From a virus, in IMG/VR virus record IMGVR_UViG_3300030430_005296, positions 1,226-59,136 of that record: a stretch of 57,911 nt of DNA; one strand, 5' to 3'. The first letter of the stretch is position 1. Every line of letters starts with the position of its first letter. Shown here in pieces: positions 1 through 57,911 of this stretch. The notes below the pieces were generated by a model. The model searched no databases and was not told the DNA's origin. It saw nothing but the letters and a program-made list of their open reading frames with translations. The position numbers and the translations under genes were made by a program.

Positions 1-299
1 GTTGATGGGCACAATTCTGTTATCTTCATTGCCATATTTATTGACTTCTCAGCTTCCTTAAGAATGCGGTTATAAAATCTATCAGGGTCATTGTACTTTT
101 CTATTTTATAAAAGTAAAGACCTCCTTTTTGATTTTCAGCACCAATAAGGACAATAGTGGTTGTAAAAGTACACTTTCCCGTTTTCACATGAGAATCTGT
201 GCCTACAATTACTTGTCCTTTGTTTTTATTGTGAGATTTTATTTTTTGTGTTATATCGAAAAAGTTAATGGATTTACCTGCACCGGTAGTCCAGTTCAT
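1..299 (-). CDS. YkuK-like (DUF458) RNase H-fold protein, 5' part only
   Basis: The first about 99 codons of a gene that runs off the left edge. It starts at an ATG whose first bases overlap the stop of the upstream RuvC-like gene (ATGA). The translation has a beta-strand leading into VIVGTDSH at about residues 31-38, then a second hydrophobic strand. This matches the start of the YkuK/DUF458 family, which is predicted to have an RNase H-like fold with the first catalytic Asp in the GTDS motif. The coupling to a RuvC-like nuclease suggests a shared role in nucleic-acid processing. The fold call rests on one motif in a partial protein, so a different RNase H-like family is possible. Confidence 0.6.
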   Translation of the reverse strand, partial: MNWTTGAGKSINFFDITQKIKSHNKNKGQVIVGTDSHVKTGKCTFTTTIVLIGAENQKGGLYFYKIEKYNDPDRFYNRILKEAEKSINMAMKITELCPS

Positions 300-808
300 T
301 TAAGCCCTGCCTTTGCTACTACTATTGCATCAGCAATATCAAAATACTTGGGTCGAGGATTACCCTTGTGAGTATATTCTACACTAAAGTCAGGGCAGTT
401 GTCAAGTACCCATTGTAATATTTGCTTCTTAGTATCTTTACCCTTTTCTACCTTTATTTCGTTAAGTTTTCGTGCTTGCTGGGCAGTAAAGTAGGTTGGT
501 TGATGCTTGAACGTCTCATAGCATATCCACGACACTGTGCCATTAAACTTTTGTAATGCTGCCATAGTTTTTGCTGTTGAACCTCCGGAACCAAAAAACA
601 TAAAGGGTTTCTCTATAAATACTTTCTGAATTGGATATTGTGCTTTTATTTCTTGTAGCCCATCTTTGACATGCTGTATTTTATCAAAAAACGTTTCAAA
701 CTTGTTTTTATTTCTTGTATCCCAAACACCAGAGCGAATTATTTCTCCCTCTCCGTCTAAGATACAAAACCCAGTTATACTGGTGCTTATATCTAATCCT
801 AATATCAT
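296..808 (-). CDS. RuvC-like Holliday junction / branched-DNA endonuclease
   Basis: A 170-residue protein with the RuvC/RNase H-fold acidic tetrad: Asp6 in GLDIS at the N-terminus, Glu66 in VFIEKP, and Asp157 and Asp160 in FDIADA near the C-terminus. Length and motif order fit phage and bacterial RuvC-type resolvases, which cut Holliday junctions and other branched DNA with two metal ions. In a phage without a visible endonuclease VII it would clear branches from concatemeric DNA before packaging; that role is inferred. The start has a good ribosome-binding site (AAAGGAAAC) about 8 bases upstream. The stop is coupled to the following YkuK-like gene by ATGA. Confidence 0.8.
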   Translation of the reverse strand: MILGLDISTSITGFCILDGEGEIIRSGVWDTRNKNKFETFFDKIQHVKDGLQEIKAQYPIQKVFIEKPFMFFGSGGSTAKTMAALQKFNGTVSWICYETFKHQPTYFTAQQARKLNEIKVEKGKDTKKQILQWVLDNCPDFSVEYTHKGNPRPKYFDIADAIVVAKAGLK

Positions 809-821
809 ATAGTGGTTTCCT

Positions 822-2042
822 TTAGATGTCTAACTTTAACTTAAAAGTAAAATCTCTTTCAGCTGTTTTTTTAATAGGCGTGGCTAAATTTGCGACGGCA
901 ATAAGATTTTTCTTTTCGTCGTATATACCTATTTTATTTATAAATGTCTGATGTTTAAATCTTTCTTCATAATCATAAAAAGAAGAACTTACCGTATTTG
1001 TTAATGGTATGCCGGCATTTTCTATATAGTGGTTTGAACCAGTGATCGCGGGATTTGCAGATGACGAAGCATAATTAGCGAATGTTTTATTGGTAGAATA
1101 ATTTAATTCATTTTTATCTACGTGTGTGAACATTGTAATTGTCTCTACGTAATTAACTGCCTTAAACTGCAAAACAAAGCTAGCTTTAGGATCAACATCT
1201 CCGCTATATTGAGTTTTTAAAGAGCCAGTGTCGTTCGCTCCTGCACCAAATGTAATCCAAGTAGGTTTTTCGGCACCAGCGGCGAGACCTAATTGGTGAT
1301 TACTATTACTCAAGTTCCACGATCCAGTTAACATAATAATGCCTTCGTCGTACAACACCATACCTGGAACTCTGTTCGAACCTCTACTTTGAGCAAAAGT
1401 GGTTCCATCGGTCTGAACTAATTCTCCGTTATGACGAATATCTTGTGCTCTAGCTACTAGGGTTCCACTAATAAAGTACTTTAAATCCACAGATCCTCTA
1501 TCGATTGTTGATCCATAAAAGATAGAAGGAATGTAGATCAACGTTAACGGCAGTAGGCTTTTATCTCCAAACTCGTCAGATGAAAAGGCATAGCGAGGAC
1601 TAAGTGGTGTATAATAATTTAATGTGTTTTGTAAAGCAAGAACGTGGTTTTTACCTGAAGTCGTGGCTAAAGTTCCGTGATTAACCGGAAGTCTTTCTCT
1701 AGAGATACTTGCAGATAACGGGTAAGATCCTTCAACTTTCTCTCCAGGCTGAAGTGAATTAATATAATCAACTTTACTCACGCTTTGAAGTGTTTCAAAA
1801 GACCCATCTTTAGTTATAAATGGATGGATAAAATTGCTTGAGCCATTTCTATCTACATTTAACTCATATAAACTTACATGACCAACTGGAACTTGAGTTA
1901 TATTATTACTTGATAGCGTACCCGTTTGATAGTTTAAATTATTATAATAAATACGTTCTCTATTAATGTCAAATTTAACTACAGGTTTTGCCTCAATTGT
2001 ATTATATAAAACATCATTTTTTTTAAATTTATAGTAAGGCAT
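822..2042 (-). CDS. Virion structural protein (tail/fibre type), paralogue of the upstream gene
   Basis: A 406-residue protein rich in Ser, Thr, Asn and aromatic residues, with no signal peptide or enzyme motif. Its last about 120 residues align by eye with the end of the neighbouring 359-residue protein. Both have a segment ending in ELNYS or EFNYS, then a GIYD/GLYS strand, an AVA.L..P.KK motif, and a final LKLD/VRLD. This shared C-terminal module suggests a common attachment or trimerisation domain with divergent N-terminal parts. It lies at the end of the structural operon, 9 bases after the upstream gene. The precise virion location is unknown; fibre, decoration or neck protein are all possible. 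Confidence 0.6.
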   Translation of the reverse strand: MPYYKFKKNDVLYNTIEAKPVVKFDINRERIYYNNLNYQTGTLSSNNITQVPVGHVSLYELNVDRNGSSNFIHPFITKDGSFETLQSVSKVDYINSLQPGEKVEGSYPLSASISRERLPVNHGTLATTSGKNHVLALQNTLNYYTPLSPRYAFSSDEFGDKSLLPLTLIYIPSIFYGSTIDRGSVDLKYFISGTLVARAQDIRHNGELVQTDGTTFAQSRGSNRVPGMVLYDEGIIMLTGSWNLSNSNHQLGLAAGAEKPTWITFGAGANDTGSLKTQYSGDVDPKASFVLQFKAVNYVETITMFTHVDKNELNYSTNKTFANYASSSANPAITGSNHYIENAGIPLTNTVSSSFYDYEERFKHQTFINKIGIYDEKKNLIAVANLATPIKKTAERDFTFKLKLDI

Positions 2043-2051
2043 TTTAATTTA

Positions 2052-3131
2052 TTAATAATCTAATCTTACTCTCAAAGTAATCTCGTTTGACGGAGATTTC
2101 TTTAGTGGCTCTGATAATTTAGCGACAGCCATCAATTCATTATCAGCTGAATAAAGACCAACCGTTGTGACATAAGAAATGGGGTCTGCTAATGGATTAT
2201 TACCCTTGACAACAATCTCTGATGACTCAATATAAGTTGGATTTGAAGAGTAGTTAAACTCTGTATTGTTTGCACGACAAAAATAAACTGTTGAGTTCAA
2301 TTCAGTCGTATTATTAAAATCTACATTTTTATGAATAAATCTAATATGGTTTGCAGCCTCATCAATGGTTCCTGATTGAATCATTTGTAAGACAGAACCA
2401 GTATTGATTCCATTTGAAACAGTTGAGGCTGTTGTAAAAGTTGGACAAGCACCAGAAAGCACTGAAGAGGTTAGAACTGCTACGCCGGCTTGATAATATA
2501 TGTGACCAACAATCTCTCCGGCGCCAGCGCCTCCTGCAGCGGAGGCTGTGTAAAGCAGTCCATATTCACCGGCTGGTGAGTTTGTCTTGTACGCAGTTTG
2601 AGCACCATAATCACCGATTACATCACTAAATGCTCCCCGCCCTGCTTTATTTAAGCCTGATGTCGCGGAGCAACTTAAGAACATATTTAATCTAAATGAA
2701 TCTTTTTTAATTTCATCCTTGGTTAACAGTCTAGCGTAATTAACAAAAAAGCACGAGTCCATTTTAGAGCCGCCGGCGGCGCTTGAGCCATTAGGATCAA
2801 ATTTTTGTATGTTTCCGCTTACATCATACCCAACTAAAACTTGTGCCATTTGATTGTAAATATTTATTTTCTTTGAATTTTGAGTGGCAGTAGAGGCTGA
2901 CAGTGTGCTGTCTGCAGAATAACCAACAGTTAAATCAAATATGTGATTTGCAGAAGAACTTAAAAAAGGATAGTCATAAACCGCCTCATACATTCCATGA
3001 GCGAAATATTTAATATTTTGATCTTCATAAGTTCCCGATACAATTGTTCCTGTAATTGGTATTGCCTCATGAAGAAGTGTTCTTGTAGTTGCTACATCTT
3101 CTGGTAGAAGTGTCTTATATGAATTAGCCAT
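2052..3131 (-). CDS. Virion structural protein (tail/fibre type)
   Basis: A 359-residue beta-rich protein with Ala/Gly/Ser-rich loops and no catalytic motif. The C-terminal about 110 residues resemble those of the next gene: an EFNYSSNPT segment, then TTVGLYSADNE, AVAKLSEPLKK and VRLDY. The N-terminal half (SSANHIFDLTVGYSAD) has no obvious match. Tandem paralogues of this sort at the end of a tail operon usually encode fibre, decoration or appendage proteins. The start codon follows a purine-rich AGGGGAAACT site. The function is inferred only from position and paralogy. Confidence 0.6.
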   Translation of the reverse strand: MANSYKTLLPEDVATTRTLLHEAIPITGTIVSGTYEDQNIKYFAHGMYEAVYDYPFLSSSANHIFDLTVGYSADSTLSASTATQNSKKINIYNQMAQVLVGYDVSGNIQKFDPNGSSAAGGSKMDSCFFVNYARLLTKDEIKKDSFRLNMFLSCSATSGLNKAGRGAFSDVIGDYGAQTAYKTNSPAGEYGLLYTASAAGGAGAGEIVGHIYYQAGVAVLTSSVLSGACPTFTTASTVSNGINTGSVLQMIQSGTIDEAANHIRFIHKNVDFNNTTELNSTVYFCRANNTEFNYSSNPTYIESSEIVVKGNNPLADPISYVTTVGLYSADNELMAVAKLSEPLKKSPSNEITLRVRLDY

Positions 3132-3145
3132 TAGTTTCCCCTAAT

Positions 3146-4123
3146 TTAAGTTTCTTGTGTTTTTACGAATGTTACTGGAACGTCAATGTGATAGCCAGTA
3201 GTCACACCCATAACTTTGATTTTTGTATCAATCACTAGATAGGTGTTAGACCCCTCGGTCACAGTTCTTCCAATTGTGTCAAATAAGTAATTACTAGCTC
3301 TTAAGTTATCACTAGCCATAACTCCAAATCTTAACTTTGTCCCTCTCGGACCAGTAATTGTTTCTGCTTCTTCGGTGCCAGCACCAACGTATGTACCAGT
3401 TTCACCGGTTTGATCGCTTAATTGCCCCACCGCACAATCAATAACATATTGCCCTATTCGTTTTGTTAAATAGTAAGTTGCAATCTGGTCATCATCAATA
3501 AAAGATAATGAACCCTGTGTACCTGCATATACATCACTAATCATCCCAAATCTATTATCAATAGTCAAGATATATTGTTGTTCTATCAGCTCAGAAGATA
3601 GTCTAGTTAATGCATCTAATTTAGTAGTATTTAAACCTTGATCAACTCTAATATGGCTACCGTTTCTTATTGAAGGTGTACCATAACCATGAACTAATTT
3701 ATCTCGATAAGCTGCGAAATCTCCAATTAAATCAGCTTGAGTTGATTGATTAACTGCAACCACGAATGCCCCATTGACAATATTTGTACTTTCTGGTCTT
3801 TTAGTTAATGACTCTTGAACTTCATTTAAAACAAGTTCAGGAAGGAAAAGAAGATTATTGTTCGTTAAAGAAATTAATTTACTTTTTAAACTTGATCGAT
3901 TATTGGTAAAAGCTTCTAGAAGAGGAGTTTGTAAAATTTCTAAATCAAAATTAGAGCTGCCCCCTGTGGCGTTTGGATTATAATTACCATAATCAATTTC
4001 ATCATCGCCAAATGCAAATTTGGTTACTTTAAAACTTCCATCACCTCTCGCAAGTCTTTTTCTTCCTGCGTCGGTAAGAACGGCGTCTAAAATAATGTCG
4101 CCTGAATTGTCTAGAAAAGCCAT
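3146..4123 (-). CDS. Virion structural protein with a tail-fibre-like N-terminal motif
   Basis: A 325-residue protein. The first about 45 residues contain a pattern of the form LT..GR..L..G.......FAFGDDEIDY. The same pattern recurs at the start of the 392-residue protein at 11254-12432 (LTSYGKQLLSRG...FSDDGVIYD). Phage fibre and appendage proteins often begin with a comparable LT..G....GDD/GDG segment that serves for attachment. The remainder is beta-rich with no enzyme signature. The gene has a strong ribosome-binding site (AAAAAGGAG) and follows the only clear intergenic space in the structural block (106 bases), so it may be the first gene of a separate transcript. Confidence 0.6.
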   Translation of the reverse strand: MAFLDNSGDIILDAVLTDAGRKRLARGDGSFKVTKFAFGDDEIDYGNYNPNATGGSSNFDLEILQTPLLEAFTNNRSSLKSKLISLTNNNLLFLPELVLNEVQESLTKRPESTNIVNGAFVVAVNQSTQADLIGDFAAYRDKLVHGYGTPSIRNGSHIRVDQGLNTTKLDALTRLSSELIEQQYILTIDNRFGMISDVYAGTQGSLSFIDDDQIATYYLTKRIGQYVIDCAVGQLSDQTGETGTYVGAGTEEAETITGPRGTKLRFGVMASDNLRASNYLFDTIGRTVTEGSNTYLVIDTKIKVMGVTTGYHIDVPVTFVKTQET

Positions 4124-4224
4124 AAATTGTAACTCCTTTTTATGTTATAAATAGTTTTATATAAGTAAATGTTTGTTTTCTAATAAAAAATGTTTATTAC
4201 ACGGACAGCTCAAAAATACTGTTT

Positions 4225-4240
4225 ATAGCTCATAAGCTAT
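4225..4240 (-). terminator. Short hairpin at the end of the 1047-residue gene; possible weak terminator
   Basis: A perfect 6-bp inverted repeat (ATAGCT / AGCTAT, 4-base loop) overlaps the TGA stop of the 4230-7373 gene. On the minus strand a short T run (TATTTTT) follows about 6 bases later rather than immediately. It sits in the 106-base gap at 4124-4229, which otherwise holds AT-rich sequence, the octamer TATAAATA on the plus strand (4146-4153) and the ribosome-binding site of the next gene. The stem is short and AT-rich, so termination here is uncertain. Confidence 0.25.
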
Positions 4241-7200
4241 TCTTTTCAATTTCAGGGAAAAAGCTTTGCATCTCTTTAGCGTCTTTTTTAATCATTTCTT
4301 TTACTTTCTCAACTTGTATTTTCTCTACAGCTAGCATTTCGGTTTTTGAGATTACTCTTATATCTTCATTTAAAAACTGGCTGCTTAATTTCTTTTTAAA
4401 ATTCAGATTAATATCTATTTTCTTTCCTGTTTTCTTTGAAGTAATTCTTACCTTATATTTTTTAAAAGCTGATGTAGTAGTGCCTATTTTATCATAGCCA
4501 AGATATATTGTATTTATATCACTTGTATTATAAAATTTTCTTACATCATCTTTTAAGCTTATTTTTAAATATTTTTTAAATCCTTTATCATAGACTAACG
4601 GATTTTGTGCTTCTGAAAAACTATAAGGCTTAACAATCATAAATGGAGGAAAACCTCCATCTTGAACCATTTTTAAATAAAACACATTAGTTGGATTGGA
4701 AACATTTCCATGAATATCTACAAACCTAGCAAAATAATAATATTCCACATTTGGAAATATCTTGTCTTCAAAAGCTGAAGATTGTACGTTGTTGACTTCT
4801 GTTATATCGGCGTCTCCAAATGCACTCCAATTTTTAGGTTTAATCGTTGTTCTATATACCTTATGAGTACCCTTAAAATCATCTGTCCCATAAAGAACTC
4901 TAGGATATATATTTAAATCTTTTTGGTTTTGTCTATATTTTGATATTATTGCTTCATCCTCTTCAAACACTTTAATCGGTGTCAGTTTTTGTTGTCCGTA
5001 GTTAACATTTAACGCTATTAAAACTTTGTGCGCATTATCTTTATATTGATGAAAAGATATTTCAGGAGGCAACGGAGGATCGTCAATCAAAGTGGTTTTT
5101 TCCTGTTCAGCGGTCGTATCGGCATCATTTAAAAGAGATAGTGTGTTTTGAAAAGGGGCTCTGATTAAAATTCCTTTGGCTAAATGAAGCGGATTCGCTG
5201 GTGTCAAGTAGTTTTGCTCATTTAATTTAAAAAAATCACCTCCACCCAGATATGTTGGTGGCTTATAAGCAATATTTTTATCCATATTCTCAAATTCTTC
5301 TTTACAATTTGTTTTGATTCCTTCTTCGCCAATAGGATTGTCGGGATCACCAAGGTTGGCAGCTATACACTCCTCTTCTGTTTGATAAGCAGAGCCAATC
5401 AAGAATTGATTATTTTTGATTCCCAACTCTGATCTATATTCCATTCCAACAACATAAGAAATAGTAAAAATTTCATAGATGTAGTCTTTACCATAAAAAA
5501 TCTGCGTATCTAGTAGCGTGACAGGCTTATCTCCTATAGAAGGAACAAAAAAGCTTTGTAACTTGGTTTTTCGCCCTGTTTCTTCATTAAAACCATACTT
5601 GACTATCTCATAAGCTAAAATTTCAGAATGACATTTTACTCCTTTTTGAAATTCTTCGAAACTTAAACTGTGAGCAGCATTGTATTGACGGAGTTTGTTG
5701 TGTAATATCTCTGTTTGGTCGTCATAATCAAAGAGATCCAGGTTTTTCGTAGCAAATCTTATATTTTCTTCCGCGGGCATGAAAATTTTCCACTTTTCAA
5801 TTTGAGCAGCGATTGTTTCTTCGCCGGCGGAGGTAGCGAAATCGACAGAGGTGGCGGCATCGAAAATCTGTACTGTTGCCGCTGAAATTTTAACTGGGTT
5901 ATTTGATTCGTTATCTTGATTGTGAATAGCAAAAGTATGAACAGGCTTTTCTTCAACGCTCCCAGAGGCAAGAGTGCCCTCAAAATAATTTCCTATAAAA
6001 GACATTAAATAGGAAACCAAGCTGGTTGAATCTTCATTTAAATTATTCATAAGCGGAGATTCTTGCGCTGGGAGTGTTATTTTATTATAATATGGAGCAA
6101 AATCTTTTGTTATCTCTTCTATAGATAAAACCTCTTCTGTAAGATTATGAACCTCCTCGCCAAAAATAATATTCTTTTGTCTTAGTAAATTTAGATAACC
6201 TTCAATATCCCCCACTGCCTCATCCATATTCAAATAATTTTTTGAATTATTTGAAATTTCATAGTAATCTAATAGATCAAAATCTGTAAGTTCCGCGGGG
6301 GTGGCGTTTAACTTAACAATATCTTTATAATAATTTTTTACTTCTGAACCAGCGCTCGAATTCACATATGAATAATAGGCATAAATGTTTGGTAATTGCC
6401 ACTCTAGCTTAACATTTTCAGGATATTCTTCTGCAAATTCTTTATAGGTACTATAATGTGGTTTTATCACAACTTGATGATTGGTATGAACGGGATGAGC
6501 TTTTTTTAGATCTGAAACAAGATATATGTGTTTTGGTATTTCCGCCGGCGGAGTTCTATATGGGTACAATAATCTTTGAATAACTAGTATTAATTCTTCC
6601 ATGGGGAGCGGATAAGGTGCATTAATGATTTCTTGACCGATCCCATCAGTACTTAAAGAGTATAAATAATCTACTATATCGTCAAACTCAAATTCTGGAG
6701 CTACTTTTACAAAAAGATCGCTAGGGAGAAGTATATCAGGGCTAGTGGCACCGACACCCTTGGAATAATAAATTGCAGTCGTATTAAAAGTTAATCTATT
6801 AAATCCACCAAGAAATACCGATTCTGGATCTTCAAAATTGCTTTTTTTATTTAAAAAGAAAAATTTATCTCCGTTTTCTCCTTTTATGAAGTATGGATCG
6901 AAAAATTCAAAACTTCCATTGCTTTCTTTGTTAAACTTGTTTTTATAAATTAAAAAGTTATTGAAAAACATTCCCATAAAATTGGTCGTATGAATATCAA
7001 AAAAGTACTGTTGTTCAAAAGCGTTATTATTAAATATAATTTCTGCACGCTTATCCGAGGCTTCAAAAACATTTTCCGCATGAACTATAGTACCATTTTT
7101 TGTTAAATAAAATCTCTTATTAGTTATAAATCTAAACATATCAGGAACATAAGTGTTCATGTCTTCACTAAAAGCAAATGGTGTCGGTCTAGAGTTTATA

Positions 7201-7373
7201 AACTTTAAATTTGTTTCATTATATCTACCATAAGAAAAATTACTAATTGATTGCGGAGTGTAGTTCGTTATAAAGTTAGCCGGTGCCGCATCTTGTCCTA
7301 CTATTTCGTTTGCAACCGGATTTAAATCTAACTTATCAAAATTATCAAATATGGTGTATTCATCTTCTAACAT
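4230..7373 (-). CDS. Large virion structural protein with a fibronectin-III-like segment
   Basis: A 1047-residue protein with no signal peptide or catalytic motif. Around residues 760-910 there is a segment that looks like a fibronectin type III or related beta-sandwich: proline-rich entry (DDPPLPPEISF), alternating strands, a VEYYYFARFVDIHGNVS core and an exit strand. The rest is rich in Asn, Phe and Tyr, typical of tail structural proteins. The C-terminus is lysine-rich with helical character. The start codon overlaps the stop of the 79-residue gene by one base (TAATG), so the two are translationally coupled. It is probably part of the tail tip, baseplate periphery or fibre network; the assignment is by context. 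Confidence 0.6.
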   Translation of the reverse strand: MLEDEYTIFDNFDKLDLNPVANEIVGQDAAPANFITNYTPQSISNFSYGRYNETNLKFINSRPTPFAFSEDMNTYVPDMFRFITNKRFYLTKNGTIVHAENVFEASDKRAEIIFNNNAFEQQYFFDIHTTNFMGMFFNNFLIYKNKFNKESNGSFEFFDPYFIKGENGDKFFFLNKKSNFEDPESVFLGGFNRLTFNTTAIYYSKGVGATSPDILLPSDLFVKVAPEFEFDDIVDYLYSLSTDGIGQEIINAPYPLPMEELILVIQRLLYPYRTPPAEIPKHIYLVSDLKKAHPVHTNHQVVIKPHYSTYKEFAEEYPENVKLEWQLPNIYAYYSYVNSSAGSEVKNYYKDIVKLNATPAELTDFDLLDYYEISNNSKNYLNMDEAVGDIEGYLNLLRQKNIIFGEEVHNLTEEVLSIEEITKDFAPYYNKITLPAQESPLMNNLNEDSTSLVSYLMSFIGNYFEGTLASGSVEEKPVHTFAIHNQDNESNNPVKISAATVQIFDAATSVDFATSAGEETIAAQIEKWKIFMPAEENIRFATKNLDLFDYDDQTEILHNKLRQYNAAHSLSFEEFQKGVKCHSEILAYEIVKYGFNEETGRKTKLQSFFVPSIGDKPVTLLDTQIFYGKDYIYEIFTISYVVGMEYRSELGIKNNQFLIGSAYQTEEECIAANLGDPDNPIGEEGIKTNCKEEFENMDKNIAYKPPTYLGGGDFFKLNEQNYLTPANPLHLAKGILIRAPFQNTLSLLNDADTTAEQEKTTLIDDPPLPPEISFHQYKDNAHKVLIALNVNYGQQKLTPIKVFEEDEAIISKYRQNQKDLNIYPRVLYGTDDFKGTHKVYRTTIKPKNWSAFGDADITEVNNVQSSAFEDKIFPNVEYYYFARFVDIHGNVSNPTNVFYLKMVQDGGFPPFMIVKPYSFSEAQNPLVYDKGFKKYLKISLKDDVRKFYNTSDINTIYLGYDKIGTTTSAFKKYKVRITSKKTGKKIDINLNFKKKLSSQFLNEDIRVISKTEMLAVEKIQVEKVKEMIKKDAKEMQSFFPEIEKNSL

Positions 7374-7612
7374 TAGTAGCCTCCGCCGCCGCCACCCGTA
7401 CTCATAGCAGGCGTGCTAGAGTCAGCAAAGGAAACGGCTGTAGATGCACCATCAGCATCCCGAGACATAACGCTGCCTATGCTTGGTTCCCCAACAGGTG
7501 CTACATATTCAGCTTGCAAATCATCAGAACTCGCAAAAACAGAAATTTTTTGATTTATTTGGATGCTTGACAAAAACAAGCTAAATGCATTAGAAGAGTA
7601 AATTTTATTCAT
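7373..7612 (-). CDS. Small protein with a glycine-rich C-terminus (unknown function)
   Basis: A 79-residue protein beginning with a short helix-forming stretch and ending in STGGGGGGY. It has a plausible ribosome-binding site (AAAAAGGTAAC) and lies in its own slot between two large structural genes, with a one-base stop/start overlap (TAATG) into the next one. Those features argue that it is real despite its size. The glycine-rich tail is similar in style to the linkers in the hub proteins at 35604-38397 and may be a flexible tether. No family is recognised. Confidence 0.5.
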   Translation of the reverse strand: MNKIYSSNAFSLFLSSIQINQKISVFASSDDLQAEYVAPVGEPSIGSVMSRDADGASTAVSFADSSTPAMSTGGGGGGY

Positions 7613-7651
7613 TTGTTACCTTTTTAAATTAATTAGTTTGATTATAACAAA

Positions 7652-10600
7652 TTATGTCGACAACTTATTATATGTAAACACACTAGAATCAGTTAGCTGA
7701 TTAACGTCTTTTATCGCTTTGTCTTCTGCGGCGGTGCTTTTCATAGACTTTTCATCATGTGCAGCAATAATTTTATCACTCATTAAAGAGATTTTATCAT
7801 TTAAAATCTTTCTTGTGTTAGTGCCAGAGGATCTAGACTGTACCTCTAATGCAGCGGCTTGAGGAGAATCATCAGAAGAAATAAAAGTTGATTCATTTTC
7901 TTGTCTTCCTATAAAAAACATTTTATTATAATTGTAAAAATCGTCAAACAATCTAATAACTTTTTGATCTAGAATACTAGAGGCTTTGTGCCCATCAAAT
8001 AACATCAGCTTACAAAGAATTTGTCTTCCAGGTTGAACATTTTCAATAACAGATAAATCTAAAGGTTCCCATTGCATATGCTTTACAAACATGTTGTTTT
8101 GTTTTGTAGTCGCCTTAAATTTTCTAAAATTATTGCCGAACGCAGCATCTTCTCTAGTGTGAAAGTCTTTTAAATAATAAACTTTTGCAAAAAGATTTAG
8201 CAAATAAGTGTAATAATAATAATTTTCAAACCTTAACATATCATTTGAATTAAACAAAATTGTAATTATGTTGTCTAAATAACTTTTTGATACTTCAGCA
8301 GTTAACATTTGATCTGAAGAAAACAAATTCAAAGCAAACGGCAATTCTTTATTTGAAAAAGTGTTAGTTGAATTTGAAATAATGCCTTGACTTAAAAGGT
8401 CGCTGTAGGTTTTATTTACAAAATCAAATCTTTTCCTGCTGAGTGCTTTTGTATTTATTAAACTAATCAAAGACATCGCAGTGGTAAAAGGATAGTTTTT
8501 GTATGTACCACCTTGCCAAGCATAATTTAAATTTTCTGTAGCTCCAAAGCCAGATGGACTAACTTGCAAAGCACTTGAACAATTGTCATTTAACTCTGGC
8601 TCTTTACTAACAAAGGTTGACCCAAAATTATCTTCAAATGCATTATTAATTGGAATAAAAGTGGCATTGTATGCGCTGCTATCTTCTACATAAGCAAACA
8701 ACATTTTATCTTTATCTTTAAAATTTATAAATCTTATACCAAAATTACAAAGTATTTCGGGTATTAAAACAGAATTTAAACTACTAGCCGTGCCGCCTAT
8801 GATTTTTTTTCTAATTGCCTGTAGAAAATCACTTTGAATATCTACCGTGTTGTTTTTTTGTAAGTTTAACACAGAAGGTGATGAATACGGTAAAAAAGAG
8901 TAGCTAAAATTATTTTCAAATTTAAAATTTTCTAACCCGGCAGCTGTTAAATTATCAACGATATTTTTATTTTGAACTAAAGATTTATAGGCAGCTGGGG
9001 TTATTTTTTTAATTCCCCCATCTGTTCCAACATGTGGTGCTTCTTCAATCCAATCAAAGTAGTCTTTAACTTTTGATAAATCAATGGCTTTTTTAAAAGA
9101 GTACTTAAATTCTATAACATTTGCTGTGTTTTTTGTTCGCACTTCACTTGACTTTAGATAGTCTGCGTCGGTAAAGTTTAAACTTTTTTTTGTTACATTA
9201 ACAACGCTAAAAATCGATAAAAGTTTTTGTGTTTTATTGCGTAGGGAATCTAATATATCTCTAGCCTTTTGTAATTTCTGCGGACTTGTAGTGGATAGTT
9301 TTAGTAATGATGCCATTAAATTATTTAAATAGTTTATATTATCAATAGTGTTTGCAAATCTATCATTAGTTAAATAACTACTTGAACATGACATTAGATT
9401 TAAAGCGAAAAAATAAAAGTTTAAACTTTGTAAACTAGAGGAATCTAAAAGTGCGTTTTCTGCACTTATAGGTAATTCACTTACCGGATTAAATGAAAAC
9501 TCCAAAGGTAGAATAGGTCTAGCCGGTGGCAATAAACATTGAGAAACAAAAGTCGGATTTAATTGTTTTTGAAATTCATCATAAACTCTGACTTGTCTAC
9601 CCACTTCGGTATCTATCATCACAGAGTTTGTTTTTTCAATCAATTCATCCACATCTTGAATTATTTCTCTTAAATTTAACAATTGTTGTGTTAAATATTT
9701 GATCAATGGATCTCTAAATTTTATTTTTATTTCATAACAATATTTATTATTATCATGTTTAGCATCTATTTCTCCATCGGTAAATTGATATAGATTTATA
9801 CCTCTTTCGTCATTTGATTGGAGTAAAACCTTATTGGTTATGTTTTCTAAAACAAAATTTTTAGAGTTATTCTGTTTTAGCTGATTTATATCATCGTAAT
9901 CATTAAAGTAATTATCATTATTACCAACGATTAATGACTTAGACTGCCCAGTGTTTTTATTGATTCTTGTTATTTCAAAATGAAATATCTCTATTTCATT
10001 TATTAAATTTTTATAAAATGATTCTTTTACTTCTACTAGTTTTTCTAAAAGCTGGGGGAGTTTTGTCGTCTCTCTTAAAAGTTTCTTTTTGTCTATTGCA
10101 AAAAATATCACAATGTTGTCTTTATAATTTTCTAATTTGTTTATAGATCTTCTTGTTACTTGTCTAATTGATATTTTTTCTTCAGATACTATTGATTTTT
10201 TTCTTACTAGATCTCCAATAAAATTTTGTCTTTTTTGTTGCGTATATGTGGCGTCCTGAATTAAATCAATTAATTCTTGAAACCCTTTAGACTTATAAGA
10301 AAAAACATCCTCAAAAGAAGAAATGCTTCGAAAATCGACAACTTTATTACCTTTTGATGTTACATAATTTAAGAAAGGATGAGGAATCATAGAATTATGG
10401 GCGGCTCCCGCCATCACTCTAACACCTCCAAAATCTGGATCTGTTGCATCGGTTATAGGGTGAGTGTGCACCGGTCCAGTCCAAATATCTCCTGGTGATC
10501 CAAACAAATAGTTAACTTGCTGGTTTCTATCTGTTTCTGCACCTGGTATTAAAGTTTCTCCCGTTACTCGGTTTAACAATCTTGTGTTTATAGGCGAAGC

Positions 10601-11254
10601 TTGTTGTGTTAATTCTGAAACCTGTCCCATGTAACTAAATGCATTTCCAATTTCAAAATACCCAGAAATATCATGAATAGCACTTGATGAAAAAATTATT
10701 TCATGATTAATTGTGTTCAGCAGTGGTTGTCCATCAACACTCAAATAAAAAGCAAAAGCAAGAAAACCTGGATTTTTGTTTGAATAGTTTAGATTTTCAC
10801 CATAAGAAGTTGTTACATCAATCGGTATACTTAAAACTCTTCTTTTCGCATCATCTGAAACAATAGACACATAATTACCAATATTTGTTTTTGAAAAAGA
10901 TATTTTTTTTGCAATAATTTTATCTTTTTTTTCTTTTAATATTTCCTGCTTTTTGCTCGTCGATGTCGTTAAAAAATTTGCAAATCTACTGCGATCATCA
11001 AAAATTAGAACATTTAAATGTAGCTGATCTAAAGATGTAATAAGTTGTCTTGCAAATGAACCATTATAGTTAGAACTAATCAGCATTTTAATGCACATTT
11101 CCATCGTTATTCTTATTTCATAGTCTGGTTCGCTTTCTAACTTTTTGTAATAACGGTCTAACTGTGAAAAATTATTAACCTCTGAAGACTTTTTGTCTTC
11201 TAAAATAATTGTTTTTAGAAAAGGTTTTAATTTTTTTTCTAATCCCCTTATCAT
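7652..11254 (-). CDS. Very large virion structural protein with a His-rich HTHP...PHP cluster
   Basis: A 1200-residue protein when started at the ATG at 11254, which overlaps the stop of the preceding gene (TAATG) and has GGAG upstream. A longer TTG start at 11260 is less likely. Around residues 258-292 it has TGPVHTHP, then about 15 residues later AGAAHNSMIPHP. I recall similar TG..H.H...G...PH patterns in other marine phage structural proteins. The histidines could bind a metal, as HxH motifs do in tail spikes, but no protease family is recognised. Long charged helical segments (residues about 90-115 and 300-420) precede a beta-rich C-terminal half. It sits between two structural genes, so a tail or baseplate component is likely. 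Confidence 0.6.
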   Translation of the reverse strand: MIRGLEKKLKPFLKTIILEDKKSSEVNNFSQLDRYYKKLESEPDYEIRITMEMCIKMLISSNYNGSFARQLITSLDQLHLNVLIFDDRSRFANFLTTSTSKKQEILKEKKDKIIAKKISFSKTNIGNYVSIVSDDAKRRVLSIPIDVTTSYGENLNYSNKNPGFLAFAFYLSVDGQPLLNTINHEIIFSSSAIHDISGYFEIGNAFSYMGQVSELTQQASPINTRLLNRVTGETLIPGAETDRNQQVNYLFGSPGDIWTGPVHTHPITDATDPDFGGVRVMAGAAHNSMIPHPFLNYVTSKGNKVVDFRSISSFEDVFSYKSKGFQELIDLIQDATYTQQKRQNFIGDLVRKKSIVSEEKISIRQVTRRSINKLENYKDNIVIFFAIDKKKLLRETTKLPQLLEKLVEVKESFYKNLINEIEIFHFEITRINKNTGQSKSLIVGNNDNYFNDYDDINQLKQNNSKNFVLENITNKVLLQSNDERGINLYQFTDGEIDAKHDNNKYCYEIKIKFRDPLIKYLTQQLLNLREIIQDVDELIEKTNSVMIDTEVGRQVRVYDEFQKQLNPTFVSQCLLPPARPILPLEFSFNPVSELPISAENALLDSSSLQSLNFYFFALNLMSCSSSYLTNDRFANTIDNINYLNNLMASLLKLSTTSPQKLQKARDILDSLRNKTQKLLSIFSVVNVTKKSLNFTDADYLKSSEVRTKNTANVIEFKYSFKKAIDLSKVKDYFDWIEEAPHVGTDGGIKKITPAAYKSLVQNKNIVDNLTAAGLENFKFENNFSYSFLPYSSPSVLNLQKNNTVDIQSDFLQAIRKKIIGGTASSLNSVLIPEILCNFGIRFINFKDKDKMLFAYVEDSSAYNATFIPINNAFEDNFGSTFVSKEPELNDNCSSALQVSPSGFGATENLNYAWQGGTYKNYPFTTAMSLISLINTKALSRKRFDFVNKTYSDLLSQGIISNSTNTFSNKELPFALNLFSSDQMLTAEVSKSYLDNIITILFNSNDMLRFENYYYYTYLLNLFAKVYYLKDFHTREDAAFGNNFRKFKATTKQNNMFVKHMQWEPLDLSVIENVQPGRQILCKLMLFDGHKASSILDQKVIRLFDDFYNYNKMFFIGRQENESTFISSDDSPQAAALEVQSRSSGTNTRKILNDKISLMSDKIIAAHDEKSMKSTAAEDKAIKDVNQLTDSSVFTYNKLST

Positions 11255-12432
11255 TAACAAATTTCTCCAACATCTACTTCTGGTAGATTAGAATATGGAT
11301 CGATGGAAGTTCTTTGTTCCTCTGCCCTGTCTTCACAATCAAACACATTGCTGACATACAAGCTTTGTTTTTTAACTTTTTCATCTTTGCCAATTAAATA
11401 ACAACCCAATTGAGAATTAATCTCGTTATCGACTTCTATGTTAAAAATTGATTCTACTGACTTTCCAGATAAATAATCTAAATTGGATAATTCAATGTCT
11501 TGCGGACTCACTGTTTCGTCTCTGAAAAATAACTTTTCTAGCTCTTCTTCGCCATCCCCAGTTTCATCAATCGTAGTCACCTCAAAAATCTCAATCATAA
11601 AGTTTTCTCTTGAAAAATCAACGTTTGCTTCCTCAAGAGACAAAAACAAAAAGTCTTTTTCTATAAAAAATGTTCCGTCTTTTTTTGCTTGTTTGGCGTC
11701 AAAAAAAGAATCATATTCACCAGAAACTCCTACACTTTGGAAAAACACTCCATCTTGTCCAAATTCTTGCGTTTCGCCACCAAACTCTAAAATATTTGAA
11801 TAATTTTCCATTCCTTCTTGAACGTTTTTAGGCTTTGAAAGTACTTCATACGGATCGTAACCAGTTGACATGCGATACGCGACATCAGTTAATGTACAAT
11901 TTAGTTGAGGCACTGGTGCAAACACGTTATTTTTTTTATAGTTTGGAGCTGATCCGGAAATTTCTCCATTATAAACTAATGCGTTCCATGCTGGATTGAA
12001 ATTATTTTGAAATGATTTTGTTCCTAAAAGATTGGTTAAAAGTTTTTCAGACTCAGCAAAACCAGCTTTCATATTTATTTTTTGAAGTTTTTCAAAAAAA
12101 TCAGCTTGATTAGTTGCCTCTACAAAATCCTTCAACGTATCATCTACTTCATGAGAAGTAAATGAGTTGAATACTGCTTTTTCCGCGCCAACTTTTCTAG
12201 CTTGTGTCTTAAGTCTTGGAGTTTCTTCTTGGATTCTAGTTTCTATATGTGATTGTTGCGAATCAGGAAATCGTGTGTGATTTGAACCTGTAACCCAGCG
12301 ATTGTCGTAGATGACGCCATCATCGGAAAAAGAATAAAAAACTGGTTTAAATAAGCCTCTAGATAATAATTGTTTACCGTAACTTGTTAATTGTAGGTCA
12401 ATAACATCTTGCTTTTTATTAAAAAATTCCAT
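11254..12432 (-). CDS. Virion structural protein sharing an N-terminal motif with the 3146-4123 gene
   Basis: A 392-residue, acidic protein. The N-terminus (LTSYGKQLLSRGLF...YSFSDDGVIYD) resembles the LT..G...L..G...F.DD.I.Y motif of the 325-residue protein at 3146-4123. This suggests a shared docking or assembly domain. The C-terminal half is rich in Glu and Asp and has no enzymatic signature. Its stop overlaps the ATG of the following large gene by one base. It begins only 6 bases after the 3178-residue gene, so both belong to one transcription unit. The role in the virion is inferred from context. Confidence 0.6.
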   Translation of the reverse strand: MEFFNKKQDVIDLQLTSYGKQLLSRGLFKPVFYSFSDDGVIYDNRWVTGSNHTRFPDSQQSHIETRIQEETPRLKTQARKVGAEKAVFNSFTSHEVDDTLKDFVEATNQADFFEKLQKINMKAGFAESEKLLTNLLGTKSFQNNFNPAWNALVYNGEISGSAPNYKKNNVFAPVPQLNCTLTDVAYRMSTGYDPYEVLSKPKNVQEGMENYSNILEFGGETQEFGQDGVFFQSVGVSGEYDSFFDAKQAKKDGTFFIEKDFLFLSLEEANVDFSRENFMIEIFEVTTIDETGDGEEELEKLFFRDETVSPQDIELSNLDYLSGKSVESIFNIEVDNEINSQLGCYLIGKDEKVKKQSLYVSNVFDCEDRAEEQRTSIDPYSNLPEVDVGEIC

Positions 12433-12438
12433 AGAATC

Positions 12439-15400
12439 TTACTCGTCCTTTTCTTTACTATAAATAGGATTAAATGTAGTTATTGAGTTTATTTTTGCTA
12501 ATTCTATTAAAGAGAAAAAATCATGTGGCCAGTTATAGGAATATAAAAAGTCATCTGTTTTACCCTTCAAGTCTTTTCTAATATATTCATGATGATTGTG
12601 CACAATTTTACCAACAATTGAATTATAATTAGCGGCACCTCTTTTTTTAACTTTAAATACAGCCCAGCGTGTAACTTCTGGGTCAAAAAGAGTTTCCTTG
12701 AAATATATACTTCTGCTATTAAACATTTCGTTTGTTGTTGGCATTAAGTGAATATTCGACTCACTATTAACCCTCAAAGCTTTTCTTGAGAAGGTTGGTT
12801 CAACATTTTGCCAAATATTTTGAAGATCTTTCGAACTTAAGTTAATAGAATATTCAATCATAAACATTACGAATGGATCAATGTTATCATTATGTAAAAA
12901 ATCTAAATGTGGAGGAATAACATACTTTCTCATTAATAACATTAAATTATATAACTCTTTACTTGTCGACAGAAGAGGATTCGGGTCGTTATTTGTGGGG
13001 CTTAAATCTTGTTGAATCTGATCAAAAGTTCTAATATTGAAAGAACTTAAGGCATCAAAGCGACTTGAATTATCCCTGTAGAGGTTATCTTTTATTAGAT
13101 CTGCTTGAGATTTATTAATTGGATATAATTCAGTTTCCTCTAGCGTCTTGTTGTATTTAAATGGTATAGCTATGATGGCTTCAGCAAATTCTTTTTTTGT
13201 AAGCTTCGAAAAAGTAGCTGCAACTTTAGCTGGTGAATTGTTGTTCCCTGAAGAGATTTTTCCTATTTTACTAGTTTGATTTGGGCTAATATTCAATAAT
13301 TGCAACATGTCTAAATTACCAGCGTTTGTCCCTGGTTCTAATCTCATAAAGATGCCGTCGCCAGATGATGGTATTTCTCCGTATTGGTGCCACATGCCTT
13401 TTGCAACATTACCAGAAACATAACTTTTAGTTGGGTCGACATTAGTAAAATCTAAAACTGGGCACTCCCAACGTGGTTTGAAAGCAACTATTTGTCTCGT
13501 TTCAACATCTGACGATCTTAAATCTGGGTTAATTTTTGCCTCTCTTTCATATATGACTTGATGAGGGTTTTCATCTCCTAAAAATAAAGAAGCTGAAACT
13601 TGCATTCTATGTTTAAAGTTTGGTTCCAAACTAGCGGTTTCGAAGGCGCTCGCTGCGGCGGCGATAAATGTGCTTTTTTCTGAGCTAGATACAGGATATA
13701 GTAAAGTTGTAAGCCTATCGTATCGATAAGAAGCAGAGGCGAATATCTCTTCTCTCGTTATTGCACCTCCAGCATAATTAACAGGATTTATGTCCAAAGA
13801 CACCCTCACGGTTGAAAAACCATTATAATATGGAGGAGTAAATGGATCAAAGGAACTACCAGATACCCCCAAGCCTTTGAATCCGGTACCCGAAGTTACG
13901 GCGTTATCTTCACGCATACCAAATTGCCCTGCTGTTACTGGTGGACCAAAAGACGAGCCGTAAAGAAATGGATCAATATTAAATCCGGTAATACCTCGAT
14001 CATACATTGTTATTGAGGGATTATTGACTTGTAAACTACTAGTGAGTTTTACGATGCCGGCAGGATTAGAACTGCTCAGTGGAGCAGTCTGCATACTAAA
14101 TTGTGCAATGCCAAAATCAGAATAATTTACAATATTTTTAGAATTAACTAAATGTAAATCAAAAGAATAGGTACCGCTTCTTGGGATAACAACTGCGTGA
14201 TCTTGCACTGTTTCACCAGCTTGAACAATCATAGATTGTTCTGAAGATTGTTTTCCTATAAATAAATTCATTGTTTCTGCTAAAAAATTACTCATAGCAA
14301 AAGTGTGTTTCGGATTAGATGTGAAATTATAAGAAGCTGTCGATTGTAGTGCTAAATCGGGATCAACCTCGGCGTCTATTATTTTATTCACTTGAGGTTC
14401 TATCAATTCATTGAAGCTTAGTCTTTTATTGAAACTTCCCGCTATTGAATGACCCCATACAATATCATTCGTAGATTCAAAAGCACTATCGAATATTGGA
14501 TAATCAACTGCAATACCTGATTTGATTGAATTAAACAAAATACCAGGAGCAAAGAAAGGCTGAACTAGTGTTCTGAAGTTAGCTTCGCTGCCTTCCAAAG
14601 TAGTAGTAGAAGCAATAGATTCAGAAAAAAGTGTTCCCAGTTGTGTTGCTCTTTCAGCTGGATAAAAACCATTATAAGGTAAGAACTTTAAAATGGCTTC
14701 ACAAGATAACTTATGGATTGTTCCTTCAACTGTGCCAGCAGTAGCCATCAATGCAGATGGATCATTTTTAATTGTCTTATCTTCATAATCTTCTTCAACT
14801 AATTTAAAATAATCATAAAAATCACTAAATGCATAACGGTTTAAAAATTCTTCTGTCGTATTAAAAGCAGCCCCACCAGTTAAAGATAAAAGACCGGTTT
14901 CTATTTTAAGATTGCTGCTGCCATTTTCATTTAGAAAAGCAGTAAAAAACCCATTCGGGTTGTAGTTGTTATAATTTATCTGTCTGTTGGCATTGACATA
15001 TTCATTCATCTTTTCACTAATTCTAAACTCTGGAAGAATCGTGCCGTCTTTTAGATTTCTAAACCCTTCTTCGGCATATTCGTCATAAGTGTCATAAAAA
15101 GGTCTATAATTATCACTCGATGAAGCTTGCCATTGTGTGTCTCCAACGGAAGCACTAAATCTGGCTGGTGTTGGTGAAACGCTTAAGCCAGAGAAACTTG
15201 GCATTATAGTTACATCGATGTTTTCTCTAGCATCTGAAAAAGCACTACTACCTGCACGAGATTGAACTTCTGTTCTTTTCTGGTGTATTAATTTAATTCT
15301 TCTATTATAATTTACACCTGGAGCAATGTTACTAGCTGTCCCATAATGGAACAGAGAGTAGCAATTTTGTAGTTCACCTACACCATCTTTTTGAGTCATG

Positions 15401-18400
15401 CCGCCACTATAAGGAATGTTGTTGGTGTTTTCTGTGAAACCAATATGAGCGTCCAACTTCCAAATGCTGGATGTTTCAATTGTCTCGCCCATTGAATTCA
15501 CTAATGAATTGGTGTTTCTATTATCTCTATTCTCTCTCCAAAAATCGTTTCTAAAGTTTAATCTTTTCCTAGTGCCGGAAAGATAAGTATAGAGTGCTTT
15601 TGGATAGATTGTTTCAGCATATGTAACTTCAGTCGCAGGTCTTAAATTTTTAGAATCCAAATAGTTTTTCATTGCACAATAAGGATCATAAGTCAATAGT
15701 TTCATCGTGTGGCGAGTGTAATCTGTTGGTAGTGCATTATCTAAATGTTTAAAAGAGTATTCAGGACTAAGTTCTGATTCGGCAGTGTGATCAGTGAAGT
15801 GGTTTCTTAAATTACCCAGCCCAACTAAAACATTAACCAAACTACCAGATTGATCTTTAAACGTAAATTTTAAAGGTTTATATTTTGATGTAATCGGTGG
15901 TTCTGTAAAATTAGTAATAGTAGGATCAGAAGTTGCACTGTTAAGTTTTAAATAGCCAATTTGATTATGCTCTTTCTGGTGTCTTACAATTGGGTGATAA
16001 TCTTTTTTATAAAGCTTCCAATTTGAGCCACCAGCTGGACCGCCGCGATGCGATAGAATTCCGTTTAGCTTAGATGGAATATTCAAAACAGGCAGTGCTT
16101 GTGGGGTGCTGAGATCCGCTGGATGTCTTAATCCTCCCTGATATGCATAATCCAGATTTGAGTTATAGAAAAATGTCTCGCCTAATGTGTTAGTATTAGA
16201 AGATATTTTGTCAACCGTAGTAGAATTAAGACCCACAAAATCAGTAGGCACCTCAATTCCGTTGGAGCCTATTGCTTGCCCACCTACGTAACCAAATATA
16301 GCCAAACCCTCATAGGCAAGACCGACTTCACTAGCACTAGCAAATACTAGATCAGAAGAAGCAAAATCTCCCTTATCTAACCCTTTGCTCTCATAATCAA
16401 ATAAGGCGGAACCAGTATATCCAGAAACTAAACTAGCTGTAATCCAAGCATATTGAGCATCAGTTTGTGGAATCGCATGTTGAACATGCCAGTTATCATA
16501 TTTAACTACAGTTTTATAAGAATTGTCTGCATAGCTTGTCGACCCACTAAAAGTAACAGATGGGCGTCCATTTCTATTGACTTTGTGAAAAGAGCCTGTT
16601 CCGCTATAATTTTCTAATAACACTGACGAAGAACCACCAGGATAGGTCCTGCCAGCTAATTCATAAGAGGAAACTGTAAACTGGTCGCTGAAATATCCAA
16701 ATTGATTTGTGTGATCTGAATATAACTCTTGTAATGGGTTTCTAACACTTAAATTTCTAAAAGGAAGCGCGTTATACACACTGTACTCGGCAGCCGCTAC
16801 ATCTAACATTCCCTCTGCCATTGTTGCGGGATCACCGGGGGCGGAGAAGCGATTTACAATGACATGCTTATTTGAACCGGTTAAGTCTCTTCTCGGAATA
16901 GGAAAGTCAATCACACCTGATACAAAAGTTGACCCAGCGCTTGTAGAAGCGATATCACCTTCGGATTTAATCAAGTATCGATTATTCAATGAACGTTCGT
17001 TTGTCATAACAATCTCATAATCTTGAGAATAGTTACCAATTTTTGTTACCCCAAACGCATCTGTAAATTGATCATTTGTGTCAGCGGAGCTAGTCAACTG
17101 TTTAATGTTTTTAATGTTAACTGGGCGTTTTGCATACTCCTCACGAAAGTATACAGACTTTGGAATGTGAGGTGAAACATTAAGCAAATCTAATGAATCG
17201 GCAGAGGCGCTTATGACCCACCCTTCTAGTCTTTCATTTGAAGAGTCTGGTGGATTGTTGTCTGGTGTAAAATTGGACATTACATGACGATATGCTCGAC
17301 CACCCACATATTTTTCTGTAAATGGACCCTGCATTGGCACTTCGTTATAAGGTCCGTAAGAGTCGTGATGTATATTTTCTATTGCCATTCTTGAATTAAA
17401 TAATCTAGCTTTCGTCATAGCCGGGTTATTTTCTAAAGATGAACTGTATAGGCTGAAAGGAAATACCATGTCTCCTTTAAAAACATCACTAGGTTTATCT
17501 GCACCATCAATAAAAATAGCTGTAGAGAATTTAAATTTTCTTTTGCCTCTGTTTAAATTTAAGTTATCATCAATATCTTTAAACCCTTCAAGATTTGAAT
17601 CTGGTGGTTCGATTGATATTAAAGCGCCCTCTCCTGGAGTGGATTGTGTTGGGCGTTTTCGGATTGAATCCCAAAATCCAACTTTTTTATTTTCATAAGA
17701 AACTGCGCCGCCGTGCACATCTTGCTTATTGATACCTCTGACAGAGTATACTCTTCCATACCTTCTATTAACAAATACATTTCCATCTGCTTCATAATTT
17801 TGAGAAGTTGAAATATTTCTTAATAGTGGAGGTTTTGTATTCGTGTTGTTGTTAATAACATCTAATAATGTTTGCCTGTTTGCATCAACTGCTGTATCAC
17901 CAGAAGAAATAACTGGATTAGCCCTCTCTGATCTTTGATTCCAGTAAGCAGCATTTGTTTTTTGTTTATCATTTATTGGAGCTTGCATGTGCTTATATGA
18001 ATTTGGATTTGATACTGGTGCATCGAGATCTGCGTACTGGATGTTATCGCTAAACCCTGGTGCTGGTGGAGCTACCATCATTGCATTGAAAGCAATAGGA
18101 GTATTACTTTCTGGTTCAATCGTGATTTGTTTAATTATTGGAAGCTTATGTCTAAATTTATTTCTATCTCCAAGAACAAAATTTTCAATAATAGTTGAGA
18201 TTCCGTCTTCGTGAGCTAGCATAGAAGCGGGGATTAGCTTTACTAAATATCGAGAAACTGCATAATCAATAAATTTAAAGTACTCTACATATTTATCAAA
18301 GTCATAATCGTTTCCAACCTTTTCAAAGAAAAGATCTGCCGCTCTTTTTAGTTCTTTGTATTCTCCACGATACATATTTACGGGTGCGCCTATCATATTG

Positions 18401-21400
18401 TTAAACCAAACAACAGATCCAAACATGTTTAACATTTCTTCTGAAATGTCTTGAAAAAGATTCTTTTCTATTGAAAGGTGATAGGTTGTAGGTCTAGTGT
18501 TTCTATCAAAAAATTCATCATCTTGTGACAATATTCTAGTCAAGTTAGAATCTAACATGACCTCTGGTACTTGTGATTGATAAGTTGTTCTTTCTATTGA
18601 ATCAACTACAGTTTTTGATGAGGGAATAAAGAAGCTACCACTAGCAGTATGTCTTCTGGACACCAAACCACTAAACCAACCATAACGATTATCGTTTGCC
18701 GAGCCGGAAGATTCGTCTTCGACATTAAATTGACCACTTGCATTTGAGGCAGTTACGGTAGAAAAGTTCCACAATAAGGCTAAAGTTTGTGATTCTGGGA
18801 CGAAAGTTGTATTAATACTATCTTGGTAAAGGAAGCTGTTTTGTGTTGGATTTTCAGCACCAAAACTTCCTAATTTTAAGTTGTGCTTATCAATTGTTCC
18901 GGTAGGGATACTAGCAAACCAAGCCTTACAAGAATTTATCTTTGAATCGGCAAACTGTAAAACACTGGCAGTGAAATCTGTTCTATGGGCGCCAACAAAA
19001 ACTCTTTTTCTTCTAGACATGAATTTTCTACCTGCATCGTTGGTAATAGTACCAGTCAATAAAAATTCATTTGCTTTATAGTCGGCTATGTGATTTACAC
19101 CATAGAAACGAACCATGTAATCTGAATCGCTAGTGCCATCAACTAGGTTAATTGTTTCTATTTTTGTTGGTTCTACTGTAACTGAAATAGTCCAAAGTTG
19201 ATCATTGTAAGCGTTATTGAAAAAAGGAGAAGTAAGAGTTGGTAAGGCAGCAAGAAAGGAATCAGCGGTTCCAGTTAGTTTAAACTGTGCATTAGAGGAA
19301 AATTTGTCTTCTTTTATTGTTAAAACTTGAAAGTTTGCAAAATCGTCGGCTGCCCACTCTAAATCATTCTCTGTCTCTCTTGCAGTATGCATACCAAATA
19401 AACTAGAGGTTTGATGAATAGGATAAAAATTTGCAATCTGATTTTCATATCGATCTAAAACTGTTGAATATTCACCTTGAGGAACACGATTTGGAAGAAG
19501 CACGTTCGATTCCAATGTGAATGATAATCCTGCTCCCTCAAATGTTCCATCTGTAAACTGTGTACCAGAAATAAAAGAAGTAGCATTATCGTCTATTTTA
19601 TATTGAAAAACGTTTGCTTTATCGTTTGAAATTCCATTGGCTTTTTTTTCATTAAAATTAATATAATTCTTCGCTGTTGAAATTAATTTTAAATTATCTT
19701 CAAGTTTGTGAACTGCTTCATTTGCATATAAATTTATCTTTAAAACATTATCTCCGATACCAAAACAACGCAAAAGATTTCTTATTGATTTTTCGGTTCC
19801 TTTTGATTTATAAATGTAGCTTAAGTTGTTATATATGTTTTGATAAATAATATTTTTTACTTCTTGTAGACTTTTTTCAAACTTAATTGTATCGTCTCTA
19901 TCTTCAAATCTCTCTAGAAGATTCGAGTCAATAAAAATATCTGGGGTTGTTAATCCAAGAGATTCTAAACCTTTTTTGTTAAAAGAAGGAGGAGAAGTGT
20001 CACCCTTATAATATTTTGAGTGTGACAGCTGCGGTAACTTCTTCAATAAATTGGCTGCTTCGTCAAAGTAAGCAGCAATTATTTGCAGTAAATTTAAAAG
20101 ATCGTTTGATTTTAGATCATCTTGATTTGTTTCATTATCTTCAAGCATCCAAGCAGGAATGAAAGTCTTAAGGCAGTTAACATTACCATCGTCATGAATA
20201 CTACCCGACAATTTCATATTTGTCCTAAAGGTGGACACATCAGGGTGAAAGTCATATATTATAGGATCTTTAAACTCTATAGTGCTTGCGGAAGATTCTA
20301 ATATAGCCGATCCTGTTTCGCGAGAGTATAATGAACTGTAACCTGTCCAAGAGCCATTACTCACACGACCGGAATAGTCTAAAACTACAGAATCTACTGA
20401 AGCTGTTTGTGTTATGCCCTCGTTAAATTTAAAGTAAACACCAAGATCAGTGTTAGATAAGTCTGTGTTTGTTCCTCCGCCTACTTGATCAAACCAACGT
20501 GTTTGAATTTGCTTTGACGTTCTCCAGCGTTTCCAATATCTAAACTCATCAATTGCCCCGGAAAGCGGGGACCAACCCCTTGCGCCGCGATTATCGCTAC
20601 CATCCCAAAATTGAGATGCTTGAGATCCCAACGTCGCGACGATTGCTCCTGGAACGTATCCAATTGTTGTGGCTACAGAAGTTTCATCATTGTGTTTGCC
20701 GTCCACAAATAAATCAAAAACCGTATTACTTCCGGTAGTTTTCATTCTTACAGCATAATGATGCCAATTGCCGTCTGCTATTGAGGCAGTCGTAAGAGTG
20801 GTGGCACCAATATATGTATTAATATTATTACTTCCAGAAGCATAACTTAAAAATATTGGTTTTCCGTTTGTACCACCAGTGAATTCACTAACTTCAAATT
20901 CGGTGACGTTGTGTGAGTTAAATTTATTTCCCGCAGCACCAGGTTTAGCTTGAGTAACTGTCACCTTGCTAACGCCGTCTGACACTGCAGTAAAGCCGGC
21001 GTCGGTAGTAGCTGCGATGGAGTCAACGATTGCAGCTGCTATGTTGATTTTTCCTGCGGCGCCGCCTCCGGCGCCACCAAATCCAAGCTGTACTGTGCCA
21101 CCTGCGGTACCTCCGGGCTGTGATCCGAAAGCCACTCCTGCGTTAAACCTATATGTTGTTGCAATTCCATCAAAATTTGTTAAAACAAACGTTTCGCCGT
21201 CGAGGATGCCTCCGGCATCTATAACTTCCAACGTTGCTGTTGCTTTAACATTGGTGTTACCGAAAGTTCCAGTTGTTGCAAGAGCCACAGCCAAGCGTCC
21301 ATAGTTAGGGTCTGGTGTTCCAGAATAATTTGTTCCAGTTACATGAGTATCTAATACAAACTCAAAATATTCTTGACCATTCACATAAGCATCTTTTTTA

Positions 21401-21975
21401 AGCCAAAATTCAACGGTGTTTCCTTTTGTTCCATCAATTAAAAGGTTGTTTTCTTGATTATTACTTAAATCATAAACGTTTGCATCTTTACGATAAACTA
21501 CTTCGTCAGTAACTTGATTATAATAAAGCTTATCACCAGTTCCAGCATGTGGACCGCCTTTTACTAAAATATATTCATTAGAAACTGGTGGGTAGAAATT
21601 GCCGGCTTCACCAGATGTTGCTGCCGAAACAAGAAAATTTGCATAACCAGTTGATCTTGGATATCCATTTTCAAAAATATAAAGATCAACAAGAGAAGAG
21701 GATAATTCCCAAAGAACTTTTTCTTTTAGAGATCCATCATAAGGGTAAGAGTCATGAATTCTAGTAATTGCATCTTCATAGTATTTTTCAGCTAAACCAA
21801 AACGCGCAAAATTAGCCGGGTCTTCAAATCCTTCAGTGGCTACAAATCTTGCGTTTCTTTTGTTAATTGCTTTAGCGTAGTCAAAAGATTCAATCTCTTG
21901 TTTAAAATCGTTTTTTGATAATGGTTCTGCTGATTTTAAATTTTTTTGTTCTTTAAATAAATCTTTTAAGGACAT
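12439..21975 (-). CDS. Giant 3178-residue virion protein with LamG-like domains
   Basis: A single uninterrupted frame of 3178 codons. Residues about 30-120 contain a conserved-looking helical N-terminal region (AEKYYEDAITRIHDSYPYDG, then FENGYPRSTGYANF). Residues about 186-500 form a concanavalin-like LamG domain: NTVEFWLKK at the start, then DGNWHHYAVRM, FDLFVDGK, and GAIDEFRYWKRW at the end. A foreign-looking domain is inserted inside it (residues about 245-372). A second LamG-like stretch is suggested near residues 830-1090. Residues 700-740 hold YIYKSKGTEKSIRNLLRCFG, a motif that occurs in phage tail proteins. The remaining about 2000 residues are beta-rich with no catalytic signature. 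Glycan binding by the LamG domains would fit a role in host contact. It is probably a tail-fibre, collar or baseplate-periphery protein. Confidence 0.65.
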   Translation of the reverse strand: MSLKDLFKEQKNLKSAEPLSKNDFKQEIESFDYAKAINKRNARFVATEGFEDPANFARFGLAEKYYEDAITRIHDSYPYDGSLKEKVLWELSSSLVDLYIFENGYPRSTGYANFLVSAATSGEAGNFYPPVSNEYILVKGGPHAGTGDKLYYNQVTDEVVYRKDANVYDLSNNQENNLLIDGTKGNTVEFWLKKDAYVNGQEYFEFVLDTHVTGTNYSGTPDPNYGRLAVALATTGTFGNTNVKATATLEVIDAGGILDGETFVLTNFDGIATTYRFNAGVAFGSQPGGTAGGTVQLGFGGAGGGAAGKINIAAAIVDSIAATTDAGFTAVSDGVSKVTVTQAKPGAAGNKFNSHNVTEFEVSEFTGGTNGKPIFLSYASGSNNINTYIGATTLTTASIADGNWHHYAVRMKTTGSNTVFDLFVDGKHNDETSVATTIGYVPGAIVATLGSQASQFWDGSDNRGARGWSPLSGAIDEFRYWKRWRTSKQIQTRWFDQVGGGTNTDLSNTDLGVYFKFNEGITQTASVDSVVLDYSGRVSNGSWTGYSSLYSRETGSAILESSASTIEFKDPIIYDFHPDVSTFRTNMKLSGSIHDDGNVNCLKTFIPAWMLEDNETNQDDLKSNDLLNLLQIIAAYFDEAANLLKKLPQLSHSKYYKGDTSPPSFNKKGLESLGLTTPDIFIDSNLLERFEDRDDTIKFEKSLQEVKNIIYQNIYNNLSYIYKSKGTEKSIRNLLRCFGIGDNVLKINLYANEAVHKLEDNLKLISTAKNYINFNEKKANGISNDKANVFQYKIDDNATSFISGTQFTDGTFEGAGLSFTLESNVLLPNRVPQGEYSTVLDRYENQIANFYPIHQTSSLFGMHTARETENDLEWAADDFANFQVLTIKEDKFSSNAQFKLTGTADSFLAALPTLTSPFFNNAYNDQLWTISVTVEPTKIETINLVDGTSDSDYMVRFYGVNHIADYKANEFLLTGTITNDAGRKFMSRRKRVFVGAHRTDFTASVLQFADSKINSCKAWFASIPTGTIDKHNLKLGSFGAENPTQNSFLYQDSINTTFVPESQTLALLWNFSTVTASNASGQFNVEDESSGSANDNRYGWFSGLVSRRHTASGSFFIPSSKTVVDSIERTTYQSQVPEVMLDSNLTRILSQDDEFFDRNTRPTTYHLSIEKNLFQDISEEMLNMFGSVVWFNNMIGAPVNMYRGEYKELKRAADLFFEKVGNDYDFDKYVEYFKFIDYAVSRYLVKLIPASMLAHEDGISTIIENFVLGDRNKFRHKLPIIKQITIEPESNTPIAFNAMMVAPPAPGFSDNIQYADLDAPVSNPNSYKHMQAPINDKQKTNAAYWNQRSERANPVISSGDTAVDANRQTLLDVINNNTNTKPPLLRNISTSQNYEADGNVFVNRRYGRVYSVRGINKQDVHGGAVSYENKKVGFWDSIRKRPTQSTPGEGALISIEPPDSNLEGFKDIDDNLNLNRGKRKFKFSTAIFIDGADKPSDVFKGDMVFPFSLYSSSLENNPAMTKARLFNSRMAIENIHHDSYGPYNEVPMQGPFTEKYVGGRAYRHVMSNFTPDNNPPDSSNERLEGWVISASADSLDLLNVSPHIPKSVYFREEYAKRPVNIKNIKQLTSSADTNDQFTDAFGVTKIGNYSQDYEIVMTNERSLNNRYLIKSEGDIASTSAGSTFVSGVIDFPIPRRDLTGSNKHVIVNRFSAPGDPATMAEGMLDVAAAEYSVYNALPFRNLSVRNPLQELYSDHTNQFGYFSDQFTVSSYELAGRTYPGGSSSVLLENYSGTGSFHKVNRNGRPSVTFSGSTSYADNSYKTVVKYDNWHVQHAIPQTDAQYAWITASLVSGYTGSALFDYESKGLDKGDFASSDLVFASASEVGLAYEGLAIFGYVGGQAIGSNGIEVPTDFVGLNSTTVDKISSNTNTLGETFFYNSNLDYAYQGGLRHPADLSTPQALPVLNIPSKLNGILSHRGGPAGGSNWKLYKKDYHPIVRHQKEHNQIGYLKLNSATSDPTITNFTEPPITSKYKPLKFTFKDQSGSLVNVLVGLGNLRNHFTDHTAESELSPEYSFKHLDNALPTDYTRHTMKLLTYDPYCAMKNYLDSKNLRPATEVTYAETIYPKALYTYLSGTRKRLNFRNDFWRENRDNRNTNSLVNSMGETIETSSIWKLDAHIGFTENTNNIPYSGGMTQKDGVGELQNCYSLFHYGTASNIAPGVNYNRRIKLIHQKRTEVQSRAGSSAFSDARENIDVTIMPSFSGLSVSPTPARFSASVGDTQWQASSSDNYRPFYDTYDEYAEEGFRNLKDGTILPEFRISEKMNEYVNANRQINYNNYNPNGFFTAFLNENGSSNLKIETGLLSLTGGAAFNTTEEFLNRYAFSDFYDYFKLVEEDYEDKTIKNDPSALMATAGTVEGTIHKLSCEAILKFLPYNGFYPAERATQLGTLFSESIASTTTLEGSEANFRTLVQPFFAPGILFNSIKSGIAVDYPIFDSAFESTNDIVWGHSIAGSFNKRLSFNELIEPQVNKIIDAEVDPDLALQSTASYNFTSNPKHTFAMSNFLAETMNLFIGKQSSEQSMIVQAGETVQDHAVVIPRSGTYSFDLHLVNSKNIVNYSDFGIAQFSMQTAPLSSSNPAGIVKLTSSLQVNNPSITMYDRGITGFNIDPFLYGSSFGPPVTAGQFGMREDNAVTSGTGFKGLGVSGSSFDPFTPPYYNGFSTVRVSLDINPVNYAGGAITREEIFASASYRYDRLTTLLYPVSSSEKSTFIAAAASAFETASLEPNFKHRMQVSASLFLGDENPHQVIYEREAKINPDLRSSDVETRQIVAFKPRWECPVLDFTNVDPTKSYVSGNVAKGMWHQYGEIPSSGDGIFMRLEPGTNAGNLDMLQLLNISPNQTSKIGKISSGNNNSPAKVAATFSKLTKKEFAEAIIAIPFKYNKTLEETELYPINKSQADLIKDNLYRDNSSRFDALSSFNIRTFDQIQQDLSPTNNDPNPLLSTSKELYNLMLLMRKYVIPPHLDFLHNDNIDPFVMFMIEYSINLSSKDLQNIWQNVEPTFSRKALRVNSESNIHLMPTTNEMFNSRSIYFKETLFDPEVTRWAVFKVKKRGAANYNSIVGKIVHNHHEYIRKDLKGKTDDFLYSYNWPHDFFSLIELAKINSITTFNPIYSKEKDE
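20860..21243 (-). other. GC-rich domain inserted into the LamG domain (copy 1)
   Basis: Codons for about residues 245-372 of the 3178-residue protein. The pattern is ETFVLTNFDG....TYRF, a Gly-rich loop, AAAIVDSIAA...GFTA, VTVTQAKPGAAGNKF, and EFTGG. A matching pattern is present in the neighbouring 617-residue protein (23021-23392). The unit interrupts a LamG fold that resumes afterwards. By hand count, bases 20941-21180 are about 52% G+C, against roughly 30% in the flanks. Both facts point to a modular domain that moved in from elsewhere. Boundaries are approximate. Confidence 0.65.
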
Positions 21976-21976
21976 A

Positions 21977-23830
21977 TTATTCTACTCTAAACCTAAATTT
22001 TTCTGGTTGCTGAACGTAGCTACCATTAATCAAGTAAGCAAAATCTAACTCGTAAACAGTATCTGTGTCGAATAAATCCATTTCTAAATCAAAATAGCTA
22101 CCACTGACATCATAAGACAATCGAGTGTGGTTTAGGGAACCAGTCCCAAAAGGAATAACTTCTAGATTATCACTTACTCTTGTAAAACGATAGTAAGCAT
22201 TATCAACTATGCTTGTTTCTATCTTGTTATTCGCTACTGTATAAATAGTTGGAGACCAATCTTTTTGACGAGTATACAATCTAAATCTCACTCTTTCGTT
22301 GCGACTGTATGCAGAACGTAAGTTTGTGACTTTAGAGACATATTTTTGATCAAAGTTGTAATTTTGACTGTTAAACGTTTTAACGGTTATTGCTGAACCG
22401 GTGTGAAATATCTTATCAGGATTTCCACCATCATGCCAAACGTCAAAAATAGTTGTTATGCTGGATGAGGGATAAGCAAACGAGCAAGAATAAATTCCTG
22501 TTTCAACGAAGCCGCCAGTAATATTTAAATCTCCACCTGCTACTACTCCACCTCCTGCGGGTAGTTCTAGTTTGTTTCCAACCGGTCCAGTAGATCCGCT
22601 GTATATACTAACAAAAATATTTCCATTACCAATCGAAGGTATATTTTTTAATTCACCTCGTGCAACGTTGTAAAGATAAAGATTCATTAGATTATCAGAA
22701 GCAGGAACGAGAGAAGAACTTAAAAAGAAATCACCACGATTATCTTTTTTACTGTCGTCCCAACGAGCCTCGATAATAGGTCTTTTGTGAAAAAATTGTG
22801 ATCCTCGCGCAAAAAACATTTTAGTGTAAAAAGACTGCTCTTGGGTTTCATCAGACCCTGTTAAACGAACACCAAAGCCAAAATTGTCTAATCCGCCTCC
22901 TGCTTTGCCCATGATCCAACCTTCTACCACTTGACTCACATCTATTTCTAAATCTTCGAATCCTGTATTAAACGATTGCGTAAAGCTATGTTGTTCATTA
23001 TCGACATAACTGCCTCCTTCAACATTACTACCACCAGTAAAATTATTAACAACAAAGGCGCCCATGCCTGAGTCTTGTGCGTTCGTTTTATTACCTACAG
23101 TACCTGGGGTATTCTGCGTGACGAGGACATTATTGCCTGTTTTTGATGCGGTAAAACCAATATTTGTGCCGGCATTAATTCGTGCAATAATTTGATCTGC
23201 GGTGGCTCCTGCATCGCCACCAGCCATACCATCGATACCAATGTTGACAGTGGTACCAGGGGTATAAGCTGTAGTATTTGCCGACACATCCACACCTGTC
23301 ACAAACCCATATGTTGTTGAGGTGTCGGCTGCATCTGTCAATGTAAATGTCCCTGCAGTCAGCAACTCTTTCACCACGGTTTCAATTGATGCAGTAGCAC
23401 GACCTGTAATATCTGCCCATGCGACTCCGCTAGAAGCAGAAATATAATTTGACGCATCTAAATCCGAATATTCTTCCATGTCTAGACCAAGACCTTCATT
23501 CCAGGATTGAGATATTGGCTGAACCAATAGGGTATAATTTTTTGGTGTAGTCTGGCTATGCTCTGCATCATACATCTTTAAAAAGAAATTTACGCTGCCG
23601 GATGCAGGTATAACCCCGCTAGTTCTATCTGCATTTATCGCATCTGTATCAAATTCAATTAAGATCCTAGATAATTCAGAGGAAGAGGTGGTTGCCTGGG
23701 CATATATACTGAAGACTTCAAGAATGTCTGATTGACCCATATTGCTGCTATCGCCGCGTGTTTGCAAATTAGATTTAAATGCATTTGTTATTGTGTTATC
23801 TTTTCTAGCGTAGTATCTTTTAATTGCCAT
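21977..23830 (-). CDS. Virion beta-sandwich protein (DNRLRE-like) with an inserted domain
   Basis: A 617-residue protein. Residues 50-145 and 275-355 together look like a jelly-roll of the DNRLRE type: an ILIEFDTD strand, NFFLKMYDAE, a W-containing SWNEGLGLDM loop, then EIDVSQVVEGWIMG and FGFGVRL. Between the two halves, residues about 147-270 hold a domain also found in the giant neighbour. The C-terminal 250 residues are a series of beta-strand segments ending in EKFRFRVE. The start overlaps the stop of the gp6-like gene by one base, and the giant gene begins one base after its stop. It is presumably a structural part of the baseplate or fibre complex. The DNRLRE call is by motif impression only. 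Confidence 0.55.
   Translation of the reverse strand: MAIKRYYARKDNTITNAFKSNLQTRGDSSNMGQSDILEVFSIYAQATTSSSELSRILIEFDTDAINADRTSGVIPASGSVNFFLKMYDAEHSQTTPKNYTLLVQPISQSWNEGLGLDMEEYSDLDASNYISASSGVAWADITGRATASIETVVKELLTAGTFTLTDAADTSTTYGFVTGVDVSANTTAYTPGTTVNIGIDGMAGGDAGATADQIIARINAGTNIGFTASKTGNNVLVTQNTPGTVGNKTNAQDSGMGAFVVNNFTGGSNVEGGSYVDNEQHSFTQSFNTGFEDLEIDVSQVVEGWIMGKAGGGLDNFGFGVRLTGSDETQEQSFYTKMFFARGSQFFHKRPIIEARWDDSKKDNRGDFFLSSSLVPASDNLMNLYLYNVARGELKNIPSIGNGNIFVSIYSGSTGPVGNKLELPAGGGVVAGGDLNITGGFVETGIYSCSFAYPSSSITTIFDVWHDGGNPDKIFHTGSAITVKTFNSQNYNFDQKYVSKVTNLRSAYSRNERVRFRLYTRQKDWSPTIYTVANNKIETSIVDNAYYRFTRVSDNLEVIPFGTGSLNHTRLSYDVSGSYFDLEMDLFDTDTVYELDFAYLINGSYVQQPEKFRFRVE
23021..23392 (-). other. Domain inserted into the beta-sandwich protein (copy 2)
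   Basis: Codons for about residues 147-270 of the 617-residue protein. The segment follows the same order of motifs as copy 1: GTFTLTDAAD..TTYGF, VNIGIDGMAGGDAG, ADQIIARINA...GFTASK, VLVTQNTPGTVGNK, and NFTGG. The hosting fold (ASSGVAWADIT before, VDNEQHSF after) appears to continue across it. Bases 23041-23280 are about 45% G+C by hand count, against about 32% nearby. The two copies are clearly diverged at protein level, so they are not a recent duplication of each other. Confidence 0.6.
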
Positions 23831-25626
23831 TAGATTACTTCTCCAGTAATATCAGATGATAAAAATTTAATTTCGAATATTGCATCTTTTGGTGCAATTA
23901 AATACCTACCATCATCAGAAATTAAATCATTATAAGCAACGTCATAATTAGAATAATTACTTCCAAGTCTCTGTGTCACTGTAACAAGTTTAGTATCAAC
24001 GACCGAGGGTATATTATTCAACACCTTATAAACATCAGTAATTTTAAATGGTTCTCCAATATCATAAGTATAACCTGAATAGTAATTTGATAAAGTTGCT
24101 ATGCACTCGTTTACAACATCAAATTTATTTACATTTGCATAAGAAACAACTGAAAATTCTACTTGTAAATTTATAATTCTTGCGTCTAAAATATCGATTG
24201 TATCTCCAATCATTTTATATTGATTTATCCAACTTCTTAAATTTTGTTTTACAATGTCGTTTGTTTCTGCTAGCAATCCCAAAGAATCAGTGGAAATAAC
24301 ATATAAGTTTAAGTTTTTTCCACTAAAACTTGTCTCGTCTTTTAACAACTTTGCTTTCTTTACTTGTCCAAAATTTGAAGGCATGTTATAGCAAAGAGAG
24401 ACATAATCTTCAGCAGTTACCGCTCTGTTCTGTGCGGCATACGCACCTTGTGTTCTTAATTTTATTTCTTTCGTTGTAATATCGCTAACTTCGCCGCTTA
24501 TTATTTTTTCATTTGTTAGCTCTAGGCTATTCGCGACTGATGCAACGCTTTGCTGTAACAAGGCAGTTTCATTAAAAAATGTAAAATTAGGCGAAACAAC
24601 ATTACTTAAGCTTCCAACCGAAGCGTTAACTGTTGCTTGTGTGTTTCTTCTATAAACAACAGTTAATAAAGTATTGGAGGGTACAACTCCTAATTTTGTT
24701 GTTTTAGTAAAAACGGCTGGGTCAATTGATTTTTCAGTAATGTGATTTTTGCCAAAAATATCTAGAGACATACTTGTCGGATCTAAAACTTTTTCTTCAT
24801 TATCTTCTGTTCCAAATCCAAATTGGAGTGTGGCTCCAGCAGAAGAGAATTCAGTTGTAAATCTTCTAGGAACTGATATTGGCTTATAAATGTTTTTTGC
24901 ATATTGTTTTGAATCACTAGTATTTAAAACTGGGACATAAACAACATCTTGAGTTAAATAATCAACTTCATAATAGTTGTTTCCATTTGAATCTATTACT
25001 GAAAGTATTTCTGTGATGTTTTGATCATCTACAAATAAAGATAAAAACTTTTCATAATTTTCTACATTAAAAGTTTTAAAACTCACTTCACCAGAAATAA
25101 CTATTCCCTTTGCTTTCAATGCAAATCTCTCTGGAGCGGTGCCGTTTGGTGTGGTTGAACCAACTAATATAGCGTCTTGAGTTTCTGAAAAATCCACATC
25201 TTCAACTAAAGTAAATAATTGATTGGCTGTTGTAGAAAAAGTAGACCCCTTTTTCAAAACAGGCGCATAACTGTAATCTGGTGAAGTTAAGCCGGGTAGA
25301 CTTGGGATTGTTACAAAAAAACTTGCTTCGCCAAAAGAAGAAGCGTTTGGTCTAAATTTGTAACCAAACTGCTTTGAGATTTTTAAAATATTTTTAAACT
25401 CTAAAGCTGTTTCTAGATAACTTTCATTTGCTTGAAAGTCGGTATAAAATGAGATAATATCACCAACATAAGCCACCATATCCAACATAAGGGAGCCAAA
25501 GGAAGCTTCATTGAAATCTCTAAATGTTTCGGGATAGTATTTTTGCGCGTAATTTGTTAATTCTTGCTTAATTGAAGCAAAATCTCTTGCGGTGTAATTA
25601 ATTATTGGTTTTACCACTTTAGGCAT
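23830..25626 (-). CDS. Baseplate wedge protein, gp6/gpJ-like
   Basis: A 598-residue protein starting with PIINYTARDFASIKQEL and continuing with DFNEASFGSLMLDMVAYVGD and FYTDFQANESYLETA. These are the hallmarks of the T4 gp6 / P2 gpJ baseplate family: a Y.a.DF..i...L entry, then a D....p...ll...a...d...y......E..l..A segment. In T4, gp6 dimers form the inner ring of the baseplate wedges. It directly follows the gp25 homologue (12-base gap), the usual gene order in contractile-tail systems. The start has an AAGGAAAA ribosome-binding site. A middle region (residues about 150-420) is the expected variable beta domain. Confidence 0.85.
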   Translation of the reverse strand: MPKVVKPIINYTARDFASIKQELTNYAQKYYPETFRDFNEASFGSLMLDMVAYVGDIISFYTDFQANESYLETALEFKNILKISKQFGYKFRPNASSFGEASFFVTIPSLPGLTSPDYSYAPVLKKGSTFSTTANQLFTLVEDVDFSETQDAILVGSTTPNGTAPERFALKAKGIVISGEVSFKTFNVENYEKFLSLFVDDQNITEILSVIDSNGNNYYEVDYLTQDVVYVPVLNTSDSKQYAKNIYKPISVPRRFTTEFSSAGATLQFGFGTEDNEEKVLDPTSMSLDIFGKNHITEKSIDPAVFTKTTKLGVVPSNTLLTVVYRRNTQATVNASVGSLSNVVSPNFTFFNETALLQQSVASVANSLELTNEKIISGEVSDITTKEIKLRTQGAYAAQNRAVTAEDYVSLCYNMPSNFGQVKKAKLLKDETSFSGKNLNLYVISTDSLGLLAETNDIVKQNLRSWINQYKMIGDTIDILDARIINLQVEFSVVSYANVNKFDVVNECIATLSNYYSGYTYDIGEPFKITDVYKVLNNIPSVVDTKLVTVTQRLGSNYSNYDVAYNDLISDDGRYLIAPKDAIFEIKFLSSDITGEVI

Positions 25627-25638
25627 TAGCTTTTTTCC

Positions 25639-26016
25639 TTATAACACTGGTTTAATTATTTCAAACAAATCTGAAAAATTTATCGAGGGAACAGAATAAA
25701 ACAACCTAACTCCAATAATCATTTCATTATTAGTAGAAAATTCAATGCTGTTTATCTCAATAAATGGCAAATATTCAGAAAATTGTTCTCTTATTCTTCT
25801 AGATATTCTATTTTGATTTTCAAAAGAATCAATTTCAAATAAAAAATTTCTTATTCCAACACCAAAATCAGATATCATGACTCTCTCGCCTGGAGAAGTC
25901 AGCATGATATTTTTAACATTTTGCTTTATATTATCATTTAACGTCTTAGTTAAAGAATAAAAGCCATCTTTGTCATCTCTCTGTAATGGTAAAACTGCTG
26001 AAAATCCGTATGCCAT
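25639..26016 (-). CDS. Baseplate wedge protein, gpW/gp25 family
   Basis: A 125-residue protein with the classic gp25/gpW core: LTSPGERVM at about residues 39-47, followed by FGVGIRNFLFE at 51-61, and paired strands near the C-terminus (EINSIEFS, GVRLFYSV). Length equals that of the family. gp25 contributes to the sheath-initiating inner baseplate in T4-like, P2-like and type VI systems. It precedes the gp6-like gene as in those systems. The upstream 51-base gap contains an SD-like AGAGGAAAG, so the start is well supported. Confidence 0.9.
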   Translation of the reverse strand: MAYGFSAVLPLQRDDKDGFYSLTKTLNDNIKQNVKNIMLTSPGERVMISDFGVGIRNFLFEIDSFENQNRISRRIREQFSEYLPFIEINSIEFSTNNEMIIGVRLFYSVPSINFSDLFEIIKPVL

Positions 26017-26067
26017 TCGCTTTCCTCTATTTGTAGTAAATAGATAATTACAATTATTTTAAACCTT

Positions 26068-29000
26068 TTAATCCTGCTCTTTGGATGCTAGGCTATCTTT
26101 ATAGGTCTCAAGAAATTCAGTGAAGAATTCTCCAGCCTCTAAAAGAGAATCCTCACAAACACCAGCAGGTATATCAGTCGGTGCTTTATCTAGTTTTTCA
26201 GGAGGCTCTTCTATCTTTTGTTCTTCTAACAACTTCGCAGCAATTCCAAACGGAGTAAGAGGTCCAGGTGCAAACCATGGTGTACGCCATGTTGGATCAA
26301 CTGAACTTGCAAGAGATCCAAAGAAAAACTTAACCAATCCCAATCCCACCGAAGCGATACCTCTTGCAAATGCATCTGGACCTAAACCTGAACCGCCAGA
26401 ATTAGATTCTGATGTATGTTGGTAATCACCATTTGCAGATGCCACTGCAGCTAAAACTGTTTCAAAAGAGTCAGCTATAGCTGGAATAAATGCTTCTTTA
26501 ACCTCTGGATAATGAGCATTTGACAGTATTCTATGTATAATTGCAATAATTGTAGTTTGTTCTTTTATAAACAAGCTTTTAAGAATTCTATCAAACATTT
26601 GTTTGTCTTTTTCGTCTTTTAACATTGCAGAAAATAAATCATAAATATTTACAGAGGGGTTTCCATCAAAAACATCTTTTTCTATTATTTGTGAAACACC
26701 GCCAGAAATGCCACCTTTTATAGCTCCATATGTGATTGTTGCAGTGCCTCCCGACTCCACGAACTTTGTGAGCCAGTTCGTAACCGTCTTGCGGTCTTTA
26801 TTGCGCATCTGAGCTTTAGTCAAGACACCGGTATACAGACCGTATTCTTCGTACTTCGGGCTCCCGGTTATGATTTTATAATTAGTCCTGCCTTGGAGTA
26901 TTATAGCCTCTACAACATATCCAAGGTCCGGAGCTTCATCGAAGGGTATTTCGTTACCCTCTTCATCTAATGTAAACAGTTTAGGTGCAATAGTTGGACC
27001 AATTGGTCTTCTTTCACCCCCGTAACCAAAAAAATAACCAGATTCAAATTCTGCGCCTACAAAAGCTTTGTTTAGCTCCGAAGCACGGGAATCTTCGGCA
27101 CCTTGGCTAAGTAGAAAAAACCATCCCCAATCAAAAGCCGGGTTAATTGCGATATATGGATCTATACTTTCTCCATTTATTGATTCGAATGTCATCTTTT
27201 TTTTATCAAAAAATTGAACCAATGGAGAAGACGCAGCATCTGCACCTTTCAAAATATTAGCAAACAAGTATCTAAAGTCAGTTGAGTTTAACTCTCTTAT
27301 ATAAAATTTAGGAGCTGATTCAAGAACTGCCTCGCCAGTTTGCACATCTGATGCACTAAAGCCAAATGATTCTAGACTGTCTGGAGTCAAAGCATCTAAT
27401 ATTTTATTTTTCTGATTTTCATTTTCTTCTATTCCATAAATAGCTTTAGTTATCTCTTGTAAAGTATAAGCTTTTCCTTGTATATTCCACCAATAAGTTG
27501 AATAATAAGAGTCTTTTCTTACTGTAGCTTTTAAACCTTGAGTTGTAGAAGAAAAAGTTTTTAATCTATTATAAAAACTTATACAATCTGATCGCAAAAC
27601 CTGTGTTGGGAATAAAATAGAATTTACATTTTTTAAGTCATTAGTTAACTTAACATTATAAAAATTATCATCTAGAAAATAACTTTCTTTATCTACATTA
27701 ACAAAAAAATCAAACCAAGTTAGATAATCTGGTATCTGCTCTTTTAATTCAAATATAGGCGCAGAAAATAAATTATTTTCATTGTTAATGATTTCTGGTC
27801 CAAATTTTTCTTCTAAAAGTATTTTTTGTAAGAACTGACGTTTGTTTGGCGTTTTGTCCAGCGCAGTAAGCGATTTATTAGCAAAATTACTAGATATTTG
27901 AAGATTACCAGAATCTGGTAGTTTCATTTCAAGTCTTATGCAAGTGTTGACATGAAAAGCATCACTTACTTTTTTCTCATAAAACCAATGAAATAAATTT
28001 TTACCGTCGTGCACTTCATCAACTACAAACTCTTCCATGAATACTCGAAGCAGTTCAAAGTCGTCCTGTCCAACGCCTTTAATTAAATCATAAAACTCAC
28101 TAACTCTTGTTTTATATGTAAATAATGTTTTTAAATAATCAACTTTGCCGAAACCATTTATAAGATTATTTGAAATTTGACTTTTAACCTCTTTATTGAT
28201 TTGATTTTGATCCAAAGACTGGTCGAGCTTTAAACTATAAAATGGAGACGGATATAAAAACTTGCTTAAAATATTTTCAAAATCTCCTAATCTAATTTTT
28301 CCAAATAAAGAAAAGTTAAAATTTTCTTTTAACAATGGTGTTGTGTTTAATGAATTAAACCAATCAACATTTTCTTCGTCTTTAAAAAAATCAGGATCAA
28401 AATTCATTGCATAAGTTTTAGAAAATAAATCGAATTTTCCTCCTCTGATGTTGTAATATTTAACCCAGAGCGGCTGCAGATGTTGTTCGTATGGTTGAAT
28501 ATTATTCAAATATTTTTCATCTAAACTATCAATAAAATTAGTTATTTGAGGGAATAGTACGAACAATTTTGTTTCATATAGAAGCATCTTTAATTTTGTT
28601 CTATATTTTAATCCCTTATTGCTTCCAGAAATTTCTACACCGGACACGTTCACAATATATGGTTCAATGTATTTTTCTAACAGTTCTATAAATTGATCGA
28701 ATAGCATTTTGTATCCACCTTCAATCAAAAATGTTTCCTCATTTAAAAAATTTGTATTTGGTTTTAATTCAATATATTTATCTAGAATTAAGCCTTTAAC
28801 ATTTTGATGCGTAATTTTATTTGGATCAGTAGATACCTGTTCTGTAAAGTCTTCAAAGTTTAAATAACCAACTCCAGGCTCCTCTGCATTTTTTAAAAAA
28901 ACTGGAATGTTTTCTTCAACTTCTACAGTAACCATGTTTGTAACCCCAGTCTCTTCATCTTCAATCTTTTTAAAGAAATAAGTGTCTCCATTAAATAACA

Positions 29001-32000
29001 CTTGAGTTGGAACATTTTTTGTAGCATCGTAATATGCTGTTAAACCATCATTTTGAATCGACCTAATTTTTTCGGATATATCAAAATTTTCTTGAATTGT
29101 ATTTAAAAGAGCGACGTTTTGCGCACTTTGTTCAACATCGCTATCATTTGATAAATCGTTAAATACTTTCTGCTCTAATAGTTGAAATTCAGTTTCACCT
29201 ATAACTGATTCTGATAGACCAAATGCATTTATATAGGCTTTTTTAAACATATTTTTAACAAACTGTATTTGTGAATTTATAACAAAAGTTAAAGCATTTT
29301 CCTCGCTCAAGTTTTGATTTTGAAAAATAATCCTAGTAATATCAACAATAAATTTTTTAAAAATATCATTGTAAAAAGACGCATAATCCATTGATAATGA
29401 ATTTATTGAATTTTTCAGCGCATCTTCAATTTTAATTCTTACAATTTTTTCATAAAAAGAAGTGGTGTGAGGCGAAGCTTCACTGAATATAAGTTCTTGA
29501 GGGAATATTCCAAAATTAAAAAATGATTGCATGAATTCTTGTAGAACTATCGTTCTTATAAAACAATCGAACGTAGATTTAACAAAAGCAATATTGACAG
29601 GAGTTTGTGTTGCCGAGTTCGAATAATAGCAAACTATTCTTTCTGCAAATTTTACAGTTTCCTCTGTGAGTGATTGTGGGTGAAAAAAACCTAAAAAGCA
29701 ATTATCTTGCCCTGTGTCTTCCGAAAAAGAGTTAACTATTTGTTTATTTAGATTTAAAAGATTAAATCTATCTTTTTGATAAAGACCAGTTTTAAAACTA
29801 AAAAGAAAAAGATCTTTAAAAATAGAATTTAGAATTATTAAATAGGCGTCTTCACCCTCTTGATTTTCGTAATTTAAAACAAAATCAGATAATATATATT
29901 TAATTGCTTGATTATAAGAAGGTTGAGTAATTATACCAAATGGATAACCAAAAAAATTATTTGAAGGAGTGAGATTTTCGGAGTCAGGTATATTTTCTAT
30001 TTCAAATTGCTGTTTTATTGATTCAAAATATTTATTTTGAGAATAAGAAACAATTTTTTCAGTCATAATCTCTTCTTCTCCTTCGGACACTTTTGGTGTC
30101 AATCCATATCTAAAATCTAATTCATCTTTATTAATATCAAATTTAAAATCAATCTTTTCATTTGAAATATCGCTCTCTTCAAAGAAAAATCTTATCATAT
30201 TAACTTCTTGATTTTCTTCTTTTATGAATTTAAAATTATCTATGGAAAGTGGATCAGTGATTGAAGAATCTGAATTGAAAAGACTTTCAAAAATCTTTCT
30301 ACCAGCAAAATCATTTTTGTTGACAAAATTAATTAATTCTGTTCTATTTTTATCAATTAAATCCAAAGTACTAACAGGCTCTTGACCTAAAGATGGTGAT
30401 ATTGATCTAAATTTTTCAAAACCAGCACCAGGATCAGTGTAAAGATCTTTTGCAATTGATACAGCTTGACTATTGTTTTCATCTATTGTGTCAAATATTG
30501 ATTGCGCAATTTGTTTTGCAGTGAATTTTTGAGGATCTGTTAAAAAGCCTTTACCATCCTCACATAGAGTTGGAACTGTATTTCCTTGCATCATGTTTTC
30601 AACGTTTCTTCTGATTATATCAATTGCATTTCTATTTTTTGCAACATTTGCCGCTAAAAAATCATTGATATTTTGTCCTTCTGGGAAATCAAAGTTTTCT
30701 ACAATAAAACTGTAATCATCTGTGATACACGCCTGAAGCAATAATTCCTTTTGTCTTTCATACTCTGCTTTTGCTTTTGCAAAAAACGAAAACTCAATAT
30801 CTTTAGATAAAATTTCTATAAATTGTCTCATGCCTGATTCATTTAAATAATAATTAAAAAAACCACTATCAGGCGAAATAAGATCTGGTGAAAGCTCTAA
30901 AACATATTCTAACACTTTAGTATATAATTCATCAGACGCCGTATCTCCAAACAGTGAAAATAGTTCGTTAATTGAAAAATTAAGAGATAGGGTCAAAAGT
31001 ATTGACTCATAAATCTGTGGAGTTATGCTTGGGTCTAAAGTAGATATTTTTGTATAAGATGGTGAGGCTTCTATTGTCCCAGTTTTTTGACCATTTGTAC
31101 CTCTTTTTGAATTAATTAAAAAGTTAGATAAATCAATTGATCCGACTGGGTTGTACGGTGCATTTACTTGCTCTTCATCACTGCAGAGTTTTCTTAATTC
31201 CTCCATGCCCATCATTAGACCAGTTACTATTAAATCACGAGTTAAATTTATTGCAATTTGTCCCAACTGCTTTCCAAATTCCGCTAAAATATCAAGGTAA
31301 GGATAATCATACCTCATAAACAAAAGAATTCTTTTTTCTACAGCGTCGACAACAGAACCGGTGGCTTTTTTAATATCGTCTATCGTTTCATCTAAATTTT
31401 GAAAAAGCTTTACTATCATGTATATCGCCGCTGGTATTGCACCTATAATAGCTAAGCATAAATAATATCTCTCTGTGTCGTTTCCAAAAATTTCATTTAC
31501 AGCTAAATCTAACCCCTCCGTACCTTGTTTTTGAAGTTGATTTAAAATTTTCAATGAGTTATTAGGACTATTTTCTAGCTCTCCTATGAGATCATAAAAA
31601 TCAATTAGTTTTACGATTTTCTGATCATATACGGTTTGTTTTTGTGATAGTGTTAGACTATCATAATTTACAGGAAATTCAAAATTTAAATTTGTTGATT
31701 CAATATTATTTAAAGCTTTCAGAGCCTTGGATTTATTATAACCGTTAGGGATGATGAAATATAAATCGTTTCTGTAATGAGCTTTAAGTTCATTTTTTTC
31801 TTCAGTGGTTAAATAAGGATTCAGCTCTAACAAAGCGGGAAACACCGTTTCAAACAATTGACGGAAAAGCAACAATAAATCCCTAGCGTTTGTGATGCCA
31901 TTGTTTATCTCGACTAACTCTGTGTCTATCTCTGATATTTTTCTAACATAATATTCTTCTGTGCTAACTACATTAGTTGGTTCATTAACACCGCCAAAGA

Positions 32001-33915
32001 CAGATTTTTTTTCTCTTAATCCATTTAAAGAATCATTTAATTCTTGTCTTCTGAATTCTTTTTGTTGTTTTCTTTTTATTAAACTATCAGACCAAAGCCA
32101 ATTAACGTCTGCATTATCTTGAAGATCTTTTCTTATTTTATCATTTATGTATTCTTGACTATCAAGCCCAAGTGCGCGTGTAGTTTGAGCATATCTTAAA
32201 GACAATCTACTAAACAATAGCTTCATATCTGTTACTCTACCAGCTCTCCAGGCATCTGTGACAAAAGCATTGCTGGTTAATTCTACTAATGTCTCTGCGG
32301 CACCCCTGGCAGTGTCAATAATTAAATCTTCATTTAGTATTCTATTGAAATAAATGTCTTTTAATCTAGTTGATAAATCTTTTGCAACACCATTATCCAT
32401 TGACTCCAACTCTTGAATAATAGTTTCTTTATGTTCGTCGAAGTGTTTTAGTATAAAATCTTTACATATTTTATCTATCCATTCCCTTAAAGGTATTAAT
32501 TTTAATAAACATCTTGTGGATAAAGCTATTAATTCAGGTATGGGTACATAATTTAACAAGTCTTCAAAAAAATCTTCTGTTGATTCAATTTCTCTAAATT
32601 TTCCTTTAAAGAACGCTTCACCAATAATATCATTTATGCCTTCATACTGTTGACTTACCTGCGCCTCCATCTGACCTTTAAAAGCATCGGAAGCAAAAGC
32701 GGCATTTGTTTCAACGTATTCTCTGAACACATCATCATCAAGCATTCTAATATCGCCTAAAATAAAGGTTTCTATTAGATCATTTGTTATTCCAGTTCCA
32801 CTATCTCTGAATGTGCTTTTTGGGTATATGTATCTTTGAATAAATGTTTTTAAATCTGATTCTCCTTCAAAAAGATTATTAGATACAACAGTAATTCTGT
32901 TTGAATATTTGTTATAAATTTTTGACAAATTGTATATTATTGAATTTGTTGTTTTATCATTAAAAAACTTTTTCAAATTTCCAGAAAGTTCATTTGTTTG
33001 AACTAGAAATCCCTTTCTGTTATTCTGATTAAGAAAAAGAATTCCTCTAAGTGTATAATCTTCTCTATCAAACATGAATTTTATTTTTGTTAAATCGGCT
33101 GCCTTAGCGTCGGGGACGTTATTAGCTTTTATACTTTTTATTGCCTGTGGTAGTTTTCTAATTTTTGTCGACTGATAAATGAAGTCAATCTGCTTATTTA
33201 AGACTATTGAGTGATGGTCTATTCTTTGTTTTACTTTCTTTAAAAGAAAGCTCGTTACATAGGCGTAGTTATCAATATTGCTAATAGTGTAGATAGAAAT
33301 TACTTTGTTGTCATCTTGTACAGAAATGTCACCTGGAATCACTGGACCCAATGAACCTTTCTTTTGAGCCCTCTTTGCTCTTTCTCTTTGTTGCTGCTCA
33401 AATGCCATACCAGCGCTGTCAGCTGCTGTAAAATCTGTAGCTACCATTTGATTTCTAACCAAAAGCGTTGGGGCGCTTACAAATATTTGATAAAGTAATT
33501 TTCTGTTAGTTTTATCTGTGAAATCATAAGCTTCAATTGTGGCGTGTTTTCTTCCAAAGCCATAAGCATCAGCCAAATCTTCTGCATCTACTATACTGCC
33601 CGGAAATTCAAAGGCTCCGATATCAGTAAAAAACCCTTCTTCTCTAAAGCGAAACCCTTGATTTCTTATTTGTGTAAAAAAATGTTTTTTTATGTCGTCG
33701 GGAGAGGTATCGGCGCCCTTTGGTGAATCCATTTCACCAAAAAATATAAAATATCTTGGAATTATATTTTTTATTGTAAGAGAAACCCCAGGCACCCCAA
33801 CAAATCTATTTTTATATTTTTCTAGCCCCTTGCTACGGTTGAGGTTTTTATACGAATTAATAGCTCCTTCTAGTTGCTCGCTGCTAATCGCAATATATGT
33901 GGGTTTTTTAGCCAT
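26068..33915 (-). CDS. Giant 2615-residue virion protein (baseplate/tail)
   Basis: A single frame of 2615 codons located between spike-like genes and the gp25/gp6 wedge pair. It is mostly helical in its first 1600 residues, with many charged amphipathic stretches (for example LIKRKQQKEFRRQELNDSL). A hydrophobic segment of about 22 residues lies near residues 815-838 (CLAIIGAIPAAIYMIVKLF). The last 120 residues contain a Gly-rich hydrophobic helix (ARGIASVGLGLVKFFFG), then DPTWRTPWFAPGPLTPFG and an acidic tail. No enzyme motif is visible. It could act as a tape-measure-like, hub or wedge protein. The hydrophobic segment and size would suit a membrane-interacting tail-tip role, but length and location do not discriminate. 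A G+C-rich patch lies at 26761-26940. Confidence 0.55.
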   Translation of the reverse strand: MAKKPTYIAISSEQLEGAINSYKNLNRSKGLEKYKNRFVGVPGVSLTIKNIIPRYFIFFGEMDSPKGADTSPDDIKKHFFTQIRNQGFRFREEGFFTDIGAFEFPGSIVDAEDLADAYGFGRKHATIEAYDFTDKTNRKLLYQIFVSAPTLLVRNQMVATDFTAADSAGMAFEQQQRERAKRAQKKGSLGPVIPGDISVQDDNKVISIYTISNIDNYAYVTSFLLKKVKQRIDHHSIVLNKQIDFIYQSTKIRKLPQAIKSIKANNVPDAKAADLTKIKFMFDREDYTLRGILFLNQNNRKGFLVQTNELSGNLKKFFNDKTTNSIIYNLSKIYNKYSNRITVVSNNLFEGESDLKTFIQRYIYPKSTFRDSGTGITNDLIETFILGDIRMLDDDVFREYVETNAAFASDAFKGQMEAQVSQQYEGINDIIGEAFFKGKFREIESTEDFFEDLLNYVPIPELIALSTRCLLKLIPLREWIDKICKDFILKHFDEHKETIIQELESMDNGVAKDLSTRLKDIYFNRILNEDLIIDTARGAAETLVELTSNAFVTDAWRAGRVTDMKLLFSRLSLRYAQTTRALGLDSQEYINDKIRKDLQDNADVNWLWSDSLIKRKQQKEFRRQELNDSLNGLREKKSVFGGVNEPTNVVSTEEYYVRKISEIDTELVEINNGITNARDLLLLFRQLFETVFPALLELNPYLTTEEKNELKAHYRNDLYFIIPNGYNKSKALKALNNIESTNLNFEFPVNYDSLTLSQKQTVYDQKIVKLIDFYDLIGELENSPNNSLKILNQLQKQGTEGLDLAVNEIFGNDTERYYLCLAIIGAIPAAIYMIVKLFQNLDETIDDIKKATGSVVDAVEKRILLFMRYDYPYLDILAEFGKQLGQIAINLTRDLIVTGLMMGMEELRKLCSDEEQVNAPYNPVGSIDLSNFLINSKRGTNGQKTGTIEASPSYTKISTLDPSITPQIYESILLTLSLNFSINELFSLFGDTASDELYTKVLEYVLELSPDLISPDSGFFNYYLNESGMRQFIEILSKDIEFSFFAKAKAEYERQKELLLQACITDDYSFIVENFDFPEGQNINDFLAANVAKNRNAIDIIRRNVENMMQGNTVPTLCEDGKGFLTDPQKFTAKQIAQSIFDTIDENNSQAVSIAKDLYTDPGAGFEKFRSISPSLGQEPVSTLDLIDKNRTELINFVNKNDFAGRKIFESLFNSDSSITDPLSIDNFKFIKEENQEVNMIRFFFEESDISNEKIDFKFDINKDELDFRYGLTPKVSEGEEEIMTEKIVSYSQNKYFESIKQQFEIENIPDSENLTPSNNFFGYPFGIITQPSYNQAIKYILSDFVLNYENQEGEDAYLIILNSIFKDLFLFSFKTGLYQKDRFNLLNLNKQIVNSFSEDTGQDNCFLGFFHPQSLTEETVKFAERIVCYYSNSATQTPVNIAFVKSTFDCFIRTIVLQEFMQSFFNFGIFPQELIFSEASPHTTSFYEKIVRIKIEDALKNSINSLSMDYASFYNDIFKKFIVDITRIIFQNQNLSEENALTFVINSQIQFVKNMFKKAYINAFGLSESVIGETEFQLLEQKVFNDLSNDSDVEQSAQNVALLNTIQENFDISEKIRSIQNDGLTAYYDATKNVPTQVLFNGDTYFFKKIEDEETGVTNMVTVEVEENIPVFLKNAEEPGVGYLNFEDFTEQVSTDPNKITHQNVKGLILDKYIELKPNTNFLNEETFLIEGGYKMLFDQFIELLEKYIEPYIVNVSGVEISGSNKGLKYRTKLKMLLYETKLFVLFPQITNFIDSLDEKYLNNIQPYEQHLQPLWVKYYNIRGGKFDLFSKTYAMNFDPDFFKDEENVDWFNSLNTTPLLKENFNFSLFGKIRLGDFENILSKFLYPSPFYSLKLDQSLDQNQINKEVKSQISNNLINGFGKVDYLKTLFTYKTRVSEFYDLIKGVGQDDFELLRVFMEEFVVDEVHDGKNLFHWFYEKKVSDAFHVNTCIRLEMKLPDSGNLQISSNFANKSLTALDKTPNKRQFLQKILLEEKFGPEIINNENNLFSAPIFELKEQIPDYLTWFDFFVNVDKESYFLDDNFYNVKLTNDLKNVNSILFPTQVLRSDCISFYNRLKTFSSTTQGLKATVRKDSYYSTYWWNIQGKAYTLQEITKAIYGIEENENQKNKILDALTPDSLESFGFSASDVQTGEAVLESAPKFYIRELNSTDFRYLFANILKGADAASSPLVQFFDKKKMTFESINGESIDPYIAINPAFDWGWFFLLSQGAEDSRASELNKAFVGAEFESGYFFGYGGERRPIGPTIAPKLFTLDEEGNEIPFDEAPDLGYVVEAIILQGRTNYKIITGSPKYEEYGLYTGVLTKAQMRNKDRKTVTNWLTKFVESGGTATITYGAIKGGISGGVSQIIEKDVFDGNPSVNIYDLFSAMLKDEKDKQMFDRILKSLFIKEQTTIIAIIHRILSNAHYPEVKEAFIPAIADSFETVLAAVASANGDYQHTSESNSGGSGLGPDAFARGIASVGLGLVKFFFGSLASSVDPTWRTPWFAPGPLTPFGIAAKLLEEQKIEEPPEKLDKAPTDIPAGVCEDSLLEAGEFFTEFLETYKDSLASKEQD

Positions 33916-33918
33916 AAT

Positions 33919-35562
33919 TTAATTTGTCCTATTTTTTTCGCTTAAAATTTTATATTGCCCAATCGGGTTAAACGCATTAACGTCATTTCCTGTTCTATTT
34001 AGCATTATACTTAAAATGTTGGCTTGCTGCCTTGCGGTATCTAGTAATGCCATTTTACCTGCTGTAACGACTTCAATAGAGCCATACCCTTTACCACCAT
34101 TAAAAGCTAAAGGATTGCTACCGTTTGTTGATAAAAACCCCATTGTTATAAGATAAGGATCATAGTGAGTGTGTTTCATAACTGCGGCGTTAAATTTTGA
34201 TTGTGAATTTATAAAATCGACTAATACCGCCCTAACTGAATCTATGACATCTGAAAGATTTTCGAGATATAACTTTAAATTTTCACCTTTTACTAGGGGC
34301 TGAAGATCAGAATCGTCGTTACCTGCAATTAAATCGATGCCAAATTTTGAAATAACCTCACCGCCGTCGACACCTGGTACTGCTTTAGAAGATTTTTTAT
34401 CTGGTGCGGTTATTAATCTTATGCCAGCAACACGAGACATTAAAACAATGTCATCTGCTTTCATAGCTACTAAAGATAATCCTTTCCTTGTCTCTTGTTC
34501 TGCATTGCGGCTGTCTGATAACTTTATAAATTTTTTGCCATAGCTTCCTTTAGCAGTAACTTTCAAAAGACTATCAACGTCAGATTTTTGAGAAACGTAT
34601 ATATAGGCTGAATCTGATACTAAATCATTAGCCTCGCCTGTTACTTTCTTGCGATTTGCTTCTTCTGGATCGGCTTGTTCCGATAAGGTTAACGCAGGTC
34701 CTTCTTTTTTTGGCGAACCTTTTCGACCGGCGTAAATATACACTGCGCCTATCCCAGTTTGAGGTCTTAATCTATAATGTTCATCTCTAGAGCAAATAAT
34801 ACCAGAATTATTTTCACTTTCAAGATAGCTGTCACCGGAATAATAAATTGGCTTTGGTACCGGTTCAATGTTCCTATCTCCTCCAACCCCTTTTAACTCA
34901 ACAGTTATACTATCCGGTAGGTTGTTTAATTGTCCTGCTTTGCTAGTTGACATCCCGGATCTAGAAGCAACAGGCTTTTTACCACCAACAGCTGGTAGAG
35001 GCATATTTCGTTGCATATCTAGATTTGATCCAGTATCAGTTTCAGAACGAGAAAATTGCTCGCTCTCGCCCTCGAAATCAAAATCCTCATCGTCTATGTT
35101 GGTTTCGTCTAGAGGAAATGTACTTTCTTCATTAATTGCATTATAAAGCTCTTTATTCTTTTTTTCAATATTGCTAACTGTATCTTGAAACTCTTTTAGT
35201 GGATCAAGTTTATTGCCAAGTTCTACGGCAACATTTCCAAAGTATGTCGGATCATCTAATTTTATTTCTAGCTTGTTATCCAAAAAATCATTTAATGAAT
35301 TAATATCTACAGAATCTACGTTAATTTTTAAAATATAATTTATTATTTGTTTTACAAAATCTGCTTTATTTGGAGCATTCAATGGCGACGATTTTGAATA
35401 AACTTCATCAACATAATTCTTAAGCTTTGCTTTTTCATTTGGGATAATAAAAGTTTTATCCGTAGACTGATAGCTTGCTTCTAGTGTCATTTTTAATTGT
35501 CTAAAAGAAAGGACTAACGTGTCCCCATTCTTTTCTACGCTAAGTTGAATTACATTATTCAT
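33919..35562 (-). CDS. Putative baseplate spike/hub-associated structural protein
   Basis: A 547-residue protein. The first 130 residues are helical. Residues about 140-175 are strongly acidic (ETNIDDEDFDFEGES). A Ser/Gly-rich linker with SGMSTSKAG follows. The C-terminal 200 residues contain DGGEVISKFGIDLIAGND, PLVKGENLKLYLENL and MKHTHYDPYL. A PLV.G..L...L..L......HTH arrangement is common in gpV/gp5-type spike and spike-associated proteins, where a C-terminal HxH can bind metal. Here HTH is followed by another 80 residues, so it is not a tip motif. It follows two hub-like genes and precedes the giant baseplate gene, consistent with a central baseplate role. Confidence 0.5.
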   Translation of the reverse strand: MNNVIQLSVEKNGDTLVLSFRQLKMTLEASYQSTDKTFIIPNEKAKLKNYVDEVYSKSSPLNAPNKADFVKQIINYILKINVDSVDINSLNDFLDNKLEIKLDDPTYFGNVAVELGNKLDPLKEFQDTVSNIEKKNKELYNAINEESTFPLDETNIDDEDFDFEGESEQFSRSETDTGSNLDMQRNMPLPAVGGKKPVASRSGMSTSKAGQLNNLPDSITVELKGVGGDRNIEPVPKPIYYSGDSYLESENNSGIICSRDEHYRLRPQTGIGAVYIYAGRKGSPKKEGPALTLSEQADPEEANRKKVTGEANDLVSDSAYIYVSQKSDVDSLLKVTAKGSYGKKFIKLSDSRNAEQETRKGLSLVAMKADDIVLMSRVAGIRLITAPDKKSSKAVPGVDGGEVISKFGIDLIAGNDDSDLQPLVKGENLKLYLENLSDVIDSVRAVLVDFINSQSKFNAAVMKHTHYDPYLITMGFLSTNGSNPLAFNGGKGYGSIEVVTAGKMALLDTARQQANILSIMLNRTGNDVNAFNPIGQYKILSEKNRTN

Positions 35563-35603
35563 TAAAATCTCTTTTGTTATAATTATTTCAATTACTTGTT
35601 TTT

Positions 35604-36833
35604 TTATCTAAAAGGTAAAACGCTTTTAATTAATTCTGCATACTTTCTCTTTTCGCCAGGATGTTTATAATGGTTTCTGAATTCACCAGTCATTGGCATA
35701 CCGGCGGCACTTGCTGCTAGCTTTATTTTTTTAGTGTCTTCCATCACCGACACGTAATTACTAAATCCCACCGCTTTTGCTTGTTTTTGTAAATTTAAAT
35801 CCATATTTTCTCTTAATTTGGCGAGATTTGGATTTGTATCGCTCATTCCAAAAGGTAATCCATAAAAGACAACTAGTATTCCATTATCCTCGTAATCTTT
35901 AAGTGTTTCAAAAACAGCGCGAACATTTTTATTAAAATCTGACGCGTCGTTAGCTACGTCTTTTGGCTTTACAGTCGTAGAGTCGTTTCCGCCTGCTGAT
36001 CCTATTATTATAACAGCTATATTTTCTTTTTTTATACCTAAATTATCTAAAGGTGGAGCAGTTGTAGATCCTTTTTGTATGGAACCGATTTTTGTTGCAG
36101 GTCCGACTAATTTTCTACCACTTCTTATAAACTTTCTATAATCAGAGCTAGGGTAAAACTCGTTTTTCCAACTTCTAAATATATCTACTTTGCCTTTGCC
36201 GGTACCAGGAGCCATGGTATTAGCTACAGTGTTTGAATCTCCCAACAAAACAACAAACTTTCCGACTCCACCATCTTTAGGCGGTTCTGTTGGGATTGAT
36301 GGTTTTGAAGTGGTCATGCCACCTCTGCCGCCAGTGGATGCACCGCCAGAAGAAGGGCTTTCTCTTTCTACACCTTCACTTATTTTTCCAATTTCTAAAA
36401 GCAAAGGCTCTGAAAAGTTGCTCATATTCCCAAAAGTTACAGTAAGAATTGTACCAGGAATAACAGAATTTGCTTTGTTGGAGGGTATTTTTGAAAAATT
36501 ATTTTTATAAGCCACAAAAGTAGGGTATAGGGATATTGCTGCCATGTCATTTTTATCTTTTGGAATTGGCAACATATAATGTAGTTCGGGTATTCTTGCT
36601 TTTATCCTAACAAGATCCTTGTGCTCATCTTTCGTATTTTCCAATTTTCTTAAACAAACAGCATAAAATTTAATTTGATTTGAAAGAGCATCATTTTCGT
36701 AAGAATCTTTTATGAGAAGTCTTATTTGATCTTCTGCTGTTTTTATTATGTCTAACGTACCGCCGTCAGGATTAGCAGAACGTTCAAAAAAGCTTGCATT
36801 GGACGGAGCATTATTGAAAAGATTCTCGGTCAT
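35604..36833 (-). CDS. Hub/spike-like protein fused to an SGNH (GDSL) hydrolase domain
   Basis: A 409-residue protein. Residues 1-150 are closely related to the N-terminus of the next protein upstream, sharing ASFFER, IKFYAVCLRKL, HYMLPIPKDKNDMAA, and PGTILTVTFGNMSNFSEP. This looks like a beta-barrel hub module. A Gly/Ser/Pro linker (residues 160-190) leads to an SGNH-type domain: GDSN with Ser200, a GGND block with Asn283, and HYKHPG with His391. SGNH enzymes remove acyl or acetyl groups from carbohydrates or lipids, so a role in deacetylating host surface polysaccharide or peptidoglycan during entry is likely. The start is one base after the stop of its paralogue. Confidence 0.75.
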   Translation of the reverse strand: MTENLFNNAPSNASFFERSANPDGGTLDIIKTAEDQIRLLIKDSYENDALSNQIKFYAVCLRKLENTKDEHKDLVRIKARIPELHYMLPIPKDKNDMAAISLYPTFVAYKNNFSKIPSNKANSVIPGTILTVTFGNMSNFSEPLLLEIGKISEGVERESPSSGGASTGGRGGMTTSKPSIPTEPPKDGGVGKFVVLLGDSNTVANTMAPGTGKGKVDIFRSWKNEFYPSSDYRKFIRSGRKLVGPATKIGSIQKGSTTAPPLDNLGIKKENIAVIIIGSAGGNDSTTVKPKDVANDASDFNKNVRAVFETLKDYEDNGILVVFYGLPFGMSDTNPNLAKLRENMDLNLQKQAKAVGFSNYVSVMEDTKKIKLAASAAGMPMTGEFRNHYKHPGEKRKYAELIKSVLPFR

Positions 36834-36834
36834 T

Positions 36835-38397
36835 TTAGTTTATTTTAAATCCCAATTCTTCTATGACATCTGGATGTTCTTGTTCAAAGATATTTCCGTA
36901 CTGAAGTACTTTTAAGCTGTAATTAAAATTATCTGGACCACCTCCAAGATAAGGGACGATGCCATAATAAATGTCAGCAACATCTCTTGAGCCAATAGGC
37001 TGTCTGAAGCCTTTATTTAGCTTATTTTTAGCACCTTGTTTGCTAGGCTGGCTCCACCATTGCGCCGCACATAAAATACTTCCAAGGAAGGGATCTTTAT
37101 AAAATTGAGCTAATATATTATCAAATTTTGTGATGGTTAAACTTTCTCTTAGTGCGTTTGATGTTTTACTGATTCCATTTAAGGGAAGCAGCGATTCTCC
37201 TCCAAGTGTTTGAAAAAGTCCTAGCGCTGTCACTCTTATAGCACTCATCGGAGCTATCTTGTAAACATTTCCGAGAGCGGATTTTGTCATGTCTTTGCCT
37301 CCAAAAAGATTAGCAAAAGAATCTCCAGATTTGTGTGCATTTTTTTGATCTCTTCTATTGTCGGTTGAATCGTATTTGTGATCAGAGGTAAATGTGCTCC
37401 TATCGAACTTGAGGCGCTTCTTTTTACCACGAGTCGAATCAGGCAAAGCTTCAATTTTTCTTAATGTTTTTTCATCGTAATTTTTTAAAATGATACTACC
37501 CTTGGAACGACTTCTATTAAAAAATTGACAGTTTACAGCCCTTGCAATCGCATTAGCTTCCGTTGTGTCACTAGCGGTTGGGGTTGGACTTATCTTTGTT
37601 AAACGTGGTGCTGATTTTAAAGCGTTTTTTCCATAAAGCGCACTAGTGCGCTTGACCCCAGCCTTTTCATCTAATACCAATGCTTTGTCGGCAGCAGTAA
37701 ACTTAAAATCAGCCTCTTTACCTTTAGTGTTTCCAAATCCACCAGACTCAACCCTCATAATTCCAGCTAAAGCTCTCGGGTCAACACCTGTTTTCTTTGA
37801 AGTTTCTCTAATGATGGCGACACATGTTTTTTTAAAAGATTTGCCGGTGTCGTCTATTGTGCTTGTATCTAAATCTACTGGACCTCCTCTTCCTCCAGTG
37901 CTGCCTCCACCACCACCTCCAGTAGAAGGACTAGGGCTTTCGCTTTCTAGTATTTTACCTATCTCTAAAAGTAAGGGTTCTGAAAAATTACTCATATTAC
38001 CAAAAGTTACAGTAAGAATTGTACCAGGTGTTATTTTTGTTCTTGCCCCTATTTTTGGATTAAAATTATTTTCATATGCCACAAATGTTGGATAAAGCGC
38101 AATTGCTGCCATATCATTTTTATCTTTTGGAATAGGTAGCATATAATGAATTTCAGGAATCCTTGCTTTTACTCTCACTAATCCGTCATGAATATCTTTT
38201 GAATTATCTAGTTTTCTTAAACAAACAGCATAAAATTTAATTTGCTTTGAGAGGCTATCTGGCTCAAACTTGTTTTTAAGAGCCCTACGAATTTGGTCCT
38301 CTGCAGAGGTTATTAAATCTATCGATGTATTCTCTGGATTAGCCGCTCTTTCAAAGAAGCTTGCATTAGAGGGAACTTTGAGAAACTCTCCACTCAT
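36835..38397 (-). CDS. Hub/spike-like protein fused to a lytic transglycosylase-like domain
   Basis: A 520-residue protein with the same N-terminal hub module as its neighbour (residues 1-150), then a Gly-rich linker (STGGGGGGSTGGRGG) and a catalytic region from about residue 185. It has DPRALAGIMRVESGG with Glu217, which matches the SLT-type signature in which the Glu is the acid/base. The enzyme would cleave peptidoglycan as the tail tip crosses the periplasm, as T4 gp5 lysozyme does. The domain continues to about residue 490 (LGLFQTLGGES, AAQWWSQPSKQ), longer than a minimal SLT domain. The ATG follows the preceding gene by 6 bases. Confidence 0.75.
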   Translation of the reverse strand: MSGEFLKVPSNASFFERAANPENTSIDLITSAEDQIRRALKNKFEPDSLSKQIKFYAVCLRKLDNSKDIHDGLVRVKARIPEIHYMLPIPKDKNDMAAIALYPTFVAYENNFNPKIGARTKITPGTILTVTFGNMSNFSEPLLLEIGKILESESPSPSTGGGGGGSTGGRGGPVDLDTSTIDDTGKSFKKTCVAIIRETSKKTGVDPRALAGIMRVESGGFGNTKGKEADFKFTAADKALVLDEKAGVKRTSALYGKNALKSAPRLTKISPTPTASDTTEANAIARAVNCQFFNRSRSKGSIILKNYDEKTLRKIEALPDSTRGKKKRLKFDRSTFTSDHKYDSTDNRRDQKNAHKSGDSFANLFGGKDMTKSALGNVYKIAPMSAIRVTALGLFQTLGGESLLPLNGISKTSNALRESLTITKFDNILAQFYKDPFLGSILCAAQWWSQPSKQGAKNKLNKGFRQPIGSRDVADIYYGIVPYLGGGPDNFNYSLKVLQYGNIFEQEHPDVIEELGFKIN

Positions 38398-38403
38398 AAC
38401 TTT

Positions 38404-38700
38404 TTATTTTTCCCCTTGGATTACGTCAAAAAGAGACTTTTTATCTTCTTCCGATAGCTCAACACTCGTATTCGTTTTCTTCGCCATAATAGACGTAAGT
38501 TTTACTAATTGCTCATTGGATCTTTGCAAAGTTTCTACATACTTGGCTGCAATTAGCCCAAGATCCTTATGAGTTTCTTGACCATTGGTTATTTCTGCAA
38601 AAACTTGCGTGAGAAGGGTAGAGGTAATATCGCGGTCGTCGCGAATGTTGCTGATTGCTTCTTGAATATAATTTTCTAGGTCTTTTACTGATCGTCCCAT
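38404..38700 (-). CDS. Small helical protein of unknown function
   Basis: A 98-residue, mostly helical, hydrophilic protein with a coiled-coil-like middle (AAKYVETLQRSNEQLVKLT). It overlaps the end of the sigma-factor gene by 16 bases in another frame, starting at the ATG in GAATGGGACG. Its position between the late sigma factor and the hub genes suggests a late gene, perhaps an assembly chaperone or small structural protein. No family is recognised. Confidence 0.5.
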   Translation of the reverse strand: MGRSVKDLENYIQEAISNIRDDRDITSTLLTQVFAEITNGQETHKDLGLIAAKYVETLQRSNEQLVKLTSIMAKKTNTSVELSEEDKKSLFDVIQGEK

Positions 38701-39383
38701 TCTTTTTTAAACTCCGCGTAACGCTTTCTTACTTTATTAAGAGAGCTTACAACTTGCTTTGTATTAAGACCAGTAATCTCTCTAATATACAAGTAAATAG
38801 CTTTTTTATTAAAAATCTCTATATTGTTAGCTTCGTTAAAAAGAATCTCAATGGCTTGAATAGTCTTTACTTCATTTTCTCGTAGGGGCATTTTTTTCCA
38901 ACCTTGTATTTCTTTATTAAGGTGTAGGAAAAATTCATGTTTGTTTCTGTCTTCAATGTAGGTATTATGAACGACTAATCTTTGTATGGAGGGTATGTTT
39001 GACTGATCGGTGTGGGTTAAAAAATATTCTTCTAGGTGGGTTTCTCTTTTCGCTTTTTTTGATGTCTTTTTTACTTCTGCAATAAACCAGTTTTTTGATA
39101 CAACACTAAAGTAAGTAAATGCTTTGGAACCTTTATCTGGATCGAAGTTATTGAGGACTGTAATTAACCAGTTTTTGCAATCGTCTTTAAGAGAATCAAT
39201 ATTTGGAAGAGAAGTGAACTTATAAGTATACACAATTTTATCTACCATTTCGTCGAACACTGGTCCAATAAAATCCTTGTAAAGTTCATTTCGACGTTTA
39301 GGATCTTGCGTTTGGCAATATTCTACAATTGCATCCTGGTGTTCTCTTCTGAAATAATGATTTTTAGTTCTCTTCCTCGGCAT
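38685..39383 (-). CDS. T4 gp55-like late transcription sigma factor
   Basis: A 232-residue protein with a sigma-70 region 2-like core at residues about 65-105, notably NNFDPDKGSKAFTYFSVVSKNW. This matches the core-binding and -10-recognition helix region seen in gp55-type sigma factors of T4-like phages, which direct RNA polymerase to late promoters. The C-terminal part (residues 160-232) is helical and basic and lacks a clear region 4, as in gp55. It starts in the 3' end of the previous gene with AGAGGAAG upstream. Placement just before the virion genes fits a late-gene activator. Confidence 0.8.
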   Translation of the reverse strand: MPRKRTKNHYFRREHQDAIVEYCQTQDPKRRNELYKDFIGPVFDEMVDKIVYTYKFTSLPNIDSLKDDCKNWLITVLNNFDPDKGSKAFTYFSVVSKNWFIAEVKKTSKKAKRETHLEEYFLTHTDQSNIPSIQRLVVHNTYIEDRNKHEFFLHLNKEIQGWKKMPLRENEVKTIQAIEILFNEANNIEIFNKKAIYLYIREITGLNTKQVVSSLNKVRKRYAEFKKEWDDQ

Positions 39384-39654
39384 ACTCTTCTTCCTCTTGT
39401 CTCAAGACACGCTGAAAACTTTGACACTCCTCAACAAGAGCCTTTGAATGACGAAGTAGATTACCAAGAGTTTCATCGCCATAAAAACGTTCTAATCCAT
39501 TAACAATATCTATATGCTCTCTATACTCTTCTAGAGTTATACTAAAATTGTCCAACTCCTCTTGAAATGTTAGAAACCTTTTTAAAAGTTGAATAATATA
39601 CCATATAAGAATAACGTTAAGAACGACTGAAAGTGTCAAGAAAAGATGTGTCAT
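39364..39654 (-). CDS. Small membrane-anchored coiled protein
   Basis: A 96-residue protein with an N-terminal hydrophobic helix (FLTLSVVLNVILIWYIIQLL, residues about 5-24), then amphipathic helices and an acidic end (EEEEYAEEEN). It starts in the ATGA overlap with the zinc-ribbon gene and its tail overlaps the sigma-factor start by 20 bases. The topology suggests an inner-membrane anchor with a cytoplasmic helical tail. Translational coupling to the sigma factor makes a regulatory or membrane-tethering link conceivable; that is inference. A holin is unlikely because there is only one membrane helix and a long acidic tail. Confidence 0.55.
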   Translation of the reverse strand: MTHLFLTLSVVLNVILIWYIIQLLKRFLTFQEELDNFSITLEEYREHIDIVNGLERFYGDETLGNLLRHSKALVEECQSFQRVLRQEEEEYAEEEN

Positions 39655-39899
39655 CTGCTACTATCTAGTTCCTTTTTTTGATTTTTTAAATCCTGTTTTG
39701 AGTTTTCAATAAACTCATTTGTTAAATCGCCTACTTTCTTGTTTTTTTGTTTTTTATTCTCAGTAAAAGAAAAATTAGAGGGCTTTCTTGAGACATTTTT
39801 GGAATCACACCAAAAACAACTTTCTACAGTTTCGCTCATTAAGTGATTTTCTTTCCACTCTCCTAAACAATCTCCACATTGATAAACATAGATTGGCAA
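39651..39899 (-). CDS. FmdB-like zinc-ribbon protein (TTG start)
   Basis: An 82-residue protein starting PIYVYQCGDC, with a second knuckle CFWC: Cys8, Cys11, Cys28 and Cys31 form a zinc ribbon of the FmdB/CxxC_CxxC_SSSS type. The tail is Lys-rich (residues 50-80). The start is TTG, supported by AAGGAG seven bases upstream and by the family's usual M-P-x-Y-x-Y beginning. Zinc ribbons of this kind occur beside late transcription genes in T4-related phages and may assist transcription, but direct function is unknown. Confidence 0.7.
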   Translation of the reverse strand: MPIYVYQCGDCLGEWKENHLMSETVESCFWCDSKNVSRKPSNFSFTENKKQKNKKVGDLTNEFIENSKQDLKNQKKELDSSR

Positions 39900-39910
39900 T
39901 TTATTTCTCC

Positions 39911-40132
39911 TTATTCTGGCTGATCACAAACAACGTCCCAGTCTTTAGTGGTATCCTCGTTGAATTTGACCAACGGGGGGTTTAGCACAACTAAACCTTC
40001 TGGTGAGTTAGTCATTTTGAAGTTTTCTAAAACTGGTACAATATCGGATTGTTCCATTAGAGACTTTTGCAGCGCCATCATTAGAGCGCCAATTGCTTGT
40101 TTTGATAAATTTGTATGTTGAACTTCAGTCAT
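39911..40132 (-). CDS. Small conserved-looking phage protein (unknown function)
   Basis: A 73-residue protein with an N-terminal helix (LSKQAIGALMMALQKSL) followed by a strand-rich half (IVPVLENFKMTNSPEGLVV). It has a good AGGAG site and lies in the late-regulation cluster. From memory, similar short proteins with an ALMMALQKSLMEQ-like helix occur in marine T4-like phages, but I cannot name their function. A transcription accessory role is possible given the neighbours. Confidence 0.5.
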   Translation of the reverse strand: MTEVQHTNLSKQAIGALMMALQKSLMEQSDIVPVLENFKMTNSPEGLVVLNPPLVKFNEDTTKDWDVVCDQPE

Positions 40133-40134
40133 TT

Positions 40135-40434
40135 TTACTCCTTAAAAAATCTTTCAGAATTTATATTTTTATCGTCTATAAACAAATCATAAGCAGGTTT
40201 TCCAAATTTTAAATCATGGTATTTTACGCCCCACTCTTTGAATTGCTTTTCTGTAACTTCTCTCCAATTAATACCTGTCATGGTACCTCTCGCGGTCCAG
40301 TAGACTATTGTATCACCATTATAAAACAAATCATTGATTTTTTTAATATTTTGTTTTATAGGTTTTGCTTTAGAATAGTCCCTATCTTCCGGGGACTCAC
40401 AAATTGTTTCGTCTATGTCAACATAAATAATCAT
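40135..40434 (-). CDS. HAD-superfamily phosphatase, sugar-biosynthesis type
   Basis: A 99-residue compact HAD protein. Motif I is YVDIDET (Asp6, Asp8, Thr10), motif II/III region YWTARG, and motif IV is FGKPAYDLFIDDK. Such minimal HAD proteins, with TARG and GKP..D.FIDDK, accompany capsule and LPS sugar genes and are thought to dephosphorylate sugar phosphates. It lies immediately downstream of the glycan island, so it may act in that pathway. Alternatively it may be a nucleotide phosphatase of the regulatory cluster. The ATG overlaps the end of an in-frame remnant downstream of the FkbM gene. Confidence 0.7.
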   Translation of the reverse strand: MIIYVDIDETICESPEDRDYSKAKPIKQNIKKINDLFYNGDTIVYWTARGTMTGINWREVTEKQFKEWGVKYHDLKFGKPAYDLFIDDKNINSERFFKE

Positions 40435-40508
40435 TTTTTATCTCTCTTAATTACAATACATTCTGTTCCTGATTCTTTTTCAGTGTAGATGGAATATTGA
40501 TTTTCAAA
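40431..40508 (-). other. In-frame open tail after the FkbM amber stop (possible gene remnant)
   Basis: After the TAG of the FkbM gene the same frame stays open for 25 codons with normal-looking amino-acid content (FENQYSIYTEKESG...). It closes with a TGA that overlaps the ATG of the HAD gene. It has no start codon of its own. The ATGA junction is typical of a real gene end. This may be the 3' end of a former gene cut when the glycan island arrived, or the tail of a once longer FkbM protein. The stretch is short, so chance is not excluded. Confidence 0.35.
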
Positions 40509-41081
40509 CTACATAGCATTCCATTGTCTGTCAATTTTTATGTTCAAAGAGTCGATAAACTTATTCAGTTTATCATGTCTGTTTTTGTCTATATTTGATT
40601 TTTTTTGATGAAATTCTATCCATAGTTCGTTTATAAAGTAGATAGAGCTATCTTTTATCATTTTTTCAAGCACATCGTACTCTGATCCTTCTATATCCAT
40701 CTTTAAAATAATATTATCTTGTTTTGAAAAATTTTTTAATATCCATGTTGACAAATCAATCGCTTCAACCTTTTTTATTTGCACTTCTTTATGACACTGA
40801 AGATTCCATTTATTTTTTTGTTGACATAGAGTACTTGCACCAGTTCTCATATCTTTATTTCCATATCTATCGTTCGATACCACGAAAAAATCCACTTCTG
40901 TATCTGCGATCCAAACGGCTTTTTTAATTAAATTGACACCTGTATTTTCAATATCTTCGTAAAAAACCTCATTCGCTTCAAATGAGAATATTTCATAATC
41001 ACCCCAATCAGAAACAATCTTTTTGAACTTTCTAACTGAACAGCCATTATTTGCGCCGCAATCTAAAAAAATCTTTCTCAT
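40509..41081 (-). CDS. FkbM-family SAM-dependent methyltransferase
   Basis: A 190-residue protein with the FkbM signatures: LDCGANNG at residues 6-13 (SAM-binding loop I), FSFEANE (acidic end of strand 2), VEAIDLSTWI, and ILKMDIEGSEYDVLE in the middle. FkbM enzymes O-methylate sugars or polyketides. As the last gene of the island it could cap or modify the acidic sugar or its acceptor. It follows the dioxygenase gene by one base. The amber stop is followed by an open in-frame tail (separate entry). Confidence 0.85.
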   Translation of the reverse strand: MRKIFLDCGANNGCSVRKFKKIVSDWGDYEIFSFEANEVFYEDIENTGVNLIKKAVWIADTEVDFFVVSNDRYGNKDMRTGASTLCQQKNKWNLQCHKEVQIKKVEAIDLSTWILKNFSKQDNIILKMDIEGSEYDVLEKMIKDSSIYFINELWIEFHQKKSNIDKNRHDKLNKFIDSLNIKIDRQWNAM

Positions 41082-41082
41082 A

Positions 41083-41985
41083 TTAAATGTCTACCACCAC
41101 AGCTTGTAAAATTGATGGATCTTTGTTAAAAGTTGTATGCTGCCAGCCATTTCCAGTATTGAACCTATTAATAAATGGAGATATTTTTTTTGATGAAGGC
41201 TTAAATTGCATTACAATAACATCTCTATACTTATTTTTTGGAATCGTTGCTTTATGTATTATATTATTATCAAATAAAAACAAAGTGCCCTTTTTACCAG
41301 TTGCACTATAGATTTTGAATCCATGTTCATTAATCAATTTATTTATAAAGTAAGGATCTACTCTATCACCACCTAACCAAGAAATTTTTTGATCTTTTAA
41401 ACGATATGCTGGTGGTGGATTGTTTTCCCATGGTTCAATCCATCTGTCCGGATAAGAAACTCTTGAAGTTGGAACTTTAAGTCCCTCACCATTTTTAATT
41501 AAATATGTAAACTCGCCGCAATCAGATTCCACATCTGTTAAATAAATCAATATTTTTATTTGTTCTTTTGGATTATTGTCAAAATGCCAAAGCCAAGAAG
41601 AAGAGTCTCGCTCATTTGAAGTAAAATTCCTATAAATCTTTATGTTGTCTGTGTGAACATAGGAACCAAAAACCTTTTCTTGCAATTGTGGTACTAGAAA
41701 ATCCCCAAGCTGTTTAAGTTCATTTTCACAATTCCAAATGTTGTCTAATGCCAAGCAGTGTGCTCTTTTGGTAAAATTATTTGGATTTGTAAATAAATTA
41801 TTAACTTTATTAGACAAATCATTAATAATATTAAAGTAATTTTCGTCTCTTTGAACTATTGGATCGGTTAAATTATGTTCCGAAATGGTTATATCATAAA
41901 GATTTTGAACAATTTTAGATTTGTTTTTTATCTCAAATTGTTTTTTACTTAAAGAATAATATTCTGTCCAGCATGACTCTCTCAT
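41083..41985 (-). CDS. Phytanoyl-CoA dioxygenase-like 2OG-Fe(II) oxygenase
   Basis: A 300-residue protein with the facial triad of the 2-oxoglutarate/Fe(II) family: WLWHFDNN (His134, Asp136) and IIHKAT (His244), then Arg254 as the likely 2-oxoglutarate ligand. The strand IKILIYLTDVESDCGEF between them is typical of the PhyH group. Such enzymes hydroxylate small molecules and sugars and are common in phage and capsule loci. Its substrate is unknown; position between a transferase-like gene and a methyltransferase suggests a glycan or nonulosonate derivative. The start overlaps the preceding stop as ATGA. Confidence 0.7.
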   Translation of the reverse strand: MRESCWTEYYSLSKKQFEIKNKSKIVQNLYDITISEHNLTDPIVQRDENYFNIINDLSNKVNNLFTNPNNFTKRAHCLALDNIWNCENELKQLGDFLVPQLQEKVFGSYVHTDNIKIYRNFTSNERDSSSWLWHFDNNPKEQIKILIYLTDVESDCGEFTYLIKNGEGLKVPTSRVSYPDRWIEPWENNPPPAYRLKDQKISWLGGDRVDPYFINKLINEHGFKIYSATGKKGTLFLFDNNIIHKATIPKNKYRDVIVMQFKPSSKKISPFINRFNTGNGWQHTTFNKDPSILQAVVVDI

Positions 41986-42962
41986 TTAGACCACCTGCAA
42001 AGTTTTTTTGTCATGTTATGTTCATAAACATGACCTAAATTTACAATTTTTAGATTTTTAAAGTTATTTTTAATAAATTCCCAAAAAACTATGTATTCTC
42101 TCAGTTGTGAATCAAATGTTTGCCCATTCGGAATGTTTTTTTTGCTTTTCTCAAATGCAGAAAGACCTTTACCAGTTTGATAATCTTTTTCTGGGTGTCC
42201 ATCGAGTCCAACGACTTTTATTTCTTTTGCCCCAAAAATAGCAGCTAGATTGATCATTCTTGGGACAATTCCAATGGTAGTGAACATTCTAGTGCTGAAC
42301 AAGAAACATTTGTCTTTGAATGTAGTTTTGTAAAGATTTAATGTAGAAAAATCTCTGTGTACATTAATATCAAAACAAAGCACACAGTCTTGATTTTTTA
42401 TTAAAAATTCTCTACTGGTTTTCTTTTTATAAACTTCATTGGACATGTAAAAAAGAGAAGGATTCAAATTTTTAACTTTTTCGTGATTTAAAAAATCATT
42501 GCAAACCCAAACAAAATCACTATCAATGCTTTCCAAATCTACCATGTTAGTGGAAGGTCCGGCACCTATTATTAAAATAGATTTATCTGCAAACTTTTTA
42601 ATTTGGGGGAAACTTTCTATAATAAAATCTTCGTCTACAATGAGATCACTCATTTGATAAAGATTTTGCTTTATTTTATTAAAATGTGGAATTCCGTGTC
42701 TATTATTAAATTTAAAATCTTTTTTTTCTGTTAAAAAACAAGCCTGAGTGGGATCATCACAATTTTGATAAGTGTAATCAGCACCAAAACATTCTTTTTT
42801 ATAAGAATCAAACCAAACATTATTTTTTGGCTCAGTTCCAATTTTATCTACAAACTGCTTATAAGCTTTTTTTATTTCTGGTTTTGACAAATCAGTTATT
42901 TTAATAAATCTGTCACTTAGATTGTTTATAGATTTTTTCATATAAATTGAATTCCCATTCAT
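41982..42962 (-). CDS. DUF115/GT42-like Rossmann protein, candidate nonulosonate transferase (A)
   Basis: A 326-residue protein. The core begins ILIIGAGPSTN (residues about 129-139), followed by a short strand with VWVCNDF, a TTIGIVPRMINLAAIFGAK helix, and EIKVVGLDGHPEKDY. This arrangement (GxGPS, N-D/F strand, S/T-G-hydrophobic helix, G-x-D) resembles the Campylobacter Cst-type sialyltransferases (GT42) and the DUF115 motility-associated factors that attach pseudaminic acid. It lies directly downstream of the CMP-sugar synthetase. The N-terminus overlaps that gene by 50 bases; a later ATG at 42941 is an alternative start. Transferase function is inferred. Confidence 0.55.
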   Translation of the reverse strand: MNGNSIYMKKSINNLSDRFIKITDLSKPEIKKAYKQFVDKIGTEPKNNVWFDSYKKECFGADYTYQNCDDPTQACFLTEKKDFKFNNRHGIPHFNKIKQNLYQMSDLIVDEDFIIESFPQIKKFADKSILIIGAGPSTNMVDLESIDSDFVWVCNDFLNHEKVKNLNPSLFYMSNEVYKKKTSREFLIKNQDCVLCFDINVHRDFSTLNLYKTTFKDKCFLFSTRMFTTIGIVPRMINLAAIFGAKEIKVVGLDGHPEKDYQTGKGLSAFEKSKKNIPNGQTFDSQLREYIVFWEFIKNNFKNLKIVNLGHVYEHNMTKKLCRWSK

Positions 42963-43593
42963 AATCTATGTCAAAAGTTTCTTCTTCAGGAACAGGGAAT
43001 AATTCTATTTCACCTTTTTTTGTAAAATCCCCCATCCAAACCCCTTTACCAATTTTTTCTAAAGATCCTGCATAAAGACAATGTGCCGCCTCTAAAATGG
43101 GTTCTGCGGTTTTAGTGTTCATTACCGCCTCGTCTACACGAGTTAAAAACGTTCCATCAGAAGACCAAAAATAATTCTTTTTTTCAATTACTCCAAACAT
43201 CCCATCTTTTTCTGAACTTAAATATGCATTAGTGAAATCATCAATTGTTTTGACTGATAACATCGGAACACATGCATTTGTAAGAATTACAAATTTATGA
43301 GGAATTTTATTCCACCACTCATAAATTTCAGTCATAGGAGTCCCTTCTGACTTTGCAGATTTTTCACTTCTTTCAAAAACATTAACAGGATATTTATTGG
43401 CTATTTCTATTAATTCCGGTTCATAAACAGAAACGTAAATGTTTTCATTTGGGATTAGCTCTGAATCTACTAATTTTTTTATGTTTATGTCAAGTAGAGT
43501 AGTTTCGGCAAATGGTCTAATCATTTTCCTTGGACATCTCTGAGAAGATAGTCTAGCCTGAATTAAAAATGCTACATCTTTAATTTGTTTCAA
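42913..43593 (-). CDS. CMP-nonulosonate cytidylyltransferase (NeuA/PseF-like; TTG start)
   Basis: A 226-residue nucleotidyltransferase. The N-terminal FLIQARLSSQRCPRKMI matches the nucleotide-binding loop of the NeuA/PseF/SpsF/KdsB group, followed by LLDINIKKL. The C-terminal ETFDIDYEWEF corresponds to the FDID metal-binding end. It would activate the acidic sugar with CTP to give CMP-sugar, the donor for transfer. The start is TTG with AGAGGAAA upstream; no ATG fits. It follows the short NeuB-like gene by one base. Which acid it activates cannot be read from sequence. Confidence 0.75.
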   Translation of the reverse strand: MKQIKDVAFLIQARLSSQRCPRKMIRPFAETTLLDINIKKLVDSELIPNENIYVSVYEPELIEIANKYPVNVFERSEKSAKSEGTPMTEIYEWWNKIPHKFVILTNACVPMLSVKTIDDFTNAYLSSEKDGMFGVIEKKNYFWSSDGTFLTRVDEAVMNTKTAEPILEAAHCLYAGSLEKIGKGVWMGDFTKKGEIELFPVPEEETFDIDYEWEFNLYEKIYKQSK

Positions 43594-43594
43594 T

Positions 43595-44428
43595 TTAATT
43601 TCCTCTAAGTTTTTTTCTTGATGGAAGCTCGCTGTCAGTAACTCTTTTTACTCCGTCACCAAAAGCTTCTTCTAGCTCCCTAACTCCACGAACTAGCTTA
43701 ATTAAACCTTGTGGCTCTACAGATGCTAAATGGTCAGAGCCCCACATTGTTCTATCTAGTGTAATATGTCTTTCTAAAATAGTTGCACCTAAATAAACAG
43801 CAGCAACTGTAGTTCCTAGTCTAAACTCATGACCGCTATATCCAACTTCACAATCATAACGTTCTTTTAAGGTTTTAATACAACTTAAATTTAAATCTTT
43901 TAAAGCTGCTGGGTAAGCAGAATTACAATGAAGAAGGGAAAAATTTGCATTCTCTTCTTGCATCCACTTTACAGCTTGATCTGTCTCTTCTAAGGTACTC
44001 ATTCCAGTTGAAAAAATAACCTTCTTGGCTGTTCTTGCAGTTTCTCTCATTAGTTCTTCGTTGGTAATCATAGCAGATGGAATTTTGATAAATGGTAAAT
44101 CATATTGATTTAAAAAATTTAAACTATCCAAATCCCACGGACTAGCAGACCAATCTATCTCTTTATCTTTGCAATAATCATTTATTTCATCATATTGTTG
44201 TTTTTCGAACTCAACTTTGTATTTGTAATCTATGTAACGCATTGTCCCCCACGGAGTTTCCCTCATAACATTTTTTTGATGGTCAGGGACACAAACAGCT
44301 GGGTTTCTCTTTTGAAATTTTACTGCGTCACAGCCAGCCACTTTTGCTACATCAATTAACTTTTTTGCTATTTCCATTGAACCATTATGGTTAATCCCTA
44401 TTTCAGCTATAATGTATGTTTTTTTCAT
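43595..44428 (-). CDS. NeuB-family nonulosonate synthase lacking the SAF domain
   Basis: A 277-residue protein with the complete TIM-barrel motif set of the NeuB family: AEIGINHNG (residues 8-16), DAVKFQKR, HCNSAYPA, GYSGHE and ERHITLDR, followed by MWGSDHLASVEP. The family condenses phosphoenolpyruvate with a six-carbon amino sugar to a nine-carbon acid. The usual C-terminal antifreeze-like (SAF) domain of about 60 residues is missing: the protein ends at RKKLRGN, near the end of the barrel. In NeuB dimers the SAF domain covers the partner's active site. The GSDHLASVEP variant differs from the other synthase here, so substrates may differ. Confidence 0.75.
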   Translation of the reverse strand: MKKTYIIAEIGINHNGSMEIAKKLIDVAKVAGCDAVKFQKRNPAVCVPDHQKNVMRETPWGTMRYIDYKYKVEFEKQQYDEINDYCKDKEIDWSASPWDLDSLNFLNQYDLPFIKIPSAMITNEELMRETARTAKKVIFSTGMSTLEETDQAVKWMQEENANFSLLHCNSAYPAALKDLNLSCIKTLKERYDCEVGYSGHEFRLGTTVAAVYLGATILERHITLDRTMWGSDHLASVEPQGLIKLVRGVRELEEAFGDGVKRVTDSELPSRKKLRGN

Positions 44429-44430
44429 TT

Positions 44431-45258
44431 TTAATCCTGGTCTTTATAGTTTAAAATTTTGTTTAATAAGCTCTTTTGACTACTAACCCCTGAGAGGAGT
44501 TTCATGTCGTGCAAAGATTCCCATTTTTTCCATTTTTGTAACAAGCTAAGTGAAAAATTGACTACACTATCTGTTTCTTGAGATTCGTCATTCCACGGAT
44601 GCCTTTCTATGTCAGAATAGAATCTTGGACCTATAAAATCAAATCCATAAATTTCTATTAACTTAAATTGTAAAAAGTAACACAAAGGCAAAACAGAAGA
44701 AGTTAATTTATTCTCTAAACCCCATTTGAATTTATCTCCTATTACGGATTCACTATCAAATTCAACAGTGCCAAAAACTATTTTATCTTTTTTAAATCTT
44801 TCTTCTTTACAATTTTCATCGAAAAGGTTTTCACAATTAAAGTTTTCAGAATCAAAAAGTTTAATAAATTTTGTTGTTGTTGCCGGCAGTACTTGTATTG
44901 TAAAGTATTTTGAAACATTTTTTAAAAGAATCTGAAATAAATTCCACCCATTGGGGACTCTCATTATTGGAGTTGTTCCACAGAACATTCTATAATAATT
45001 TAAGTCTTTTGTAAAGAAAGAAGGAATCAAAATTTTAATTTTTTTAAAAGATTCATTTTTGTGATTGTTAATTAAATATTTAAAGCCGGATATAAAAGAG
45101 TTTGGATCAGCGCTAAACCAATAATCAGGAATAACATTCAGCTTATCAACACAATTTGGAAATGCTTCTTGAAAAGCTAAGATTTTATCTCCTGTATTTT
45201 TGTACTCTAGAGAAGAAAACCCCGTCCCCAGTACAATAAGTTTGTCATTGTTTAACAT
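44431..45258 (-). CDS. DUF115/GT42-like Rossmann protein (B), divergent
   Basis: A 275-residue protein that begins with a nucleotide-fold strand LIVLGTGFSSLEY. It continues with PDYWFSADPNSF and later has SSVLPLCYFLQFKLIEIYGFDF, matching the S-hydrophobic helix and G-x-D strand of GT42-like proteins. RHPWNDESQ follows where a catalytic His lies in Cst-type enzymes. It sits inside the synthase block between the acetyltransferase and the short NeuB. This could be a transferase or the missing UDP-sugar hydrolase step, but PseG motifs are not evident. The ATG has AAAGGAAG upstream. Confidence 0.45.
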   Translation of the reverse strand: MLNNDKLIVLGTGFSSLEYKNTGDKILAFQEAFPNCVDKLNVIPDYWFSADPNSFISGFKYLINNHKNESFKKIKILIPSFFTKDLNYYRMFCGTTPIMRVPNGWNLFQILLKNVSKYFTIQVLPATTTKFIKLFDSENFNCENLFDENCKEERFKKDKIVFGTVEFDSESVIGDKFKWGLENKLTSSVLPLCYFLQFKLIEIYGFDFIGPRFYSDIERHPWNDESQETDSVVNFSLSLLQKWKKWESLHDMKLLSGVSSQKSLLNKILNYKDQD

Positions 45259-45772
45259 ATTCTTCCTTTAACATTCCTAAAATGTGAGAATCTAAATATT
45301 CACCCTTTTTATAAACTGTTTGCCTTAAAACACCCTCATCTTTAAATCCAATATGTCTATAGACATCAATGGCTTTATTGTTAGAATAGACTTCACACCA
45401 AATTCTATTTAGATTTAAATCCTCAAAACCATATTTTATTATAGTTCGTAAAGCATCAGAACCAAACCCTCCATTTCTATATTTCTCTTCTCCAATAGAT
45501 ATAGCAAATTCAGCAGTTTTATAAATTGGATGAATGTACACCAAACCAACGACACCAATAATTTTATCTTCACCAATTGGCTTCATAACAAAGTATTGCC
45601 AACTATCATCATTGATAACTTTGTCCTTCCACCACTTAACCTGATGTTCATAACTTAATTCTCTATATTCTCTAAAAAATTGTCTCAAATTTGGATCGTT
45701 TCTCCACTCTAGCATCTTTTTTAGATGTTTTTCTTCCGGTAGATGCAACGTTACTTTTTTACCTTTTAACAT
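45245..45772 (-). CDS. GNAT N-acetyltransferase, PseH/RimJ-like
   Basis: A 175-residue GNAT protein: LEWRNDPNLRQFF near the N-terminus, GVVGLVYIHPIYKTAEFAIS as strands 4-5, and a coenzyme A loop at EEKYRNGGFGSDALRT (the R/Q-x-x-G-x-G/A type), ending with YRHIGFKDEGVLRQ. RimJ/RimL-like GNATs in sugar loci (PseH, NeuD-type replacements) N-acetylate the 4-amino-sugar nucleotide formed by the aminotransferase. The gene begins at a one-base overlap (TAATG) with the PseI-like synthase, supporting a shared pathway. Substrate is inferred from context. Confidence 0.75.
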   Translation of the reverse strand: MLKGKKVTLHLPEEKHLKKMLEWRNDPNLRQFFREYRELSYEHQVKWWKDKVINDDSWQYFVMKPIGEDKIIGVVGLVYIHPIYKTAEFAISIGEEKYRNGGFGSDALRTIIKYGFEDLNLNRIWCEVYSNNKAIDVYRHIGFKDEGVLRQTVYKKGEYLDSHILGMLKEEYVKQ

Positions 45773-46788
45773 TAAAATCCCTCTCTAATATCGTTAGAAA
45801 AAACTATTTCATCTTCTTTTATTAATCTACTTGAAGTTTTACCAATTAAGTTAAAAAAATCAATAGCAGGAACACTATTTTTTAAGCATGGTCTTTTTGT
45901 TGTTATATTATCTAAAGAGAAAGCTTCACCTTTATTAATTTGCTTTTTTGAAACAACAGACCTCATTGCAAAAGTAAATCTTTTCTCACTACTAGTCAAC
46001 TCTGGTTTTGTAGACAAACATTTTTCTGCGATTCTTATGTTCTTTACCATATCTGATAATTCTGTTGGCTCTATTGCAAAAGGATGATCTGGACCAGGAA
46101 GATTTCTATCTAATGTGAAATGCTTCTCCACAACTTGAGAACCTAAAGTAACAGCAAGAGGTGGCACGACAATTCCAAGAGTGTGATCTGACAATCCAAC
46201 TTTAATTTTATAATTAAACTTCGTGTTTTTAATTATTTGAATCTGCCCCAAGCAAATGTCTTCAAACGGAGTTGGATAAGCATTATTACAATGCAAAAAA
46301 GTCAAATCTGGTTTTTTATTTTTTTGTAATATCCAATCTGTTATAAGACCTATTCTTTCTAAAGTGACACCTATTCCAGCAGAAACGATCATTGGTAACT
46401 GAGTTTCTGCAACAATCTTGACTAATCTGGGGTCTGTAGCTTCAAATCCAGCAACTTTAAATCTTTTAACTCCTAAATTATAAAGTTCTTCGACCGCTTT
46501 CTCATCAAAAGGGGTAGACATAAATTCTATCCCATTATCGTCACAATAAGATTTTAAATCTTTTTGCCAATTACGTGGAAGTTCAATGTCTTTTATGAGC
46601 TTATTAATATTTTTGTATCCAGCAAAATCTGGAGTGTTCTTGGAATAGAGAGTATTGGATGAGTAAGTTTGAAATTTAACAGCATTACATTTAGCATTAA
46701 CTGCTGCGTCAATAAGTTTAAAAGCTAAATTTTTATCTCGATTATGATTTGCACCAGCTTCGGCTATTATGAATGTTTCATTAGTCAA
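45772..46788 (-). CDS. NeuB-family nonulosonate synthase with SAF domain, PseI/LegI-like (TTG start)
   Basis: A 338-residue full-length synthase. The barrel motifs are AEAGANHN (residues 9-16), NAVKFQTY, LHCNNAYPT, VGLSDHT and EKHFTLDR, then LPGPDHPFAIEP. The C-terminal 60 residues (INKGEAFSLDNITTKRP to IVFSNDIREGF) form the antifreeze-like SAF domain. GPDHPF with the full SAF domain resembles PseI and LegI more than true sialate synthases, suggesting pseudaminic or legionaminic acid. The best start is TTG at 46788, overlapping the aminotransferase gene by 8 bases. Confidence 0.8.
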   Translation of the reverse strand: MTNETFIIAEAGANHNRDKNLAFKLIDAAVNAKCNAVKFQTYSSNTLYSKNTPDFAGYKNINKLIKDIELPRNWQKDLKSYCDDNGIEFMSTPFDEKAVEELYNLGVKRFKVAGFEATDPRLVKIVAETQLPMIVSAGIGVTLERIGLITDWILQKNKKPDLTFLHCNNAYPTPFEDICLGQIQIIKNTKFNYKIKVGLSDHTLGIVVPPLAVTLGSQVVEKHFTLDRNLPGPDHPFAIEPTELSDMVKNIRIAEKCLSTKPELTSSEKRFTFAMRSVVSKKQINKGEAFSLDNITTKRPCLKNSVPAIDFFNLIGKTSSRLIKEDEIVFSNDIREGF

Positions 46789-47749
46789 TTTTGTTCCACA
46801 AAGGTAAATTTAAAATTTTAGAATGTAATTTTTCCAGATTTGGAAGCGTTTGATTGGTGTTATAATAAGACATTTTATGCAACATTGGATAATTTCTCGA
46901 CCAACCTGTTTTGATTATAACATTGTTAGCGTCGTCTTTTAAACATGTTGCAAAATAAAAGGAAGAGTTTGCGTCGTGAGGGAGGAGGTTAAAACTATTA
47001 CTTAGATTTTTATAGTTTGATCTTCTGAAACTTAAATTTTCTTTGTATCTGTCTAGCTGAGTCAGGGCAATGGTTGCATTTAAATTATTCATGTAAAATT
47101 TAAAACCATTTTGATCTACATCATAAGTGTTGTCAGATATAACTCTACCGAAATTGCGGTAAGATCTAAAGTACTCATCAGACTCATCACAGTCAGTTGA
47201 AATCATGCCTCCATCTGACGAGCAAATTGGTTTATATGGGTGAAAAGAAAAGAAGATGTAGTCCCCCTTAATTGTAGGAGTAACACAGTGAGCACTATCA
47301 ATTACTGTTATTTCATCTCCAAATAATTTAAAACCTTTAATGTTGCTAACACCACCATAAAGAACTGGCATTACAACTGACTTATTGTTTGAAGAGGAAT
47401 AGCGATTCCGAATGGACTTGTAATGTTCAGTAGAAAACTGCAAGTCGTCCTGCACATCTACAAAAATTAAGTTATGACCAAAGTGTTTTGCAGCCCAAGC
47501 TGGTGATGTAAATCCAAGGGACGTTGTGTAAACATCACATATTCCGTGCTTTTCTTTCAAATAGGAAAAGATCATAAATGCAGAAGCAGATGCAGAGTTA
47601 GTTGCAATATTGTTCTTTTTGTTTGAAAATAAAGAAAATTTTTGTTCAAACAAATTAACATTAGAACCAAACCCCAAAGATCCTTCAGATAAAACTTTGT
47701 TAATTTTTAGGATGTCTTCTTTAGCTATTTTAGACTCAAATAGCTTCAT
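46781..47749 (-). CDS. DegT/DnrJ/EryC1-type sugar aminotransferase, PseC-like
   Basis: A 322-residue PLP enzyme when started at the ATG at 47749, with GAGGAG 12 bases upstream; a TTG at 47773 would add 8 residues. The PLP lysine is in FSFHPYKP (Lys173 from this start), preceded by DSAH (the PLP-contacting Asp). TNSASAS near residue 52 binds the cofactor phosphate. It is somewhat shorter than most family members (about 370-390). PseC/LegC enzymes add the 4-amino group to the keto sugar made by the dehydratase encoded just upstream. The overlap of 14 bases supports coupling. Confidence 0.8.
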   Translation of the reverse strand: MKLFESKIAKEDILKINKVLSEGSLGFGSNVNLFEQKFSLFSNKKNNIATNSASASAFMIFSYLKEKHGICDVYTTSLGFTSPAWAAKHFGHNLIFVDVQDDLQFSTEHYKSIRNRYSSSNNKSVVMPVLYGGVSNIKGFKLFGDEITVIDSAHCVTPTIKGDYIFFSFHPYKPICSSDGGMISTDCDESDEYFRSYRNFGRVISDNTYDVDQNGFKFYMNNLNATIALTQLDRYKENLSFRRSNYKNLSNSFNLLPHDANSSFYFATCLKDDANNVIIKTGWSRNYPMLHKMSYYNTNQTLPNLEKLHSKILNLPLWNKID

Positions 47750-48734
47750 TCGCTTCTTTTTCTCCTCTATCAATCAATTTTACCAACTCTTCAACGTTAT
47801 CACTCATGTGTAAAGCAGAGTTAAAATGAGGACCATTGTACTTTTTCCAACTATTATTAAATTGTCTTTTTGTATACTGTGGTCTTACACAGAGAAGATT
47901 AATTCCATCAACCTTGTATGTAAAGGGCAATTCTGTCTCAGCTAACATATCCTCGTGTAATTTTTCACCGGGACGAAGACCCATGAGATCATAGGAGAAA
48001 TCTTTTCCATGAATTTGTTTTATTGCCTTTAAAATAGTTGTCATGTCATAAGAATTTATCTCTGGAATAAAAACCTCACCACCTTCAGAATTATAAGCCG
48101 CCCCCAAAACAGTATCGACAGCATCCTGAATTGTGAATAAAAACCTGCTCATTTCCATCGATGTAACCTTAATGTTCTCTTTTTTCGAAAGAAGATCTAG
48201 CCATAGAGGAATAAACGAGCCTCGGCTGCATATAACATTTCCATAACGAACAGACGAAAATACAGTATGATTGCTGTAATAATCGTAATTAGTAAAAATT
48301 CTTTCAGCTATAAATTTTGAAGAACCATAGACATTAACAGGTTGGCACGCCTTATCCGTTGAAACTAAAATACATTTATCAATTTTATTATTTAATGCCG
48401 CTTTTGCAACATTTTCACTTCCTTGGATATTTGTTTTTACACATTCGTCCGGGTGAAATTCCATATCATCTATTCTCTTAAGGGCAGCTGTATGTACAAT
48501 CACATCGGGCTCTAGTCTTGATAGGCTAATATTGAGTTTATCATAGTCTCTAATATCCCCAATAACAGTTGAGATTCTAGTATCTCTACCGAATGATAGT
48601 GCTTGTTTTCCCTCATCTCGACTGTACACTATTGGATGACCACCATGAAATAATATTTTCTTTACAAGTGATTTACCTAGAGTGCCTGTACCACCAGTTA
48701 TAAAAAATTTTTTGTTTTTAATAAATTTATTCAT
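47736..48734 (-). CDS. SDR nucleotide-sugar 4,6-dehydratase, PseB/FlaA1/CapD-like
   Basis: A 332-residue extended SDR with an NAD(P) loop GGTGTLGKS (residues 14-22), the family hallmark AALKRIDDMEFHPDECVKTN, a catalytic STDKA (125-129) and YGSSK (Tyr136, Lys140), and MSRFLFT downstream. The short single-domain form, without membrane segments, matches PseB-type UDP-GlcNAc inverting 4,6-dehydratases rather than the membrane CapD type. This is the first committed step toward pseudaminic acid. The C-terminus (LRPGEKLHEDM) is also typical. The next gene starts within its last codons. Confidence 0.85.
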   Translation of the reverse strand: MNKFIKNKKFFITGGTGTLGKSLVKKILFHGGHPIVYSRDEGKQALSFGRDTRISTVIGDIRDYDKLNISLSRLEPDVIVHTAALKRIDDMEFHPDECVKTNIQGSENVAKAALNNKIDKCILVSTDKACQPVNVYGSSKFIAERIFTNYDYYSNHTVFSSVRYGNVICSRGSFIPLWLDLLSKKENIKVTSMEMSRFLFTIQDAVDTVLGAAYNSEGGEVFIPEINSYDMTTILKAIKQIHGKDFSYDLMGLRPGEKLHEDMLAETELPFTYKVDGINLLCVRPQYTKRQFNNSWKKYNGPHFNSALHMSDNVEELVKLIDRGEKEANEAI

Positions 48735-48738
48735 ATTT

Positions 48739-49566
48739 TTAAATCGCCAATCTTGGAATTGATATTGGAGCGGGGTTTACACTAGAAATGATTTTTAAAC
48801 TAACATTGTTATTTTTTAACCATTTATAAAAAGGCTCCATTGCTTCGGTGGTCACTTTAGCTTCATAGATTAAAGAATTTATTTTTACGTTCTCACCAAC
48901 CTCATTATAATGTATAAATTGTTTTTTGTCAAACTTGTTTTTTGGTATATCATAGAAATGTTGCTCAGAGGGGTTGCTCCCAACCAGCTTATTATCCCAA
49001 CCTATAGTTATAAATTCTTTTATACCTAAATGCTGAACAGTGAAAAAAACTATTTCATACATAATACCTGGACCATATGGTCTTAAGAAAGGCTGTTTTT
49101 CTAGTGTCCAGTCTTCAATATTTCTAGCTATGGATAATGAATTATTAAAATTTCTTTCTTTAATTAAGAATCTTATGTCGTGGTTTTTGCTAACACCAGA
49201 AGGGTTTGTCGAAGCTTCAATTACAAGGGGTGGATTTAAACTGTAGCTATAGTTTTTATAATTTCCACAATTGTAAAAATGTAAATCGATATTATCCGGG
49301 AAAAGATCGTGAGCTTGTTTGATGGCAAAAGCTAGATTATTTTTTGATATATCTAATAACTTTTCCATCCCATGTTCAAGTAATGTTGGACCACAAGAAA
49401 AAAGATAAGCTTTCTCATCTTTTAGCAAGTCTTTTAAAAAAAATATTTTTTCTATTTGGCTAAATTTTGTTTCACTATTTAAAAATATATCTTTTACAAA
49501 AGATAATCTTTCCTTTGGATTTTTTATTTGAAGTGCTTGTTTTTTAAAAGGTAAAACTCTTTCCAT
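48739..49566 (-). CDS. DUF115/GT42-like Rossmann protein (C), candidate glycan transferase
   Basis: A 275-residue protein when started at the ATG at 49566, which shares one base with the stop of the preceding glycosyltransferase (TAATG). A TTG 12 bases further upstream is possible. The strand AYLFSCGPTLLEH, then FAIKQAHDLF and DLHFYNCGNY, and later PGIMYEIVFFTVQHLGIK with ITIGWDN, follow the same secondary-structure order as the other two Rossmann proteins of the island. Sequence identity among the three is low. It lies between glycosyltransferases and PseB, so transfer of sugar to an acceptor is plausible. Confidence 0.5.
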   Translation of the reverse strand: MERVLPFKKQALQIKNPKERLSFVKDIFLNSETKFSQIEKIFFLKDLLKDEKAYLFSCGPTLLEHGMEKLLDISKNNLAFAIKQAHDLFPDNIDLHFYNCGNYKNYSYSLNPPLVIEASTNPSGVSKNHDIRFLIKERNFNNSLSIARNIEDWTLEKQPFLRPYGPGIMYEIVFFTVQHLGIKEFITIGWDNKLVGSNPSEQHFYDIPKNKFDKKQFIHYNEVGENVKINSLIYEAKVTTEAMEPFYKWLKNNNVSLKIISSVNPAPISIPRLAI

Positions 49567-50786
49567 TACTCTGCCCAAAAATTAAAAAAGTTTAGGGACG
49601 ATTTCATGCAGTCTAACTTTTTTTGCTCTTCAAACTCTTCCTGTATCCAAGCTTGCAATTTTGAAGCTTGAGATTTAAACCTACCATAATCCTTATAGAC
49701 CTCTCTAAGTTTCATCTTATAAGATCCCTGTTGCGGGAATGCCCACATTGAATCTTTCTCTATGACACCTTCCCACACTGCGTCTTTGGATACGTGTTGT
49801 AGATCAAAATCAACTTTTGCAAAATGAGCTTTATGTTTTTCTTTACCTTTTTTATCTTTAGTCGGCTTGTAAAGAAAATCTAAATGACCTGACCAATCAG
49901 TAGCCACAACAGGTAGCCCAGAATAAGCGGCTTCAAATAAAGGTAAGCCAAAGCCTTCTCCGTGAGTTAAGCTTACTAATGCGTGCACAGATTTATGCTT
50001 ATAGAGAGAATGCATTTCCTCATCAGTTAAATCACCATGCATAAGGTAAACTTTACATTTTCGATTTTCATATTTTTTTAAAAACCTGGTTAGTTCATTT
50101 TCCATAGCGTATTTATCTAACACGCTACCGCCTTTAGCAAAAGTTTTTACAATTAAACCAACTTCTGGGTTATCAATAAACTCCTCAACAAACCATCTTA
50201 TTGTTGGATGCATGTTTTTTCGTGGTCCCCATTGAGCTACCGTTAGAAAATTAAATTTTGTTGAAACGTTCAAATCTAATTTCGGTAAGGTTTCGATTTT
50301 TTTAACAGGATAATGTACAACATCAACTTCTTTAACACACCTCAACGTTGCTTTTTCACCAGTTCTTTGATCAACTCCCTCATATATAGTATTAACCAAG
50401 CTTTGCTTTGAGTGTTGAGAGATGGTTATAATTTTATCCATTTCATTACATTTTTGCAACCAGACAGGAGAAACTTTTGTTGTTTCAATTCCCGCAGTTA
50501 CACCAATGTTAATTGATGCCATACTCTGCCACTCGTTAGGAATTGTTACCTGAATAGACAGATCGTATTTTCCATTTTGCTGATTATACAAAGCAGTTTT
50601 TTTAACCAATTCGTCAATCCATTGTCTTTCCTCTGAATTTTCCCAAACCCAAGAAGACTGACCCCAATTAACTGGTATTAAAAATAAATCGATCTCTTCT
50701 ACTTGCCGGAGAGCCCGGAGAACAAAACGACAGTGCTCACCATATCCGGTTCTGGTTAAAGCTGGTCCTCTTACTAAAACTCTCAT
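49566..50786 (-). CDS. GT-B glycosyltransferase (GT4-like)
   Basis: A 406-residue protein with a Rossmann start MRVLVRGPALTRTGYG and a C-terminal GT4 domain: LTVAQWGPRKN (start of domain 2), and HGEGFGLPLFEAAYSGLPVV with the E-x7-E motif that binds the nucleotide-sugar. The ATG at 50786 has AAGGAG upstream and overlaps the preceding stop (TAATG). A longer frame beginning at 50837 would overlap its neighbour by 51 bases and is unlikely. GT4 enzymes are retaining transferases that use nucleotide-hexoses. It probably builds the acceptor glycan to which other sugars are added. Confidence 0.8.
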   Translation of the reverse strand: MRVLVRGPALTRTGYGEHCRFVLRALRQVEEIDLFLIPVNWGQSSWVWENSEERQWIDELVKKTALYNQQNGKYDLSIQVTIPNEWQSMASINIGVTAGIETTKVSPVWLQKCNEMDKIITISQHSKQSLVNTIYEGVDQRTGEKATLRCVKEVDVVHYPVKKIETLPKLDLNVSTKFNFLTVAQWGPRKNMHPTIRWFVEEFIDNPEVGLIVKTFAKGGSVLDKYAMENELTRFLKKYENRKCKVYLMHGDLTDEEMHSLYKHKSVHALVSLTHGEGFGLPLFEAAYSGLPVVATDWSGHLDFLYKPTKDKKGKEKHKAHFAKVDFDLQHVSKDAVWEGVIEKDSMWAFPQQGSYKMKLREVYKDYGRFKSQASKLQAWIQEEFEEQKKLDCMKSSLNFFNFWAE

Positions 50787-52054
50787 TAAATTATCTCCTT
50801 GATGGTCCAACGCTTGGTGTGTTTTCTTGTTTCCCAAGATCCCTCTTCCTCGTGTAGTCTTGTTAATACTTCGGTCCAGGTTTTATTGAAATCTTCAAAA
50901 TTATAATTTTTCATTACGTGTTTTCTTCCCAGTTCACCCAATTTTGATCTTTCTTTTTCGGACATATTATAAATTTTTTCCATAGCTTCGATAACATCAT
51001 CTTTATTTAGGCGATCTTCATATATCCATGGAATTTCTTGCGATCCAATAATTGATTTTGAAGCCGGATAAACTGGTACGCCAAATTCATTTTTACCATC
51101 TGTAATTTGTTCTTGAAGACCGCCTGTCATATTAACGATAATCGGAGTCCCGCAAGACAAAGACTCTAATGTGGCTAATCCAAATCCTTCTGCGTCAGAA
51201 ATGTTTATTGTGCAATCTGCTATATTATACATCGATGCTAGCCTTTTTAAATCAACTTTTTGCTGACTAAATAAAACTTGTCCCTCGGTTAAATCGAGTT
51301 TATTAATAATCGCTTGTAAATCTTGACCATGTGGGTCTTTTGCTTCAGTGTGCATAACTAAACATGCTTTGTCGCGCCCAACCTTATTTAGAAAATCATT
51401 AAACCAAAAAATTAAAGATCCTGATTGTTTTCTTCTGGCGTTCCTATTATTCCAAAAGAAAATAAACTTATCCGGATCATAATATTCTCCAAAAACGGCT
51501 TTCTTGATTTCTTCAATTTCCTCTTTATTTTCATTTGGTTTAAATATATCGCCATTAACTGCGTGGGGAATATATTGAGATTTTACCTCTGGTGCGACAG
51601 TTTTAACAATATCATCTGTCACTTTTGAAATTGTTGCAACCAAATCATTTGATTCATAAAATTGTTTATTGAAAGTGGGATAAGGATAATTGTCCCAAAC
51701 GTGATAATAAACCATTGGCATGAGAGGTCTAATTTCATTTTCCATTTCCCATAACCATCCCCAAAAACGAGGATCAGTCATAAACCAGAGAATATCGGGC
51801 TTTTCTTGTCTTATTAGAGATCTGACCATCTCTTTGTTACCATAGCCATCGACGGGATACATAATCCAATCGTCACCATATTGCTCTGTTTTAATTGGGT
51901 CATATTTTGGATGTTTGATTGCTCCACCAAAAGAACGAACTTGAAACTTACCAGTTTTTACTAAAGCTTCACATATATATCTTGTTTGGGTTCCAACGCC
52001 AGATGGAGACAAAGGCATATCGCTAAGTGTAAAAACCTTAATTTTTTTACTCAT
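50786..52054 (-). CDS. GT-B glycosyltransferase (GT4-like)
   Basis: A 422-residue glycosyltransferase, first gene of the island. The N-terminal domain contains LSDMPLSPSGVGTQTRYI. The C-terminal domain has FFWNNRNARRKQ and EGFGLATLESLSCGTPII with the E-x7-E donor motif. The end has a tryptophan-rich helix (RHEEE..SW to RWTIKEII). It is divergently related to the following gene and the two may act in succession on one glycan. The phage uses of such enzymes include modification of hydroxymethylated DNA, glycosylation of virion proteins and alteration of host surface sugars; the neighbouring nonulosonate genes favour protein or surface glycans. Confidence 0.8.
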   Translation of the reverse strand: MSKKIKVFTLSDMPLSPSGVGTQTRYICEALVKTGKFQVRSFGGAIKHPKYDPIKTEQYGDDWIMYPVDGYGNKEMVRSLIRQEKPDILWFMTDPRFWGWLWEMENEIRPLMPMVYYHVWDNYPYPTFNKQFYESNDLVATISKVTDDIVKTVAPEVKSQYIPHAVNGDIFKPNENKEEIEEIKKAVFGEYYDPDKFIFFWNNRNARRKQSGSLIFWFNDFLNKVGRDKACLVMHTEAKDPHGQDLQAIINKLDLTEGQVLFSQQKVDLKRLASMYNIADCTINISDAEGFGLATLESLSCGTPIIVNMTGGLQEQITDGKNEFGVPVYPASKSIIGSQEIPWIYEDRLNKDDVIEAMEKIYNMSEKERSKLGELGRKHVMKNYNFEDFNKTWTEVLTRLHEEEGSWETRKHTKRWTIKEII

Positions 52055-52061
52055 TTAATCC

Positions 52062-52868
52062 TCACGAACAGTGTTTTGTTTTATAATATTCGCACACGCC
52101 ATATTTGCCGTAGCAGGAAAGTCTGTTTTTGACGTGATTGCATTTATTGATATTATATACTGCTTTATTTAATAGTTTAAGGGCGTTGCCTATTTTCTTT
52201 TCACCATTAGAAACTTTAAATATCTCTACATTGTTTTTATTTGCTGTTCTTTTGAGTAAAGCAAAATGAGTGGTTATATCTTTATAACTTTTATTATGTT
52301 TTTTGGACCAAAAGTGTTTATATAGACTTAATTGATATGTAATCATCTTGTCGGTTTTTTTGCGACTATCCCAACCCCATGAGCAAGTTTTCCAATCAAT
52401 TATATGAAACTTTTTTGTATCCGGTGTGTAAATCACAAGATCAATAAAGCCTTTAAAATTCTTGTCTACTTTTTCGTTCTCAATACTTTCATAAATCTGC
52501 TCCTCTACTGAAACCATCTCAAACTTCCCAAAATATTTTTTTAAAGCAGGTAAAATAAATTGGATTATGTGCTTTCCTTGAGCACGCATAGAATTTAAAA
52601 GATCTGCTGAAAACTCAATATTATCACTAGAATTTTTTATTTTTTGCAGATTTTGCAAAAACTCTTTTTCAAAAAATTGTTCGAGGTTTTTAGAATTTTT
52701 ATTTTCATCATAGTCTTGCACTATGATTTCACAAACGCTATGGAGAGCCGAACCAAAAGCAGTGTGTTCATTGCCTTTAAACTGTTTAATCTTATCAATG
52801 TAGTTTAGTTTGTGTTTCCAGGGGCAAGTGCTCCACTCTTTAAGTTCTGAGTAGGATATGTGAGACAT
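52062..52868 (-). CDS. PD-(D/E)XK exonuclease with iron-sulphur cysteines (Cas4/RecB-like)
   Basis: A 268-residue protein. It has an N-terminal YSELKEWSTCPWKHKL with Cys15, GSALH (His43), GFIDLVIY (Asp143), then IIDWKT (Asp158, Lys160) and MITYQLSLY. Three more cysteines lie near the end (Cys252, Cys259, Cys267). This is the Cas4/AddB arrangement: one Cys at the start and three at the end hold a 4Fe-4S cluster around the nuclease core. Such phage enzymes process DNA ends in recombination and replication. The assignment of the cluster is by cysteine pattern. Its end is 7 bases before the first glycan gene, so the island begins right after it. Confidence 0.8.
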   Translation of the reverse strand: MSHISYSELKEWSTCPWKHKLNYIDKIKQFKGNEHTAFGSALHSVCEIIVQDYDENKNSKNLEQFFEKEFLQNLQKIKNSSDNIEFSADLLNSMRAQGKHIIQFILPALKKYFGKFEMVSVEEQIYESIENEKVDKNFKGFIDLVIYTPDTKKFHIIDWKTCSWGWDSRKKTDKMITYQLSLYKHFWSKKHNKSYKDITTHFALLKRTANKNNVEIFKVSNGEKKIGNALKLLNKAVYNINKCNHVKNRLSCYGKYGVCEYYKTKHCS

Positions 52869-53276
52869 TTATTCCTCTGTTTTTTTCTTTCTGGGTGCCC
52901 TTTTTCTTTTTGGTTTTGGTTTTACCTTCGGCATCTTTTTTAAACCATTGGGCAACGAAGCTTCTTTTTTTTGCTCCTTTGCAGGAGACTCAGCTTCAAT
53001 TTTTATTTCATCTATTTTAACATTATCTTTTAAAATGTCAATAGGAATTTGTTTTTTTATACTATAAATCCATTCGCCTGATAATCGGCTACCGTTGTGT
53101 AAATATTTATTTGGTGCAGATAATAAATAATTTAAATTTATATCAGGATGATTTTCAGTGATCCATTTTTTTGCATCTGCAGTAGTAAAAACTTTTGTTT
53201 CACCTCTTTTACCTCTAAATTTTAAATTTACTTGCAAGACAATTTTATCGTCATGTCTTTCTAAATTAATATTCAT
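52869..53276 (-). CDS. Unknown protein with a strongly basic C-terminus
   Basis: A 135-residue protein. Residues 1-90 are a compact mixed domain (VFTTADAKKWITENHPD, SGEWIYSIKKQ). The last 45 residues are an extended Ala/Pro/Lys-rich tail (KVKPKPKRKRAPRKKK), typical of nucleic-acid-binding tails. The start has GGAG 7 bases upstream. It abuts the nuclease gene with no gap, so it may assist DNA or RNA binding there; that is inferred. Confidence 0.5.
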   Translation of the reverse strand: MNINLERHDDKIVLQVNLKFRGKRGETKVFTTADAKKWITENHPDINLNYLLSAPNKYLHNGSRLSGEWIYSIKKQIPIDILKDNVKIDEIKIEAESPAKEQKKEASLPNGLKKMPKVKPKPKRKRAPRKKKTEE

Positions 53277-53284
53277 TGTGTCTC

Positions 53285-53959
53285 CTAAACGTCAAAAAAA
53301 GAATCTACTTTTTGATAAAGCACTGGACTAATTTCTTTTAATTTTCCTCTACTTCCTAATAAGTAGTTTTCGAAACCATTTGCCCAATATTCCCTTAAAG
53401 CCGTTATAGCATAAGGTGAATAAAATAATTCAGCAGATATTCCTCTTAAAGTATTATAGCCAATGTTTTTGTATAAATGTTGATCAAAGTTATAATCATA
53501 TTCTGGATTATCATAATCCTCTATATCATATTCATATTCTTTATCACCTATAAGATAATATAAATATTTTCTCTTATATAAAAATTCACGTTCAAGTCGA
53601 CCATCACCATATATTTTATTTTCATACTTTTCTTCTACTGCGTGTGCAATCTCATGAATAATATCATCTAACAAATCTCTTTCATTATCTTGGTCTGGGG
53701 ATAAATATATAGCGCCATCTTTATACATAGCATTATATTCTCGTCCATCTTTAAAAAATTCTTCAACATAGCCGACAAAAAAACCATCAACATTATCTAA
53801 AAAATATTCTGGAATTAACGCTTCGATTTTATTTTTTATATATTCTAAATTAATTTTATTCTCGAAAGGTTGGGTTATAACAAAAGGCTTCCCATATATG
53901 TGAAATTGTTTAAAGTTTGTTTTAGACACTTTACTCCCCTCTGTTATATAATGTTTCAA
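53285..53959 (-). CDS. Putative zinc metallopeptidase (HEIAH)
   Basis: A 224-residue protein with HEIAH at residues 102-106 inside a helix (LLDDIIHEIAHAVEEKY), the HExxH zinc motif. Downstream helices contain REYWANGFENY, which could supply the third ligand (Glu) as in gluzincins. It is acidic and Tyr-rich. Proteins of this shape occur in large phages and are annotated as putative metallopeptidases. A role in processing virion or host proteins is possible, but no substrate can be inferred. The gene starts in an ATGA overlap with the 82-residue gene. Confidence 0.6.
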   Translation of the reverse strand: MKHYITEGSKVSKTNFKQFHIYGKPFVITQPFENKINLEYIKNKIEALIPEYFLDNVDGFFVGYVEEFFKDGREYNAMYKDGAIYLSPDQDNERDLLDDIIHEIAHAVEEKYENKIYGDGRLEREFLYKRKYLYYLIGDKEYEYDIEDYDNPEYDYNFDQHLYKNIGYNTLRGISAELFYSPYAITALREYWANGFENYLLGSRGKLKEISPVLYQKVDSFFDV

Positions 53960-54204
53960 GTCTGAGGTCTCTCACTGTCGACATCTATTAAGGCTTGTTT
54001 ATAACCTCTAATAAAATTTTCCTCTGCTAAAGGCATTAAAAATTCTGGAAATTCTGCTGCCATTACCTGGATGATCATTTCTACGTTAACCTCATCATTT
54101 TCAGGATTTAATTTTTCACCTACATAGTTTACAAGCCAAGATTTCATTTCGTTTTCAGGCTGCACTGGCTTAAGCAAATCAGGATTTTCGGATTCAATAG
54201 ACAT
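53956..54204 (-). CDS. Small acidic unknown protein
   Basis: An 82-residue acidic protein (MIIQVMAAEFPEFLMPLAEENF in the middle) with no recognised motif. It has a clear AAAGGAG site and a 43-base AT-rich gap before it, and its stop overlaps the metallopeptidase start (ATGA). The coupling suggests the two products work together or are needed in similar amounts. Confidence 0.5.
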   Translation of the reverse strand: MSIESENPDLLKPVQPENEMKSWLVNYVGEKLNPENDEVNVEMIIQVMAAEFPEFLMPLAEENFIRGYKQALIDVDSERPQT

Positions 54205-54247
54205 ATGTTTCTCCTTTTAAGTAAATATATCAGATATTTCACATAGT

Positions 54248-55561
54248 TTAAAGTATTTTAGAAGCTATTGTTGCAACTTTCGAACGCTCACCCTTTCTAA
54301 GCGTTACGTGCCCAGAAATTTCAAAAGTTTTAAATTTTTCAACTGCATGGGTTAGTCCGTTAGAGGTTTCATCTAAATATACATTATCAATTTGCTCTAT
54401 ATCCCCAGTTAAAACTATTTTTGTACCCTCGCCAACGCGAGTAAGAATGGTTTTAAGTTCATGGGCGGTGAGGTTTTGTGCTTCATCTATAATAATAAAA
54501 GCATTAGCAATTGATCTACCTCTTATATAAGTTAGTGCTTCAACCTCTATCTTGCCTCTATCCATGTAAGTTTCTAGTGTCGCTTTGTCGTTTGCCATTA
54601 AATACTCTAAATTATCTCTGATCGGAGCAACCCAGGGTGCCATTTTCTCTTCCATCGTTCCCGGAAGAAAACCAATATCTCTACCCATTGGTTGTATTGG
54701 TCTGGAAACAACTAATCGGCTGTACGTTTCATTTTCTACAACTTGGCTAAGACCGGCTGCGATTGCCATTAAGGTTTTACCACAACCAGCCTTGCCTACT
54801 AACGTAACAACATTTATTTTTTTATCTTCCAATAAATCCATAGCAAAAATTTGCTCTTTATTTCTAGATTTCAAACCCCAAAGTCTTCTTTTATTGCCGG
54901 GATTAAGCAACTTTAGGGGTTTCTCATAAGATTCAAACTTTCCTAGAGCAGTCTTTTTCTCATTTTGATTTGATATCAACATAAGAAACTGATTTGGATT
55001 TAATTTTAGTTCTTCTTCCTCAATATAGACCTCTTCTCCATTATAAAACCTGTCCAAAACAGGCTCATCAACTAAATGTTCGACAAAACCAGTATATATA
55101 TTATCTGTGTCTTTTATAACTTGATCTGAATTGTAATCCTCAGTCGGAAGACCCAGAGAATCGCACTTAACACGCATGTTAATATCTCGTGTGACCACGA
55201 TTACTTTTCTTTTTGGGTTTTCATTTTTTTGGTTTAACGCAACGCTAATGATCTCATTGTCAGGGACTGATAGATCTAAATCATCTGGTATACCCTCTCG
55301 TTTAACCATCTTCACGCATATAACGCCTTTACCTTTATCAATTCTAACTCCTTTAGATAAACTACCTTTTTCTCGGAGCGCATCTAAATCACGAATAATC
55401 ATTCTAGCATTTGTACCAGCGCCATCTTGTCTTTTTTTATTGTTGTCTATTTCTTCAAGAACTTTTAAAGGAAGGACGATATCGTTAGTGCCATAAGATC
55501 GAATACAATTAGCATCCGTTAAACAGACGCTCGTATCAAGAATATAAATTTTTTTAGCCAT
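54248..55561 (-). CDS. PIN-PhoH (PhoH2-like) RNase/helicase
   Basis: A 437-residue protein from the ATG at 55561 (an upstream ATG at 55609 would add 16 residues that lack family character). Residues 1-145 form a PIN domain: ILDTSVCL with the first Asp, and VVTRDINMR with later acidic residues. Residues 225-437 form a PhoH ATPase: Walker A VGKAGCGKT (about 255-263), Walker B FIIIDEAQN (about 355-363), and GDIEQID. This fusion (PhoH2) pairs an RNA-cleaving PIN domain with an ATP-driven unwinding motor in bacteria. Phages of this type carry it, often with phosphate or RNA-turnover roles proposed. The upstream region is shared with the divergent protease gene. Confidence 0.85.
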   Translation of the reverse strand: MAKKIYILDTSVCLTDANCIRSYGTNDIVLPLKVLEEIDNNKKRQDGAGTNARMIIRDLDALREKGSLSKGVRIDKGKGVICVKMVKREGIPDDLDLSVPDNEIISVALNQKNENPKRKVIVVTRDINMRVKCDSLGLPTEDYNSDQVIKDTDNIYTGFVEHLVDEPVLDRFYNGEEVYIEEEELKLNPNQFLMLISNQNEKKTALGKFESYEKPLKLLNPGNKRRLWGLKSRNKEQIFAMDLLEDKKINVVTLVGKAGCGKTLMAIAAGLSQVVENETYSRLVVSRPIQPMGRDIGFLPGTMEEKMAPWVAPIRDNLEYLMANDKATLETYMDRGKIEVEALTYIRGRSIANAFIIIDEAQNLTAHELKTILTRVGEGTKIVLTGDIEQIDNVYLDETSNGLTHAVEKFKTFEISGHVTLRKGERSKVATIASKIL

Positions 55562-55641
55562 GTTAACTCGCTTTGTTAAACACTTGATCTTCCTCGCTAA
55601 AATACTCATTTTAAGTTAATTTAGTGTAAAGAAGCAATCAT

Positions 55642-55649
55642 TATAAATA
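55642..55649 (+). promoter_or_regulatory. T4-type late promoter octamer in the divergent intergenic region
   Basis: The octamer TATAAATA stands about 93 bases upstream of the protease ATG at 55742 on its strand. It is the T4 late -10 consensus and could be read by the gp55-like sigma factor encoded at 38685-39383. The complementary strand carries TATAAT-like sequence in the same place (55640-55645), which could serve PhoH as a host-type -10. In a genome this AT-rich about a dozen octamers are expected by chance per strand, so the support is mostly positional. Confidence 0.3.
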
Positions 55650-55741
55650 GTCTTTTTGTTGATAAAAAAGGAAAAAGCAGGGCGGCACCCTTATTTATTT
55701 ATATGAGAGTAAAAATCTCAGAGACATGGGAGGATAAGAAA

Positions 55742-56500
55742 ATGAGTAGGGTTATGGTTGGTACCCTAGCGTTTGTTATGCTGTTTGCTTTCTCTTGCGG
55801 CACAACAAATTCAAGTGTAAAAAATGATTTTCCAAGAGAAGGATTCGCTTTTATTAGCAAAACAGTTCAACTAAAAAGATGCTTTGGCAAAGATAATTGT
55901 GCCACAATGGACTTAAGATCTTCAGGATCTGGTTATGTCGTTAGACTTTCTAGCAAAGGAGCTTACATAGTCACTGCCGCTCACGTTTGTGATGGCGAAA
56001 AAGGTTTGTTGGCATCGGTCGAACAAACTATCCACATGAGAGTTTCAACGTTGTCATTAAAAAAATATGATGCGATTATTCTAAAAAAAGATAGGTCAAT
56101 TGACGCTTGTTTGCTTTTTGCCGAGGGTTTAACTGAAGGGGTTGAAGTTATACCTTTAGCGTCAAAACCTCCCAAAAGAGGTGAAAAAGTTTATAATATA
56201 GCTGCTCCTTTGGGTATGTTTGATTATGATATGGTTCCAGTCTTTGAAGGTAGATATGCCGGAGAAGAGGGCGGTCAAGATGTGTATGCACTAGCTGCTA
56301 CTTTTGGATCTTCTGGGTCCATGATTCTTAATTCTAAAGGTGAATTAGTAGGAATGGTTCATTCTGTTTTGGTAAAGTTTAGAAATATTGCTATTTCTTC
56401 ACCTTATGAAAAACTAATGAATTTTATTAGAGACGGTCTTTCTGAAGTAGTGTTGGCAGAGTGGGCTTGTATTGCGCCGGGTGAATGTCTTAAATATTAA
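55742..56500 (+). CDS. Exported trypsin-like serine protease (only plus-strand gene)
   Basis: A 252-residue protein starting at the ATG at 55742, with GGGAGGA seven bases upstream; an earlier in-frame ATG at 55703 lacks such a site. The first 19 residues form a signal peptide (MSRVMVGTLAFVMLFAFSC). The Cys at position 19 could be lipidated, although AFSC is a weak lipobox. The mature part has the trypsin triad: TAAHVC (His81), Asp121 in SIDACLLF, and FGSSGS (Ser191). The cysteines of CFGKDNC (47 and 53) may form a disulphide. It is thus a periplasmic or surface protease of host type. Its stop overlaps that of the next convergent gene (TTAA). Confidence 0.8.
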   Translation: MSRVMVGTLAFVMLFAFSCGTTNSSVKNDFPREGFAFISKTVQLKRCFGKDNCATMDLRSSGSGYVVRLSSKGAYIVTAAHVCDGEKGLLASVEQTIHMRVSTLSLKKYDAIILKKDRSIDACLLFAEGLTEGVEVIPLASKPPKRGEKVYNIAAPLGMFDYDMVPVFEGRYAGEEGGQDVYALAATFGSSGSMILNSKGELVGMVHSVLVKFRNIAISSPYEKLMNFIRDGLSEVVLAEWACIAPGECLKY

Positions 56501-56883
56501 TATCTATACGTAGGTTTTTTTCTGTTCCAAATAGTCAGACCTAGTTTGTTTTTAACCCAGATTAGGTCTGTATATAAATTCATGTAATCAGTGTAATTTT
56601 CTTCATCTGTGTGTGCTTGCATAAAAGTAAACTCATCCATTTGAAAAAATGTATCTAAATAGAAATTAACTTTATTATCAATTTGTTGTCTATTGTTTGC
56701 TATCGATGTTCTTGTATCTGGTAGAGTGAATTCATGGTTATTTCTGTCGTGTACAATTGTTATTAGCAGTCTACCTGTTACTAGTTGAACCTTTAAGCTT
56801 ATGTGATCAATATTAGTAACATACCAGTGCTCTTGCTCATATGAACGAATTGAATTTCTTTTTTTTCCATATTTAGATGCCAT
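56497..56883 (-). CDS. Unknown small protein
   Basis: A 128-residue protein with alternating strands (HISLKVQLVTGRLLITIVHD) and helices (IDNKVNFYLDTFFQMDEF), no known motif. Its start overlaps the stop of the 68-residue gene by one base (TAATG). Its stop overlaps the stop of the plus-strand protease. I do not recognise a family. Confidence 0.5.
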   Translation of the reverse strand: MASKYGKKRNSIRSYEQEHWYVTNIDHISLKVQLVTGRLLITIVHDRNNHEFTLPDTRTSIANNRQQIDNKVNFYLDTFFQMDEFTFMQAHTDEENYTDYMNLYTDLIWVKNKLGLTIWNRKKPTYRY

Positions 56884-57089
56884 TAATCTACTGCCGATAT
56901 CAAACTTGCTTGAACAAACTCAACTTTTTTATTTTTATTTTTTGGATCTTGTAAGGTTAGATATTGTTCTGAATTCCATTTGAGGTATTGAATATCTTCT
57001 AACAACCAAACTTTATTTTTATAATAAACTGGAGAGCCAATATAAGCTCTTCTTCCGTTTCCATCTAAAGTAAATCTTGTTGTCGACAT
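56883..57089 (-). CDS. Unknown small protein, SH3-like strand pattern
   Basis: A 68-residue beta-rich protein (YIGSPVYYKNKVWLLEDI, then QYLTLQDPKNKNKKVEFV). The ATG at 57089 has AAGGAGG six bases upstream; a TTG two codons earlier is less likely. The strand pattern resembles small beta-barrel RNA/protein-binding modules, but no specific family is recognised. It is coupled to the next gene. Confidence 0.5.
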   Translation of the reverse strand: MSTTRFTLDGNGRRAYIGSPVYYKNKVWLLEDIQYLKWNSEQYLTLQDPKNKNKKVEFVQASLISAVD

Positions 57090-57103
57090 CTTCAACCCTC
57101 CTT

Positions 57104-57334
57104 TTAAGGGGTTTGTGACCCCTCCTCTCTTCGATGCATCGCAAAATCGTCTAGTGCGTCAATACACTCTATTGCTTCTGCTAGTATTGTAGTCCATTTA
57201 TCAACTTCTTTTAAGATATCAGTATGTTCTCCAACCATAACAGTTTTGGTAAATAACATATCCAACATTGCTCTTGCTTCTTCTGCTTTGGCTTCATATT
57301 TTATTTTTGCTGCATTAAATAATTTATAATTCAT
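57104..57334 (-). CDS. Unknown small helical protein
   Basis: A 76-residue protein predicted to be almost wholly helical (YEAKAEEARAMLDMLF, ILAEAIECIDALDDFA). The start overlaps the stop of the HTH gene (ATGA). No motif identifies it. Its place among small early-type genes suggests a regulatory or host-modulating protein. Confidence 0.45.
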   Translation of the reverse strand: MNYKLFNAAKIKYEAKAEEARAMLDMLFTKTVMVGEHTDILKEVDKWTTILAEAIECIDALDDFAMHRREEGSQTP

Positions 57335-57708
57335 ACTTCCTCTTTTTCTGTTTCTTCAAAAAATGAAATTGTATTATATTTTTTAATATAACGATTAAAT
57401 TCCATATAGTCAACCCCTAAAAACCTAGCTGCTTCTTTTTTTGTTCTGGCGATGCTTAAGGCTGTTTTTAAAAGAGCATCGGTGACTGCATGTCTGGTGA
57501 GTCTCCATATGGGAAGACCATAAAATTTTCCATATAAATATCTGGTTGATAATTCTAATTTAATAGCTATCAAGTCTTCTAAAGAAATATTATTAATATT
57601 ATTTAAAGTAATATCAGTAATTTTCTTTTCAGATTTTAGTTTATTTATTATACTATACTTTGAGTATTTTGTAATAGTATTCTTCTTTTTTTTATTTTTC
57701 CATGACAT
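57331..57708 (-). CDS. Fis-like helix-turn-helix DNA-binding protein
   Basis: A 125-residue basic protein (lysine-rich N-terminus). Residues about 78-111 read DALLKTALSIARTKKEAARF and then LGVDYMEFNRYIKKY, the pattern of a Fis/NtrC-type HTH (A..L...T..K.EAA..LG......R.I.KY). It lacks the receiver and ATPase domains of NtrC. Phages of this kind carry similar short Fis-like proteins of unknown target. A role in transcription or DNA architecture is likely. The ATG has no strong ribosome-binding site, so the start is less certain. Confidence 0.65.
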   Translation of the reverse strand: MSWKNKKKKNTITKYSKYSIINKLKSEKKITDITLNNINNISLEDLIAIKLELSTRYLYGKFYGLPIWRLTRHAVTDALLKTALSIARTKKEAARFLGVDYMEFNRYIKKYNTISFFEETEKEEV

Positions 57709-57750
57709 ATATTAAATAATAATAGAAATAATGATATAATTTAATTTATA

Positions 57751-57911
57751 TTATTTATTATAATCTGGTGATTCTGGTTCTGGAACGGTGGGTTGAAGCT
57801 CTTCCTCAAATCTATCAAAATATAATTTTAGGTTAGTGAGCATATATTCTTTATAAAGTTTTCTATCTTCCTCATCAGCTAAAGATTCATACGCATCTTG
57901 GATTTGATTTT
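57751..57911 (-). CDS. C-terminal end of a J-domain-like protein, partial
   Basis: The final 52 residues of a gene entering from the right edge, ending at TAA (57751-57753). IQDAYESLADEEDRKLYKEY matches the last helices of a DnaJ domain (the I..AY..LsD...R..Y pattern), followed by an acidic, Pro-rich tail (TVPEPESPDYNK). The HPD motif would lie outside the window. A short J-protein could recruit host DnaK during replication or assembly. The 42 bases between its stop and the next start are AT-rich. The family call rests on one helix pair. Confidence 0.55.
   Translation of the reverse strand, partial: NQIQDAYESLADEEDRKLYKEYMLTNLKLYFDRFEEELQPTVPEPESPDYNK

Follow-up and report, generated by a model that had tools for sequence, protein, structure and literature searches.

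In a marine virus of bacteria, two adjacent genes, A and B, carry copies of the same predicted OB-fold-like hub domain followed by different payloads, a muramidase-like domain in gene A and a probable SGNH-like domain in gene B. The sequence studied (the window, the whole stretch of 57,911 nucleotides analysed here) makes up the greater part of a 59,136-base record of an uncultured virus. The pair occupies a conserved position, the slot, which is flanked by a sigma-like gene with its 98-aa neighbour on one side and by a spike-like gene on the other and lies upstream of gp25 and gp6. Among the relatives collected for this slot, SGNH payloads were constantly associated with a lysozyme-like domain, as judged from sequence. 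We propose that the two proteins may be tandem-duplicated gp5*-like lysins that equip the tail tip with an esterase and a muramidase for O-acetylated peptidoglycan, a reading that we regard as evenly poised between right and wrong.

The tandem genes and their shared domain

On the minus strand, the gene order was sigma-like factor, 98-aa gene, gene A, gene B, 547-aa spike-like protein, 2615-aa protein, gp25-like and gp6-like, with a single base between genes A and B (Table 1). The OB genes lie in a baseplate block with the spike-like, gp25-like and gp6-like genes. The product of the spike-like gene gave a poor model (pLDDT 57), and a fold search with it returned no match; it is a putative spike, so named from its position only.

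Table 1. Coordinates of the slot, its two genes and the syntenic neighbours in the window.
Feature	Position	Strand	Basis
Gene A: OB-hub + N-acetylmuramidase-like protein, 520 aa	36835..38397	-	profile of slot muramidases
Gene A OB-hub domain, copy 1, residues 1-151	37945..38397	-	BLASTP with twin, OB-family HMM
Gene A Gly/Ser-rich linker, twin homology stops within	37867..37935	-	
Gene A muramidase-like payload, residues 178-520; motifs VESGG, TALGLFQTLGG, YLGGG	36838..37866	-	
Gene A codon, putative catalytic Glu217 (VESGG)	37747..37749	-	invariant, five-member alignment
Gene B: OB-hub + SGNH-like protein, 409 aa	35604..36833	-	
Gene B OB-hub domain, copy 2, residues 1-153	36375..36833	-	model, five strands
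Gene B Gly/Pro-rich linker, residues 154-190	36264..36374	-	
Gene B SGNH-like payload, residues 191-409	35607..36263	-	motifs; low-confidence model, alpha/beta order
Gene B codon, putative nucleophile Ser200 (GDSN)	36234..36236	-	invariant, 10 slot SGNH domains
Gene B codon, putative catalytic His391 (KHP); His388 at DxxH Asp position	35661..35663	-	
Spike-like gene (hub547), just downstream of slot	33919..35562	-	family adjoins slot in all retained loci
98-aa conserved gene, upstream slot edge	38404..38700	-	synteny
Late sigma-like factor, syntenic anchor	38685..39383	-	PHROG 234, E 5e-7
gp25-like baseplate wedge protein	25639..26016	-	PHROG 261, E 1e-14
gp6-like baseplate wedge protein	23830..25626	-	PHROG 219, E 2e-21; matches in Mel-JY01 and immuto phages

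BLASTP aligned the two N-termini over 149 residues, 107 of them identical (72%, E = 7e-71), confirming the duplicated gene pair with about 150 shared N-terminal residues described in the initial annotation. The near-identical DNA stretches reported there were also found: 29 bp are repeated exactly (36430-36458 = 38000-38028), and so are a further 33 bp (36645-36677 = 38212-38244). The homology extended through the Gly-rich linker (..SxGGxxSTGGRGG..) and ended there, as expected from the earlier claim that the genes diverge after such linkers. GC content was slightly higher in the payloads (36% and 38%) than in the OB parts (33%). Over the 151 shared codons, dS was 1.75, indicating that the duplication is old, with silent sites close to saturation; dN/dS was 0.13, indicating that both copies were retained under purifying selection. 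Gene B contained neither stop codons nor frameshifts. An assembly artefact or a pseudogene was ruled out by this dN/dS, the intact frames and the existence of independent twin loci. These comparisons showed, at the sequence level, a duplication with payload exchange.

The common domain of about 150 aa was modelled with AlphaFold in gene B. The model reached a pLDDT of about 90 over residues 54-150 and contained five strands in OB order (56-64, 74-80, 105-109, 129-136 and 141-148). The best solved match of residues 51-149 was Gp5 of phage P1 (9vzk chain q; rmsd 3.4, 79 aligned residues, 22% identity), a comparison that covers the OB part only and, with a Z of 7.0, is to be read with the caution due to values below 8. 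When an OB-family sequence profile was run against the PDB, P1 Gp5 ranked second with a non-significant E of 0.3. Two cyanophage proteins described as 'baseplate hub + tail lysozyme' were among the matches to viral models, as was one described as 'Gp5/VgrG OB-fold'. The curated Pfam OB families (Phage_base_V, Gp5_OB) matched neither the window proteins nor 179 slot proteins at E <= 0.01. The predicted structure supports an OB-fold-like hub domain of the T4/P1 gp5* type.

The payloads of genes A and B

A profile of slot muramidases was built from four slot proteins, three of which are Pfam-confirmed (L053, L166 and L237), with the window left out. It found gene A with an E of 1.7e-6. Glu217 in VESGG and the TALGLFQTLGG motif of gene A aligned with the slot muramidases, and E, G and Q were invariant in the resulting five-member alignment. 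The Pfam cut-offs were reached neither for PF11860 (Muramidase; E = 0.12, 13.1 versus 22.3 bits) nor for SLT_2 (E = 0.052 with the whole protein and 0.033 with the payload; 13.8 versus 24.3 bits). PF11860/DUF3380 domains have the same Glu (VES), T.xG.xQxxGG and tyrosine/Gly motifs as the Pfam-passing slot proteins and gene A; the gene A domain differs from them by a long insertion and by its score under the cut-off. The initial annotation had called the VESGG Glu transglycosylase-like. The Glu is there, within a muramidase-type motif set, but the SLT families (PF01464, PF13406) were rejected as the family of the cutter, since only the sub-threshold SLT_2 hit spoke for them and the muramidase-type profile fitted better. 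The gene A payload, as read from its motifs, is better called a relative of N-acetylmuramidases (PF11860/DUF3380 type) than of SLT.

In gene B, Ser200 (GDSN), Asn283 (GGND) and His391 (a C-terminal His-Pro) followed each other in SGNH block order, and the three residues were invariant across ten slot SGNH domains. The Asp of the block V DxxH motif was present in nine of the ten (as DGxH) and was replaced by a His, His388, in the window copy only. No Pfam family matched this payload, a profile built from the nine remaining SGNH domains missed it (E >10), and an HMM alignment ranked it among the controls. The SGNH family profile found many solved GDSL proteins (best 7bxd, E = 3e-7), and the low-confidence model of the gene B payload gave GDSL esterases among generic alpha/beta fold matches. 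The block I/III/V pattern, which was written post hoc with knowledge of this sequence, occurred in this one alone among 2,187 ORFs and in none of 200,000 shuffles. The SGNH hydrolase proposed in the initial annotation was thus retained as a probable SGNH-like domain, with Ser, Asn and His in order, the DxxH Asp missing and Pfam silent. Its esterase activity is uncertain because the canonical Asp is missing.

The gene B copy could instead be catalytically dead or degenerate and retained for a structural or binding role as a hub subunit, so that only its muramidase twin acts on the wall. The exchange of the Asp for His in the window copy alone and a payload too diverged for profiles would fit such a subunit, and OB-only slot proteins exist, suggesting that the OB part is useful by itself. 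On the other hand, an intact frame retains all three blocks (Ser, Asn and His) in order, and SGNH activity with an altered triad is known, for example in CE20, where the triad is water-mediated (PMC12313940). We consider a dead copy unlikely.

The payload slot in related viruses

Relatives were reached only by searches with the sigma-like and spike-like neighbours. Scanning the viral contigs directly with the window proteins gave no relatives, and tblastn against 50,697 phage records gave no match for gene A, gene B, the spike-like genes or the SGNH twin of locus L151. Against cultured phage records, the only matches of L237 were muramidases with endolysin or virion-protein annotations. NCBIfam and PDB sequence searches with single window proteins returned nothing useful. 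Starting from the two window OB copies, an HMM came to include 64 proteins of the first set. We retained 172 non-redundant slots, all from uncultured viruses; the scans reported more than 500 loci beyond these.

The 172 slots held 168 OB proteins, with no, one, two or three OB copies in 15, 149, 5 and 3 slots, respectively. OB genes were therefore multiple in 8 of 172 slots, as triplets in L034, L043 and L243. The OB domain was constant, and the C-terminal payload was of M15, amidase, M23, NlpC-like or one of several lysozyme types, or was lacking. The sequence past the OB domain ranged from 2 to 1401 residues and was shorter than 70 residues in 11 OB proteins, indicating that the enzyme is optional. 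Pfam (E <= 0.01) assigned VanY/M15 to 37 of the 179 slot proteins, Amidase_2 to 17, M23 to 6, M74 to 3 and CHAP to 2; lysozyme-type or glycoside hydrolase families accounted for 23. Gene order and domain content showed that the slot is conserved.

The nearest relatives of the window, L088 and L089, have a single OB gene each, with an Amidase_2 and an M74-like payload, respectively. In another near relative, L092, the OB gene has no enzyme and a separate enzyme-like gene comes after it. L009 shows an intermediate arrangement: it has two OB copies that are 85% identical, the second without an enzyme, and then a free enzyme that is related, at 38% identity over 268 residues, to the first copy's payload. 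One related contig, phage-like and assigned to the bin of an actinomycete MAG, turned up in a genome scan; it had, by eye, an OB domain with an SLT-like payload, and we did not take it as a host assignment.

SGNH payloads occurred in 10 of the 172 slots, in about six lineages (the window; L151 and L173; L034 and L243; L154 and L187; L164 and L185; L237). SGNH was the sole enzyme in none of the ten, and a lysozyme-like domain stood alongside it in all of them. The two were paired in three ways: as OB twins or triplets in five slots (the window, L151, L173, L034 and L243), through an adjoining gene without an OB domain in two (L154 and L187), and by fusion in a single chain in three (L164, L185 and L237). 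The five OB-SGNH genes were all found in slots with more than one OB gene, of which there are eight (Fisher p = 5e-8). With ten slots and at least three architectures, the evidence for pairing is much stronger than that from a single locus.

The partner was identified firmly by Pfam in L237 (PF11860 Muramidase, E = 1e-15, and GDSL, E = 3e-8, in one chain), L243 (PF18013 tail lysozyme, E = 2e-19) and L187 (PF00959 phage lysozyme, E = 1.5e-6, with an extra M23 on the SGNH chain). Pfam matches of the partner were weak in L173 (SLT, 0.007), L034 (0.01) and L151 (SLT, 0.15). The lysozyme type was assigned by eye in L154, L164, L185 and L034:2527-3831. Counting strict Pfam glycan cutters only, they were present in 4 of 10 SGNH slots versus about 18 of 162 others (p = 0.025) or, in an alternative count, in 5 of 10 versus 17 of 162 (p = 0.004), in both cases among slots that are not phylogenetically independent; the enrichment was modest. 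From the initial interpretation, a duplicated hub-type domain with swapped payloads and a glycan cutter accompanying a probable SGNH domain held up, the latter in every SGNH slot, and the SLT label was dropped.

It could be argued that the two payloads are not functionally coupled at all, that payloads are freely shuffled and the window twin is a recent chance duplication, perhaps with one product per virion or with competing homotrimers. Payload turnover in the slot is extreme, the two nearest relatives have single OB genes with other enzymes, and the modest strict-Pfam enrichment would agree with this. However, SGNH never stands alone, both domains share one chain in the three fusions, and the window pair has a low dN/dS. 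In addition, L151 and L173 have both kept the SGNH-lysozyme twin, with no more than 51-56% identity between their orthologous OB domains. Free shuffling is, in our judgement, quite unlikely.

Proposed function and comparison with known systems

O-acetylation of MurNAc blocks the action of lysozymes as well as that of lytic transglycosylases. The acetyl group is removed by the SGNH esterase Ape, in which Ser80, Asp366 and His369 are essential (PMC6174289). In the reading that we propose, the OB-fold adapter would mount each protein on the central hub, and after the duplication the C-terminal enzyme of one copy would have been exchanged at the Gly-rich linker. Both enzymes would reach the wall during entry. 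The gene B esterase would strip the O-acetyl groups, most likely those at C6 of MurNAc, that block lysozymes and transglycosylases; the muramidase would then cleave the glycan strand, letting the tube pass. The SGNH fold and activity of gene B, its substrate and the co-presence of both proteins in one hub are what we infer, beyond the sequence data.

The SGNH domain may instead act on an outer barrier, such as an O-acetylated capsule, O-antigen, exopolysaccharide or lipid, and share with the lysozyme only its place at the tail tip. SGNH domains that act on surface polysaccharides are known from phage tail fibres and spikes (PMC8471582, PMC11058221), and the closest solved folds of the SGNH payload include lipases and CE2 carbohydrate esterases. 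The slot, however, belongs to the central hub and not to a fibre, and nearly all its other classified payloads are peptidoglycan hydrolases. Moreover, SGNH goes with glycan-strand cutters and not with the much commoner M15 and amidase payloads, which points to the glycan of peptidoglycan. An outer target therefore appears rather improbable.

According to the initial annotation, the design of the pair implies a hetero-oligomeric hub. A mixed trimer is possible, and may be attractive given the triplet slots (L034, L043 and L243), but it is not required, since fusions and free SGNH genes pair the same domains in relatives.

A broader generalisation can be offered only tentatively, and we think it somewhat more likely to fail than to hold. 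Across a widespread group of contractile-tailed phages, uncultured and largely marine, the enzymatic part of the central spike would be encoded by a separate, exchangeable OB-adapter gene. This gene would have been duplicated or fused in several lineages so that an SGNH de-O-acetylase always comes with a lysozyme-type cutter, the twins possibly forming a mixed trimer, as a dedicated counter to wall O-acetylation. Such O-acetylation is a bacterial defence against lysozymes, and a review on acetyl removal does not mention phages (PMC6174289). If true, the repeated pairing of an esterase with a glycan cutter at the tail tip would be a specific phage answer to O-acetylation, and two small proteins would suffice to test the question directly. 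With its 172 loci, the slot also serves as a natural catalogue of the different wall-cutting enzymes that one mounting domain accepts, useful for studies of tail evolution and for lysin design.

In phage T4, cleavage of the single gp5 chain yields gp5* (OB and lysozyme) and gp5C (the spike), and the OB fold presumably serves as the adapter that links gp27 with the spike (PMC3004832). The window proteins resemble T4 gp5 in having an N-terminal OB adapter, a flexible linker and a wall-cutting domain, with spike-like and gp25/gp6 baseplate genes nearby. In contrast to gp5, the A and B chains end after the payload, with no beta-helix, and the spike-like part is a separate gene; the gp5* and spike halves thus appear as separate genes in the window virus. 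Furthermore, where T4 has a single gene with a single lysozyme, the window virus has two paralogous OB genes with unlike payloads.

Mosaic arrangements of domains are well known from phage tail and lysis proteins (PMC10684548), and a 2017 review listed two kinds of virus that have a pair of virion lysins (PMC5380687). What we consider new is, first, a slot at this scale for a split and exchangeable OB-lysin, second, its duplication with different payloads and, third, the consistent pairing of SGNH with lysozyme. The tail-tip protein Gp44 (Tal) of Staphylococcus phage phi11 combines an endopeptidase with a C-terminal SGNH domain, and its host has O-acetylated peptidoglycan (PMC4876445). It differs in being a single siphophage chain on a gp27/Tal-type hub, with a peptidase as the partner, and its SGNH activity is putative as well. 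The hub protein gp15 of the Anabaena myophage A-1(L) has several hydrolase domains, two of them active on host cells, but all are in one homotrimeric chain, and no SGNH domain was reported (PMC10966104). The bacterial enzymes Ape1 and lytic transglycosylases follow the same chemical logic, removal of the C6 O-acetyl group freeing the glycan for cleavage (PMC6174289); Ape differs from gene B in being a cellular enzyme with a full Ser-Asp-His triad, the Asp of which gene B lacks.

The genes from the sigma-like factor to gp25 look different in two related cultured phages, the Microcystis phage Mel-JY01 and the Flavobacterium phage immuto, which by eye have an OB-plus-spike protein without an enzyme. 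Alignment of the Mel-JY01 and immuto proteins with the window family was non-significant, so this comparison is positional. Mel-JY01 has, in addition, a separate gene of the chitinase/endolysin type.

Loci combining OB genes and unlike payloads

In the uncultured-virus locus L009 (7266-10321), a gene joining the OB-fold-like hub domain (OB) to an enzyme is accompanied by an OB-only gene and a free enzyme gene. The OB parts of the first two genes are 85% identical, and the free enzyme gene is akin to the payload, the part C-terminal to the OB, of the first; this arrangement is an apparent intermediate of payload evolution. A second locus (L043:7952-11947) contains three consecutive OB paralogs with differing payloads. 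The first payload is unclassified and the second is a VanY/M15 peptidase; the third contains an HRSG...SxGCQ motif reminiscent of L,D-transpeptidase-like catalytic motifs.

Slots with a near-bare OB protein

At loci L015, L105, L112, L113, L302, L312 and L038, the slot OB protein has hardly any residues past the OB, and no separate enzyme gene was found between the OB and spike-like genes; as judged by this gene content, these phages may therefore enter without a hub-borne wall enzyme. A 6.3-kb contig within an actinomycete MAG (L315, JAUVQD010000088.1) carries sigma-like, OB-lysozyme-like and spike-like genes, as at the slot loci, and is probably a misbinned phage fragment.

Large proteins encoded in the baseplate block, and a sugar cassette

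Two very large proteins are encoded inside the window's baseplate block. The 2615-aa gene is flanked by the spike-like gene and gp25, and a related locus (L003) has a 1964-aa gene at the matching position in this interval. Immediately upstream of the tail-hub genes lies a sugar cassette (40509-48734, minus strand), which looks like phage-borne synthesis of nonulosonic (pseudaminic/legionaminic-type) acid.

Features of the baseplate block and sugar cassette in the window
Feature	Position	Strand	Region
Very large protein, 3178 aa	12439-21975	-	Baseplate block
Very large protein, 2615 aa	26068-33915	-	Baseplate block
FkbM methyltransferase	40509-41081	-	Sugar cassette
Cytidylyltransferase	42913-43593	-	Sugar cassette
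NeuB synthase, first of two	43595-44428	-	Sugar cassette
GNAT acetyltransferase	45245-45772	-	Sugar cassette
NeuB synthase, second of two	45772-46788	-	Sugar cassette
DegT aminotransferase	46781-47773	-	Sugar cassette
4,6-dehydratase-type epimerase	47736-48734	-	Sugar cassette
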